NCBI GenBank assembly: GCA_022822785.1 | Contig: JAJEAL010000119.1 | Location: 1-43,238 of the forward strand | Origin: Candidatus Poribacteria bacterium | Lineage (GTDB): Bacteria > Poribacteria > WGA-4E > PCPOR2b | Direction: 5' to 3' | Length of the DNA stretch: 43,238 bases | Shown here: positions 1 to 43,238 of the stretch, piece after piece | Numbering within the stretch: the stretch's first letter is position 1 | Layout of the letters: each line of letters begins with the position of its first letter | Notes under the pieces: model-generated | What the model was told of the DNA's origin: nothing | Databases searched by the model: none | What the model saw: only the letters and a program-made list of their open reading frames with translations | Translations under genes and position numbers: made by a program

Positions 1-468
1 GATGGCATGGGTTTGCTCTACGACATGCCGCTCGGAATTGGTGAACCTCACTATGCACAGATTATCAAAGCGGATAAATTGAATGCATGGGAGGTCTATC
101 CTGAGGTTGGCTGGGATACCATCAAACAACAGAAGCATCCGAAAGCATCACTCAAAGGTTCAATTACGCGGAATGGAAACAGGGTGGAGGTAAACATGAC
201 CGCCATTCGCAGCCACTACGAGCCTGAAATTGTGGAGGTCAACAAGGGTGATCGGGTGATCTTGAATCTTACCAATCTTGAGCGGACCTACGATGCGACG
301 CACGGTTTTGCCCTGCCCGGCTATAATATTACCTCAAGCATTGAGGCTGGGGAAACGGTTACGCTTGATTTCATAGCAGATAAGGAGGGGGTATTCTCCT
401 TCTACTGCACCGAGTTCTGTTCGGCACTGCACCTAGAGATGGTCGGATATTTTCTTGTCAAACCGTAA
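1..468 (+). CDS. nosZ: Nitrous-oxide reductase, C-terminal CuA domain (5' end outside window)
   Basis: This is the last ~155 residues of NosZ, the periplasmic enzyme that reduces N2O to N2. The frame is open to base 1, so the gene is cut by the window edge and the Met at 7 is internal. The fragment is a cupredoxin-fold CuA domain: a His in THGF (codon 301-303), then Cys (404-406), Cys (418-420), His (430-432) and Met (439-441) in the pattern CxxxCxxxHxxM that binds the dinuclear copper centre. The nosD, nosF, nosY and nosL functions follow downstream in the order usual for nos clusters, which supports the call. The residue between the Cys pair is CTEFC-like rather than CSWFC. The family assignment is firm; whether it is clade II cannot be decided from the fragment. 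Confidence 0.95.
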   Translation, partial: DGMGLLYDMPLGIGEPHYAQIIKADKLNAWEVYPEVGWDTIKQQKHPKASLKGSITRNGNRVEVNMTAIRSHYEPEIVEVNKGDRVILNLTNLERTYDATHGFALPGYNITSSIEAGETVTLDFIADKEGVFSFYCTEFCSALHLEMVGYFLVKP

Positions 469-548
469 GAATGAAACGTGAAAACCAACTACAGAGACGT
501 AGGTTGCTTTGAATCCCGATCTTATCGAGGGGCACAGAGCAGATGGAG

Positions 549-609
549 GGAAGATTGGAAGCATGGAAGATTGGGGGGAACCCTTATCCTTCCATCTTTC
601 CAGTCTTCC
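549..609. repeat. Imperfect palindrome between nosZ and the nosD-nosF fusion gene
   Basis: Arms 549-569 and 589-609 pair over 21 positions (18 Watson-Crick, two G-U, one mismatch) around a 19-base loop. The arms are made of repeated GGAAGATTGG-like words. The element sits in the 185-base gap after nosZ, just before the start chosen for the next gene. It could attenuate or process the transcript, or be a dispersed repeat; no U-tract follows it. A shorter fragment at 514-530 resembles the CCCGAT...ATCGGG half of a repeat seen elsewhere in the window. Confidence 0.55.
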
Positions 610-653
610 ACTTTTTTCTCTGCGTCTTTGTAATAGAAAAAGAAAACGAGCTA

Positions 654-3600
654 ATGAACCAATTCTTAAAAATTGAGCACACCCGACGCGAGTGGTTGGT
701 AAGTGCGTTGCTAGTTGTCGCAGGTATCCTGCTGCTCGTTTCGCTGCTGTTTCCCTACTGGCGAGTAGACCTTCAAGCGGGAATTTATCCAAAAGGATTA
801 ACGCTCGAGCTTCGTCCCTACCGCCTTGATGGAGATATCAAAGAAATTGATGAACTGAACCATTATATCGGGATGCGAGAGCTGGAATCAGCGGGGAAAT
901 TGGAACGAACAATTGCTGTCCCGGCAATTATCATTGCGGGGCTATGTCTGCTGATTGCGGGAGTGGTCCCCCGCCGATGGTCAATATGGTTGACACTTCC
1001 CGGCTTGGTATTCCCGATTATTTTTCTGGGAGAACTGTATTGGTGGTTGGCGGATAGCGGTCTCAATCTTGATCCCAAAGCGCCGCTGAATCAATCGATA
1101 AAACCTTTTATACCACCCATTTTCGGCGAAGGGCGGATCGCACAGTTCAACGCACATGCCTTTTTTAAGATTGGATTCTACTTTGCGCTGCTTGCGGCGG
1201 TATTATCAAGGGCGGCATTCTATCTGAAGAAGCCGGAATGGTTGGTCAAAGCGTTAATGATCGATGCCTCGGTGTTGTTGCTTATTTCACTGCTCTTCCC
1301 TTACTGGCGGGTAGATTTTGAGGCACGAAAATTCCCCAAAGGTGCTATACTTCAGATTCGACCAGACCGTATAGAAGGAAATATCCGAGAAGTAAACAAG
1401 TTGAACCGGGATATTGGAATGCGGGACATCGAATCGGCGGGAAGCTTTGAACGGAAGATTGCCGTACCGTCTATAGCCGCTATGGCGTTATGTTTGCTGA
1501 TGTCCGTCTTTGTCCCGCGAAAATGGTCATCTTGGCTTGCATTGCCCGTCCTAATTTTCCCAATTGTCTTTGTCGGTGCACTTTATTGGTGGCTACGTGA
1601 TAGTGGTCTCAACCTTGATCCCGAAGTCGCCCTCTATCCAGACATCGAGCCCTTTACCCCTCCCGTCGTTGGCACAGAAACAGTCAAATCGGTCACTACT
1701 ACCTCCACTTTTCAGCTCGGTTTTTACCTCACCATTCTCACTTCGCTGCTAGCTATCTGTGCACTTCTGCTGAAAAAATACCGAGTCTTTCACCTTAAGA
1801 AAACAGTAATGGGGGTCGTGCTGCTCCTATCTTTATGTTCGGGTGTAACAACGTTGGACGCCGCAACGCTAACCGTTGACGAAAATGCTAGTATTGGCGA
1901 TACGGTAAAACGTGCTGCACAAGGCGATACCATTGTCGTAAAAGGTGGGGTCCATCATGAGCGATTTGTCGTCGATAAATCGCTGATTCTCATCGGAGAA
2001 GATGGAGCCGTGATTGACGGGGGAGGAGTTAATAGTGTCATCACAATCATGGCACCGTCGGTTGTTGTCCGCGGATTCACAATTCGGAACACCGGCGACC
2101 GGCTCTCGGAAGGCGATGCCGGTATCATGGCCAAAAAGGCGAAAGGGGTCATTGTTGAGGAGAACCGATTTGAGGATGCCTTATTTGGGGTACAAATACG
2201 AAATTCTCCGGATAGCATCGTTCGTGACAACATCTTCCATGGAAAGAACCTTGATGTAGGACGCCGGGGCGATTTGATTCGGGTGTGGTATAGCAGTGGT
2301 GCGCTGGTTGAAGATAACCGTGTGTTTGATGGCCGCGATGTCGTCATCTGGTATTCAAAAAAGATCGCGGTGCGTAGGAATGAAGTTCGTAACGGACGTT
2401 ACGGTATTCACTTCATGTATTGCGACGATGCAATGATTGAAGATAATCGTCTGATTGGCAACTCAGTCGGCGTCTATTTGATGTATAGTTATCGTTTGCA
2501 ACTTCAAAAAAATTGGGTGATAGCTAATCGTGGTGCTAGCGGTTACGGAATTGGCCAGAAGGATATGTACGATGGACTTATCGCCGATAATTTTGTTGCG
2601 GATAATCGGGCGGGCATGTTCATGGACAATTCGACGAACACTTTTCGCAATAATCTGATTGCTTTTAACGATTACGGAATACTTGCACTCCCTTCCGCTC
2701 GGAAGAACACTTTTGCTAAGAATAGTTTTGTCGATAACGGCGAACAGGTAGCTATTGAGGGACAAGGCCGACTTGGCAGCAACCAATGGAAGGACAATTA
2801 CTGGAGTGATTACAACGGCTATGATGCAGATGGAGATGGCATCGGGGACATGCCGTATCGATCCGTGCATCTATTTGAGAAGCTAACCGAGCAGCATCGG
2901 GCGTTACGAATCTTCACCTATAGCCCATCGGTGCAGGCGCTTGATTTTGCGTCTCGGCTTTTCCCTGTTTTTACGCCGCAGCCTAAACTGGTAGATGATG
3001 CCCCGCGCATGCAGCCGGTGGTGCCCAATCTGGTGCCACCAAAAGGTCAGCTTTCATCAACATGGCTGTTGGGAACTTCCGCGCTGTTCTTGTCGGCTCT
3101 GTTCGTTTCTGGATACTTAAAGAAACTGTTAAATCTCCTTAAGTTCCAAGTTCCCCCCTCTGCATCTCACGCATCCTATAGTACACAAGGCACAAGCAGC
3201 GATACACAAGATAAACAGTATGAGGGGGAATCAGCTGGATCGATGTTCGTCCGCAACTTAACCAAACGTTTCGGTAAACTAGCGGCGGTAGACCAACTGG
3301 ATTTCGACGTCTCCGCCGGGGAAACGGTGGCGCTGTGGGGACCAAATGGCGCCGGTAAAACAACAGCTCTACGCTGCGTGTTGGGGATACTGTCTTTCGA
3401 TGGAACGGTGACAGTCGGCGGGAATTCGGCACGTACCGAAGGTAAAATGGTTCGGCAACAGATCGGTTATGTTCCACAGGAAGTACGTCTTCACAGTGAC
3501 CTAACGGTGCAGGAAACGGTTTCATTCTATGCCCGTCTTCGGCATGTTGCGACTGACCGGGCAGCGGTCTTAATGGAAGAATGGAACTTAGCTGAAATCG

Positions 3601-4109
3601 CAGAAAAGCGGGTTGGCGATCTTTCTGGCGGAATGAAGCAACGCCTGGCATTGGCGATAGCACTGCTTTCCGATCCGCCCATTCTGCTACTAGACGAACC
3701 GACGAGCAATCTGGATGTCCACACTCGCCACGAATTCTGGGAGGTACTTAAACAACTTAAGGCAGCGGGCAAGACCTTAATCTTCTGCTCCCATAGACTT
3801 GATGAAATTTTCACGCTGGCAGACCGTGTGATTGTCATGGACAGAGGGAAGAAGGTTGCTGAAGGTCCACCAACACATCTTGACGGATATCTTTCACGCG
3901 ATGTAGTGCTGCATCTATCGATCCCCGAACCGTTCCATGAAGCAGCAGCAAATCTGCTTGAACAAGAGGGTTTTTCCACAAAATGCAACGGCCTGAAAAT
4001 CTCGGTACAGGCACCACACGACAGAAAAGTTGAGCCGTTCGGCATATTGGCAAAATCCGCCATCCCGATCCACGACTTTGAATTAACCGATAGTCAAGAT
4101 AAGGAGTGA
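654..4109 (+). CDS. Fusion: duplicated membrane module + NosD + NosF ATPase
   Basis: This single 1151-residue frame encodes parts that are normally separate nos genes. Residues ~14-193 and ~196-380 are two copies of a four-helix membrane module, each with FPYW after helix 1 (33-36, 215-218) and an IGM motif in the outer loop (NHYIGM 69-74, NRDIGM 251-256). Residues 382-403 look like the old NosD signal peptide, and 404-~795 form the NosD right-handed beta-helix (copper-site maturation of NosZ). A helix at 803-822 and a polar linker lead to a NosF-type ABC ATPase (864-1151) with Walker A 896-903, LSGG at 990 and Walker B ILLLDEP 1010-1016. The predicted topology places NosD in the periplasm and the ATPase inside, so the fusion is workable. 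Start at ATG 654 was chosen because the upstream 37 codons lie on the palindrome. An internal ATG at 3243, with a GGGGGA 13 bases upstream, could also give free NosF. Confidence 0.9.
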   Translation: MNQFLKIEHTRREWLVSALLVVAGILLLVSLLFPYWRVDLQAGIYPKGLTLELRPYRLDGDIKEIDELNHYIGMRELESAGKLERTIAVPAIIIAGLCLLIAGVVPRRWSIWLTLPGLVFPIIFLGELYWWLADSGLNLDPKAPLNQSIKPFIPPIFGEGRIAQFNAHAFFKIGFYFALLAAVLSRAAFYLKKPEWLVKALMIDASVLLLISLLFPYWRVDFEARKFPKGAILQIRPDRIEGNIREVNKLNRDIGMRDIESAGSFERKIAVPSIAAMALCLLMSVFVPRKWSSWLALPVLIFPIVFVGALYWWLRDSGLNLDPEVALYPDIEPFTPPVVGTETVKSVTTTSTFQLGFYLTILTSLLAICALLLKKYRVFHLKKTVMGVVLLLSLCSGVTTLDAATLTVDENASIGDTVKRAAQGDTIVVKGGVHHERFVVDKSLILIGEDGAVIDGGGVNSVITIMAPSVVVRGFTIRNTGDRLSEGDAGIMAKKAKGVIVEENRFEDALFGVQIRNSPDSIVRDNIFHGKNLDVGRRGDLIRVWYSSGALVEDNRVFDGRDVVIWYSKKIAVRRNEVRNGRYGIHFMYCDDAMIEDNRLIGNSVGVYLMYSYRLQLQKNWVIANRGASGYGIGQKDMYDGLIADNFVADNRAGMFMDNSTNTFRNNLIAFNDYGILALPSARKNTFAKNSFVDNGEQVAIEGQGRLGSNQWKDNYWSDYNGYDADGDGIGDMPYRSVHLFEKLTEQHRALRIFTYSPSVQALDFASRLFPVFTPQPKLVDDAPRMQPVVPNLVPPKGQLSSTWLLGTSALFLSALFVSGYLKKLLNLLKFQVPPSASHASYSTQGTSSDTQDKQYEGESAGSMFVRNLTKRFGKLAAVDQLDFDVSAGETVALWGPNGAGKTTALRCVLGILSFDGTVTVGGNSARTEGKMVRQQIGYVPQEVRLHSDLTVQETVSFYARLRHVATDRAAVLMEEWNLAEIAEKRVGDLSGGMKQRLALAIALLSDPPILLLDEPTSNLDVHTRHEFWEVLKQLKAAGKTLIFCSHRLDEIFTLADRVIVMDRGKKVAEGPPTHLDGYLSRDVVLHLSIPEPFHEAAANLLEQEGFSTKCNGLKISVQAPHDRKVEPFGILAKSAIPIHDFELTDSQDKE

Positions 4110-4145
4110 ATTATAGTCACTGCAATTTCTAACATCTCCGTTGTA

Positions 4146-4949
4146 ATGGGCAAAGAGATACAAGATTCCCGACGCAACCGATGGTTTTTGTTGTTTACGG
4201 TTGTATTTACCGGGCTAGCACTCGGTTTAAGTGTCCTTGGATTTTCGGGCTTGGGCACTTTCGGTGTAGCGGGGTTTGGACGCACAGTTGCTAGTCTTAT
4301 CAATCTTGTTGTACTGATTGCGCCGCTGATGGGTTTGCTGCTCGGAGCTATCAGTATATCGGGTGAGCGGGAACGAGGGAGTCTCCTTCCGATTCTAGCG
4401 CAACCGGTAACGCCAACGGAAGTATTACTGGGCAAATTTTTCGGCACAGCGGCAGCACTCGCTGCGGCCATCCTTTTCGGGTTCGGATTGAGCGGATTTG
4501 TAATTGCGTGGCAAGGCGGTTTCGCCCAATTAGAGGACTACCTGATGCTGGTCGGGTTGACTTTGCTGCTCGGTCTTGTTCACCTCAGCATTGGATTCTG
4601 CGTATCTGTCCTAACATCGAAAAGCGCAACAGCACTCAGCCTCGCCTTAATCCTCTGGTTGTCAATCGTATTTCTCAGCGATTTGGGGCTCATTGGGACA
4701 GCTATTGTGTTAAAGCTATCACCGGAGATACTGCTTGCGGCTGTTCTCTTGAACCCGGCACAGGTCTTCAAGTTAGCGGCTATGCAGATGATACAGGGGA
4801 ACTTAGAGCTACTCGGTGCTGCGGGACGCTATGCTGCAGATGTGATGGGAGCTTTGTTGTTACCCGTGCTGATGATATTCCTTGTTTTCTGGCTGCTTAT
4901 CCCGCTCGGCATCGCAATCTACATATTCCCACGAAGAGGTGTGCAGTGA
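4146..4949 (+). CDS. nosY: NosY, ABC-2 type permease of the Nos system
   Basis: NosY is the membrane subunit that works with the NosF ATPase and NosD in maturing the NosZ copper site. The protein has about six hydrophobic segments, and the region ISGERERGSLLPILAQPV is typical of ABC-2 permeases. The first ATG in frame is 4146, but no Shine-Dalgarno precedes it. The good AAGGAG at 4101-4106 lies before the stop of the previous gene (TGA 4107-4109), and the same frame stays open after that stop through ATT, ATA and GTC codons. The residues before the ATG (SNISVVMGKEIQDSRRNRW) look like real permease N-terminus. A non-ATG start at 4110-4118 is therefore plausible and would add 10-12 residues. 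The family call is secure; the start is not. Confidence 0.9.
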   Translation: MGKEIQDSRRNRWFLLFTVVFTGLALGLSVLGFSGLGTFGVAGFGRTVASLINLVVLIAPLMGLLLGAISISGERERGSLLPILAQPVTPTEVLLGKFFGTAAALAAAILFGFGLSGFVIAWQGGFAQLEDYLMLVGLTLLLGLVHLSIGFCVSVLTSKSATALSLALILWLSIVFLSDLGLIGTAIVLKLSPEILLAAVLLNPAQVFKLAAMQMIQGNLELLGAAGRYAADVMGALLLPVLMIFLVFWLLIPLGIAIYIFPRRGVQ

Positions 4950-5419
4950 AACAAAGACCGATGAAAGGCAAGAAAACGATTTTTTTAGATATCAAGGTAA
5001 TTGCCTTAGTCATTGGATCGGTCATGATCAGCTGTGGGTCGCAAGATAGCGGTCTGCCCCGCATCCGATACGGCGAAGAGACTTGTGACCGTTGCCGCAT
5101 GATTATCAGTGAAAAGCGGTTTGCCGCCGCATATCGCACCGATTCCGGTGCGTTGCGGAAGTTCGATGATTTGGGTTGCGCGATACTTTACCCTAAAGAA
5201 CAAGACGAAACGGTAGCCCAGCTTTGGGGCTATGACTATGAAGAGACCAACTGGTTGGATGTAAGACAAGCGTTTTTGGTACATAGTTCGGAGCTATTGA
5301 CTCCGATGGGCTATGGAATTGCTGTTCTTTCAACAGCAGAACAAGCTACAGCCCTAGCAGCGAAGATAAATGGTCGAATAGTGCAATTTGACCAACTTTA
5401 TCCACTTTTGCAACCATAA
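4946..5419 (+). CDS. nosL: NosL copper-binding lipoprotein
   Basis: NosL is a membrane-anchored copper chaperone that supplies Cu to NosZ maturation. The 157-residue frame starts at GTG 4946, overlapping the nosY stop (GTGA), with AGAGG about seven bases upstream. ATG 4961 is an alternative. A hydrophobic segment ends in a lipobox-like MISC, followed by the NosL hallmark CDRCRMII and a conserved region ending DDLGC. Cys and Met in this region are the likely Cu(I) ligands by family knowledge. Tight coupling to nosY and the nos order make the call firm. Longer upstream extension in the same frame only overlaps nosY and is not supported. Confidence 0.93.
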   Translation: MKQRPMKGKKTIFLDIKVIALVIGSVMISCGSQDSGLPRIRYGEETCDRCRMIISEKRFAAAYRTDSGALRKFDDLGCAILYPKEQDETVAQLWGYDYEETNWLDVRQAFLVHSSELLTPMGYGIAVLSTAEQATALAAKINGRIVQFDQLYPLLQP

Positions 5420-5437
5420 ATGAAAGGAGCATAGTTA

Positions 5438-6211
5438 ATGTTACTCAAACGAATCTTATACAGCGGATTGGTACTAACCTCGGTTCTGGTCACGTTGGCA
5501 GTCGCCCGGTTGGGTTGGACAACGGAAGAGGCAAAAGTTGACCCTTCTGTATCTCAAACCGAAGCAACGCCGGAGACGGCTACCATCATTGGGACGGTGA
5601 AATTTGAAGGGGATGCGCCTTTTCGGCGTGCGATTAACTTCGGTGCGAATTTGGACTGTAAACGGCTACACGATGGCAAAGTCCATTACGAGGATGTCGT
5701 CATCAACGAGAATAATACCCTCAAAGATACACTTGTTTATGTGCGAGGGAAACCGAGAGGCGACTACAAAGCATCAAGTGAACCTGTAGTGGTGGATCAG
5801 GTAGGTTGTATCTTCATTCCACATGTTGCCGCGGTGATGGTCGGTCAACCGATGGAGTTCCTGAATAGCGATCCGGCGCTTCACAATGTCCGAACTGAAT
5901 CCAAGAAACAGACGCCCTTTAATATCTCTCAACCCACTAAAGGTATGAAATACACGCACCAATTTGAGGAAGCTGAAATTGGGATTCCGCTCCGGTGCGA
6001 TGTTCATCACTGGATGGTAGCTTACGCTCACGTTCTGTCGCACCCGTTCTTTGCGGTTACCGGCGAGAAGGGGACCTTCAAGATTCAGGGACTCGCGCCT
6101 CGTACTTACAACATTGAAGCATGGCATAGCAAGCTAGGACAACATAGGCAGAAAATTACGCTGGAAGCGGGGGAAACTAAGACAGTGGATTTTGTGTTTA
6201 CCAGCGAGTGA
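5438..6211 (+). CDS. Exported cupredoxin-like protein with regulatory-domain fold
   Basis: The 257-residue protein has an N-terminal signal-like helix (LLKRILYSGLVLTSVLVTLAVA). It is followed by a beta-rich domain similar to proteins often annotated methylamine-utilisation or cupredoxin/carboxypeptidase-regulatory-like. A His in PALHNV and the later cluster CDVHHWM give the His, Cys, His, Met set of a type 1 copper site. The C-terminal part (GTFKIQGLAPRTYNIEAWH...) looks like a carboxypeptidase-regulatory beta sandwich. AAAGGAG at 5422-5428 precedes the ATG by nine bases. It lies 18 bases after nosL and probably belongs to the same operon, so a role as electron or copper carrier for N2O reduction is a reasonable inference, not shown. 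Confidence 0.75.
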   Translation: MLLKRILYSGLVLTSVLVTLAVARLGWTTEEAKVDPSVSQTEATPETATIIGTVKFEGDAPFRRAINFGANLDCKRLHDGKVHYEDVVINENNTLKDTLVYVRGKPRGDYKASSEPVVVDQVGCIFIPHVAAVMVGQPMEFLNSDPALHNVRTESKKQTPFNISQPTKGMKYTHQFEEAEIGIPLRCDVHHWMVAYAHVLSHPFFAVTGEKGTFKIQGLAPRTYNIEAWHSKLGQHRQKITLEAGETKTVDFVFTSE

Positions 6212-6244
6212 CTGGTTGAACCTCTGATTGGTAACTAGGCTTAC

Positions 6245-6267
6245 AGGTCGGGCGAGATGCCCGACCT
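6245..6267. repeat. REP-like hairpin (GGGC-GAGAT-GCCC type)
   Basis: Nine-base arms (AGGTCGGGC and GCCCGACCT) enclose the loop GAGAT, followed by ACG. The element lies between two convergent genes, the nos-linked cupredoxin gene and the DUF5916 gene. It could act as a bidirectional terminator but has no T-run. A close relative with a GCGAT loop occurs at 17043-17064. Confidence 0.75.
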
Positions 6268-6294
6268 ACGCGCTCGTGGAATAGGCTTGACGCG

Positions 6295-8757
6295 CTACAT
6301 CGCAAACCAATATCGACATTTCACAAGGAAAATATTCGACCCGGCATCGGTAAAACTGGTTCTTAACCGATGGAGCGGACGAAAGTCGAGGTCCGCTTCT
6401 CCCACATGTGTTAGATCTGCTTCGCGTGATTGGGACCAAACTAGGAACAGCGTGCTTCCGGGGCGGAACTCCCACCGAAGCACGGTGTTGCCTCGCAATG
6501 ACCGTAGGTGGAAATCACGGTTTTCGCTTAGTGGATACGGCTTGAACTGATAGGATTTCGGTTCGACTAACTCCTTGAAATTGGTGTAGTCCCCGATGGT
6601 GATGAAGGGTTGCACATAAAACTGGAGGCTCAACGTCGGTGTAAAGCTAATGTTCGCCCGGGTGGTGAAGTCAAGCGTGCGGCTTATCAATTCTCCATAG
6701 ACATAGTGTCTTAGAGTTTCCCCGTTGATCTCCTTTTCAATCAGATCGACCCATTGGGCATCCTTCACCTGATAGGTATAGCTTGGACCAATACTTAACT
6801 CAATGTTGGATGCGGGACGAATACGTAAGGATAGGTCCACATTATAGTCATACGAATGCCTATCATCGTTCCAAGCGAAAACAGGGTTCAATTGGAGCTG
6901 AACCATTTTGCGGTCATCGGTCGAGAGTCCGGTATAAATCCACCAACCTGCGGGCTGCTTAATTAGTGTCCCACCACGTCTAACATCGTTGTCACTAAAA
7001 GTTTCTAGAATGCGTCCCACCCAAAGATCGTAACCCCAATAGTTTTTGAAACGTGCGTTTGTCCATAACTCGACATAACCGCTGATGTGGACGCGGTCAT
7101 AATTCCAAGACTGCCAGCCAAATAGTCCTAAGGTAGCTTCACGGAAAATGCTGAACGGCTTCTCTTTCCGCACAGTGAGGTCGTAATTCCACTCCATCAT
7201 GTTGGCGCGCCGAAGGAATCCCAGATCGTTTATCTCTAAATCCGGCGAGAGCATCCTAAAATTGGTTTCCCCTCTTAACCAGCCACCGTGTTTGTCTAAC
7301 TCAACGTGTGCAAGATATCCTGACCGGCGCCCCTCCTGTTTTCCTGCGTGACTTGCGGCGAATGTACCGGTAAATTGAAATTTCTCTTCCGCAAACTTCA
7401 CATCCCAGTCCAAGCCACCGACATAAGCGGAGTTAGAATCTTTTCGATTTACAGCGGTCATTATCAGTCCAATAACCGAGTTTCCTTTCAGCACGTCCTG
7501 ATTGACTCGACCAACAAAATAGTTGGTTAGCGGTTCCACGAGGAACTCTCGTTCGATCTTTTCCCCGTTGACCTTTTCTTCAATTTGTGCGTACTCCGGC
7601 GCGGTGATCGCCTCCATAATACCGAAGTGGGTGCTGCCTTGGGTTTTGCCTACAATTTTGCTTGCACCGAGAATTGTAGTTGATTCCGGACGGCTCAGTT
7701 CGGTGGCACCTTTGGGCAGTTCAAAATGCCCCGGTCGCCGCCCAATTCGTCGTGAGTAAAGGAAGCTATAGTCCAAGTTGCCAAAGATCCTTGCCCCCTT
7801 CACAAAGAAGGGGCGACGCTCATTAAAATACTCCTCGTAAGCTGAAAGATTTAAGCTGGCCGGGTCCGCCTCAACCTGTCCGAAGTCGGGATTAATCGTG
7901 GCATCGAGTGAAATCCCAGAGCTGATCCCATATTGAACATCGGTGCCAACGTTGCCCCACAAGTCAGTTTCATCATTATCGCTGAAATGTGTGCGCCCCA
8001 TCACATAGGGCACAATTTCCAGATGATGGGACGGATGGATATTTTTAATGCCGGCGAGATCTCCAAACCGGGCTGCCCAACCGGGTTCATCGCGCTTGAT
8101 GAGACGCCAGTGATCCTGTTCTTTTTTACGACTGATGTGTCGTTCGACCTGTAGTCCCCACGTGTATTCATCTTTTGGCGAGAAGCGCAGTATGTGGAAT
8201 GGGATTTTATATTCTGCTGCCCAGCCATCGTCGTGAATCCCGGTTTTCACTTCCCATACGCCATCCCACGTGCTGTCCCACCAGCCGGTTTCGGGCCTGA
8301 TCCCATCAGTCACGGACCCAGAAGGATAAACGGTAAACCAGAATGCACTCTGGCGACTATAGTGTGGGTCAAGACTAATCGTGACTTTATCCGATTCGAC
8401 CTCATGGTCTCGTCTGACGAGTCGGGAGACAATTTTATCAGGTTCGCTATCGTAGCACATCACCCCAAAATAGACCGCTTCGTCATCGTAGGCGATTTGG
8501 ACCGTGGTACGTTCCGTTGCGGGTCTTCCCTCATCGGGATCGCGCTGGTAAAAGTCTTCGTGAAGAGGTGCGCTTTCCCATATCTCGTCGTCCAAAACGC
8601 CATCTAACTGCGGTGGTACGCCGTTAATTCGGATGGCGGTCGCGGTTCGGTGATGCGGGTCTGCCTCGTCTGCAGCCTGTGTGTCGCCTGGGGATTGAAC
8701 CGCTAAAAAGATGGTCAGAAACGCCCAGACGCCCCAATAGTCGAAAACAAATTTCAC
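6295..8757 (-). CDS. DUF5916 protein with N-terminal CBM9-like domain (copy 1)
   Basis: This 820-residue exported protein begins at GTG (complement of 8755-8757). A signal peptide is followed by a CBM9-like domain from about residue 40 (IRINGVPPQLDGVLDDEIW, then the YDDEAVYFGVMCYD strand). The long C-terminal part has alternating aromatic beta strands typical of DUF5916 and probably forms an outer-membrane barrel. Motifs INPDFGQVEADP and NERRPFFVKGA are characteristic of DUF5916 proteins. The substrate is unknown; sugar binding is suggested only by the CBM9-like part. It is a tandem paralogue of the gene upstream (8882-11356), with the same length, GTG start and leader. Family call strong, function unknown. 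Confidence 0.9.
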   Translation of the reverse strand: MKFVFDYWGVWAFLTIFLAVQSPGDTQAADEADPHHRTATAIRINGVPPQLDGVLDDEIWESAPLHEDFYQRDPDEGRPATERTTVQIAYDDEAVYFGVMCYDSEPDKIVSRLVRRDHEVESDKVTISLDPHYSRQSAFWFTVYPSGSVTDGIRPETGWWDSTWDGVWEVKTGIHDDGWAAEYKIPFHILRFSPKDEYTWGLQVERHISRKKEQDHWRLIKRDEPGWAARFGDLAGIKNIHPSHHLEIVPYVMGRTHFSDNDETDLWGNVGTDVQYGISSGISLDATINPDFGQVEADPASLNLSAYEEYFNERRPFFVKGARIFGNLDYSFLYSRRIGRRPGHFELPKGATELSRPESTTILGASKIVGKTQGSTHFGIMEAITAPEYAQIEEKVNGEKIEREFLVEPLTNYFVGRVNQDVLKGNSVIGLIMTAVNRKDSNSAYVGGLDWDVKFAEEKFQFTGTFAASHAGKQEGRRSGYLAHVELDKHGGWLRGETNFRMLSPDLEINDLGFLRRANMMEWNYDLTVRKEKPFSIFREATLGLFGWQSWNYDRVHISGYVELWTNARFKNYWGYDLWVGRILETFSDNDVRRGGTLIKQPAGWWIYTGLSTDDRKMVQLQLNPVFAWNDDRHSYDYNVDLSLRIRPASNIELSIGPSYTYQVKDAQWVDLIEKEINGETLRHYVYGELISRTLDFTTRANISFTPTLSLQFYVQPFITIGDYTNFKELVEPKSYQFKPYPLSENRDFHLRSLRGNTVLRWEFRPGSTLFLVWSQSREADLTHVGEADLDFRPLHRLRTSFTDAGSNIFLVKCRYWFAM

Positions 8758-8797
8758 AGTTGTTTTTTCTCCTTTGCGTAGTTGTTTGACTATTGAA

Positions 8798-8835
8798 TCC
8801 CCTTTGCGGAAGATACTTCAGATTTTTTTACTGCC
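8798..8835 (-). promoter_or_regulatory. Conserved leader upstream of DUF5916 copy 1
   Basis: On the minus strand this segment reads TAAAAAAATCTGAAG, then a short variable part and GCAAAGGGG. The same block, with few changes, precedes the paralogue at 11398-11437, at a similar distance from the start codon. It may be a shared promoter-proximal or 5' untranslated element kept since the duplication. No clear -35/-10 pair is visible in it. Confidence 0.5.
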
Positions 8836-8881
8836 CATTTGAAGGCTCTGACCAAACTCTAACGCTGAAAGGTTTGGCACA

Positions 8882-11356
8882 CTACAGTCCAAACCAATAA
8901 CGACATTTTATGAGGAAGATATTCGACCCGGCATCGGTGAAGCTACTACCTAAGCGATGTAAGGGACGAAATTCGAGGTCTGCCTCTCCTACACGCGTTA
9001 GATCAACATCGCGTGATTGCGACCAAACCAAGAACAGTGTGCTGCCGGGGCGGAACTCCCAGCGGAGAACGGCGTTGCCCCGCAACGACCGCCGATGGAA
9101 ATCCCGGTTCTCGTCCAGCGGATAGGGCCTGAACTGATATGACTTCGGTTCTACGAGTTCCTTGAAGTTGGTATAGTCGCCGATCGTTACGAAGGGTTGC
9201 ACGTAGAGCTGCAAACTCAGGGTCGGGGTAAAACTGATATCCGTACGCGTGGTGAAGTCAAGCGTTTGAGTTTCTAACTCCCCATAGACATAGTGTTGCT
9301 GGACATGTCCGTTGATATTCTCTTCGACCAGATCCACCCACTGTGCATCCTGTGTGCCAACTCTATATGAAGGTCCAAGGGTTACTTCAATATTCGAGGC
9401 GACGCGGATGCGTAGCCGGAGGCTTACATCATAGCCATAAGTCTGCCTGTCATCCCAGAAAAAAACAGGATTCCACCAATAAGGATTCAATTGCAGCTGA
9501 ATCCTCTTCCGACTATCAGTCGCGAGCTGTGTAAGGATCCCCCAACTTGCAGGATTCTTAATCAGAACTCCGCCACGTCGGACGTCATCATCATTAAAGG
9601 ATTCAAAGCTGCGGAGAACTCCCAGTGTATACTCCCAATAATTCTTAAATTGACCACGTGTCGATATATTAAAGTAGCGACCGATATTGACACTGTCGTA
9701 GTTCCAGGTGAGTTGGGTAAAGGAAACAAGAGTGGCTCGTCTGAAGATGCTAAATGGCTGCTCTTTGTTCGCGGTAAGGTAATAACTCCATTGTATCATA
9801 TCAGCACGCCAGCGAAAACCGAGGTCGTTCATCTCGAAGTCAGGTGACAACGCCTGCAAATAGGTCTCACCTATCAACCACCCGCCTCGTTTATCAAACT
9901 CAATGAGTGCAAGATATCCCGATTTGCGTGCATCCAGTTCCCCAGTGCGACTTCCCGCGACGGTGCCGGTTATCTGATACTGATCGCTGGCAAATCTCAA
10001 ATCCCAATCAATTCCACCGACATAGGCGGAGTTAGAATCCCTTCGATTCACGGCGGTTGTTATTAGCCCAACGGTTGAGTTCCCTTTTAGAACGCTCTGC
10101 TTAACTCGGCCGACAAAATAATTGGTTAACGGTTCGATGAGGTACTCACGTTGGACTTTCTTACCATTGACAACCTGTTCAATCTGGGCGTATTCAGGGG
10201 CAGTGATTGCCTCCATGATGCCAAAAGAGGTCCCGGCTTCCGTTCTACCCACAATTTTACCGGCACCGAGAATCGTTGTGGCTTCCGGCCGACTTAGTTC
10301 AATGGCATCGTCGGGCACCCCGAAATGCCCGGGGCTTCGCCCGATTCGACGTGAGTAAAAGAATGAGTAATCGGCGTTTTCAAAAGCGGCCGCATCCTTG
10401 ACAAAGAAGGAACGACGTTCCTGAAAAAATTCCTCATAAGCCGAGAGATTTAGCGTCGCCGGATCGGCTTCCACCTGTCCAAAATCAGGATTAATCGTTG
10501 CGTCGAGTGTAATGCCGGAGGTAATCCCATATCGCACATCGGTGCCACCACCACCCCACAAGTCGGTGCCATCATTAAACCTAGTGCGTCCCATCGCATA
10601 AGGGACTATCTCAAGATGACGGGAGGGGCGGATGTACTTGATGCCCGTGAGATCTCCAAAACGAGACACCCAGCTAGGCGCATTGCGTTTGACCAGACGC
10701 CAGTGGTCCTGTTCTTTTTTTCGACTGGTGTATCGCTCGACCTGTAGCCCCCACGTGTATTCATCTTTTGGGGAAAAGCGCAAGATATGAAACGGGATTT
10801 TATATTCTGCTGCCCAACCATTCTCGTGGATCCGGACCTTCACGGCCCACACACCGTCCCATGTATCATCAAACGGCGGACTATATTCATCAGTAACCGT
10901 GCCATCGGTGACAGACCCCGAAGAATAAACGGCAAACCAAAACCCGCGCTGCCGGTTGGGATGCGGGGCAAGACTGACGGTGACTTTATCCGATTCAATA
11001 TCGGCATCTCGCCTAACCAACCGCGAGACAATTTTATCGGGTTCGCTATCGTAGCACATCACCCCAAAATAGACCGCTTCGTCATCGTAGGCGATTTGGA
11101 GCGTGGTACGTTCCGTTGCGGGTTTTCCCTCATCGGGATCGCGCTGGTAAAAGTCTTCGTGAAGAGGTGCGCTTTCCCATATCTCGTCGTCCAAAACACC
11201 ATCTAACTGTGGGGGTGCACCGTTAATGCGGATAGCACTTGCGGTTCGGTGATGCGGATCTGCCTCGTTGGCAGCTTGTCCCTTGCGTGGAAATTGAGCC
11301 GCTAAAAGTATGATGATCACCGTCCAGACGACACAAAAATCGAAATTATTTTTCAC
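8882..11356 (-). CDS. DUF5916 protein with N-terminal CBM9-like domain (copy 2)
   Basis: This 824-residue paralogue of the neighbouring 6295-8757 gene has the same architecture: signal peptide, CBM9-like domain (IRINGAPPQLDGVLDDEIW), DUF5916 motifs (NPDFGQVEADP, ERRSFFVKDA) and a barrel-like C-terminus ending YWFGL. The start is GTG (complement of 11354-11356), with AGAGGAA about ten bases before it and a longer AAGGAGG further up. The two copies are moderately diverged over most of their length, but 185 bases in the CBM9-like region are almost identical. It is likely surface-located. Divergence in barrel loops between the copies suggests different ligands, an inference. Confidence 0.9.
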   Translation of the reverse strand: MKNNFDFCVVWTVIIILLAAQFPRKGQAANEADPHHRTASAIRINGAPPQLDGVLDDEIWESAPLHEDFYQRDPDEGKPATERTTLQIAYDDEAVYFGVMCYDSEPDKIVSRLVRRDADIESDKVTVSLAPHPNRQRGFWFAVYSSGSVTDGTVTDEYSPPFDDTWDGVWAVKVRIHENGWAAEYKIPFHILRFSPKDEYTWGLQVERYTSRKKEQDHWRLVKRNAPSWVSRFGDLTGIKYIRPSRHLEIVPYAMGRTRFNDGTDLWGGGGTDVRYGITSGITLDATINPDFGQVEADPATLNLSAYEEFFQERRSFFVKDAAAFENADYSFFYSRRIGRSPGHFGVPDDAIELSRPEATTILGAGKIVGRTEAGTSFGIMEAITAPEYAQIEQVVNGKKVQREYLIEPLTNYFVGRVKQSVLKGNSTVGLITTAVNRRDSNSAYVGGIDWDLRFASDQYQITGTVAGSRTGELDARKSGYLALIEFDKRGGWLIGETYLQALSPDFEMNDLGFRWRADMIQWSYYLTANKEQPFSIFRRATLVSFTQLTWNYDSVNIGRYFNISTRGQFKNYWEYTLGVLRSFESFNDDDVRRGGVLIKNPASWGILTQLATDSRKRIQLQLNPYWWNPVFFWDDRQTYGYDVSLRLRIRVASNIEVTLGPSYRVGTQDAQWVDLVEENINGHVQQHYVYGELETQTLDFTTRTDISFTPTLSLQLYVQPFVTIGDYTNFKELVEPKSYQFRPYPLDENRDFHRRSLRGNAVLRWEFRPGSTLFLVWSQSRDVDLTRVGEADLEFRPLHRLGSSFTDAGSNIFLIKCRYWFGL

Positions 11357-11397
11357 AGCTGTTTTCCTCTTTCCTCCTTATCGTTATTCGCCCATTA

Positions 11398-11437
11398 AAA
11401 CCCCCTTTCTGCAAAAGACTTCAGATTTTTTTAATTC
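11398..11437 (-). promoter_or_regulatory. Conserved leader upstream of DUF5916 copy 2
   Basis: This is the counterpart of the block at 8798-8835: minus-strand AAAAAAATCTGAAGTC followed by TTTTGCAGAAAGGGGG. The rest of the two upstream regions is much less alike, so this block stands out as kept. Confidence 0.5.
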
Positions 11438-11685
11438 GTAGAACCGAAAAGATACTTGAGATGGTATGCGTGAGGATGTACAATGGGTAAATAACTCAAG
11501 ATAGCAAGGCATTACACAATACGCCGATGGCAGCTTTACCACTTATGGACTGTTTCAATAAGAGAGGAGCCTCTGTGGGCGAGGCAAGTTGAGCGTAGCG
11601 AAGTCCCAATCTTATCGGGGATGCCTCGCCTACGGGGTTTAGTGACGGACGAGGACAGATGATTCACCGCTCGTTAATATGTTTG
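11438..11685. other. Intergenic region with REP-like element
   Basis: No gene was recognised. The main feature is a stem with arms 11578-11586 (GGCGAGGCA) and 11622-11630 (TGCCTCGCC) around an inner CCCAATCTTATCGGGG hairpin, followed by TACGGGG. A partial copy of the right half is at 14633-14665. The remaining sequence shows no coding features. Confidence 0.6.
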
Positions 11686-12369
11686 CTACCACCTGCGGGT
11701 GAAGCTCAATCTTCCGGTTAAGCCCGTTTGCTCTTCAGCTTTCTTGGTGTCATACCCGACAAGTATGCCGAAGGTGTTATTTTCACCGTAGCCGATGTTG
11801 ATGCGAGGACCGACAACGAAACTGACAAGCCCAACACCGCCCGCCGCGAATACAGCCTCGACCTGAGGACCGATGGCGAGAGTTTTGTTGAGGGAATAGG
11901 TTATATAATTGCGGGTGTATACCTCGTTGTCTTCGCCCTCGTCAAATAAGGAATAGAGAGTTCCAATTGTCCACGATTTCAAGAAAAGTTTTCCGGCAGG
12001 TATAAAAACAAAGAGATGTGGATAGACTGCCAGGGGACCATCCGGCGCAGCGAAATCATACCCCAGACCAAGCATAGGCAGCAATATGATACTTAAACTG
12101 TCGCCCTTAACTGCGGGGATGGAAACACCGAGATCAAACTCTCCGATGGTGTCGTCAATAAAAATATTGGACTCAAGCGAAACTCCTCCGACGGAATGGG
12201 TTGCGCCGATTAGAAAATGCGTTCCTAAACTATCGGTATCGACGCGGAACCAGCCGGGAATACTAGATTTTTCGGTTGCCGCTTCACCTTCATTGCTCTC
12301 TGCTTGGACTAAAAAACTTGCAATAGCCATGATAGAAACGATCATCAAAACGAGGGTGAATCTGTACAT
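11686..12369 (-). CDS. Small exported barrel-like protein of unknown function
   Basis: The 227-residue protein starts at ATG (complement of 12367-12369) and has a clear signal peptide (LVLMIVSIMAIASFLVQA, cleaved near QAES). The rest is a series of amphipathic strands rich in Gly, Ser and aromatic residues (IGATHSVGGVSLESNIFI, VGPRINIGYGENNTFGILVGY) and ends with a Trp (SFTRRW). This suggests a small outer-membrane beta-barrel of eight to ten strands. No family motif was recognised. It is separated from the DUF5916 pair by ~330 bases and may be independently expressed. The overlapping + strand frame at 12086-12685 was judged a shadow. Confidence 0.7.
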   Translation of the reverse strand: MYRFTLVLMIVSIMAIASFLVQAESNEGEAATEKSSIPGWFRVDTDSLGTHFLIGATHSVGGVSLESNIFIDDTIGEFDLGVSIPAVKGDSLSIILLPMLGLGYDFAAPDGPLAVYPHLFVFIPAGKLFLKSWTIGTLYSLFDEGEDNEVYTRNYITYSLNKTLAIGPQVEAVFAAGGVGLVSFVVGPRINIGYGENNTFGILVGYDTKKAEEQTGLTGRLSFTRRW

Positions 12370-12749
12370 TTTGCTCTATATCCTTTCTTGTAACAGACTG
12401 AAGTTGGGCTTCGAGAATTCAATACCGCAGATTGGCAAGATTGCCTCCTTCTTCAATTATACCCTTCACACCCAATTATTGAAATTAAACATTTGTCAAA
12501 GTCAATCCATTTGCGCTGGGATATTCACTGCGGATTCAGAATTATCAAGGGGAGTTAATGGAAAAGACAGATTAACACCAAAAGACGAAAGCACGAGGTC
12601 AATTATCGCAGCGAACCAACAGGATATCTTGACATTGACAATGTGCGGGTCAAGTCGTATAATTTGGCGGGTTCAACCGAATTGATTTTCAAAACGCCAT
12701 GCAGATTGCACTACAAAAAGAGATCCTTTCTTACTTTAGGGATTGCAAG
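12370..12749. other. Intergenic region before the selenoprotein gene
   Basis: This 380-base gap between divergent genes carries the promoter for the + strand gene at 12635-12663. It contains no convincing gene; a possible earlier ATG at 12699 lies in frame with the downstream gene but lacks a ribosome site. Confidence 0.5.
12635..12663 (+). promoter_or_regulatory. Perfect sigma70-type promoter
   Basis: TTGACA (12635-12640) and TATAAT (12658-12663) are separated by 17 bases, an exact match to the sigma70 consensus. A second overlapping TTGACA begins at 12629. Transcription would start near 12670, about 80 bases before the chosen ATG of the selenoprotein gene. Confidence 0.8.
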
Positions 12750-14324
12750 ATGGAAACTTTTCCAAACAAAATCACTCTCAATCTTGATGATGATTCAGAA
12801 GTGTCAGTCAAAGGCTTCATCGCCCCGATTGAGTATACCGGATCCAACTTCCATGTGGAGTGGGACGCGTTGGCGAATCTGCGAGCCGCCGAGCCAGAAA
12901 AGCAGTACGCTGCGTCTATTTTTCTCGCTTTTCTACCGCACACCCCTGTTTCTGTTGGCGAGCTCTGGCAGATAGAACAAGATGGTGTTCTGGAACTGCT
13001 GAAACAACTTCACCCCGATCCGCATCTGAATATGCATATTGATGCGGGGGATTCCAAAGGATTGTGGGCATGTCTGCGTGCTTACAATGATAGATTTGCT
13101 GACATCGTGTTTCGCCTCCACGCAGAATTCACTTTAAAGGACGGTTGGTTCACACCTTCACAGTTTGCCGGGCATCTCCTTATTGACCGAATTGAAGAAA
13201 GGGTCGTCTCCTACAAGATGCACGTTCCTGAAGGCACATTGAACTTTGATGTCAACTGGAAGAGAGACAAAGACGACTCTGGTTTCTTTACGGATAGTGG
13301 CTTTTGCCCGCGAATGGAACTACGTGCCGGGACGCAAAGTGTCGTGCAAGACATGGAATTCGCGGAAACCATTACCCAAGAAGAAGCTGAGCACAAACTG
13401 ATCCTCTGTTTCTACGAATGGCAGCGAATTAACTGGGTACCGGTGGACAAGGCGTTGGATATAGCACGGGCACAGCAGAAGCCGATTCATGCTGTATCAG
13501 TAGACGGCCCGCTCGCTGACGAATCATGCTGAGGGAGCGGTAAAAGCCTGAGAGCAGTTGCTCTCTCTGACGAACGAAACATAGAATTCTTGAACGAAAA
13601 TTTCATCAACACTTGGGTGTCCAATGCCGAATTAGGGCGTATTCCTGGCTTGCAAGCCCCTATTACGATGAGACGGGAGCGCGAATCCAAGGTGTTTGAC
13701 ACAACACAGCCATTGATACAAGCAATTATTAGGGGAGGGAAGACAGGCTCAAAGAAAGCCTCACCCGTGGATTGTTTAGTCATATCGCCTGAACTTGAAC
13801 TGATGGGTCGTCAACCCATTAATGAACTCTACGGTGAAAGCAGGCGTAGAGGCCTCCGGTACGCCGAGGGTTACTTTATGTTTCTCGTAGAATCCTTAGA
13901 AGGGAAACAGCCGGGATTGGGGAACGTTATCCTCAATAATGAGCAACCCTTGCAGAAGGTATTGGACATTTTTCGGACACCGATGATTGGCTATCACGAT
14001 TACACTGTTGTTGTAATTGATGCAAGGGCGTTTGAAGATGGCGGCACACTAACGATTGATATTGAAGTAGGTAGGGGACAGGGGGCAGGTTCGTTTTTTT
14101 TGTTCGATGGCAACAGCGAACTCTCAAAAGAAAAAGTGCCCAAAGGCACTCTTGCCAGGGCGTGGCTTATCTCACCAGGTGATACAGGGCAAATCACACA
14201 TCATTTCGACTATGGCAAGATGTTTAAATTGGGTGCTAGCGGACAGTGGACCAATGAGAGAGGGACAGTTAATGCCTTTCAGGCAAGAATTTCTGTAGAA
14301 ACACCAAAAAAGAACGAAAGTTAA
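12750..14324 (+). CDS. Selenoprotein N (SELENON)-like selenoprotein, in-frame UGA = Sec
   Basis: The 524-residue protein is read through an in-frame TGA at 13530-13532, giving Sec 261 after Cys 260. The frame continues without a stop to TAA 14322-14324. The context is DESC-U-GSGKSLR, a thioredoxin-like redox motif. From memory, animal SELENON has the same SCUGSG motif followed by TLRE and NESFISTW; here the text is NENFINTW. The upstream part also matches SELENON: WFTPSQFAG, VPEGTLNFDVNW, PRMELRAG, then WVPVDKALDIARAQQK. The C-terminal part (PVDCLVISPELEL, YFMFLVESL) is alignable too. No signal peptide or EF-hand is seen, so the protein is probably cytoplasmic. AGGGA 12738-12742 lies seven bases before ATG 12750, favouring this start over 12699. 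The exact reaction is unknown; SELENON is a thiol redox protein in animals. Sec synthesis genes are outside the window. A routine annotation would split it into two ORFs. Confidence 0.9.
13550..13565 (+). promoter_or_regulatory. Candidate bacterial SECIS stem-loop
   Basis: GAGAGC and GCTCTC form a perfect six-base stem around the loop AGTT. The loop begins 23 bases after the TGA, within the usual spacing for bacterial SECIS elements, and has a G as its second base, which SelB recognition normally needs. The stem lies inside the coding frame, as expected in bacteria. Confidence 0.8.
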
Positions 14325-14720
14325 GGTGTCGCCGTGAAACCGTTTTCCTGTAGGAGCACCCTGAAGCTGTAAGACGAGCGGATATGGAACCACCTATCCT
14401 CATGTTAAATCAACTCTTAGAAGTTTTGGTGATTTTCTCGATGCGGTAGAGATGTGTGAGCGGGCGCAGGATGGTAGCATTGTCAGTGACGGACGGAGAT
14501 GCGATGAAACTCGCGTCGAGCTCTTTTTCGGCGCACACTTTGAATACTCATGTTGTTGAAATCACAGGCACCTTTCCCTCTTCGCTAAAAAAGTCAGGAC
14601 TTACGCACTTCGATTGTAGTTACCCGTTTCTTAATCCCGATTTATCGGGGATGCCTCGCCTACGGTTTTTGAGGTAAGTTGATGCTTTTGCACTAATTCT
14701 TAACATGAGCGAAAAAAGAT
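14325..14720. other. Intergenic region with repeat fragments
   Basis: No gene was recognised in this ~400-base stretch. It holds a solo GGACTTACGCA at 14597-14607 (the end motif of the element at 24404-24500), a CCCGATTTATCGGG hairpin plus GATGCCTCGCCTACGG at 14633-14665, and a 25-base word at 14688-14712 that recurs at 32304-32328 with one difference. Confidence 0.6.
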
Positions 14721-14750
14721 TTGACAAAGATAATTTGCTGGTGCTATCAT
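14721..14750 (+). promoter_or_regulatory. Probable sigma70-type promoter for the metal locus
   Basis: TTGACA at 14721-14726 and TATCAT at 14745-14750 have an 18-base spacer, about 50 bases before the TTG start of the small His-rich protein. No clear Zur or Fur palindrome overlaps it. Confidence 0.55.
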
Positions 14751-14800
14751 AATGCGTTTCTAATCTTCACAATTCTCATGTCTGAAATGAGGTAAGGTTC

Positions 14801-15100
14801 TTGCGGAACACTCAAATCGACGCCAACCCAGCCGGCTGGGTAATTGCGATTGGGGTTTTTTATATTCTGATGGCAATAAGCCTGGTCAGTCATACTCATG
14901 ATCACGATCATGATCACGGTATCATTGGTGTATCTGACTGTTCTGCGTGCTTCTATACTGCCAATCATCTTGGTATTGAGCTTCCCGTCTTTGAATTTAC
15001 CAATCTCAATATCCACGTCTCAATCTACTCTCCTGTTGATTTTATTTATATTTCTACGACACCCATCAGTAATATCCATAGTCGTGCCCCACCGGTGTGA
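14801..15100 (+). CDS. Small His-rich membrane protein, DUF2946-like (copy 1)
   Basis: The 99-residue protein starts at TTG 14801 after GAGGTAAGG. One N-terminal helix (AGWVIAIGVFYILMAISLV) is followed by an HTHDHDHDHG cluster, then SDCSACFYTANHLGIE with a CxxC motif, and it ends in SRAPPV. A second copy at 21188-21508 has the same layout. The helix, His run, CxxC and RAPP end recall DUF2946 proteins found near TonB and copper or zinc genes; that assignment is from memory. It probably sits in the inner membrane with a metal-binding outer part. It is the first gene of the metal locus. Confidence 0.75.
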   Translation: MRNTQIDANPAGWVIAIGVFYILMAISLVSHTHDHDHDHGIIGVSDCSACFYTANHLGIELPVFEFTNLNIHVSIYSPVDFIYISTTPISNIHSRAPPV

Positions 15101-15243
15101 TCTGTTTAATCTCCTAGTTTAACCCATATATCTGTTTTTTTATTTAATCAATTTATGCCTTTTCCCTGCGGAGTTGACTGTGGCGTTAGTTTGCCTAAGT
15201 GATGATGCCGGGAAACAAGATTTATCTATATCTGGAGGAAATT

Positions 15244-15825
15244 GTGTCTACCTGTTTTTTTAGATTCACGTTGTTATTACTCGCATTTGCTGTACTGTTC
15301 GCCGCTTGTGGCGAAGACGATAATCCCATTATTGAGGATGACCATGACCATGAAGACGAACCATTCCATGCCGATGCCGACGGTTTTGTCCTCAAGGTTG
15401 ACGGAAATCAGATTTACCGCCAATTTGAAGGGGAACATGAGGGGAGTATTACCCTCAAAGTCGGAGAGGAACTGGATGTGCTCGCCACGTTCCTTGACCA
15501 TGATGAAGAGGAATTTCTGCCTGAAAACCCCGAAGAAGAAGACGACCATGATCATGACCATGGCGAAGAAGAGGTGTTTGCCTTAGCTCTCAGTGCGTTT
15601 GATTCGTCAATCATTGAAATCCACCGTCACGAACACGAAGGTGAGGAACATGAAGACGATCATGATCATGAGGACGAACACCATGATGAGGAGCTCGCCG
15701 AGCAATTCACGTTTGAGGTGGTAGGGCTTAAAGCTGGAGAAACAGCGATCAAATTCCAACTTCTGCACGGTGACCATGCTGATTTTACGGCGGCGCTCAT
15801 GATCCCCGTAACGGTTACACCGTAA
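15244..15825 (+). CDS. His/Asp/Glu-rich metal-binding lipoprotein
   Basis: The 193-residue protein starts at GTG 15244, five bases after GGAGG 15234-15238. A signal peptide ends in the lipobox FAAC. The mature part alternates beta-strand sequence with acidic His runs (DDHDHED, EEEDDHDHDHG, HRHEHEGEEHEDDHDHEDEHHDEE). Such runs are typical of periplasmic zinc-binding proteins and of loops in ZnuA-like binding proteins. The core (LKVGEELDVLATFLD, FEVVGLKAGETAIKFQL) looks like an Ig-like beta sandwich. It probably captures zinc or a similar ion and works with the ABC genes downstream. No named family was recognised. The first codons are homologous to those of the TonB receptor at 21639. Confidence 0.8.
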   Translation: MSTCFFRFTLLLLAFAVLFAACGEDDNPIIEDDHDHEDEPFHADADGFVLKVDGNQIYRQFEGEHEGSITLKVGEELDVLATFLDHDEEEFLPENPEEEDDHDHDHGEEEVFALALSAFDSSIIEIHRHEHEGEEHEDDHDHEDEHHDEELAEQFTFEVVGLKAGETAIKFQLLHGDHADFTAALMIPVTVTP

Positions 15826-15856
15826 CAGGCGTTTGTTTAGTAGATTGTTTTGTTCA

Positions 15857-15892
15857 ATTGCCAAATCCAATGGTTGATTTGGGTTTGGCAAT
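15857..15892. promoter_or_regulatory. Stem-loop between lipoprotein and merC-like genes
   Basis: Thirteen-base arms ATTGCCAAATCCA (15857-15869) and TGGGTTTGGCAAT (15880-15892) enclose a ten-base loop, with one G-U-type or mismatched position. No T-run follows, so it may be an attenuator or processing site rather than a terminator. Confidence 0.5.
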
Positions 15893-15948
15893 ATGGACAA
15901 AGCAGGACGAAAATGAGAATAAGTTTCACATGAGTTTAGAGGAAACAA

Positions 15949-16347
15949 TTGAAAAGCCATTTGAATCACTCACTCGTAGATAATGTTGGGGCATGCATCT
16001 CGTTTGCCTGTGCCCTCCACTGTATGGCAACCCCGTTGTTGATAATCGCCCTGCCGCTCATTGGCCTTGGATTTCTCCTGAGTGAATCCGTCGAATTGGT
16101 GATGATCACCGTAGCGGTGGGACTCGCCCTAGGGAGTCTGACATGGGGTTATTGGCACCATCGAAAATGGCGGATATTTCTGATACTCGGCGGTGCGTTC
16201 GTATGTATATTTATTGCACGCTTCCAGGTGCCAGAACAGTATGAAAGCATCTTCACCGCTTGCGGCGGGATCCTACTTATGGCAGGTCATCTTCTCAATC
16301 GCCGCTTGTGTCGTGCGTGTGAAAGCTGTCAAGCCTCAGAAGGTTGA
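15949..16347 (+). CDS. MerC-domain membrane protein
   Basis: The 132-residue protein starts at TTG 15949, seven bases after GAGG. It has four helices and the MerC signature near the N-terminus: VGACISFACALHCMATPLL, with Cys in helix 1 and the HC pair. It ends with CRACESCQ, a Cys-rich tail. MerC proteins are metal-transport proteins first known from mercury resistance, but in many genomes they lie with zinc or other metal-uptake genes. Here it is in a metal locus without merA or merR, so zinc or cobalt handling is more likely than mercury resistance (inference). Confidence 0.85.
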   Translation: MKSHLNHSLVDNVGACISFACALHCMATPLLIIALPLIGLGFLLSESVELVMITVAVGLALGSLTWGYWHHRKWRIFLILGGAFVCIFIARFQVPEQYESIFTACGGILLMAGHLLNRRLCRACESCQASEG

Positions 16348-16359
16348 TTGAGGACCGCG

Positions 16360-17022
16360 ATGGCACTCTTAACAATCACAAATCTAGAAAAAGCTTACGT
16401 CTCACCTGAAGGTTTAGAAACGCGCATCATTAATGTTCCTTATTTTGAGATAGATGAGGGTACGCAGATCGCGCTCAGAGGAAGTAGCGGGGCGGGAAAA
16501 ACAACATTTCTGAACCTCATCGCTGGAATCTTGCAAGCTGATAGCGGAAGCATTAGTCTCGCCGGCGAAGAGATGACCGTCCTGTCAGAATCTGAACGTG
16601 ATAGATTACGTGCCCACCATATTGGGTATATTTTCCAGACCTTCAATCTGCTTGCGGGTTACACAGCTCTAGAGAATGTGATTCTCGGCATGATGTTTGG
16701 AAACGGGGTTGACATTAATTTCGCGCGACAGTTGCTTGAGCGGGTAGGACTTGGTGACCGGATGCAGTATCGCCCTTCCCAACTATCGGTCGGGCAGCAG
16801 CAACGCGTTGCGGTTGCCCGCGCCATCGCGAATCGACCACGGCTCGTACTCGCTGACGAACCGACCGGCAATCTGGATTATCATTATGCGAACGAAGCTA
16901 TCAGCCTGATCCGTGAAATTTGTCATGAAAACAGTGCGTCGTTACTTATTGTTAGTCATGATTCGGAAGTTTTAGGGCAATTTGCGGAAGCAAAGGATTT
17001 CGCACAAATAAATTGTGTATAA
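16360..17022 (+). CDS. ABC transporter ATPase, MacB/LolD type
   Basis: The 220-residue ATPase starts at ATG 16360, six bases after GAGG; the frame reaches back to a TTG at 16348 that looks less likely. It has Walker A GSSGAGKT, the Q-loop FQTFNLL, signature LSVGQQQR (a VGQQQ variant), Walker B LVLADEP and D-loop GNLD. This is the MacB/LolD class, which powers permeases that do not move substrate across the inner membrane in the usual way. It follows merC by 12 bases. The FtsX/MacB-type permease at 17163 is its partner despite the 140-base gap. In Vibrio a comparable pair belongs to the ZrgABCDE zinc system (from memory). Confidence 0.92.
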
Positions 17023-17042
17023 AAAAACGCCAATAAGCACAA

Positions 17043-17064
17043 AGCGGGGCGCGATGCCCCGCCT
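17043..17064. repeat. REP-like hairpin (GGGC-GCGAT-GCCC type)
   Basis: Arms GCGGGGC (17044-17050) and GCCCCGC (17056-17062) enclose GCGAT, followed by CTAC. It lies inside the ABC operon between ATPase and permease and matches the style of 6245-6267. It may protect or limit the upstream mRNA. Confidence 0.75.
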
Positions 17065-17162
17065 ACCTTAGCCCTTGAATCTCTCTGCAAACGGGGAAAG
17101 TTGGACCCCTCGTAGCAGCGTTTTAGCTAAACTTATGTTGTACGATTCCTGAACATGAGCCA

Positions 17163-18428
17163 ATGAAAAAACAGATTGGGTTGTTTTTTATTGTTCAACG
17201 CAGCCTTCGCCAACACGCACTTTCGACACTCATCACGATGGTATCAATCGCACTTGGCACGGGACTAGTTATGGCGGTCATTGCTATAAGAACACAGTCT
17301 GTTTTCGCGTTCACAGGGGGTCCGATAGGTTTTGATGCCGTTTTGGGCGCACGTGGTAGTCCGTTACAATTGGTGCTGAATACGGTTTTTCATCTCGAAA
17401 CCTCGCCGGGGAATATCCCGTGGGCGATGTATCAAGCCGTGGAAAGTGACCCGCGTGTTGACCTCGCCATTCCTTACGCGCTTGGCGACAATTATCACGG
17501 TTTCCGCATCGTCGGTACAACAACAACGCTGTTCACGGAGTTTGAATACCGCAAAGGGGCTCGCTTTCAAACACAAGGGGAGGGGCGTTTTTTCGATCCC
17601 AACCGTCAGGAGGCAGTCATTGGTAGTTATGCCGCACAGAAGTTGGGCTTAGAGGTGGGCGATCAATTCAACCCGTATCACGGCTTAGTGTTTGACGAAT
17701 CCATGCGGCATGATGAACAATATGTCATTGTTGGTGTGCTCGAACCAACCAATTCACCATCCGACCGCGTCATCTGGATTCCAATTGAGGGGATTTATCG
17801 GATGGAAGGGCATGTGTTGCGCGGCAGCGGCGAAGACTATGTCGCTCAACCCGGTCGAGAGATACCGGACGCACACAAAGAGGTCAGCGCAGTTATGCTC
17901 AAGTTTCGGAATCCGCAGATCGGTTTCATGATGGACGCCATGATTAACAAACAGGGGAAGGTCGCAACGTTGGCATGGCCCATAGGTGCGGTGATGGCAG
18001 GACTGTTTGACAAAATCGGTTGGATGAACCAAATTCTAGCACTTGTTTCCTATCTCGTTGTGCTCGTCGCGAGTGGTTCGATTCTCGCCAGCATCTACAA
18101 CTCAATCAACGAGCGGCGCCGTGAGTTCGCGATTTTGCGGTCGCTCGGTGCGCGCCGCAGAACGGTGTTCACAGTAATTGTGATGGAGGCAGCATCAATT
18201 GCCATGTTGGGAGCTTTGATAGGATTTATCGTTTACAGCGCGATTTTTACGTCGGCGTCCGCAATTGTCCGCGCCCAGACGGGCATCGTTCTAGACCTGT
18301 TTCAATTTCACTCTGTGTTCGTGGTCGCTCCGGTCTGCGTGGTGCTCTTAGGCATCATGGCTGGCATTGTACCTGCATTTAAGGCGTATCAGACAGATGT
18401 CGCGACGAATTTAACCCCCGTAAGTTAA
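17163..18428 (+). CDS. ABC transporter permease, FtsX/MacB type
   Basis: The 421-residue protein has one N-terminal helix (LITMVSIALGTGLVMAVIAI), a large periplasmic domain of about 230 residues (MacB-PCD type), and three C-terminal helices forming an FtsX domain. The motif NERRREFAILRSLGARR is the cytoplasmic coupling segment of this family. The partner ATPase is at 16360-17022. Neighbouring DUF3299 and His-rich lipoproteins point to a metal-linked export or delivery role, as in Vibrio Zrg. The ribosome site before ATG 17163 is weak. Confidence 0.9.
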   Translation: MKKQIGLFFIVQRSLRQHALSTLITMVSIALGTGLVMAVIAIRTQSVFAFTGGPIGFDAVLGARGSPLQLVLNTVFHLETSPGNIPWAMYQAVESDPRVDLAIPYALGDNYHGFRIVGTTTTLFTEFEYRKGARFQTQGEGRFFDPNRQEAVIGSYAAQKLGLEVGDQFNPYHGLVFDESMRHDEQYVIVGVLEPTNSPSDRVIWIPIEGIYRMEGHVLRGSGEDYVAQPGREIPDAHKEVSAVMLKFRNPQIGFMMDAMINKQGKVATLAWPIGAVMAGLFDKIGWMNQILALVSYLVVLVASGSILASIYNSINERRREFAILRSLGARRRTVFTVIVMEAASIAMLGALIGFIVYSAIFTSASAIVRAQTGIVLDLFQFHSVFVVAPVCVVLLGIMAGIVPAFKAYQTDVATNLTPVS

Positions 18429-18515
18429 TGCGAATTTAACCATGCAGCAGATCCGATACAATTTGTCAAATCTAAGTTCGCCGCCGGTGAGCTTTTTGCA
18501 TGAAAGGTTATCATT

Positions 18516-19040
18516 ATGAAAATCCCAAGATTTATATTGATATGGACAGCAATTTTAGCGATTACTATAACCCAATTGAGCTGCGAGGACAAGGAGGCAC
18601 AACATCCCAAACAGGAAGAAAAACAGGAAACCGATACACATCACGAACATACGGCACCCCACGGTGGAACCTTGGTTGTCTTCGGCGATGAGTTCGCGCA
18701 CATTGAATTTCTACTGGAAGAAGCCAATGGAAAACTAACTGGTTACGTGCTAGATGGCGAAGCGGAAAACCCAGTCCGACTCTCGCAGAAGACAATTGAA
18801 CTCAAGATACATCAAGAAGATACCCAGTCCGACTTTACGTTGCAACTTTCAGGCGTCGAAAATGTGCTCACCGGAGAGGCGGAAGGTGATACCTCTCAAT
18901 TTGCAGTACAATCGGACGCGTTAAGGGGCGTATCGGAATTCCACGCAGAAATCGTTTCCATTACCATCAAAGGTCAGAGGTTCACAGACATTGATTTTGA
19001 ATTTCCCGAAGGGAACGAGGGAACGCATAGCGACCATTAG
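18516..19040 (+). CDS. Metal-associated lipoprotein
   Basis: The 174-residue protein has a signal peptide with a lipobox LSC at about residue 23, a polar linker with THHEH, then HGGTLVVFGDEFAHIEFLLE and GKLTGYVLDGEA. The HGG...G...aHiE...G.l..Y.lD pattern recurs in small periplasmic proteins beside heavy-metal or zinc transporters. It ends in THSDH. AAAGG lies about nine bases before the ATG. It likely binds a metal ion outside the inner membrane and may hand it to the ABC system. Confidence 0.75.
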   Translation: MKIPRFILIWTAILAITITQLSCEDKEAQHPKQEEKQETDTHHEHTAPHGGTLVVFGDEFAHIEFLLEEANGKLTGYVLDGEAENPVRLSQKTIELKIHQEDTQSDFTLQLSGVENVLTGEAEGDTSQFAVQSDALRGVSEFHAEIVSITIKGQRFTDIDFEFPEGNEGTHSDH

Positions 19041-19056
19041 TTAGGAGACAAGAAAG

Positions 19057-19812
19057 ATGAGCTCATCTAAAACGCAACAGCGATGGCGCCCGTGGGTGAG
19101 GTTCGCAATGGTTGCCGCGGTTGTCGTAGGGCTGTCTCTCGGCATTTTTCAACTGATTCCAGAATCGCATCCGATGCGGGCGCTTCAGGGTATGACCGCA
19201 GGAACAGATAAAGTCATCGAACCGGTTACCGTGCAAGGCGTCCCGTTAACAACCACGGGAGGGACCGTTGACATACCTCAATCGGGAGACGGTACAGGTG
19301 CACAACCGACGCCGACTGCTGCTGCACCGGTTCCCAAGCGTAGGGGCGGTCAGAATGCAGACCAGAAAGACGGGTATCAATTGCTCACCTTCGACACGTT
19401 GATCAGCTACCCAATCAAAGAACCAAATTGGGCAAAAATGACCGACCCAGTCTACATTTCCTCACTTAATCTCGACGCGCAGATTGCCCCGGCGCTTCAA
19501 GCGATGAACGGGAAGAAAGTGGAGATACAAGGCTTTATGCTGCCGCTCGATATGTCAGACGGTAATCTTCAGACATTTATGTTGCTCAAGGACCAGATGG
19601 CGTGCTGCTTTGGCAATATCCCACGCCTGAATGAGTGGGTGTATGTCCGGGTGCCAAAAAAGAAGCAAATCAACGTCCACCAAGATGTGTTGGTAACGTT
19701 GTTCGGCACGTTGCACGTCGGGGCAAAGTTTGAACAGGAAATACTCACCGGCATCTACCATCTTGACCTAGATCGGATACAGGTCAGCACACTCCGACTT
19801 GATAGATTGTGA
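19057..19812 (+). CDS. DUF3299 protein, membrane-anchored
   Basis: The 251-residue protein has one N-terminal helix (FAMVAAVVVGLSLGIFQLI), a Pro/Thr/Ala-rich linker (~70-100), and a C-terminal DUF3299 domain: NGKKVEIQGFMLPLDM, then QMACCFGNIPRLNEWVYV with a CC pair. DUF3299 proteins are found with MacB-type transporters in zinc loci; the function is not settled. It starts 16 bases after the lipoprotein gene with AGGAG upstream, and its stop lies just before the next gene, so the genes are probably co-translated. Confidence 0.88.
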   Translation: MSSSKTQQRWRPWVRFAMVAAVVVGLSLGIFQLIPESHPMRALQGMTAGTDKVIEPVTVQGVPLTTTGGTVDIPQSGDGTGAQPTPTAAAPVPKRRGGQNADQKDGYQLLTFDTLISYPIKEPNWAKMTDPVYISSLNLDAQIAPALQAMNGKKVEIQGFMLPLDMSDGNLQTFMLLKDQMACCFGNIPRLNEWVYVRVPKKKQINVHQDVLVTLFGTLHVGAKFEQEILTGIYHLDLDRIQVSTLRLDRL

Positions 19813-19840
19813 TATAATGGTAAAGGGAGGCATGAAAACA

Positions 19841-20908
19841 ATGAAAAAGCTGGTGCTTTTTTTATTAATACTTGGTGTATCTGTCGCCTGCGCCTTAGCT
19901 CAAAGCCAGCCGCCTGAAGAGCTGAAGACATTCACGCCAGATAAAGAGGGAAATATATTCATGTTTGGAGGCAGTCAGTTCCGAGCGGCAACCGAACGTA
20001 TCAACGGAAGCATTGCGCTCAACCCCGACGCGCTGCATAAGACGTTTAAGGCGATGTTCCAACTGGATATGAAACGCCTGAAAATAGAAACTGTTATTGA
20101 TAGGGGGATACAGAAGGTTGTGTGGAACGCCGCTGTCTACCCGCAAGCCATTCTTCGGATTGAAAGCCTAGATGTCGTAGAAGATGTCGGTCTGGTTGAT
20201 GGCTTACCCATCACGACTGATGCCAAGGCGACCTTTGAGTTCCACGGTGTCAAGAAGTCGGTGGAGTTGAAAGATTTACGGTTTACCTATTTTCCAAAAA
20301 ACAGTCGGTTTGTCCAATGGTTACCGGGTGATGTCCTGCGGCTCGTTGGCGGGTTTGAAATCGAATTTGAGGATTACAACGTTGAGACAAAGCCGGAATT
20401 GACTTCGCCAATTTCGATCCACTTTAGTCTTTTTGCCGTTGATATCGCTGAAGCGGTCTCCGTGCCCGCCGAAAGGATTGGTGACTATCTACGCGTTCCG
20501 TTCAGTTTTCTCGGTGACTATTGGCTTGATGAGCCGGACTGGCAGAAGCTGACAAACCCTCAATACATAGCTTCGCTTTCTTACGAGAAGCAGATCCCCG
20601 ATAAAGTTAAACAGATCGATGGGGAAAAGGTCGCTATCACAGGATTTATGCTTCCGATTGACGTTGATAAAGGGAAGGTTCGTCGATTTTTGCTGATGAA
20701 ATCGACGATGTCGTGCTGTTTCGGCGTCGCCCCACGTATTAACGAGCTAGTCTACGTCGAATCACCAAAAGAGCGGAAGATTCAGGCGGTGATGGATATG
20801 CCAATCACTGTTTTTGGTAAACTGTCGGTCAGCCAGCAGTTTCGGGAAGATCTGATGCTGATGGGGGTCTATCAACTAGAGTTAGATAAGGTAAAACGTG
20901 CGCGATAA
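19841..20908 (+). CDS. YceI-like domain fused to DUF3299
   Basis: The 355-residue exported protein combines a YceI-like beta-barrel (about residues 30-205; FEFHGVKKSVELKDLRFTYF) with a C-terminal DUF3299 domain (GEKVAITGFMLPIDVDKG, TMSCCFGVAPRINELVYV). The CC pair is kept. A signal peptide (KKLVLFLLILGVSVACALA) precedes the YceI part. GGGAGG at 19825-19830 favours ATG 19841 over ATG 19832, 19817 or TTG 19799. Together with the preceding DUF3299 gene it forms a tandem pair. YceI binds hydrophobic polyisoprenoid-type ligands in other proteins, so this fusion is unusual in a metal locus. Confidence 0.85.
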   Translation: MKKLVLFLLILGVSVACALAQSQPPEELKTFTPDKEGNIFMFGGSQFRAATERINGSIALNPDALHKTFKAMFQLDMKRLKIETVIDRGIQKVVWNAAVYPQAILRIESLDVVEDVGLVDGLPITTDAKATFEFHGVKKSVELKDLRFTYFPKNSRFVQWLPGDVLRLVGGFEIEFEDYNVETKPELTSPISIHFSLFAVDIAEAVSVPAERIGDYLRVPFSFLGDYWLDEPDWQKLTNPQYIASLSYEKQIPDKVKQIDGEKVAITGFMLPIDVDKGKVRRFLLMKSTMSCCFGVAPRINELVYVESPKERKIQAVMDMPITVFGKLSVSQQFREDLMLMGVYQLELDKVKRAR

Positions 20909-21029
20909 ACAGAACAATCTAAGGCATCAGTTGTCGCACCGTAGGGGACACGCCGCGAAGTGGTTGAGTTTTTTGCTACTCGCCATTTTCCTGATTCATT
21001 CGGACGCCCAATCAAAGGCAAGTGTGTAG
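20898..21029 (+). pseudogene. Possible remnant of a signal-peptide gene start
   Basis: A 43-codon frame from GTG 20898, overlapping the end of the YceI-DUF3299 gene, encodes a signal-peptide-like stretch (KWLSFLLLAIFLIHSDAQSKA) and then stops. It resembles the second signal segment of the TonB receptor (KWLRLVLSAIFLMYF...SSFA). It could be the former start of the receptor gene, left behind when the block at 21140-21690 came between. This is inference, and the frame could be noise. Confidence 0.35.
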
Positions 21030-21109
21030 AATCTATCCCTGATACTCCCACTGTAGATGGGAAATCCCTACTTCACTATCCTTGGCAGCCGATTGGTAAA
21101 ATAGAAAAC

Positions 21110-21138
21110 TGTCGAAGTTAATCCCCTTGTGTTATAAT
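21110..21138 (+). promoter_or_regulatory. Possible promoter before His-rich copy 2
   Basis: TATAAT at 21133-21138 preceded by TGTG gives an extended -10; the -35 (TGTCGA region) is poor. It lies 50 bases before the TTG start, like the promoter of copy 1. Confidence 0.45.
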
Positions 21139-21187
21139 GTTTTTATTCAGTTTCCAAATATCCCACTCTTGAAAGAGGTAAAGGCTC

Positions 21188-21508
21188 TTGCAGAGCGATC
21201 GAATCCACATTTATCCAACTCGCTGGATAATTGCGCTGGGTATTTCTTATTGCCTGATGGCAATAAGCTTGGTTGGACTTCCACATGAACATGAACATCA
21301 CCACGAACATGACCATACGCACCACTGTTCGACAGATTGCTCTGCTTGTTTCTTCAGTGCCAATCACGTCGGTATAGAATTTGATCAGGTTGACACTGCC
21401 AATGTTGATACGTGCATCTCAATCCACCCGCCTTTCGACTCTACTTTCATTTTCACGACACTCAGCAAAAGTATCCAAAGTCGTGCCCCACCAGCGTTCT
21501 CCGCTTAA
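21188..21508 (+). CDS. Small His-rich membrane protein, DUF2946-like (copy 2)
   Basis: The 106-residue protein starts at TTG 21188 after AAAGAGGTAAAGG, nearly the same leader as copy 1 at 14801. One helix (RWIIALGISYCLMAISLVG) is followed by HEHEHHHEHDHTHH, then STDCSACFFSANHVGIE and a C-terminal SRAPPAFSA. The core aligns with copy 1, whereas the His run differs in sequence. It precedes the TonB receptor and probably works with it in zinc or copper handling at the envelope. Confidence 0.78.
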   Translation: MQSDRIHIYPTRWIIALGISYCLMAISLVGLPHEHEHHHEHDHTHHCSTDCSACFFSANHVGIEFDQVDTANVDTCISIHPPFDSTFIFTTLSKSIQSRAPPAFSA

Positions 21509-21638
21509 TTTGTTGGTCTAATCCATATTCCTGCTTTTGTTTAATTAATTGCTGCCTTTCCCGGCGGATTTGATGCTAGTGTTAGTATGCCTCAGTTATG
21601 GTGCTGGGAAGACGATCTATTTATATCTAGAGGAAATT

Positions 21639-23897
21639 ATGTTTACCTGTTTTTTTAAATGCACCTTGTTACTGATTACATTTACTGTGAAGTGGCTCCG
21701 TCTTGTGCTATCTGCTATTTTTCTCATGTATTTTATAGAAGGTAGCTCCTTTGCCCGCAATATCTCCATCTCAGGAGAGGTGATTGATGCAGCGACGGAA
21801 ACTCCCCTTGTGGATGTCCATGTATCCCTGTTGCTCGACAGGGAAGGCACATCTTTGTTCCGAACCGGTAGGACCGGGCAATTTCGGTTTGACGACATTG
21901 CGCCGGGGACATATATACTTCGCTTCGAACGTGTTGGCTATGAAACATTAGATCAGGAAATCGTCGTCGATACAGAGCCGATGATAATAACTGTCAAATT
22001 AAAACATACCTCGTACCGACTCGGAGAAGTGGTTGTCACACCGGGTGATGAAGAACACGCTCATTTTGATAAAACAACCGACCTGAATGTGTCCGCACAG
22101 GAGCTTGACCGGCAGATGGGGGCAACGATAGCCGAGACACTCAGCGGAGAAGTCGGAATCGCACAGCGGACGATGGGCAGAGCCACCGCGCGCCCGGTGA
22201 TTCGGGGCATGGGTGGCGGTCGACTACTTATCCTTGAAGATGGCGGTCGCACCGGCGATAAATCTGCGTCCTCAGCAGATCACGCGGTCGCAATCGACCC
22301 CACCACGGCGACAAGTATCGAAGTTACACGCGGGCCGGCATCTTTAATCTACGGCTCAAGTGCACTTGGCGGCGTCGTCAATGTCAAGCGCGAGACTATC
22401 CCGCAAACGCTGCCCCACCGTCCAACGATGAACCTCACATTTCAGGGTGAGTCGGTCAATTCGGGGTTGACCGGAACCACAGGATTTACAATTCCGATCG
22501 GTGACCTTGCGTGGCGACTGGAATTGAACCGCCGCCGCACCGATGATACGCATACCCCTATCGGCATTCTAGACAACACGTCACTATCACAAACCAATTT
22601 TTCGACCGGTCTGGCAATGGTCAAGGATTGGGGGCATATCGGTATCTCCGGTGCGAGTTACCGCTCAGATTATGGGGTTCCCGGTTCACCGGAGGGACAT
22701 ATCCACGGCGTCACCATCGACCTTGACCGTCAGCGGTATGAGGGTGATTTTGAGTATGGATTTCAGCAGTCGTTTCTTGAAAAACTGAAAATTCACTCGA
22801 CCTACACACGCTATCAGCATCAGGAACTTGAAGCAAACAAGACACTCGGTGTTGAGTTTGGAGTTCTGACAACCAACATCTCCGCGTTGGCTTATATGCG
22901 TGGCGACGCGGTTGCCGGGGTTTGGGGCGAGTACCGTGACCATGCGACGGGCGGGTTTTACTGGACACCACACACACGGGAAATGTCGGTGGCGGGATTC
23001 TATTTGAAACAGAAACGACTCAACGAAGATTTAACACTACAAGGCGCGATTCGCTACGATGTCAGGCGGGTTGAACCGTTTAGGGAAGGTACTGTCACCC
23101 GCGCGGGAACGGTGGAACGACGGGACTTCGGCGGCCTATCAAGCGCAGTTTCGGGGATTTATCATTGGGATGACCACCTGGAAACAGGCGCCACCTTGAT
23201 GAAGACGTTTCGCACACCGGGAATCGAAGAACTTTTTTCAGATGGTCCTCATCTCGCCGTCTACTCCTATGAGATCGGTAATGCCGAACTCGGTTCGGAG
23301 GATGGATTCGGGACAGAGGCGTTTCTGCGCTATTCGGCGAAACATGTGAAACTCAATCTCACTGCTTTTCGCAACCAGATTTACAGTTACCTGATTTCGA
23401 CCAACATAGGGGAAAAGGAGTGGGGAAGTGGTGCAGCGGGATGGCTGTGGATATATCAATACCAGGGGCAGAATGCCATCCTTGAGGGTGCCGAATTTAG
23501 CGTTGATGCCGAAATTAGCCCACGATTTCAGGCGGAGGCAAGCACAAGTTACGTCAGAGGGACATTGGCAGACAGTGGATCACCACTTGAACGCATCCCC
23601 CCGCTCAACGGAAAAGTGGCGCTGCGATACGTCACGCAGCCGCTAAACCTGCATTTCACGGCGCGATTTTCAGATGGTCAGCACCGACTTGGCGAGTTTG
23701 AAGAGCCAACGGATGGATACATCGTCTACGATGCAGGTCTTCAGTTCTCGTTCCCATGGTGGCAACTTCAGCATCAGGCAGTTGTTACGGTCGAGAATAT
23801 CTTCGATACCGAATATCGTCAGCATCTTTCGAGAATCAAATTGGTGATGCCGGAGCCGGGACGGAACCTCAAACTTCTGTATCGACTGATTTTTTAA
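21639..23897 (+). CDS. TonB-dependent receptor, ZnuD-like
   Basis: The 752-residue outer-membrane receptor has a carboxypeptidase-regulatory-like domain (ISISGEVIDAATETPLVDV), a plug with RPVIRGMGGGRLLILEDG and SADHAVAIDP, and a barrel ending in Phe (LLYRLIF). The IRG.G..R...L..G....D.S..S.DHAVA pattern matches ZnuD-type zinc receptors (from memory). The start ATG 21639 follows TAGAGGAAATT. The N-terminus carries two signal-like segments in a row: FTCFFKCTLLLITFT, homologous to the start of the lipoprotein at 15244, and KWLRLVLSAIFLMYF. An in-frame GTG at 21687 would give only the second. Its place at the end of the metal locus supports uptake of zinc or a zinc complex. Confidence 0.92.
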   Translation: MFTCFFKCTLLLITFTVKWLRLVLSAIFLMYFIEGSSFARNISISGEVIDAATETPLVDVHVSLLLDREGTSLFRTGRTGQFRFDDIAPGTYILRFERVGYETLDQEIVVDTEPMIITVKLKHTSYRLGEVVVTPGDEEHAHFDKTTDLNVSAQELDRQMGATIAETLSGEVGIAQRTMGRATARPVIRGMGGGRLLILEDGGRTGDKSASSADHAVAIDPTTATSIEVTRGPASLIYGSSALGGVVNVKRETIPQTLPHRPTMNLTFQGESVNSGLTGTTGFTIPIGDLAWRLELNRRRTDDTHTPIGILDNTSLSQTNFSTGLAMVKDWGHIGISGASYRSDYGVPGSPEGHIHGVTIDLDRQRYEGDFEYGFQQSFLEKLKIHSTYTRYQHQELEANKTLGVEFGVLTTNISALAYMRGDAVAGVWGEYRDHATGGFYWTPHTREMSVAGFYLKQKRLNEDLTLQGAIRYDVRRVEPFREGTVTRAGTVERRDFGGLSSAVSGIYHWDDHLETGATLMKTFRTPGIEELFSDGPHLAVYSYEIGNAELGSEDGFGTEAFLRYSAKHVKLNLTAFRNQIYSYLISTNIGEKEWGSGAAGWLWIYQYQGQNAILEGAEFSVDAEISPRFQAEASTSYVRGTLADSGSPLERIPPLNGKVALRYVTQPLNLHFTARFSDGQHRLGEFEEPTDGYIVYDAGLQFSFPWWQLQHQAVVTVENIFDTEYRQHLSRIKLVMPEPGRNLKLLYRLIF

Positions 23898-23928
23898 GAG
23901 TAAAAATAACAGTTAGAGAAACAGCAGA

Positions 23929-24384
23929 TTAATCGATGCGAAACTCCTGCGCTACACCGTTGACAATGACTTTATAATCGCCCGCCGGAAGCGTACCGAT
24001 AGAAACCTGCTCTTGATACTCTGTCACGACCGTCGCGCAAGCAAGATTTCTCGGACGTATGGTTGTGATTTGGATAGTGATACTGTTTCCTTCCTGCGCT
24101 TGATGTGTCTCATGGTGTGCGGTACAACTATCTGATAACCATCCGGTCACCTCAACGGTTACTTGAACGGGGTGACTTTCCGCAAGCAGAACTTCTACAT
24201 CCGTGATAGGCATATCCGCAACGATTGACTCATCATCAACAACATCATTATCGCTGCTAGATGGCTCATCGATACCGTTGAGAATATCATCAACGACGTT
24301 TGCACAACCGATGTAGCATATAACACTGATGATTGTGGCAAACTGGACCGTACGATGAAGCAGTTGGAAACGGATTGTTTCCAT
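23929..24384 (-). CDS. Lipoprotein with small beta-sandwich domain
   Basis: The 151-residue protein starts at the complement of 24382-24384, five bases after AAGGAG. A signal peptide ends in YIGC (lipobox). After a Ser/Asp-rich linker comes a domain with VTVEVTGWLSDSCTAHHETHQ, ACATVVTEYQEQVSIGTLPAGDYKVIVNG. Two Cys (SCT, ACA) probably form a disulfide. Proteins of this shape occur widely as uncharacterised lipoproteins. It converges on the TonB receptor gene and shows no operon link. Confidence 0.75.
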   Translation of the reverse strand: METIRFQLLHRTVQFATIISVICYIGCANVVDDILNGIDEPSSSDNDVVDDESIVADMPITDVEVLLAESHPVQVTVEVTGWLSDSCTAHHETHQAQEGNSITIQITTIRPRNLACATVVTEYQEQVSIGTLPAGDYKVIVNGVAQEFRID

Positions 24385-24403
24385 GGTAACTCCTTATCCA
24401 ACA

Positions 24404-24500
24404 GGACTTACGCAAATTTGGCACACGGGGGTAGATTTTTGATTTTTAACCCCCTAAATCCCCCTTATCAGGGGGACTTATGAACGCGCTGCGTAAGTCC
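24404..24500. mobile_element. MITE-like element with GGACTTACGCA ends
   Basis: The 97-base element has perfect 11-base inverted ends, GGACTTACGCA (24404-24414) and TGCGTAAGTCC (24490-24500), and an inner CCCCCTAAATCCCCCTTATCAGGGGG. It encodes nothing. Similar ends are known from small nonautonomous elements in other phyla (from memory). Its right end supplies the last base of the TAG stop of the DUF6785 gene. No target duplication is clear. A solo end motif is at 14597-14607. Confidence 0.75.
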
Positions 24501-26446
24501 TATCCAAAATAGAAGGTGTAGGTCGGTCTTTTAAGGAAGATCCCCACCAGACTCCAAAAACTGCCTAAGACGAAATCGCCGAGCGCCAATCCGAGAAAGA
24601 GCGGAATCGCTCTCCGATAAAGCACTATTCCTCCATATTTCAGGAGACTCCATTTGGCGACACCGGCGATGATGAATGGGGCCCAAAACATAAACATGTG
24701 GGACGATAACGAAATACCGTAACCCAGTGGATGGATGGGCCACCAAAAGAACCGGGCGCGAACTATTCCTAGCAGAACTGTGAAACCAAATCCAAAACCC
24801 ATCGCTGCGATGTGACCTGTCTGCGGATCCTTCGGAGTCGTCAACCAGCCGTGTAGGAAACGATAGGCACGGCCCCCAAAGCTGTTGATCTGCCCCCCGA
24901 TGTTCCCGGTGTCCACCCCCAACCTAAAGAAAGTTTCCAAAAGCATCAGTAAGCACAACGGCATTGCAACGATAAGGATGGCGAGCATCCACCGGGAGAG
25001 CCCTTTGACATTGAGGGATCCGCGTTCAGCGAGCTTGAAGGCTTCCAGCTGATGTGGCATAGGGTGGCTCCGGTTGTCGCGGTTGAACCAGAAAAAAAGC
25101 GAGAACCATGTGAGGTTCTGTGCACCGATCTGTCGAGTGCCCAACAGACTGACGAGGCTATGGTGGGGCCCAATGAATGTGGTTGAATGGATGGGGAAGC
25201 CAATCTGCGCACGCAGGCGCGTGAGCGGGATAGCAATCGTCGCGAAATGTGCAACGAAAAACAGGAGGGCAATCTTGAACCCCATGCCCCCTCGCATGGC
25301 AAAACCGATGAGAAAGAGGAGCCCTAATAGAACCCCCAAAAAAGCGGTTCGATAACGCATCGGCTCCCTCTCATCTTCTTCTGGCCGCGGTCTGATGGCA
25401 GCCTTCAGCGCCCGCCAGATCTGTCGGCGGGTTGCCCAGAGCGCAATCACACATATTCCTGTGTACGCTCCGGTTTGCTGCTCATACGGGTAGGGGAAAC
25501 CGGGGATTTGCTCCATGCCGGTTACGCTTGCAAAGAAAAACTGCATCTTATATAAAAAGAAAAAGAGGAGACACGACGCCAGAAGATCCATCGGCATAAG
25601 GAAGAAGAGTCCGACAGCAAAAGGGTATATGACAATCATACTGCCGCCGCGCAACAGCGCATTCCACGGCTTTTCGGTGAACAACGGTGCTAAAGAGATG
25701 GTTTTCGTGGGAACTTCTGGGATAATTGGGAACAGGACATGTAGCCCGTTGAGAAGACTGATGCCGGCCGCAATGGCAAATCCGCTCCACATTACCTTGC
25801 TGCGAAAGAAGCTGCCGGTGTTATAGGCAAGCTGGTAAGGGAGTTCAACGATCGGATAGGTTAGTCGCTCCTGTTCCGCCCACGCTTTCCTAATGATGAC
25901 GTTGATACATTGGGTGACCAAGAGCCAGACGAACGCAAAAGAACACCACCAGAATATCGGCTTCACCCAAGCACGCAAATATTGTGGCTCGAAAAAGGAT
26001 TTCTCCCCTCGATAAAAGGCGCGCCCTATCTCCGGATTGCTGATTGTCAACCAGTCAGGCAAGTAGTGGAAAAAGAGATCCCGCCACTCATTCTCCGGCG
26101 TGGCGAAGTAGAATGCGTGCACGACGATAGATGCCAACGGGAGGAACATGTCGTAGGACATAAAAATTAAAGAAATCGACATCAAAACGTAAAGGGTAGT
26201 TAATTCTCCGCCCGTCAGGATGTGTTGCGGGAAAAACCTTTTCACAAGCAGGTTGAGCGATGCCAATACTAGCACGGCGAAAACAACGGTGTAAAGTGGT
26301 GACATCAGGGTCGGGGGCGGACCGAAGGACGGTAAGGCTTCGCATTCAATATGCCACCAGTAGAAAATGGGTAGGAGGAGCAGCGTAATCAGAACGGGGC
26401 GCCAAGTAATAGGTTCGGGATGGGTCACGGAAAAGTTAGTTTGCAT
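24500..26446 (-). CDS. DUF6785 family multi-spanning membrane protein
   Basis: The 648-residue protein has about 14 to 16 hydrophobic segments and no signal peptide. Family-type motifs include LTGGELTTLYVLMSIS near the N-terminus, WAEQERLTYPIVELPYQL, and WWPIHPLGYGIS near the C-terminus. The WxxQERLxYPxxxLP and HPxGY elements recall oligopeptide-transporter-like proteins, and DUF6785 has been linked to that superfold, but the substrate is unknown. The start is the complement of 26444-26446, with no strong ribosome site. The last codons touch the MITE-like element, so the C-terminus may have been altered by its insertion. Confidence 0.88.
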   Translation of the reverse strand: MQTNFSVTHPEPITWRPVLITLLLLPIFYWWHIECEALPSFGPPPTLMSPLYTVVFAVLVLASLNLLVKRFFPQHILTGGELTTLYVLMSISLIFMSYDMFLPLASIVVHAFYFATPENEWRDLFFHYLPDWLTISNPEIGRAFYRGEKSFFEPQYLRAWVKPIFWWCSFAFVWLLVTQCINVIIRKAWAEQERLTYPIVELPYQLAYNTGSFFRSKVMWSGFAIAAGISLLNGLHVLFPIIPEVPTKTISLAPLFTEKPWNALLRGGSMIVIYPFAVGLFFLMPMDLLASCLLFFFLYKMQFFFASVTGMEQIPGFPYPYEQQTGAYTGICVIALWATRRQIWRALKAAIRPRPEEDEREPMRYRTAFLGVLLGLLFLIGFAMRGGMGFKIALLFFVAHFATIAIPLTRLRAQIGFPIHSTTFIGPHHSLVSLLGTRQIGAQNLTWFSLFFWFNRDNRSHPMPHQLEAFKLAERGSLNVKGLSRWMLAILIVAMPLCLLMLLETFFRLGVDTGNIGGQINSFGGRAYRFLHGWLTTPKDPQTGHIAAMGFGFGFTVLLGIVRARFFWWPIHPLGYGISLSSHMFMFWAPFIIAGVAKWSLLKYGGIVLYRRAIPLFLGLALGDFVLGSFWSLVGIFLKRPTYTFYFG

Positions 26447-27011
26447 TATCTGAACTCTATCAAGGAATCAGGACAGCTGCTCAATAAGCTGGTTATGCAA
26501 CTGTATTATAAGTCGGATATTATAGCGCAGGTTGCTAGTACTGCTGACATTTGAGAAATTGAATTCTTCTTCACTCCAAGAATCTTCAATGGGTAGGTAC
26601 AAGACCTACCCCTACGTTGGGTGGATTCCCTGTAGGGGCAACCCCCCGATAAATCCCCGATGAATCGGGACAGGCGGGATGCAAGCACTTGTGGTTGCCC
26701 TGTCGTAGGTCATGATGGATTTCCAATAACTAGCAACTTAGGTTATTATAGAACGCCTCTTATACTTTGTCAAACAGATTCAATGAGGTTTATATACTAA
26801 ATTTCTAAAGGTAGACTGGACACAAATTCTCGGTGCGAAAAACAGAGAGATGAAAGGCACCTGAGAAAAAGCGATACCAGTTACACTTTTGGCGAGATTG
26901 ACGAGGGATTTAAGGTGTGGTATAATGAATTGAGCTTTGCACAAGCACAGCCCCAGTAAATTTTAACCCTATTTTGGACGCGAGAGTGATCATCAAAACG
27001 GAGAACCCAAA
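26447..27011. other. Intergenic region with REP-like elements
   Basis: This 565-base gap between divergent genes holds a compound repeat at 26592-26709: arms GGTAGGT (26592-26598) and ACCTACC (26604-26610), CCTAC words, a CCCCGATGAATCGGGA hairpin, and GGGGCAACC pairing with GGTTGCCC. A promoter for the + strand gene lies at 26898-26926. No gene was seen. Confidence 0.6.
26898..26926 (+). promoter_or_regulatory. Strong sigma70-type promoter
   Basis: TTGACG (26898-26903) and TATAAT (26921-26926) with 17-base spacing, about 85 bases upstream of the PQQ-propeller gene. Confidence 0.75.
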
Positions 27012-28397
27012 ATGAAAAAGTATCAATTCCCTTCTGCCCCCCTATTTCTGATTGGTCTGATAATCATTGGGACCGCATGGCCGCAGCACCCTTCTCAAGC
27101 TACCGGAGATAATTGGCCACAATGGCGCGGTCCTAACCAAACCGGCGTTAGCGACGCCGAAAACCTGCCCACTGCATGGAGTCGGACTCAAAACATCGTT
27201 TGGAAGACACCGCTGCCCGCATGGAGCGGCGGTACGCCCATCGTATGGGCTGATAGAATCTTCCTTACTTCCCCAACGAAGGGCACAGAAGCATCTGCGG
27301 CCCCGGAACCGCAGCGTGAGCGAAGAGGACGGCGCGGACGTCGAGGAGGCGGACGGTCCCCCGGCGGCGATGAACTGCTGCTGATTTGTGTTTCAAGGAC
27401 AGACGGCGCTATCCTCTGGCAGCGTGAACTCGATACAGGGAATCAGCTGCATCGTAAGGGAAACGATTCGTCGCCCTCGCCGGTAACGGATGGCACGCAT
27501 ATCTGGGTCGTCACTGGCACAGGTGCTGTGGCTGCCTTCGATATGGAAGGGAACGAGGTTTGGAAGCGAAACCTTCAGGATGATTACGGACGATTCGGTC
27601 TTATGTGGGGATATGCCTCCTCCCCATTGCTTTACGAGGGAACCCTCATTATTGAAGTGCTTCACGGGTTCAGGACCGATGATCCATCCTATATTGTCGC
27701 TTTCAATGCTGCCACAGGCGAGGAAGTGTGGAGACAGGAACGGCCGACCGACGCTCTCGCCGAATCGCCTGATGCTTACACGACGCCTGCGCTGCTTGAA
27801 CATGATGGGGTCACTCAGATTGTGATTTCGGGAGCGGATTATGTGACCGGACACCATCCGGATACCGGCGAAGAGATTTGGCGTTCTTGGGGATTGAATC
27901 CACATCAGGAACGGAACTATCGGGTTGTTGGATCTCCGTTCGTCGTGGACGGGATCATCTATGCACCGACTCGCAAACGACCACTGTTAGCCCTGCGTGC
28001 AGGTGGCACCGGCGATATAACCGACAGTCACTTGGCATGGAAATGGGACGGTCCCGGCGCACCGGACGTTCCGACATCGGCCTGTGATGGCACCTATTTT
28101 TATATGGTGGACGACAGAGGGCTAGCAACCTGTCTTGACGCTAAGACAGGTAAGGTGGTGTGGGGACCTGAGCGTACCGCAGAGGGTACAGTAAGTTCCT
28201 CACCGGTTTTGGCAGATGGAAAACTCTACATCACCAATGAGTTTGCGGTAACGACGGTTATCGCAGCCGGTCCGGAGTTCAAGGTCTTGGCAACCAATGA
28301 GTTAGATGGCAGCTACACCTTGTCGTCGCTCGCGGTTGCCGGTTCCCAGCTTTTCATGCGGACCGGGACACATTTGTACTGTATTGAAACAGAGTAG
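27012..28397 (+). CDS. PQQ-binding-like beta-propeller protein
   Basis: The 461-residue exported protein has a signal peptide (LFLIGLIIIGTAWP), then WPQWRGPNQTGVS, the hallmark of this family, and repeated blades of the type DGAILWQRELDTG, GNEVWKRNL, TGEEVWRQE, TGKVVWGPE. The blade pattern is that of PQQ-like quinoprotein propellers. Catalytic PQQ residues were not checked and many family members bind no cofactor. A low-complexity Arg/Gly tract (RERRGRRGRRGGGRSPGG) is inserted after the first blade. GGAG upstream and the promoter at 26898 support ATG 27012. Confidence 0.9.
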   Translation: MKKYQFPSAPLFLIGLIIIGTAWPQHPSQATGDNWPQWRGPNQTGVSDAENLPTAWSRTQNIVWKTPLPAWSGGTPIVWADRIFLTSPTKGTEASAAPEPQRERRGRRGRRGGGRSPGGDELLLICVSRTDGAILWQRELDTGNQLHRKGNDSSPSPVTDGTHIWVVTGTGAVAAFDMEGNEVWKRNLQDDYGRFGLMWGYASSPLLYEGTLIIEVLHGFRTDDPSYIVAFNAATGEEVWRQERPTDALAESPDAYTTPALLEHDGVTQIVISGADYVTGHHPDTGEEIWRSWGLNPHQERNYRVVGSPFVVDGIIYAPTRKRPLLALRAGGTGDITDSHLAWKWDGPGAPDVPTSACDGTYFYMVDDRGLATCLDAKTGKVVWGPERTAEGTVSSSPVLADGKLYITNEFAVTTVIAAGPEFKVLATNELDGSYTLSSLAVAGSQLFMRTGTHLYCIETE

Positions 28398-28482
28398 CTG
28401 AACAGCTGGAAAATGCGAATCTGGAGGGGCTAGCAGCAATGCCCCTCCCAAAAGTTATTTTTATTCCATTTGTGCGGTCATA

Positions 28483-29349
28483 TTACGGATAAATTAGATA
28501 TCCCTTACGCGCTGTCCGGGTGCGATAAAGGCAGCCGCCCGCGGTCACATAGAGGGTCTGTAGGTCAGCATCTCCAAAGGTACAGTTTGTCGGTTGGTCG
28601 GTCGGCAGTGGATGCGTTTCTAGTACACGACCGCTCGGTGCGAATACGTAGATCATGGGGCCTGGCCCACTCTGCTTCCACCCCGCTGTCGCGACGATAT
28701 TCCCTTCTGTGTCAAGACACATCCCATCAATGCCGCGATGCGGGAAGAAGTTATGCAGCACCTCAGGTTCTCCCGCCGTGCCATCGTTGTTGATTGGATA
28801 CCCACGTAACTCTCGCTTGTTGTCACCATAGTGGCTTTGAGCAACATAGAGCCATTTCCCATCCGGAGAAATCAGGAGCCCATTCGGTTTTGTTGTGTCA
28901 TAGGTGACTCGGTTGATTTCCCACCCGCCATCTGGTTGTGAGTCTAGCCGGTACACAGATTCGTGATCGAGCTCCATATCATCAAATTTTTCGCCGTAAC
29001 GCGGGTCGGTGAACCAGATTCGTCCTTGCGCGTCGAAAGCAAGGTCGTTCGGACTGTTGAGGCGTTTGCCTTCAAAAGCGTCCACAAGCACATCAGTTGT
29101 GCCATCCGTGTGGTAGCGCACCATCCGTCTCCCACCACCTTCGCAAGCGTACAATTCGCCTGCCTTATCAAACATCAGACCATTCGCTTGGTTGGTTCCT
29201 GTGCGAAACTCTGTGCATTCGCCGCTGCTCGGATCGTAACGCATAATGCGGTTATTTGGTATATCGGTAAATAGTAGTGCTTCTCCATCCCACGCGGGCC
29301 CTTCCGTAAAATTAAATGGTCCCGCAACCAATTCAAAATCCCAGCTCAT
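28483..29349 (-). CDS. SMP-30/gluconolactonase-like beta-propeller hydrolase
   Basis: The 288-residue cytoplasmic protein starts at the complement of 29347-29349, six bases after AGGAGG. It carries the SMP-30 metal-binding positions: Glu in NFTEGPAW, Asn-Asp in SPNDLAFDAQGRIWFTD, and the PNGLLISPDG and GIDGMCLD segments. The family opens lactones of sugar acids; the substrate here is not known. It converges with the PQQ-type gene and diverges from the VOC gene. Confidence 0.92.
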   Translation of the reverse strand: MSWDFELVAGPFNFTEGPAWDGEALLFTDIPNNRIMRYDPSSGECTEFRTGTNQANGLMFDKAGELYACEGGGRRMVRYHTDGTTDVLVDAFEGKRLNSPNDLAFDAQGRIWFTDPRYGEKFDDMELDHESVYRLDSQPDGGWEINRVTYDTTKPNGLLISPDGKWLYVAQSHYGDNKRELRGYPINNDGTAGEPEVLHNFFPHRGIDGMCLDTEGNIVATAGWKQSGPGPMIYVFAPSGRVLETHPLPTDQPTNCTFGDADLQTLYVTAGGCLYRTRTARKGYLIYP

Positions 29350-29439
29350 ACTTTTCCTCCTGAAAGAATGATGTAGTACGATGGTAGTTATACCACGGAT
29401 TCGCGGTCTAAGTCAAGTGGCGAGTTCACCGCTTTTTTA

Positions 29440-29468
29440 TTGGCACACTCGCGACTTTCGGTTATAAT
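29440..29468 (+). promoter_or_regulatory. Sigma70-type promoter of VOC gene
   Basis: TTGGCA (29440-29445) and TATAAT (29463-29468) have 17-base spacing, about 90 bases before ATG 29561. Confidence 0.65.
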
Positions 29469-29560
29469 AACGCAAGTTACAGCACATTGCTTCAAATCCC
29501 AGTTTATCAAGGTGGAGTGCGCCCACTACTTTATAAATAATTCTAAAGAGGAGTATCAGT

Positions 29561-29974
29561 ATGGCAGTTCTCAGACACGTTGCATTGCGAGTGAAGGATA
29601 AGGAAGAGACACGCCGATTTTATGAGATGATTGGATTCAAATTTGTCGGCTATCGCGGTCCAGACAGTACGAGCAGCGTCGATCTCACCGATGGAACGCT
29701 CAACATGACAATCCTCCAGTACGATGGCGAAGAACGTCAACCGCTAGCGGAGCTCAGCGAGTTTATGCACATTGGTGTCATCGTGGAAGATTTAGCGGAT
29801 ATCTATAAAAAGCTTCTAGATAGTGGTGCCAACCTATTACGCGATGATGTCAAGAAGCGCAATGAGATCGATTGGGAGCAGCCACCGACCCGCTCGTTCA
29901 AGGTCTCTGATCCGGATGGGAACGTGATTGACGTTACATGTGCAAAGGATGAGTGGCGCGGGGTCACGATCTGA
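29561..29974 (+). CDS. VOC (glyoxalase/dioxygenase-like) protein
   Basis: The 137-residue protein has the two beta-alpha-beta-beta-beta units of the VOC superfamily. It begins LRHVALRVKDKEETRRFYEMIGF, then MHIGVIVEDL, and ends SFKVSDPDGNVIDVT. His at residue ~5, His in MHIGV and the late Asp/Glu positions are candidate metal ligands. Substrate cannot be predicted. AGAGGAG precedes the ATG. It is monocistronic between two promoter-containing or repeat-containing gaps. Confidence 0.88.
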   Translation: MAVLRHVALRVKDKEETRRFYEMIGFKFVGYRGPDSTSSVDLTDGTLNMTILQYDGEERQPLAELSEFMHIGVIVEDLADIYKKLLDSGANLLRDDVKKRNEIDWEQPPTRSFKVSDPDGNVIDVTCAKDEWRGVTI

Positions 29975-30349
29975 TTCTGCACTACTATTAATCCAAGTCG
30001 CTGTGTAAGCCGCTGCCCACAGAGCCAAAATGAGGGCTGTTCCTTTCCAACCAGGTCGGAGAATCCCCCGATCGGGGGATTCAAAGCAACGTGCCTATTA
30101 CTACCAACTTGTGGCAGAAAACAATTATGGTAGATTTTAGAATTAATTGGACACTCTGTACCGGCGAGGCCCGGAAACCACGCCGACCAAGGATGGAAAA
30201 ATCCGGGCTATCACCCCGGTAGGTGCGATTGCTAACCGCACCGCATAGGCGCAGTTGGAAACAGCGCCTACCAAACATGGGAAGCGAAGGTTTCTATTTA
30301 TTTTTAGAATTCACCATAAATCGCTGGAAAAGACAGGTAGGGTGTATCA
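29975..30349. other. Intergenic region with three hairpins
   Basis: The 375-base gap holds GAATCCCCC...GGGGGATTC (30061-30083, loop GATC), which is a plausible terminator-type stem, then GGTGCG...CGCACC (30222-30227 / 30237-30242) and TAGGCGC...GCGCCTA (30246-30252 / 30264-30270). The last two lie four bases apart, close to the lipoate ligase start. No gene was seen. Confidence 0.6.
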
Positions 30350-31141
30350 TTGACTTGGAGGCTTATCAACACGGAAGAAAACAGTGCCGCCATGAACATG
30401 GCGGTTGATGAGGCGATGCTTTTGGCGCAGAACGGTAGCCTCCAGCCGACACTGCGGTTCTACGACTGGTTACAACCGGCGTTCAGTTTCGGCTATTTCC
30501 AGCGGATTTCAGAGGAGGTAGATGTCGCAACGTGTGACACCCATGGCATTGAGATTGTTCGACGTATCACCGGCGGCGGCACAGTGATACACGGTTGGGA
30601 TGTGACGTATACCCTCATCGTTCCTCACGGTTGTGGAACATTCCCAAAGGACATCTCGGCCGCATATTGTGCTATTAGCGACTGCCTGATTAACGGATTG
30701 CAGCGGTTAGACATTGACGTCGCATACCAGGCTGACAAGCCGACAGCGGAGGATGCGCCTAATATCTGTCTCACCAATCCCGCGCAATACGACACACTAC
30801 TAAACGAAAAAAAGATAGCAGGCGTTTCCCAACGCCGCAATCGAGTAGGTGTGATGTATCAGGGATACATTGCGCTCAACCTTCCCCCTTCAGAAGTCTT
30901 AGCTCTCGCTTCCCGGCAAGTTAGTTTTGATCAGCTAGCGGCAGGGAAATCCACTGCAATCAACGAGTGCCGATCTTTTCCCGTATACCGGAGAGAGATT
31001 GAAGCAGCAGTCGCCTTGGGATTTGAGGAGACACTCGGCGTCCGATTGACAAACAGTGAGCTGTCCCCTGAAGAGATAGAGGCTGCTGCATCCCTTGCAC
31101 AAACAAAATATGGGGCTGCTGAATGGAATTTCCGTCGATAA
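30350..31141 (+). CDS. Lipoate-protein ligase A-like protein
   Basis: The 263-residue protein starts at TTG 30350 (no ATG is available upstream in frame) after GGTAGGGTG. It carries the LplA/LipM signature RRITGGGTVIHGWDVTYT (~residues 71-90), the N-terminal NMAVDEAML and the lysine segment KKIAGVSQRR. It could attach lipoate or octanoate to acyl-carrier E2 proteins, but the target is unknown. The final 19 bases overlap the SUMF1-domain gene, so the two are probably co-transcribed. Confidence 0.87.
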   Translation: MTWRLINTEENSAAMNMAVDEAMLLAQNGSLQPTLRFYDWLQPAFSFGYFQRISEEVDVATCDTHGIEIVRRITGGGTVIHGWDVTYTLIVPHGCGTFPKDISAAYCAISDCLINGLQRLDIDVAYQADKPTAEDAPNICLTNPAQYDTLLNEKKIAGVSQRRNRVGVMYQGYIALNLPPSEVLALASRQVSFDQLAAGKSTAINECRSFPVYRREIEAAVALGFEETLGVRLTNSELSPEEIEAAASLAQTKYGAAEWNFRR

Positions 31142-32229
31142 CCCTAAGTGCTGACCGCTCAGACATCTCCCAACAGTGGGATGATGTGCTTATTCCACGG
31201 AGTGCGTTCATTATGGGCACCGACATCGAACCGTTCTATGGGACAATTTTGGCACAGTCTCGATATGCGAAGCTGGACGAAGCACCGATGCATGTGCGGT
31301 TTCTCGAACCTTACCGCATCACTCGTTACCCGGTTACAAACGCAGAATACGAAGCGTTTGTGAGTGCGACGGGGCACACACACCCCCCCCATTGGGCAGG
31401 TGGAAGAGCGCCTGACGGCGAAGCGACTTTACCGGTTGTACACATCAGTTGGAATGATGCAAATGCATACGCACAGTGGGCACAAGGACGACTCCCGACC
31501 GAAGCGGAATGGGAGAAGGCAGCAAGAGGCGCGGATGGTCGTATGTACCCGTGGGGAGATGAGTTTGCATCCGCTGCGGATGGGGGCGCAGTCCTTCTCA
31601 CGGAGCAACCTACGGCGGTAGGCAATCGTCCCACGGCTGTAAGTCCTTACGGGGTGCACGAGGTCGCCGGAAATGTATGGGAATGGACCGCTGACTGGTA
31701 TCAACCGTATGAAGGGAATACGCATCGGGATGCAGATTACGGAACAAAACATAAGGTTTTGCGAGGCGGTTCATGGTTGGAGGTCCGGGACGAAACCGCA
31801 AATCGATATTTCCGATGCGCCAATCGGTTGCATGCCCCGCCCACCTATACTGCAAGCAATATAGGTTTTCGATGTGTCCGAGATGTCGTGCTAGTTTCCT
31901 CGAATACGGATACAGCCGAGGACAGTGTGCAGGTGTATCCAACGCAAATATCCACTGAGCTATTGAACAGATATGTCAGACAAGAAAGATTGAAGAATTT
32001 ACAACAGATTCGCAAACGCGCACGCGACCGCTGTCTAGGTGATTTCAGCATTGCCTCCCTTGCAGTTGGCGCCGGTTACTACGGCATGATGACACCAACG
32101 CTTGAAATTGGGGGTTTTACATTAGCAATGGTTGGCGTCGGTTTCTTATTCAGTGCAGGCGTAAATTTCTGGCGACAGTGGCGGGCGAGAGGTCAATTAA
32201 ACTTGACCAAGATGGAAAAGGTATCCTGA
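31123..32229 (+). CDS. SUMF1/FGE-like domain protein with C-terminal membrane tail
   Basis: The 368-residue protein has an FGE-sulfatase/EgtB-like domain (about residues 20-250): FIMGTD, YRITRYPVTNAEYEAFV, WNDANAYAQWAQGRLPTEAEWEKAARG, YPWGDE, EVAGNVWEWTADWY, KVLRGGSW, FRCANR and NIGFRCV. Only one Cys lies in the active-site region; the partner Cys five residues upstream in true formylglycine-generating enzymes is Asn here. It may therefore not make formylglycine. A charged helix (RYVRQERLKNLQQIRKRAR) and two hydrophobic helices follow at the C-terminus, probably anchoring it in the membrane. It overlaps the lipoate ligase gene by 19 bases. Confidence 0.87.
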   Translation: MEFPSITLSADRSDISQQWDDVLIPRSAFIMGTDIEPFYGTILAQSRYAKLDEAPMHVRFLEPYRITRYPVTNAEYEAFVSATGHTHPPHWAGGRAPDGEATLPVVHISWNDANAYAQWAQGRLPTEAEWEKAARGADGRMYPWGDEFASAADGGAVLLTEQPTAVGNRPTAVSPYGVHEVAGNVWEWTADWYQPYEGNTHRDADYGTKHKVLRGGSWLEVRDETANRYFRCANRLHAPPTYTASNIGFRCVRDVVLVSSNTDTAEDSVQVYPTQISTELLNRYVRQERLKNLQQIRKRARDRCLGDFSIASLAVGAGYYGMMTPTLEIGGFTLAMVGVGFLFSAGVNFWRQWRARGQLNLTKMEKVS

Positions 32230-32253
32230 TATTCTTGGCTCATATAAAAAGAA

Positions 32254-32310
32254 AGTGCAAAGCATGAAGAGAAACCGAGTTTTCAAAAAAAAACTCGGTT
32301 TCTTTGCACT
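32254..32310. repeat. Long bulged hairpin after the SUMF1-domain gene
   Basis: Outer arms AGTGCAA (32254-32260) and TTGCACT (32304-32310), and inner 13-base perfect arms AGAAACCGAGTTT (32270-32282) and AAACTCGGTTTCT (32291-32303), with a nine-base bulge on the left. It is a probable transcription terminator or repeat. The word from 32304 to 32328 recurs at 14688-14712. The rest of the 305-base gap to 32534 shows only CACGTTT-type repeats. Confidence 0.65.
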
Positions 32311-32534
32311 AAATCTTAACATGAGCGATATTCTTTTAATGTTGGTAGCCCAAGCGGAAGAAAAGTTCAGAACCCAAAGCACGTAAAACGTAATGCCTAA
32401 AACGTGAAAGCTATTCGTTTACCGAATAAATAGTTGATTGATGAAGCTTGAGCTAGGAACTCTTAATTGTGCTGTACGATTTTTCGTGATGAGCCCGCGC
32501 TGCTTAGGATTTCGGAGGAGAATTGTGAGTTGAG

Positions 32535-34070
32535 ATGAATGCAAATGATACCGATAGGCGTCTTAGGTCGCGCGGGATTATACTTCTGCTCTCGGTTTCG
32601 ATTATTGCGATCTGCGCGATTATCTATGAGCTTGGGATTGGGAGTTTATCCTCTTACCTCTTAGGCAATAGCGTTTATCAGTTTTCGATTACGATCGGGC
32701 TATTCATGACAGCGATGGGTATCGGGTCGTATCTGTCGAAATATATCACGCGTCAGCTCATCACAGCGTTTATTCGCGTTGAATTGGTGATTGGTTGCAT
32801 CGGCGGCTTTTCTTGTCCTATCCTGTTTGCTGCATACAGCTTCAAGTTCTTCTACGTTCCAATCATGTGGATATTAATTATTTTGATTGGGACCTTAATC
32901 GGGTTAGAGTTGCCGCTGCTGACCCGAATCTTCCGCGAATATACGACGCTCCGCACAGCACTAGCAAATGCCCTCACCTTCGATTATCTGGGTGGATTAA
33001 TCGGTGCGCTTGCGTTTCCACTGCTGCTGTTACCCCTATTGGGGATTTTTGAAACCTCGCTGGTGATGGGGCTAGCCAACCTCGCTGTGGTGATTGGTAA
33101 CTTGATTCTGTTTCGACGCGAAATCCAGCATTTCAAGCAGACCGTTGTAGTAACCGCGTTAATAACAACTGGACTGGTTGCGGCATTGGTGATTAGCGAT
33201 CCGGTGAGCGGTTACCTCGAACAGCGCGTCTACACCGACCGGATCATCCTATCGAAAGCATCCAAATATCAACGGATTGTCGTAACCCGCTGGAAGGACG
33301 ATGTCCGCCTCTACATCAATGGGCGTTTGCAGTTCAGCGCGATGGATGAGTACCGCTATCACGAAGCGTTAATCCATCCGGCGGCATCGTTGGTTCCCTC
33401 ACGGGCACAGGTGCTGCTCCTCGGCGGCGGCGATGGACTTGCGGCCCGCGAGATTTTGAAATACAACGATGTCAAGAAAATCACCGTGGTTGACTTGGAC
33501 CCGATGATAACGGAACTCGCGTCCGCAGACAGTGCGCTACGTCAGCTCAACGGAGATGCACTTCACAATCCGAAAGTGCAGGTAATCAATCAGGATGCCC
33601 AGCAGTTCCTTCAGACAACCGCCCAACGTTATAATTTAATCATTATCGATCTCCCCGATCCGAGCGATGAATCGCTTGTATCGCTTTATTCAGACACCTT
33701 CTACCATCTCGTCAAACGTCATCTCGCTAAAGACGGCCTTGCTGTGACGCAGAGCAGCTCCCCCTTTTTTGCACAGAATGCATTCTGGTGTATCCATCAG
33801 ACAATCGAGGCTGCCGGGTTGTATGCAACCGCTTACCATGTAAATGTGCCGAGCTTTGGTGAATGGGGGTTTAATCTGTTTGGTGAATGGCAAATTGATC
33901 CGCAGCAGGTTAGGATATCGGTGCCGACCCGTTTTCTGTCGGACGAATCACTCGCGCCACTATTCGTCTTTGACAAAGATATCGATGAGGTTGAGACGCA
34001 GATCAATACTCTCTTAACGCCAATTCTGCTTTTCTATCACCGGGAGGGGTGGGAGTCGTGGGGACTATAA
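32535..34070 (+). CDS. Membrane-fused polyamine aminopropyltransferase (SpeE-like)
   Basis: The 511-residue protein has about seven membrane helices in residues 15-230, then a spermidine synthase domain: YHEALIHPA, LLLGGGDGLAAREILKY (GGGDG near 297), ITVVDLDP and DLPDPSDES, the AdoMet-family fold with the acidic catalytic region. It would transfer an aminopropyl group from decarboxylated AdoMet. Membrane-fused SpeE proteins often lie beside SpeD-like and FAD-oxidoreductase genes, as here. GGAGGAG upstream is somewhat far from the ATG. Confidence 0.9.
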   Translation: MNANDTDRRLRSRGIILLLSVSIIAICAIIYELGIGSLSSYLLGNSVYQFSITIGLFMTAMGIGSYLSKYITRQLITAFIRVELVIGCIGGFSCPILFAAYSFKFFYVPIMWILIILIGTLIGLELPLLTRIFREYTTLRTALANALTFDYLGGLIGALAFPLLLLPLLGIFETSLVMGLANLAVVIGNLILFRREIQHFKQTVVVTALITTGLVAALVISDPVSGYLEQRVYTDRIILSKASKYQRIVVTRWKDDVRLYINGRLQFSAMDEYRYHEALIHPAASLVPSRAQVLLLGGGDGLAAREILKYNDVKKITVVDLDPMITELASADSALRQLNGDALHNPKVQVINQDAQQFLQTTAQRYNLIIIDLPDPSDESLVSLYSDTFYHLVKRHLAKDGLAVTQSSSPFFAQNAFWCIHQTIEAAGLYATAYHVNVPSFGEWGFNLFGEWQIDPQQVRISVPTRFLSDESLAPLFVFDKDIDEVETQINTLLTPILLFYHREGWESWGL

Positions 34071-34144
34071 GACTTTGTGCTTTATTTTCTGTCCACGTCC
34101 CGTTTTCCGTTTTTCACCTTCACGTATCACGTTGCACTTAAATC

Positions 34145-35833
34145 ATGCGTCCAATTCCTCGTCGTCTTTTTTTCCAATACTGCCTCCTCGGATTAGGGAT
34201 GCCGTTTTTGCCACGGTGTTCAGCCCCTATCCCTAAGCCATCAACCTTCGACATTCCGGGTGAAGTTATCGGTGAGCCGAGTGGGATCGGGCATCTCGTA
34301 CGGCAACCGCTCACAGAAACACTCATCCCTCCACCGACCGGCAAGCGACACAGCGCAATCATCATTGGCGGAGGAGTATCGGGGGTCAGTGCGGGTTGGA
34401 AGTTGGCACGGTCCGGTGTCACCGATTTTGTTATCCTTGATTTGGGGGATCAGTTAGGTGGAACTTCGATTGCCGGTCAGGTTGGGTCAAACGGTGTGTC
34501 ATTCCCGTGGGGAGCGCACTACATCAACACGCCGCCAATGGAAGCGGACTGTATTCTTGAGGTGCTTGAAGAGCTTCAGGTTGTCGTGGACTATACCCCG
34601 CTCGGTTGGCCCATCATGAATCCTGACTATATTCTGCGCGAACCGGCGGAGCGTCTATTTATCGAAAACCGGTGGGTAGGGCGCATCGACCCTTTTTCCA
34701 CAGGAACTCAGGACGATCAAGCGGTATTTCAGGAGTTTGAAACCGACATGCTTCGATGGACGCTCTATAGAGGTGCCGATCAACGCCGCGCGTTTACGCT
34801 GCCGTTAGAATACAGTAGTGCAGATCCGGAGCTACGGGCGTTAGATAAGATCACGATGCAGGAATATATGCGCCGAAAGGGGTGGGATTCTGAGCGATTG
34901 GATTGGTTTGTCAACTACGGCTGTCGTGATGACTACGCCTGTCCGATCGATGAGGTTTCAGCATGGGCAGGCATCCACTACTTCGCGTGTCGCTATTATG
35001 CGGACCAACTACAGGATCGCTTCCCAGTTGATACGGTTACGTGGCCTGAGGGCAACGCTTTTTTGGTGAACGGCATGGCGCGACGCTTTTCGTCAGCCAA
35101 CCTGCGCTTGAATGCGCTTGTCGTGTCTATCCGTCAGGACGGGGATGAGGTGCTCGTAACTTTCATGGATACCCAGACCCGTCAGTTCACGACGTTGCAG
35201 GGGCGAACCGCAATCTATGCCGGGCAGAAACATATCGCCAACTATATCATACCGGGGCTCCCGGACGATCAGAAGACTGTTTTTCAGGAGTGTCAGTATA
35301 CACCGTGGTTGACAGGCAGCATCCACCTCAAACGCCTACCGCAGACAAAACAGAGCCCACTTGCTTGGGATAATGTCATGTATGAAAGTGAGGGATTGGG
35401 TTACATTGTCGCTGAACATCAGACATGGGAGGAGACGGACGATGAGGGTCCGACGGTGCTTACCTACTACCTGCCCTTTGATCGTGAACCGGATATCAAG
35501 CGGAGAGAGTTGTTGGACAAAGGGCACGGTTTCTGGGTGGACGAAATCATGAAGGACCTTTGGGAGATGCACCCCGGCATCGAAAAGGATATTACCCGAA
35601 TAGACCTCTACAAATGGGGGCACGCGATGATAAGACCGACGCCGAACCTTATCTGGGGTCCAGATCGGGGGTTACGGGGGCGTCCGTATGGCAAGATTTT
35701 CTTTGCAAATGCGGATGTAACGGGGCTGCCGCTTTTTGAGGAGGCGTGTTACTCCGGGATCCGAGCGGCACAGGACGCTATGAACATGCTGCGGATCCCT
35801 TATGCGAATTCGATTCAGGGAGGTATTCAGTGA
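34145..35833 (+). CDS. Exported FAD-dependent oxidoreductase (amine-oxidase-like)
   Basis: The 562-residue protein has a twin-arginine-like PRRLFFQ start, a hydrophobic stretch and a lipobox-type LPRC (Cys 25), which suggests export as a folded flavoprotein and possible lipidation. The dinucleotide motif IIIGGGVSGVSAG is at ~72-84, followed by ILDLGDQLGGTS. The C-terminal part ends with IFFANADVTGLPLFEEACYSG, a typical FAD-binding end of amine oxidases. Together with SpeE-like and SpeD genes it suggests oxidation of an amine or polyamine product in the periplasm (inference). No ribosome site was seen before ATG 34145. Confidence 0.85.
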   Translation: MRPIPRRLFFQYCLLGLGMPFLPRCSAPIPKPSTFDIPGEVIGEPSGIGHLVRQPLTETLIPPPTGKRHSAIIIGGGVSGVSAGWKLARSGVTDFVILDLGDQLGGTSIAGQVGSNGVSFPWGAHYINTPPMEADCILEVLEELQVVVDYTPLGWPIMNPDYILREPAERLFIENRWVGRIDPFSTGTQDDQAVFQEFETDMLRWTLYRGADQRRAFTLPLEYSSADPELRALDKITMQEYMRRKGWDSERLDWFVNYGCRDDYACPIDEVSAWAGIHYFACRYYADQLQDRFPVDTVTWPEGNAFLVNGMARRFSSANLRLNALVVSIRQDGDEVLVTFMDTQTRQFTTLQGRTAIYAGQKHIANYIIPGLPDDQKTVFQECQYTPWLTGSIHLKRLPQTKQSPLAWDNVMYESEGLGYIVAEHQTWEETDDEGPTVLTYYLPFDREPDIKRRELLDKGHGFWVDEIMKDLWEMHPGIEKDITRIDLYKWGHAMIRPTPNLIWGPDRGLRGRPYGKIFFANADVTGLPLFEEACYSGIRAAQDAMNMLRIPYANSIQGGIQ

Positions 35834-35884
35834 GAGAAGCTGCTTGGAGGTTAGCGGGTAGATTTTCATCGAATAAAAACCCGT

Positions 35885-36109
35885 TCATGCAATTTTTTGG
35901 ATCTGGTAATGATTCGCCATTAATTTGGCAGCAAACTGGATACAGGCATAAACGTCATCTCTTTTGAGAGAAGGATATGCTTCAAGAACGTCGTCCACGG
36001 AATCGCCTGCACCCAAAAACTCCATAATGGTTTGAACCGGGATACGGGTTCCCGCAATCACAGGTCGTCCATTACAAATGTCAGGATGGATATCTATTCG
36101 CTTTGCCAT
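35885..36109 (-). CDS. DUF433 protein (orphan antitoxin-like)
   Basis: The 74-residue protein contains the DUF433 signature ICNGRPVIAGTRIPVQTIMEFL and the DVLEAYPSLKRDDVYACIQFAA helix. DUF433 proteins are often antitoxins paired with PIN-like toxins. No toxin gene lies on either side here; the downstream gap is only ~50 bases before the FAD gene end. A ribosome site (AAGGAAAG) precedes the start. It may be a solitary regulator or a remnant. Confidence 0.85.
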   Translation of the reverse strand: MAKRIDIHPDICNGRPVIAGTRIPVQTIMEFLGAGDSVDDVLEAYPSLKRDDVYACIQFAAKLMANHYQIQKIA

Positions 36110-36184
36110 GATAGCTTTCCTTTTTCACGTTTTAATCATTCATTATACCAGATTTCAGGGTTGAAAAGGTAAAAAAGGGTTATT

Positions 36185-36590
36185 TTATTGACTGAATTGC
36201 TGGGCGACGAAGACCAAATCAAGAATGTTGACTGTGCCATCGCCATTGGGGTCCGGGGCGGCTGTGCCGAGACCGTTGGCAACCTGCACTAGGTCTAAGA
36301 CATTGACCCTCCCATCGCGGTTGACATCTAGGGTTGTGGTATAAGCCAAGACGCTTTAGATTGGAAGCGGCCTCCAGTCCAGTTAAGTCAGTAATACCAC
36401 GGTCCCCACCGGCATCGAGACGCTGAAGTTTTACCATCTCTCGTTGGGTGATAGGACTTCCGTCAGGAAGTTTGAGTTCTTCTCGGATAACTTGCTTGAG
36501 GTTGGAATCAGAGATGTCCACAACCTGAGCAGATGCTTGAATAGTGACAAAAATGAGGGATAGATAAATTAGACGGTATAGAACTCTCAT
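36185..36590 (-). pseudogene. Decayed LRR-dockerin type I protein
   Basis: The intact 5' part encodes a signal peptide (LIYLSLIFVTIQASA) and leucine-rich-repeat sequence (DSNLKQVIREELKLP, ITDLTGLEAASNLKRLGLYHN). At about 36350 the frame shifts: in another frame the DNA continues as a dockerin type I repeat pair (LDVNRDGRVNVLDLVQVAN, DPNGDGTVNILDLVFVAQQ) to a stop at 36185-36187. Repeats missing between the two parts indicate an internal deletion that broke the frame. The frame as predicted continues with unrelated residues. AGGGA lies before the start. A sequencing error is possible but would not restore a full LRR domain. Confidence 0.8.
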
Positions 36591-36770
36591 GTAGTTCCCT
36601 TCGTTGGTCTATTGGTAAATACGTTCATTGATTCGTATACCACGTTTCACGCTTCGCGTTTTATCAGTTCATTATATCAGATCTGAAGTAGAAAATGAGA
36701 AAAATCATCGGACAGACACTGTTGCGATTAAGTAGAAAAGCTGCTTTTTTTATCCGTTTTCTGGCAACTG

Positions 36771-36779
36771 TGCTATAAT
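36771..36779 (+). promoter_or_regulatory. Extended -10 promoter before speD
   Basis: TGCTATAAT is an extended -10 motif. The -35 is weak. It is 70 bases before the speD start. Confidence 0.5.
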
Positions 36780-36849
36780 TATCACATCTTATCCAATTTT
36801 GCAGTGGTCAGCAAGATGGTAGGTGCAATGAGAGGGCAGGAATCCGGCG

Positions 36850-37245
36850 ATGCAGGCATTAGGACGACAAATTCTGATTGAATTCTACGATTGTCAGAAC
36901 GAGGTGCTGACTGACAGAGATCGGATCCGTCAATATATGCTTGAAGCAGCCCGCGATGCCGGAGCAACGGTGATATCGGATACATTCCATCATTTCAAGC
37001 CGGACGGGGTCAGCGGTGTAGTCGTTATTGCGGAATCCCACATCTCGATTCACACGTGGCCCGAACATCGCTACGCTGCGGTCGATGTCTTTACCTGCGG
37101 CGATGCCGTTGACCCGTGGGGGGTTCCACATTACCTCCAAGAAAAGCTACAAGCTAAGAATGTCTCAAGTATGGAGCTAAAGCGTGGGCTTTTCCCAATC
37201 CCGGTACAGTACAAGCCTACAGTGAGTGAAACGCAAAAACAATAA
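36850..37245 (+). CDS. speD: S-adenosylmethionine decarboxylase proenzyme
   Basis: The 131-residue protein is the short bacterial class of SpeD, which decarboxylates AdoMet to give the aminopropyl donor. The self-cleavage site is visible in AESHISIHTWPEHRYAAVDVF: cleavage between Glu 62 and Ser 63 makes the pyruvoyl group. The C-terminus keeps the conserved CG and PWGVPHYLQ regions. AGGA with nine-base spacing supports ATG 36850. It supplies substrate to the SpeE-like protein about 3 kb upstream; the two genes are separated by an FAD gene, DUF433 and a pseudogene. Confidence 0.95.
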   Translation: MQALGRQILIEFYDCQNEVLTDRDRIRQYMLEAARDAGATVISDTFHHFKPDGVSGVVVIAESHISIHTWPEHRYAAVDVFTCGDAVDPWGVPHYLQEKLQAKNVSSMELKRGLFPIPVQYKPTVSETQKQ

Positions 37246-37318
37246 AATATCTGGGTTATATGGAAAAAGAGAGCACGATTTCTGAGTATGAGCGAATATC
37301 CGTAGGAAGGAACTATCA

Positions 37319-38116
37319 ATGAAAGTGGACCTAAACAATCGGGTTGCCATTGTTACCGGCGGTGCACACGGCATTGGACGCGCTATTGTGCAAGCGCTAT
37401 CCGATAACGGTGCCCATATTGTCATCGTGGATATCGACGCTGAAGCGGGTGAGAAAGCCGCCAACCAGATTACTGAAGATGGCGGTTCGTGTATGGCGCT
37501 AGCGGGTGACGTGTCCGACGCGGAACAGATGGAAGCTGTCGCCGAACAAGTGATGGACAGTCTTGGCCGGATTAACATACTGATCAATAACGCAGGCATC
37601 AACACCCGAAGTGATCGGGTGCCGATTCACCAATACTCACTTGAAGATTGGAACCGCATCATAGATGTTGACCTGACCGGCGTCTTTGTGACCAGCCGTG
37701 CAATTATCCCTGAAATCTTGAAGAACCCCGATGGCGGACGGATTGTGAACACCAGCTCCATCGCGGGCTTGGTCCCCTTACGATTGCAGACCGCCTATAT
37801 CGCTGCCAAAGCAGGTGTTGCCAACCTGACAAAGTCGATGGCGATAGAGCTCGGTTCAGAGGGAATTCTTGTCAACGCGGTCGCGCCGGGGTCTACCCTG
37901 ACTCGTGGAACAGAAGCGTTATTCTATGGGCCTAGTGGCGCCTATACCGAAAACGCTGCGAGCTTGCTATCGCATATTCCATTGGGGAGACCGGGTAAGG
38001 TGGAAGAGATAGCACACGCTGTACTGTTTTTGGTGTCGCCGGAGGCGAGTTACATCAATGGGGTTGTCCTGCCCGTAGATGGCGGCTGGACAGCTGGTTA
38101 TGTGCGCGATTGGTAA
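37319..38116 (+). CDS. SDR family oxidoreductase
   Basis: The 265-residue classical SDR has TGGAHGIG (14-20), a DVD/DIDA cofactor segment suggesting NAD preference, NNAG, a catalytic Ser in NTSSIAG, and YxxxK at Tyr160/Lys164. It ends with NGVVLPVDGGWTAGY. The substrate is unknown; with the sugar isomerase and Gfo/Idh genes downstream a sugar or polyol alcohol is plausible. GGAAGG precedes the ATG. Confidence 0.92.
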   Translation: MKVDLNNRVAIVTGGAHGIGRAIVQALSDNGAHIVIVDIDAEAGEKAANQITEDGGSCMALAGDVSDAEQMEAVAEQVMDSLGRINILINNAGINTRSDRVPIHQYSLEDWNRIIDVDLTGVFVTSRAIIPEILKNPDGGRIVNTSSIAGLVPLRLQTAYIAAKAGVANLTKSMAIELGSEGILVNAVAPGSTLTRGTEALFYGPSGAYTENAASLLSHIPLGRPGKVEEIAHAVLFLVSPEASYINGVVLPVDGGWTAGYVRDW

Positions 38117-38151
38117 TATGAGTTCACTAGTTCGTTGATAGTACCTTTGGC

Positions 38152-38170
38152 GGGCGGGGAGCCCCCGCCC
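38152..38170. repeat. REP-like GC hairpin
   Basis: Arms GGGCGGGG (38152-38159) and CCCCGCCC (38163-38170) around AGC, followed by CCTAC. It lies between the SDR and isomerase genes and shares the CTAC end with the other repeats. Confidence 0.7.
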
Positions 38171-38232
38171 CTACAGGAAAACACCGAATATTGTGGCGGG
38201 AGCGTGGAAGATTTCTATAGAGGAACGGCAAT

Positions 38233-39120
38233 ATGAACATCATAATCGGCAGCGCGCCGGACTCGTGGGGTGTCTGGTTTCCGAGCGACCCACAACAGAC
38301 GCCATGGCATCGATTCATGGATGAAATCGTCGAAGCCGGCTACGAATGGACGGAGTTAGGACCCTACGGCTATCTCCCTATCGATCTGCCCACCCTCCGC
38401 AGAGAGCTCGACAGCCGCGGTTTGAAGGTGACCGGCACTTTTGCGATGGCGAATGTTGAGGAGCCCTCCTTATGGGGTGAATTGGAAAGGCAGGTGTTGG
38501 GCGCAGGTGAGCGGCTTGCAGCCCTCGATGCGAAATATCTTGTGCTCATTGACGACACCTACACGGACCTTTTTACCGGTGAGGCAATCGCACCTAAACG
38601 TCTTGATGGAGATGCGTGGGCACGATTTATCGAAACGACGCACAAGGTGGCGGATATAGCGCGAGACCGATTTGGGCTGCAGTTGGTTTTTCATCCTCAT
38701 GCGGAAACTCACGTTGAATACGAAGATCAGATAGAGACATTCCTAGCGCAGACCGATCCAGACCGGGTGGCTATCTGCTTTGATACAGGTCATCATGCGT
38801 ATCGGGGCGGCAATCCCATCAATTTTATGCGCCGACATCACGACCGCATCCCCTACCTGCATCTCAAGAGCATTGACCCGGACGTACAGAAATGGGTGGA
38901 AGCGGAAGGCATTCCATTCGCGGAAGCGGTGAAAAGGGATATGTTTGTTGAACCGTCCAAAGGGGCGGTGGATTTCCTCGCGTTCCGAGACCTGCTGCAG
39001 GAGATTGACTATAACGGCTATGCGATTGTAGAGCAAGATATGTATCCAGCACCGTTTGATAAACCGTTGCCGATCGCCAAACGTACCCGCGCATACCTGC
39101 GTGAAATTGGGATCGGATGA
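38233..39120 (+). CDS. Sugar phosphate isomerase/epimerase, IolE-like
   Basis: The 295-residue TIM-barrel protein begins GSAPDSWGVWF, typical of inosose dehydratase-like (IolE) and related epimerases. Metal-binding segments include HPHAETHVE, ICFDTGHHAYRGG, HLKS and a late IVEQD. It may act on inosose or a related keto-sugar (inference). It lies in a group of sugar-type enzymes with a Gfo/Idh/MocA gene downstream. Confidence 0.9.
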   Translation: MNIIIGSAPDSWGVWFPSDPQQTPWHRFMDEIVEAGYEWTELGPYGYLPIDLPTLRRELDSRGLKVTGTFAMANVEEPSLWGELERQVLGAGERLAALDAKYLVLIDDTYTDLFTGEAIAPKRLDGDAWARFIETTHKVADIARDRFGLQLVFHPHAETHVEYEDQIETFLAQTDPDRVAICFDTGHHAYRGGNPINFMRRHHDRIPYLHLKSIDPDVQKWVEAEGIPFAEAVKRDMFVEPSKGAVDFLAFRDLLQEIDYNGYAIVEQDMYPAPFDKPLPIAKRTRAYLREIGIG

Positions 39121-39215
39121 GTTTGGTTCATTAATTCATTAGTTAATTGGTTCATTACAACATGACGAGAAAACAAGACGCTTTCACGCATCACGTTTCA
39201 CGTTATCAACAGCTT
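39121..39215. repeat. Composite intergenic repeat tract
   Basis: TTCATTAATTCATTAG-type words (about 39128-39160) are followed by CACGCATCACGTTTCACG (39185-39202). Related tracts lie at 32388-32450, 34080-34140, 36610-36665 and 40350-40440. No gene was seen in the 149-base gap. Confidence 0.55.
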
Positions 39216-39269
39216 CAAACTAGCACCATTGCTATTACGTTTCGCCTTTTAGGGAAGGAGATATAAGCT

Positions 39270-40349
39270 ATGTATCGGGTGGGGATCATGGGTTGTGGGC
39301 GTATTGCCAGCACGATGGAGGACGAATCTGATGTGCATCCCATCTCAATTGCGGGCGCATTTGATACGCTGCCGAACACCGAGCTCGTTGCAGGCTGTAA
39401 CCGGGGCGCAGAGAAGTTACACGCCTTTGGCGAGCGATGGGGTGTGGAGGCGCTCTATCATGACTATCGTGAAATGTTGGCAAAGGAAGATTTGGACATC
39501 GTCTGCGTCGCCACGCACCCACCGCTGCATCCAGAGATGGTGATTGCCTCCGTCGAAGCGGGTGCGAAAGGCATCTTCTGTGAGAAACCGATGGCGTTGA
39601 GTATAGGCGAGTGTGAAGCGATGATCGACGCCTGCGAACAAGGTAGGGTGAAGATGTTGGTTAACTGTTCGCGCCGGTGGTCAGGGGAATATCAAGCTGC
39701 AAAGGATTTGATAGACTCCGGTGAACTGGGCACCTTACTTCACGTCGTCGCCCACTGTGAAGGATGTAAACCGTCTCCGGATTGGGTTGCTGACACCGAG
39801 GGACCGCTGCTGCACGATGCGGTGCACACCTTTGATACCCTCCGCATTTTCGCAGGCGATGTGCAATCGGTGTTGGGTACAGCACGACGGCGCACCCGTC
39901 ATGAGTTCCGTGTGGAAGATACCAGCTATTCCCTACTCCAATTCCAGAGCGGTGTGGACGGCGTTGTTATCAGTGATGAGCTGACCGAATATGAGCGATG
40001 GGACGTGGAGCTACAGTGCGAAAAGGGGCTGATACGGTTAGGGTTTGGTGCAGGTATGTGGAAAGCGGAACCGATAGAATTTGAGAAGGGATCATGGTGG
40101 GCGCTTGAACCCCGTCCGCTCCCCGATTCGAGTTGGGGCGAGACCACAACGCTGCGTGCCGCCCAGGACCTGATTGATTGTATTGAGAATGATTCTCAAC
40201 CACGATGCACCGGGTACGACGGTCGTGCTGCCGTTGAAATTATTATGGCAATTTACGAATCGGAACGGCGCAACAACGGTTGGGTTGACTTACCACTTGG
40301 GATAAGCGGCTCGCTGGTTGATATCCTACGGCGAGAAGGGAAACTATAA
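39270..40349 (+). CDS. Gfo/Idh/MocA family oxidoreductase
   Basis: The 359-residue protein has the N-terminal Rossmann motif VGIMGCGRIAS, then IVCVATHPPLHPEMVIASVEAGAKGIFCEKPMAL with the conserved EKP. The C-terminal beta sheet domain includes DAVHTFDTLRIFAG with a catalytic His. It probably oxidises a sugar or cyclitol with NAD(P). GGAAGGAGAT precedes ATG 39270. It follows the IolE-like gene, suggesting a shared pathway. Confidence 0.93.
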   Translation: MYRVGIMGCGRIASTMEDESDVHPISIAGAFDTLPNTELVAGCNRGAEKLHAFGERWGVEALYHDYREMLAKEDLDIVCVATHPPLHPEMVIASVEAGAKGIFCEKPMALSIGECEAMIDACEQGRVKMLVNCSRRWSGEYQAAKDLIDSGELGTLLHVVAHCEGCKPSPDWVADTEGPLLHDAVHTFDTLRIFAGDVQSVLGTARRRTRHEFRVEDTSYSLLQFQSGVDGVVISDELTEYERWDVELQCEKGLIRLGFGAGMWKAEPIEFEKGSWWALEPRPLPDSSWGETTTLRAAQDLIDCIENDSQPRCTGYDGRAAVEIIMAIYESERRNNGWVDLPLGISGSLVDILRREGKL

Positions 40350-40493
40350 TAACGTGAAACGTGAGAACAGTTGGTTCATCGATTCACCGATTGAGTTGGG
40401 TTTCACGGTTTCCATTCAACCCAACCTACATCACTTTTATCCATACCAAACATAATATTGCGCGTTTCATATAATAAAAATGGAGGATTTAAG

Positions 40494-41288
40494 ATGCATT
40501 CACTCGTAAATCTTGAAGTACCAAATGGTGCGGTTGCCGTTCATTGGTTTGAGCAGAGCACCTTTGCCGTGAAGGACTCGCACGGCACCGTCGTGCAGAT
40601 TGACCCTTACTTTCCACACGATCGCCCTGCTGACAGATTCATTTACACCGAACCGCCACTGGACGAATCTCAACTCCCGACGGACTATGTGTTGTTGACA
40701 CACAATCACGCCGACCACACGTGGCCCGAATCAATTAACCGGATCCACAACACTTCACCGGAGGTGAGATGCGTTGGACCGGAAGAGAGTATCGCACAGG
40801 TGTTATCAGATACAGATGTTGATGCGGATCATACGACTACAATCCACGCCGGCGAATCATCAGGACTCGGAACGCTCACGGTTCACGCCATCTACGCGAA
40901 ACCCCCAGACGGACATCCCGATGCAGATATCGCCCCACCCGATGTCACCCATCTCGGGTATATCATCAAAGCCGATGGCGTGACGCTCTATTTTTCTGGC
41001 GATCCTATCAACACCTTCGCCGATCACGACGAGTTGGTGAATGCTGTCGCTGCTCACAATCCGGACATTGGGTTCTTGACGAATCACCCGACGGAAGGGG
41101 AGTTTCCGTTCTATGATGGGTGCGTCAAGATGGCACAACGGATTGGACTTAAGCACGCGGTTCCTTCGCACCGTTCCTGCTTTGTCACGCGAGATTACGA
41201 TCCCGATGAGTGGGCAGGGCAATTTCCTGCTGATGGACCTCAGCCGCTGATTATCCCTCGAAATTCACACATTATCTATCCGAGCTAA
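40494..41288 (+). CDS. MBL-fold metallo-hydrolase (UlaG-like)
   Basis: The 264-residue protein starts at ATG 40494, seven bases after GGAGG; an upstream ORF extension is not supported. It carries the metal motif LTHNHADHTWPESI (His70, His72, Asp74, His75), later GDP, and HPTEGEFPF, SHRSCFVTRDYDPDE. Such UlaG-like lactonases act on sugar lactones such as ascorbate 6-phosphate; the substrate is unknown here. It may belong with the isomerase and dehydrogenase genes. Confidence 0.9.
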   Translation: MHSLVNLEVPNGAVAVHWFEQSTFAVKDSHGTVVQIDPYFPHDRPADRFIYTEPPLDESQLPTDYVLLTHNHADHTWPESINRIHNTSPEVRCVGPEESIAQVLSDTDVDADHTTTIHAGESSGLGTLTVHAIYAKPPDGHPDADIAPPDVTHLGYIIKADGVTLYFSGDPINTFADHDELVNAVAAHNPDIGFLTNHPTEGEFPFYDGCVKMAQRIGLKHAVPSHRSCFVTRDYDPDEWAGQFPADGPQPLIIPRNSHIIYPS

Positions 41289-41302
41289 AGCGAGGCGCTA
41301 AA

Positions 41303-42214
41303 ATGGGTTGGAAAGAAGAGCTCTCCTCGCTTATCCAAAACCGGAACACCCGTTCTAAACTCCGTTTCGATGAACCGCTCGGTAAGCACAACTATTTTGG
41401 AATCGGTGGTAACGCCGCAGCATATTTCGAGGTGAGCACAACCGACGAACTAGCTCAGGTAGCACAACTGAAGAAGCGTTGGGAAGTGCCGGTCGCCCTC
41501 ATCGGTAGAGGGTCAAATCTGCTGGTTAGCGATGCTGGATATTCCGGCATTGTCGTCCGATTAATCGGGGAATTTAATCGGCTTGAATTCGACCAAAACC
41601 GTGTTGATGTAGGCGCGGGGGTTTCCCTGCCACGGCTGTCGAAAATAGCGGCAAACCGTGGATTGAGTGGTGTCGAGTTTGCGCTTGGGATTCCGGGATC
41701 TGTCGGTGGAGCGTTGATTATGAATGCAGGTGCTTGGGGCAGCAGCTTCGGGGATTTGGTCGAGCGGGTGCAGGTGATGACGGAGGAAGGGGAGCCAATT
41801 GACCTCAACCATGATGATGCACAATTCAGCTATCGCCACAGCGGACTAAAGCCTTACTTTTGTGTTACCGAGGCAACGCTTACCCTGACACCCGGTGATG
41901 CGGAGGAAGTTGATGCTCTTATGCAAGATCTCTACAACCAAAAAATCACAAGCCAACCTTTTGCGGAGGAGAATGCGGGGTGTATGTTTAAGAACCCACC
42001 CGGGCATTCTGCCGGTAAATTGATCGATGAATGTGGCTTAAAAGGGCATCGGGTCGGTGGGGCAGAGGTATCCAAAATCCACGGTAACTTTATCCTCAAC
42101 CTTGATAACGCAACCGCTCAAGATGTGCTGTCACTTGTTCGCCATATCCAGAACCGTGTCAAACGAGAGCGGGGGGTTGATTTGGAAATGGAGGTTCAAC
42201 TGCTAGGCTTTTGA
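41303..42214 (+). CDS. murB: UDP-N-acetylenolpyruvoylglucosamine reductase
   Basis: The 303-residue enzyme reduces UDP-GlcNAc-enolpyruvate to UDP-MurNAc in peptidoglycan synthesis. FAD-binding motifs are present: IGRGSNLLVSDAGYSGIVV and GIPGSVGGALIMNAGAWG, plus SYRHSGLK and the C-terminal GCMFKNPPGHSAGKLIDECGLKG. A Cys (227) takes the position of the catalytic Ser in E. coli MurB, a variant seen in other MurB proteins. It starts 14 bases after the MBL gene with GAGG upstream. The lack of the long insertion of type I enzymes suggests type II. Confidence 0.94.
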   Translation: MGWKEELSSLIQNRNTRSKLRFDEPLGKHNYFGIGGNAAAYFEVSTTDELAQVAQLKKRWEVPVALIGRGSNLLVSDAGYSGIVVRLIGEFNRLEFDQNRVDVGAGVSLPRLSKIAANRGLSGVEFALGIPGSVGGALIMNAGAWGSSFGDLVERVQVMTEEGEPIDLNHDDAQFSYRHSGLKPYFCVTEATLTLTPGDAEEVDALMQDLYNQKITSQPFAEENAGCMFKNPPGHSAGKLIDECGLKGHRVGGAEVSKIHGNFILNLDNATAQDVLSLVRHIQNRVKRERGVDLEMEVQLLGF

Positions 42215-42287
42215 AAGTCGAAGCAGCTCGATCCGTGTTAAAAGAGTTGACCTTTAGCCGAACTTGAAGGGAGAAGGGAGTAGGAAA

Positions 42288-43154
42288 ATGCTGAAATCTA
42301 TCAGTGAAGATGTACTCAAAGCTGCCCAAGCAATTCTGTACCCGCCGGAGCTTTATCACTTCGATTCGGTCACGGAGGGGATTTGGGGCGGTTTTGAAGC
42401 CGTGACCGATGCAGATGTCCAATTTTTCCACACGCACGGATACCTTGTCATCCACGATGCGTTCAGTCCTGAAGAGGTACGCGAAACATTGGATGGGATG
42501 CTATATCTGATGGATGGGAAAAATCCAGATTACCGGGGCATTCAATATGAACCGAAGATGGTGAAACAGAAGTCAGTATTATCCACAGAAGAGCGGCGCG
42601 ATATTATCCGTAAGATTGCCAGTTTTGTGAAATTTGAACCACGTCTACAAGCGATATCTGAACACGAAGGACTGGTCGCTGTCGTTCAACGCCTGATTGA
42701 CGACACCCCCATGCTGTTCCAAGATATGGGGCTGATTAAGCCGCCTCACGTTGGTTCAGAAAAGCCGTGGCATCAGGACTGCGCCTATTTCAATTTGCCG
42801 TTGGATACGCCGGTCGTGGCTGCATGGATAGCACTAGACGAAGCCACCCCGGAAAATGGTTGTATGCACATCATCCCCGGTTCGCACAGAGAGGGCCCAG
42901 TGGTGCATTTCAACCGACGGGATTGGCAAATCTGCGATACACATGTTCTCGCAGATCGGGAGGTGATGGTACCGCTGAAGCCAGGCGGTTGCCTGCTATG
43001 GCATGGACTGCTACATCACGGCACACCGGCAAATCGGTCGAACTTGCGCCGTCGGGCATTACAATTCCATTATTGTCCTGAAGGCACCGGAAAAATTAAG
43101 ACCCAAGAACGGATGGATGTGTTCGGAAACGAAGGTAAGGATGTTGAGTGTTAG
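42288..43154 (+). CDS. Phytanoyl-CoA dioxygenase family protein
   Basis: The 288-residue protein starts at ATG 42288 after AGGGAGTAGGA; a TTG at 42264 is less likely. It has the Fe(II)/2-oxoglutarate-dependent PhyH core: HGYLVIHDAFSPEEV, HQDCAYF with His162 and Asp164 as iron ligands, the distal His near 243-244 (LLHHGTPANRS), and an Arg in RRRALQFHY for 2-oxoglutarate. It hydroxylates an unknown substrate. Poribacteria have many such genes. The remaining bases after 43154 contain no feature. Confidence 0.92.
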   Translation: MLKSISEDVLKAAQAILYPPELYHFDSVTEGIWGGFEAVTDADVQFFHTHGYLVIHDAFSPEEVRETLDGMLYLMDGKNPDYRGIQYEPKMVKQKSVLSTEERRDIIRKIASFVKFEPRLQAISEHEGLVAVVQRLIDDTPMLFQDMGLIKPPHVGSEKPWHQDCAYFNLPLDTPVVAAWIALDEATPENGCMHIIPGSHREGPVVHFNRRDWQICDTHVLADREVMVPLKPGGCLLWHGLLHHGTPANRSNLRRRALQFHYCPEGTGKIKTQERMDVFGNEGKDVEC

Positions 43155-43238
43155 GCGCAAAAGTATATGATAGCTTAAATTATGGTGAACAATATAAATA
43201 TGTAGACACTTTCGATCCACATGTTTGGTAGGCGCTGT

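Follow-up and report, generated by a model that had tools for sequence, protein, structure and literature searches.

We found that the stretch of DNA analysed here, a poribacterial contig of 43,238 nucleotides referred to below as the window, carries a gene that with a probability of roughly 0.88 encodes a bacterial selenoprotein belonging to the SELENON (selenoprotein N) superfamily. Its internal UGA at 13530 would be decoded as selenocysteine (Sec), and the product would probably carry out thiol/selenol redox cycling in the cytoplasm. The gene occupies positions 12750–14324 of the forward strand, ends at a TAA stop and would yield a protein of 524 amino acids with Sec261; the coordinates and length given in an initial annotation of this DNA were correct. 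The ATG at 12750 is a start common to a close homologue (L018) and most other homologues, and by sequence a Shine-Dalgarno-like AGGGA (12738–12742, forward strand) lies 7 nt upstream of it; starting from another in-frame ATG, at 12699, would lengthen the protein by 17 residues. Only one internal TGA, at 13530–13532, is present in this frame, in the context DESC-U-GSGKS, which predicts the tripeptide Cys260-Sec261-Gly262. The assignment of this codon to Sec draws on its conservation, on dN/dS and on the tRNASec of the genome, whose anticodon is UCA.

The window gene was compared with L018, a 90%-identical homologue. The dN/dS ratio was 0.235 upstream of the TGA and 0.199 downstream, and third-position changes were in excess both before and after the codon, indicating that the second half of the gene is translated in frame. 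Both sides of the TGA are under equal purifying selection (0.24 and 0.20), in agreement with the earlier proposal that two same-frame ORFs join across 13530–13532 with coding sequence on either side. A reassigned genetic code for TGA was considered and rejected: of the 16 window genes with Pfam support, 6 terminate with TGA, so that this codon is an ordinary stop in the window genome.

Conservation of the codon was followed through the homologues. TGA occupied the Sec position in 173 of 176 aligned positions in a first set of relatives. Among 205 distinct homologues whose motif region is intact, the position was UGA in 201, Gly in three, Ser in one and Cys in none; the Cys-containing homologues that the initial annotation had suggested looking for were therefore absent from this set. 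The Gly or Ser variants (L112:6543 and, likewise on the forward strand, L069:6251 and L066:3591; L113 on the minus strand) are otherwise intact proteins, which indicates that not every copy strictly needs Sec at this position.

A putative bacterial Sec insertion element (bSECIS) follows the UGA. Its apical hairpin at 13550–13565 (forward strand) consists of a 6-bp stem GAGAGC/GCUCUC and a loop AGUU that follows the UGA by 23 nt; counted from the U of the stop codon, the hairpin occupies nt +20 to +35, and by itself it has a folding energy of −8.3 kcal/mol. Taken by itself, the hairpin was unexceptional against shuffled sequences, single-sequence folding z-scores were uninformative, and the RNA-family search proposed earlier gave only chance Rfam matches in the UGA region. 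The case for a bSECIS therefore rests on comparison. Normalised synonymous entropy per codon, calculated from 146 aligned homologues, had a mean of 0.70; across 427 five-codon windows the minimum fell precisely at codons 268–272, the one place where synonymous variation collapses, with a value of 0.14 against a median of 0.70 (sd 0.09), and the four lowest of the 498 individual codons were 270, 260, 269 and 272. In the first set of homologues, at least five of the six pairs were kept, in one of two registers, in all 141 distinct elements, and two stem pairs displayed compensatory exchanges (G-C/A-U at one and G-C/G-U/A-U/U-A at the other). When all classes were considered (164 distinct elements), the loop started 21–27 nt from the U of UGA, at 26 nt in 139 of them, and 159 had a G among the first two nucleotides of the loop. 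The bSECIS model in section 5 of PMC13188914 specifies a loop of 3–9 nt, a stem of 4–16 bp, a G in the first two loop positions, a distance of 16–37 nt from the UGA and an MFE of −7.5 or lower, and the window element falls within every constraint published there. The synonymous trough, the compensatory changes and the fit to the model in that section argue that the candidate bSECIS noted earlier is real.

The genome containing the window (5.6 Mb, 96% complete) encodes the machinery for Sec insertion. One cluster at C141:29392–32865 holds selA (29392–30750, 589 bits) and selB (30826–32718, 367 bits), both scoring over their family cut-offs, together with tRNASec (32776–32865, 74.6 bits), for which ARAGORN made an independent tRNA-SeC call with anticodon UCA. 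On another contig (C25), selD (367 bits) is itself interrupted by an in-frame TGA, in CGUAAK, and the hairpin that follows has the apical loop AGUU, as in the window gene. Across the phylum, tRNASec is present in 73 of 85 genomes. All four genes that the initial annotation had proposed to look for (selA, selB, selC and selD) were thus found, and its reading of the TGA as Sec agrees with the retention of this codon, coding on both sides and the presence of the sel genes.

The SELENON-like family occurs in most of the poribacterial genomes searched. A scan of the genome collection with peptide patterns, which reach close relatives only, recovered 69 loci, all poribacterial, and a whole-genome search placed the family in 65 of the phylum's 85 genomes, with members in f1, f2 and f4, families of a single order. 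Outside the phylum, about 300 genomes gave only two weak matches (E 1e-4 and 4e-6), which we assume to be general thioredoxin-domain matches; no relatives were found in viral contigs or plasmids. Copies were counted from core matches only, because initial per-genome counts were inflated by proteins sharing just the C-terminal domain. The window genome has a single copy. Two genomes (G071 and G054) have 15 core matches each, every one with exactly one TGA, and G081 has 17, including pieces of broken genes. Tandem arrays were found, with eight copies in a run at C38:59.7–72.7 kb of G071 and eight within 13 kb at L022; the gap was 100 nt or less in 52 of 81 neighbouring gene pairs, mostly with about 1 nt from stop to start, a tight spacing that resembles that of operons. 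These copy numbers are large beside the 57–63 genes of the record whole bacterial selenoproteomes given in PMC13188914, in a comparison that sets one family against entire selenoproteomes. The paralogous family in one poribacterial order, its tandem arrays, its additional architectures and the absence of Cys homologues all go beyond the initial annotation.

No single partner recurs beside the family's genes except ECF sigma genes carrying a shared domain, described below. Elsewhere in the window there is a fused Nos-type cluster (543–5419, forward strand), in which a single 1188-aa ORF combines an ABC ATPase with a NosD-like beta-helix region; genes for an ABC-2 permease and a NosL-like protein come after it. 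Two tandem DUF5916 proteins of ~820 aa, with weakly CBM9-like N-terminal parts, are encoded at 6295–11356 on the reverse strand. A row of genes at 16348–23897 (forward strand), resembling a metal-uptake or efflux cluster, encodes an ABC ATPase and permease of the MacB type, a pair of DUF3299 proteins, of which one includes a YceI-like domain, and also a TonB-dependent receptor.

The predicted protein divides into three domains. The N-terminal, mainly beta domain (residues 1–200; 12750–13349) is common to SELENON from about residue 40 and contains Cys108. The second domain (residues 205–385; 13362–13904) is thioredoxin-like and carries the CUG motif, and the third (residues 391–519; 13920–14306), all three being on the forward strand, is a beta-sandwich that is not found in SELENON and also ends ECF sigma factors of relatives. 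AlphaFold2 modelled the whole protein with a pLDDT of 85 and the core with a pLDDT of 90.7 and a pTM of 0.87. Foldseek placed the second domain nearest to DsbH-type folds (7tkv, 2ju5), AGR3/AGR2, ERp19 and UAS domains (E 3e-4 to 5e-2) and returned no convincing PDB match for the N-terminal domain; the C-terminal domain resembles the beta-sandwiches of binding modules. PADLOC and PDB sequence searches assigned the window protein to no family. A hydrophobic, signal-peptide-like N-terminus was present in 45 of 186 relatives and absent from the window protein, consistent with the cytoplasmic appearance described for it earlier.

Homologues occur in three architectures. Some consist of the core alone (~360–400 aa; L129, L130, L109 and L110), others join the core to one or two beta-sandwich domains, of which the window type has one, and a third class (L104–L108 and L035) joins it to an AhpC-TSA/Redoxin (TlpA-like) thioredoxin domain, recognised by Pfam in the three fusions analysed with E-values down to 4e-22. 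Among them, L108 alone has an intact CxxC (WCGFC) in its TlpA domain; in the others the motif is degenerate (WNSFC or WNGFC). We also observed a BlaR1/M56-like membrane protein, identified by eye, near a SELENON-like gene (L079:1468–5197, forward strand); it contains TlpA-like stretches, one of them closely resembling the domain that the fusions add to the SELENON core.

Relatedness to animal SELENON was assessed with a human sequence reconstructed without a database record, in forms of 590 and 556 residues. Published positions are available for the long form (Sec462, Arg466 and codon 315, c.943G; PMC12839072) and the short form (Asp80, Met85, Tyr86, Cys49, Cys108, Cys243, Cys427 and Sec428; PMC7474598), and the reconstructed sequence fits all 11 of them. 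Against this sequence, the window protein gave a BLOSUM score of 349 over residues 40–302, compared with 37±4.6 for shuffles (maximum 63), and still scored 261 when the motif was masked. The family HMM matched the reconstructed human sequence with 192 bits, divided between the beta domain (87.7) and the thioredoxin domain (99.5), and the TlpA-fused class scored 444 over human residues 160–505. By these sequence measures, the likeness to SELENON is clear over the first 390 residues and extends well beyond SCUG, as had been claimed from the letters of the gene. In the alignment to the reconstructed sequence, Cys108 lines up with human Cys243, and the pair Cys260-Sec261 with human Cys427 and Sec428; Cys108 is kept in 145 of 146 sequences and is Ser in some f2 copies. 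Pfam detected no EF-hand in the window protein, in 31 homologues or in further classes, as anticipated for the window protein, and the conserved element sits inside the ORF, not in a 3′ UTR like a eukaryotic SECIS. The core similarity, combined with the lack of a detected EF-hand, marks the window protein as a relative of SELENON and not as animal SELENON itself.

These observations suggest a mechanism. The UGA at 13530 would be decoded as Sec by the genome's own SelA, SelB, tRNASec and SelD, under the direction of the hairpin at 13550–13565, to give a 524-aa, probably cytoplasmic protein made of a SELENON core and a beta-sandwich domain. Its most likely function is that of a Cys-Sec thiol/selenol oxidoreductase with the thioredoxin fold of the DsbH/AGR/UAS type. 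A vicinal Cys-Sec pair in such a fold suggests that Cys260 and Sec261 would cycle, most likely, between the selenol/thiol and selenenylsulfide states, and in reduced form would reduce a disulfide or oxidised thiol of a partner. Mammalian thioredoxin reductase is known to run a selenenylsulfide cycle at its GCUG terminus, a motif compared with that of SELENON in PMC12839072. The pair would most likely be re-reduced by a thioredoxin- or TlpA-type protein: the natural joining of core and TlpA-type domain in one protein points, indirectly, to an electron partner of the thioredoxin type, with the CxxC of that domain degenerate in most fusions. Sec insertion in the cell, the redox cycle, the electron donor and the location are all inferred.

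If the UGA were a true stop, the region would hold two adjacent ORFs or a decayed gene. Standard ORF calling does produce two ORFs, 12699–13532 and 13590–14324, the split that the initial annotation had foreseen, and neither Pfam nor NCBIfam names a family for the joined protein. However, a dN/dS of 0.20 downstream of the UGA, its retention in 201 of 205 genes with coding conserved on either side, the synonymous constraint at the hairpin and the complete Sec machinery make this reading practically untenable, and comparison of the sequences has already refuted it. Alternatively, the gene could encode a genuine selenoprotein whose likeness to SELENON is confined to the thioredoxin (DsbH/UAS) domain, so that the SELENON name would be a misfiling. 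The best PDB folds are indeed general DsbH/AGR/UAS domains, and the human sequence is a reconstruction; yet the 87.7-bit HMM segment is independent and covers profile positions 80–195, outside the thioredoxin domain, and the motif-masked score and the extent of the TlpA-fused alignment likewise render a misfiling highly improbable.

A role mainly in sensing or regulation was also considered, in which the beta-sandwich domain, carried also by presumably membrane-anchored ECF sigma factors near exported copies, would draw the selenoprotein into a signalling complex, with Sec acting as the sensor of oxidants. Close to SELENON-like genes of relatives, often those with signal peptides, we observed ~29 ECF-sigma-type proteins that share the beta-sandwich C-terminus (L082:7669–8998 on the forward strand, L047, L061, L112, L117 and ~24 others), and in the single example examined a transmembrane-like segment accompanies sigma-70 regions 2 and 4. 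Such proteins and the neighbouring, exported copies could form regulator-selenoprotein pairs, and they are the evidence that favours a sensor. In the window genome, however, the selenoprotein holds the only copy of the domain and there is no such sigma factor, and many family copies have no beta-sandwich domain, so that we regard a mainly regulatory role as unlikely and retain the cytoplasmic Cys-Sec oxidoreductase as the preferred reading.

Poribacteria are known from marine sponges, which makes gene transfer between bacteria and animals an attractive idea. Animal SELENON might descend from a poribacterial gene of the sponge-symbiont type by ancient horizontal transfer, with the bSECIS replaced by a 3′ UTR SECIS and an EF-hand and membrane anchor gained; we offer this scenario tentatively and consider it rather doubtful. 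A tree of 57 core sequences resolved two deep, well-supported poribacterial clades, and the reconstructed human sequence joined the branch between them on a very long branch (1.84) that leaves its placement unsure, as flagged by the program. It is a possibility that the bacterial form represents the ancestral redox core of SELENON. SELENON loss leads to congenital myopathy, and the redox chemistry of the protein is hard to study because it is a membrane-anchored eukaryotic selenoprotein. A sequence search of the PDB found no SELENON structure, and none had been solved as of a 2020 study (PMC7474598). With a soluble bacterial core and thioredoxin-type fusions, the structure, redox potential and electron donor would become directly testable.

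Lobanov et al. 2007 (PMC2375036) described SelN as apparently animal-specific; the genes reported here would extend the family into a bacterial phylum known from sponges, with an unusual expansion to as many as 15 Sec-containing paralogues per genome and no Sec-to-Cys replacement seen. Ordinary annotation cuts such genes at the UGA and would conceal them. The initial annotation had allowed that SELENON-like genes might already be known in Poribacteria. Our search of open-access literature, with subscription papers, preprints and database annotations outside its range, found no paper on poribacterial selenoproteins that would confirm this, and neither a term search nor the table passages of the 2026 prokaryotic selenoprotein catalogue (PMC13188914) yielded SELENON; a prior mention of a bacterial SELENON is possible.

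The bacterial selenoproteins in Table 1 of PMC13188914 share with the window gene a bSECIS-type element, decoding by SelA/B/C/D and a redox setting, but those families are mostly of the CxxU or UxxC type, and no SELENON family was found in the passages concerned. Animal SELENON and the window protein have in common the SCUG motif, with Cys next to Sec, a core of ~350 residues composed of beta and thioredoxin-like domains, and a third cysteine (human Cys243, Cys108 here). Calcium-dependent redox trapping of SERCA-type partners is a mark of animal SELENON proper. Animal SELENON possesses an EF-hand and a single N-terminal membrane anchor and resides in the ER lumen, whereas the window protein has neither feature and instead carries the C-terminal beta-sandwich domain that animal SELENON lacks. 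The poribacterial genes have a bSECIS within the ORF and form multicopy tandem arrays in relatives, in contrast to the 3′ UTR SECIS of animal SELENON. The DsbH, AGR2/AGR3, ERp19 and UAS domains have the same fold as the Sec domain of the window protein, but belong to proteins that lack the beta domain of SELENON, and their motifs are mostly of the CxxC or CxxS type, whereas Cys and Sec are vicinal in the window protein.
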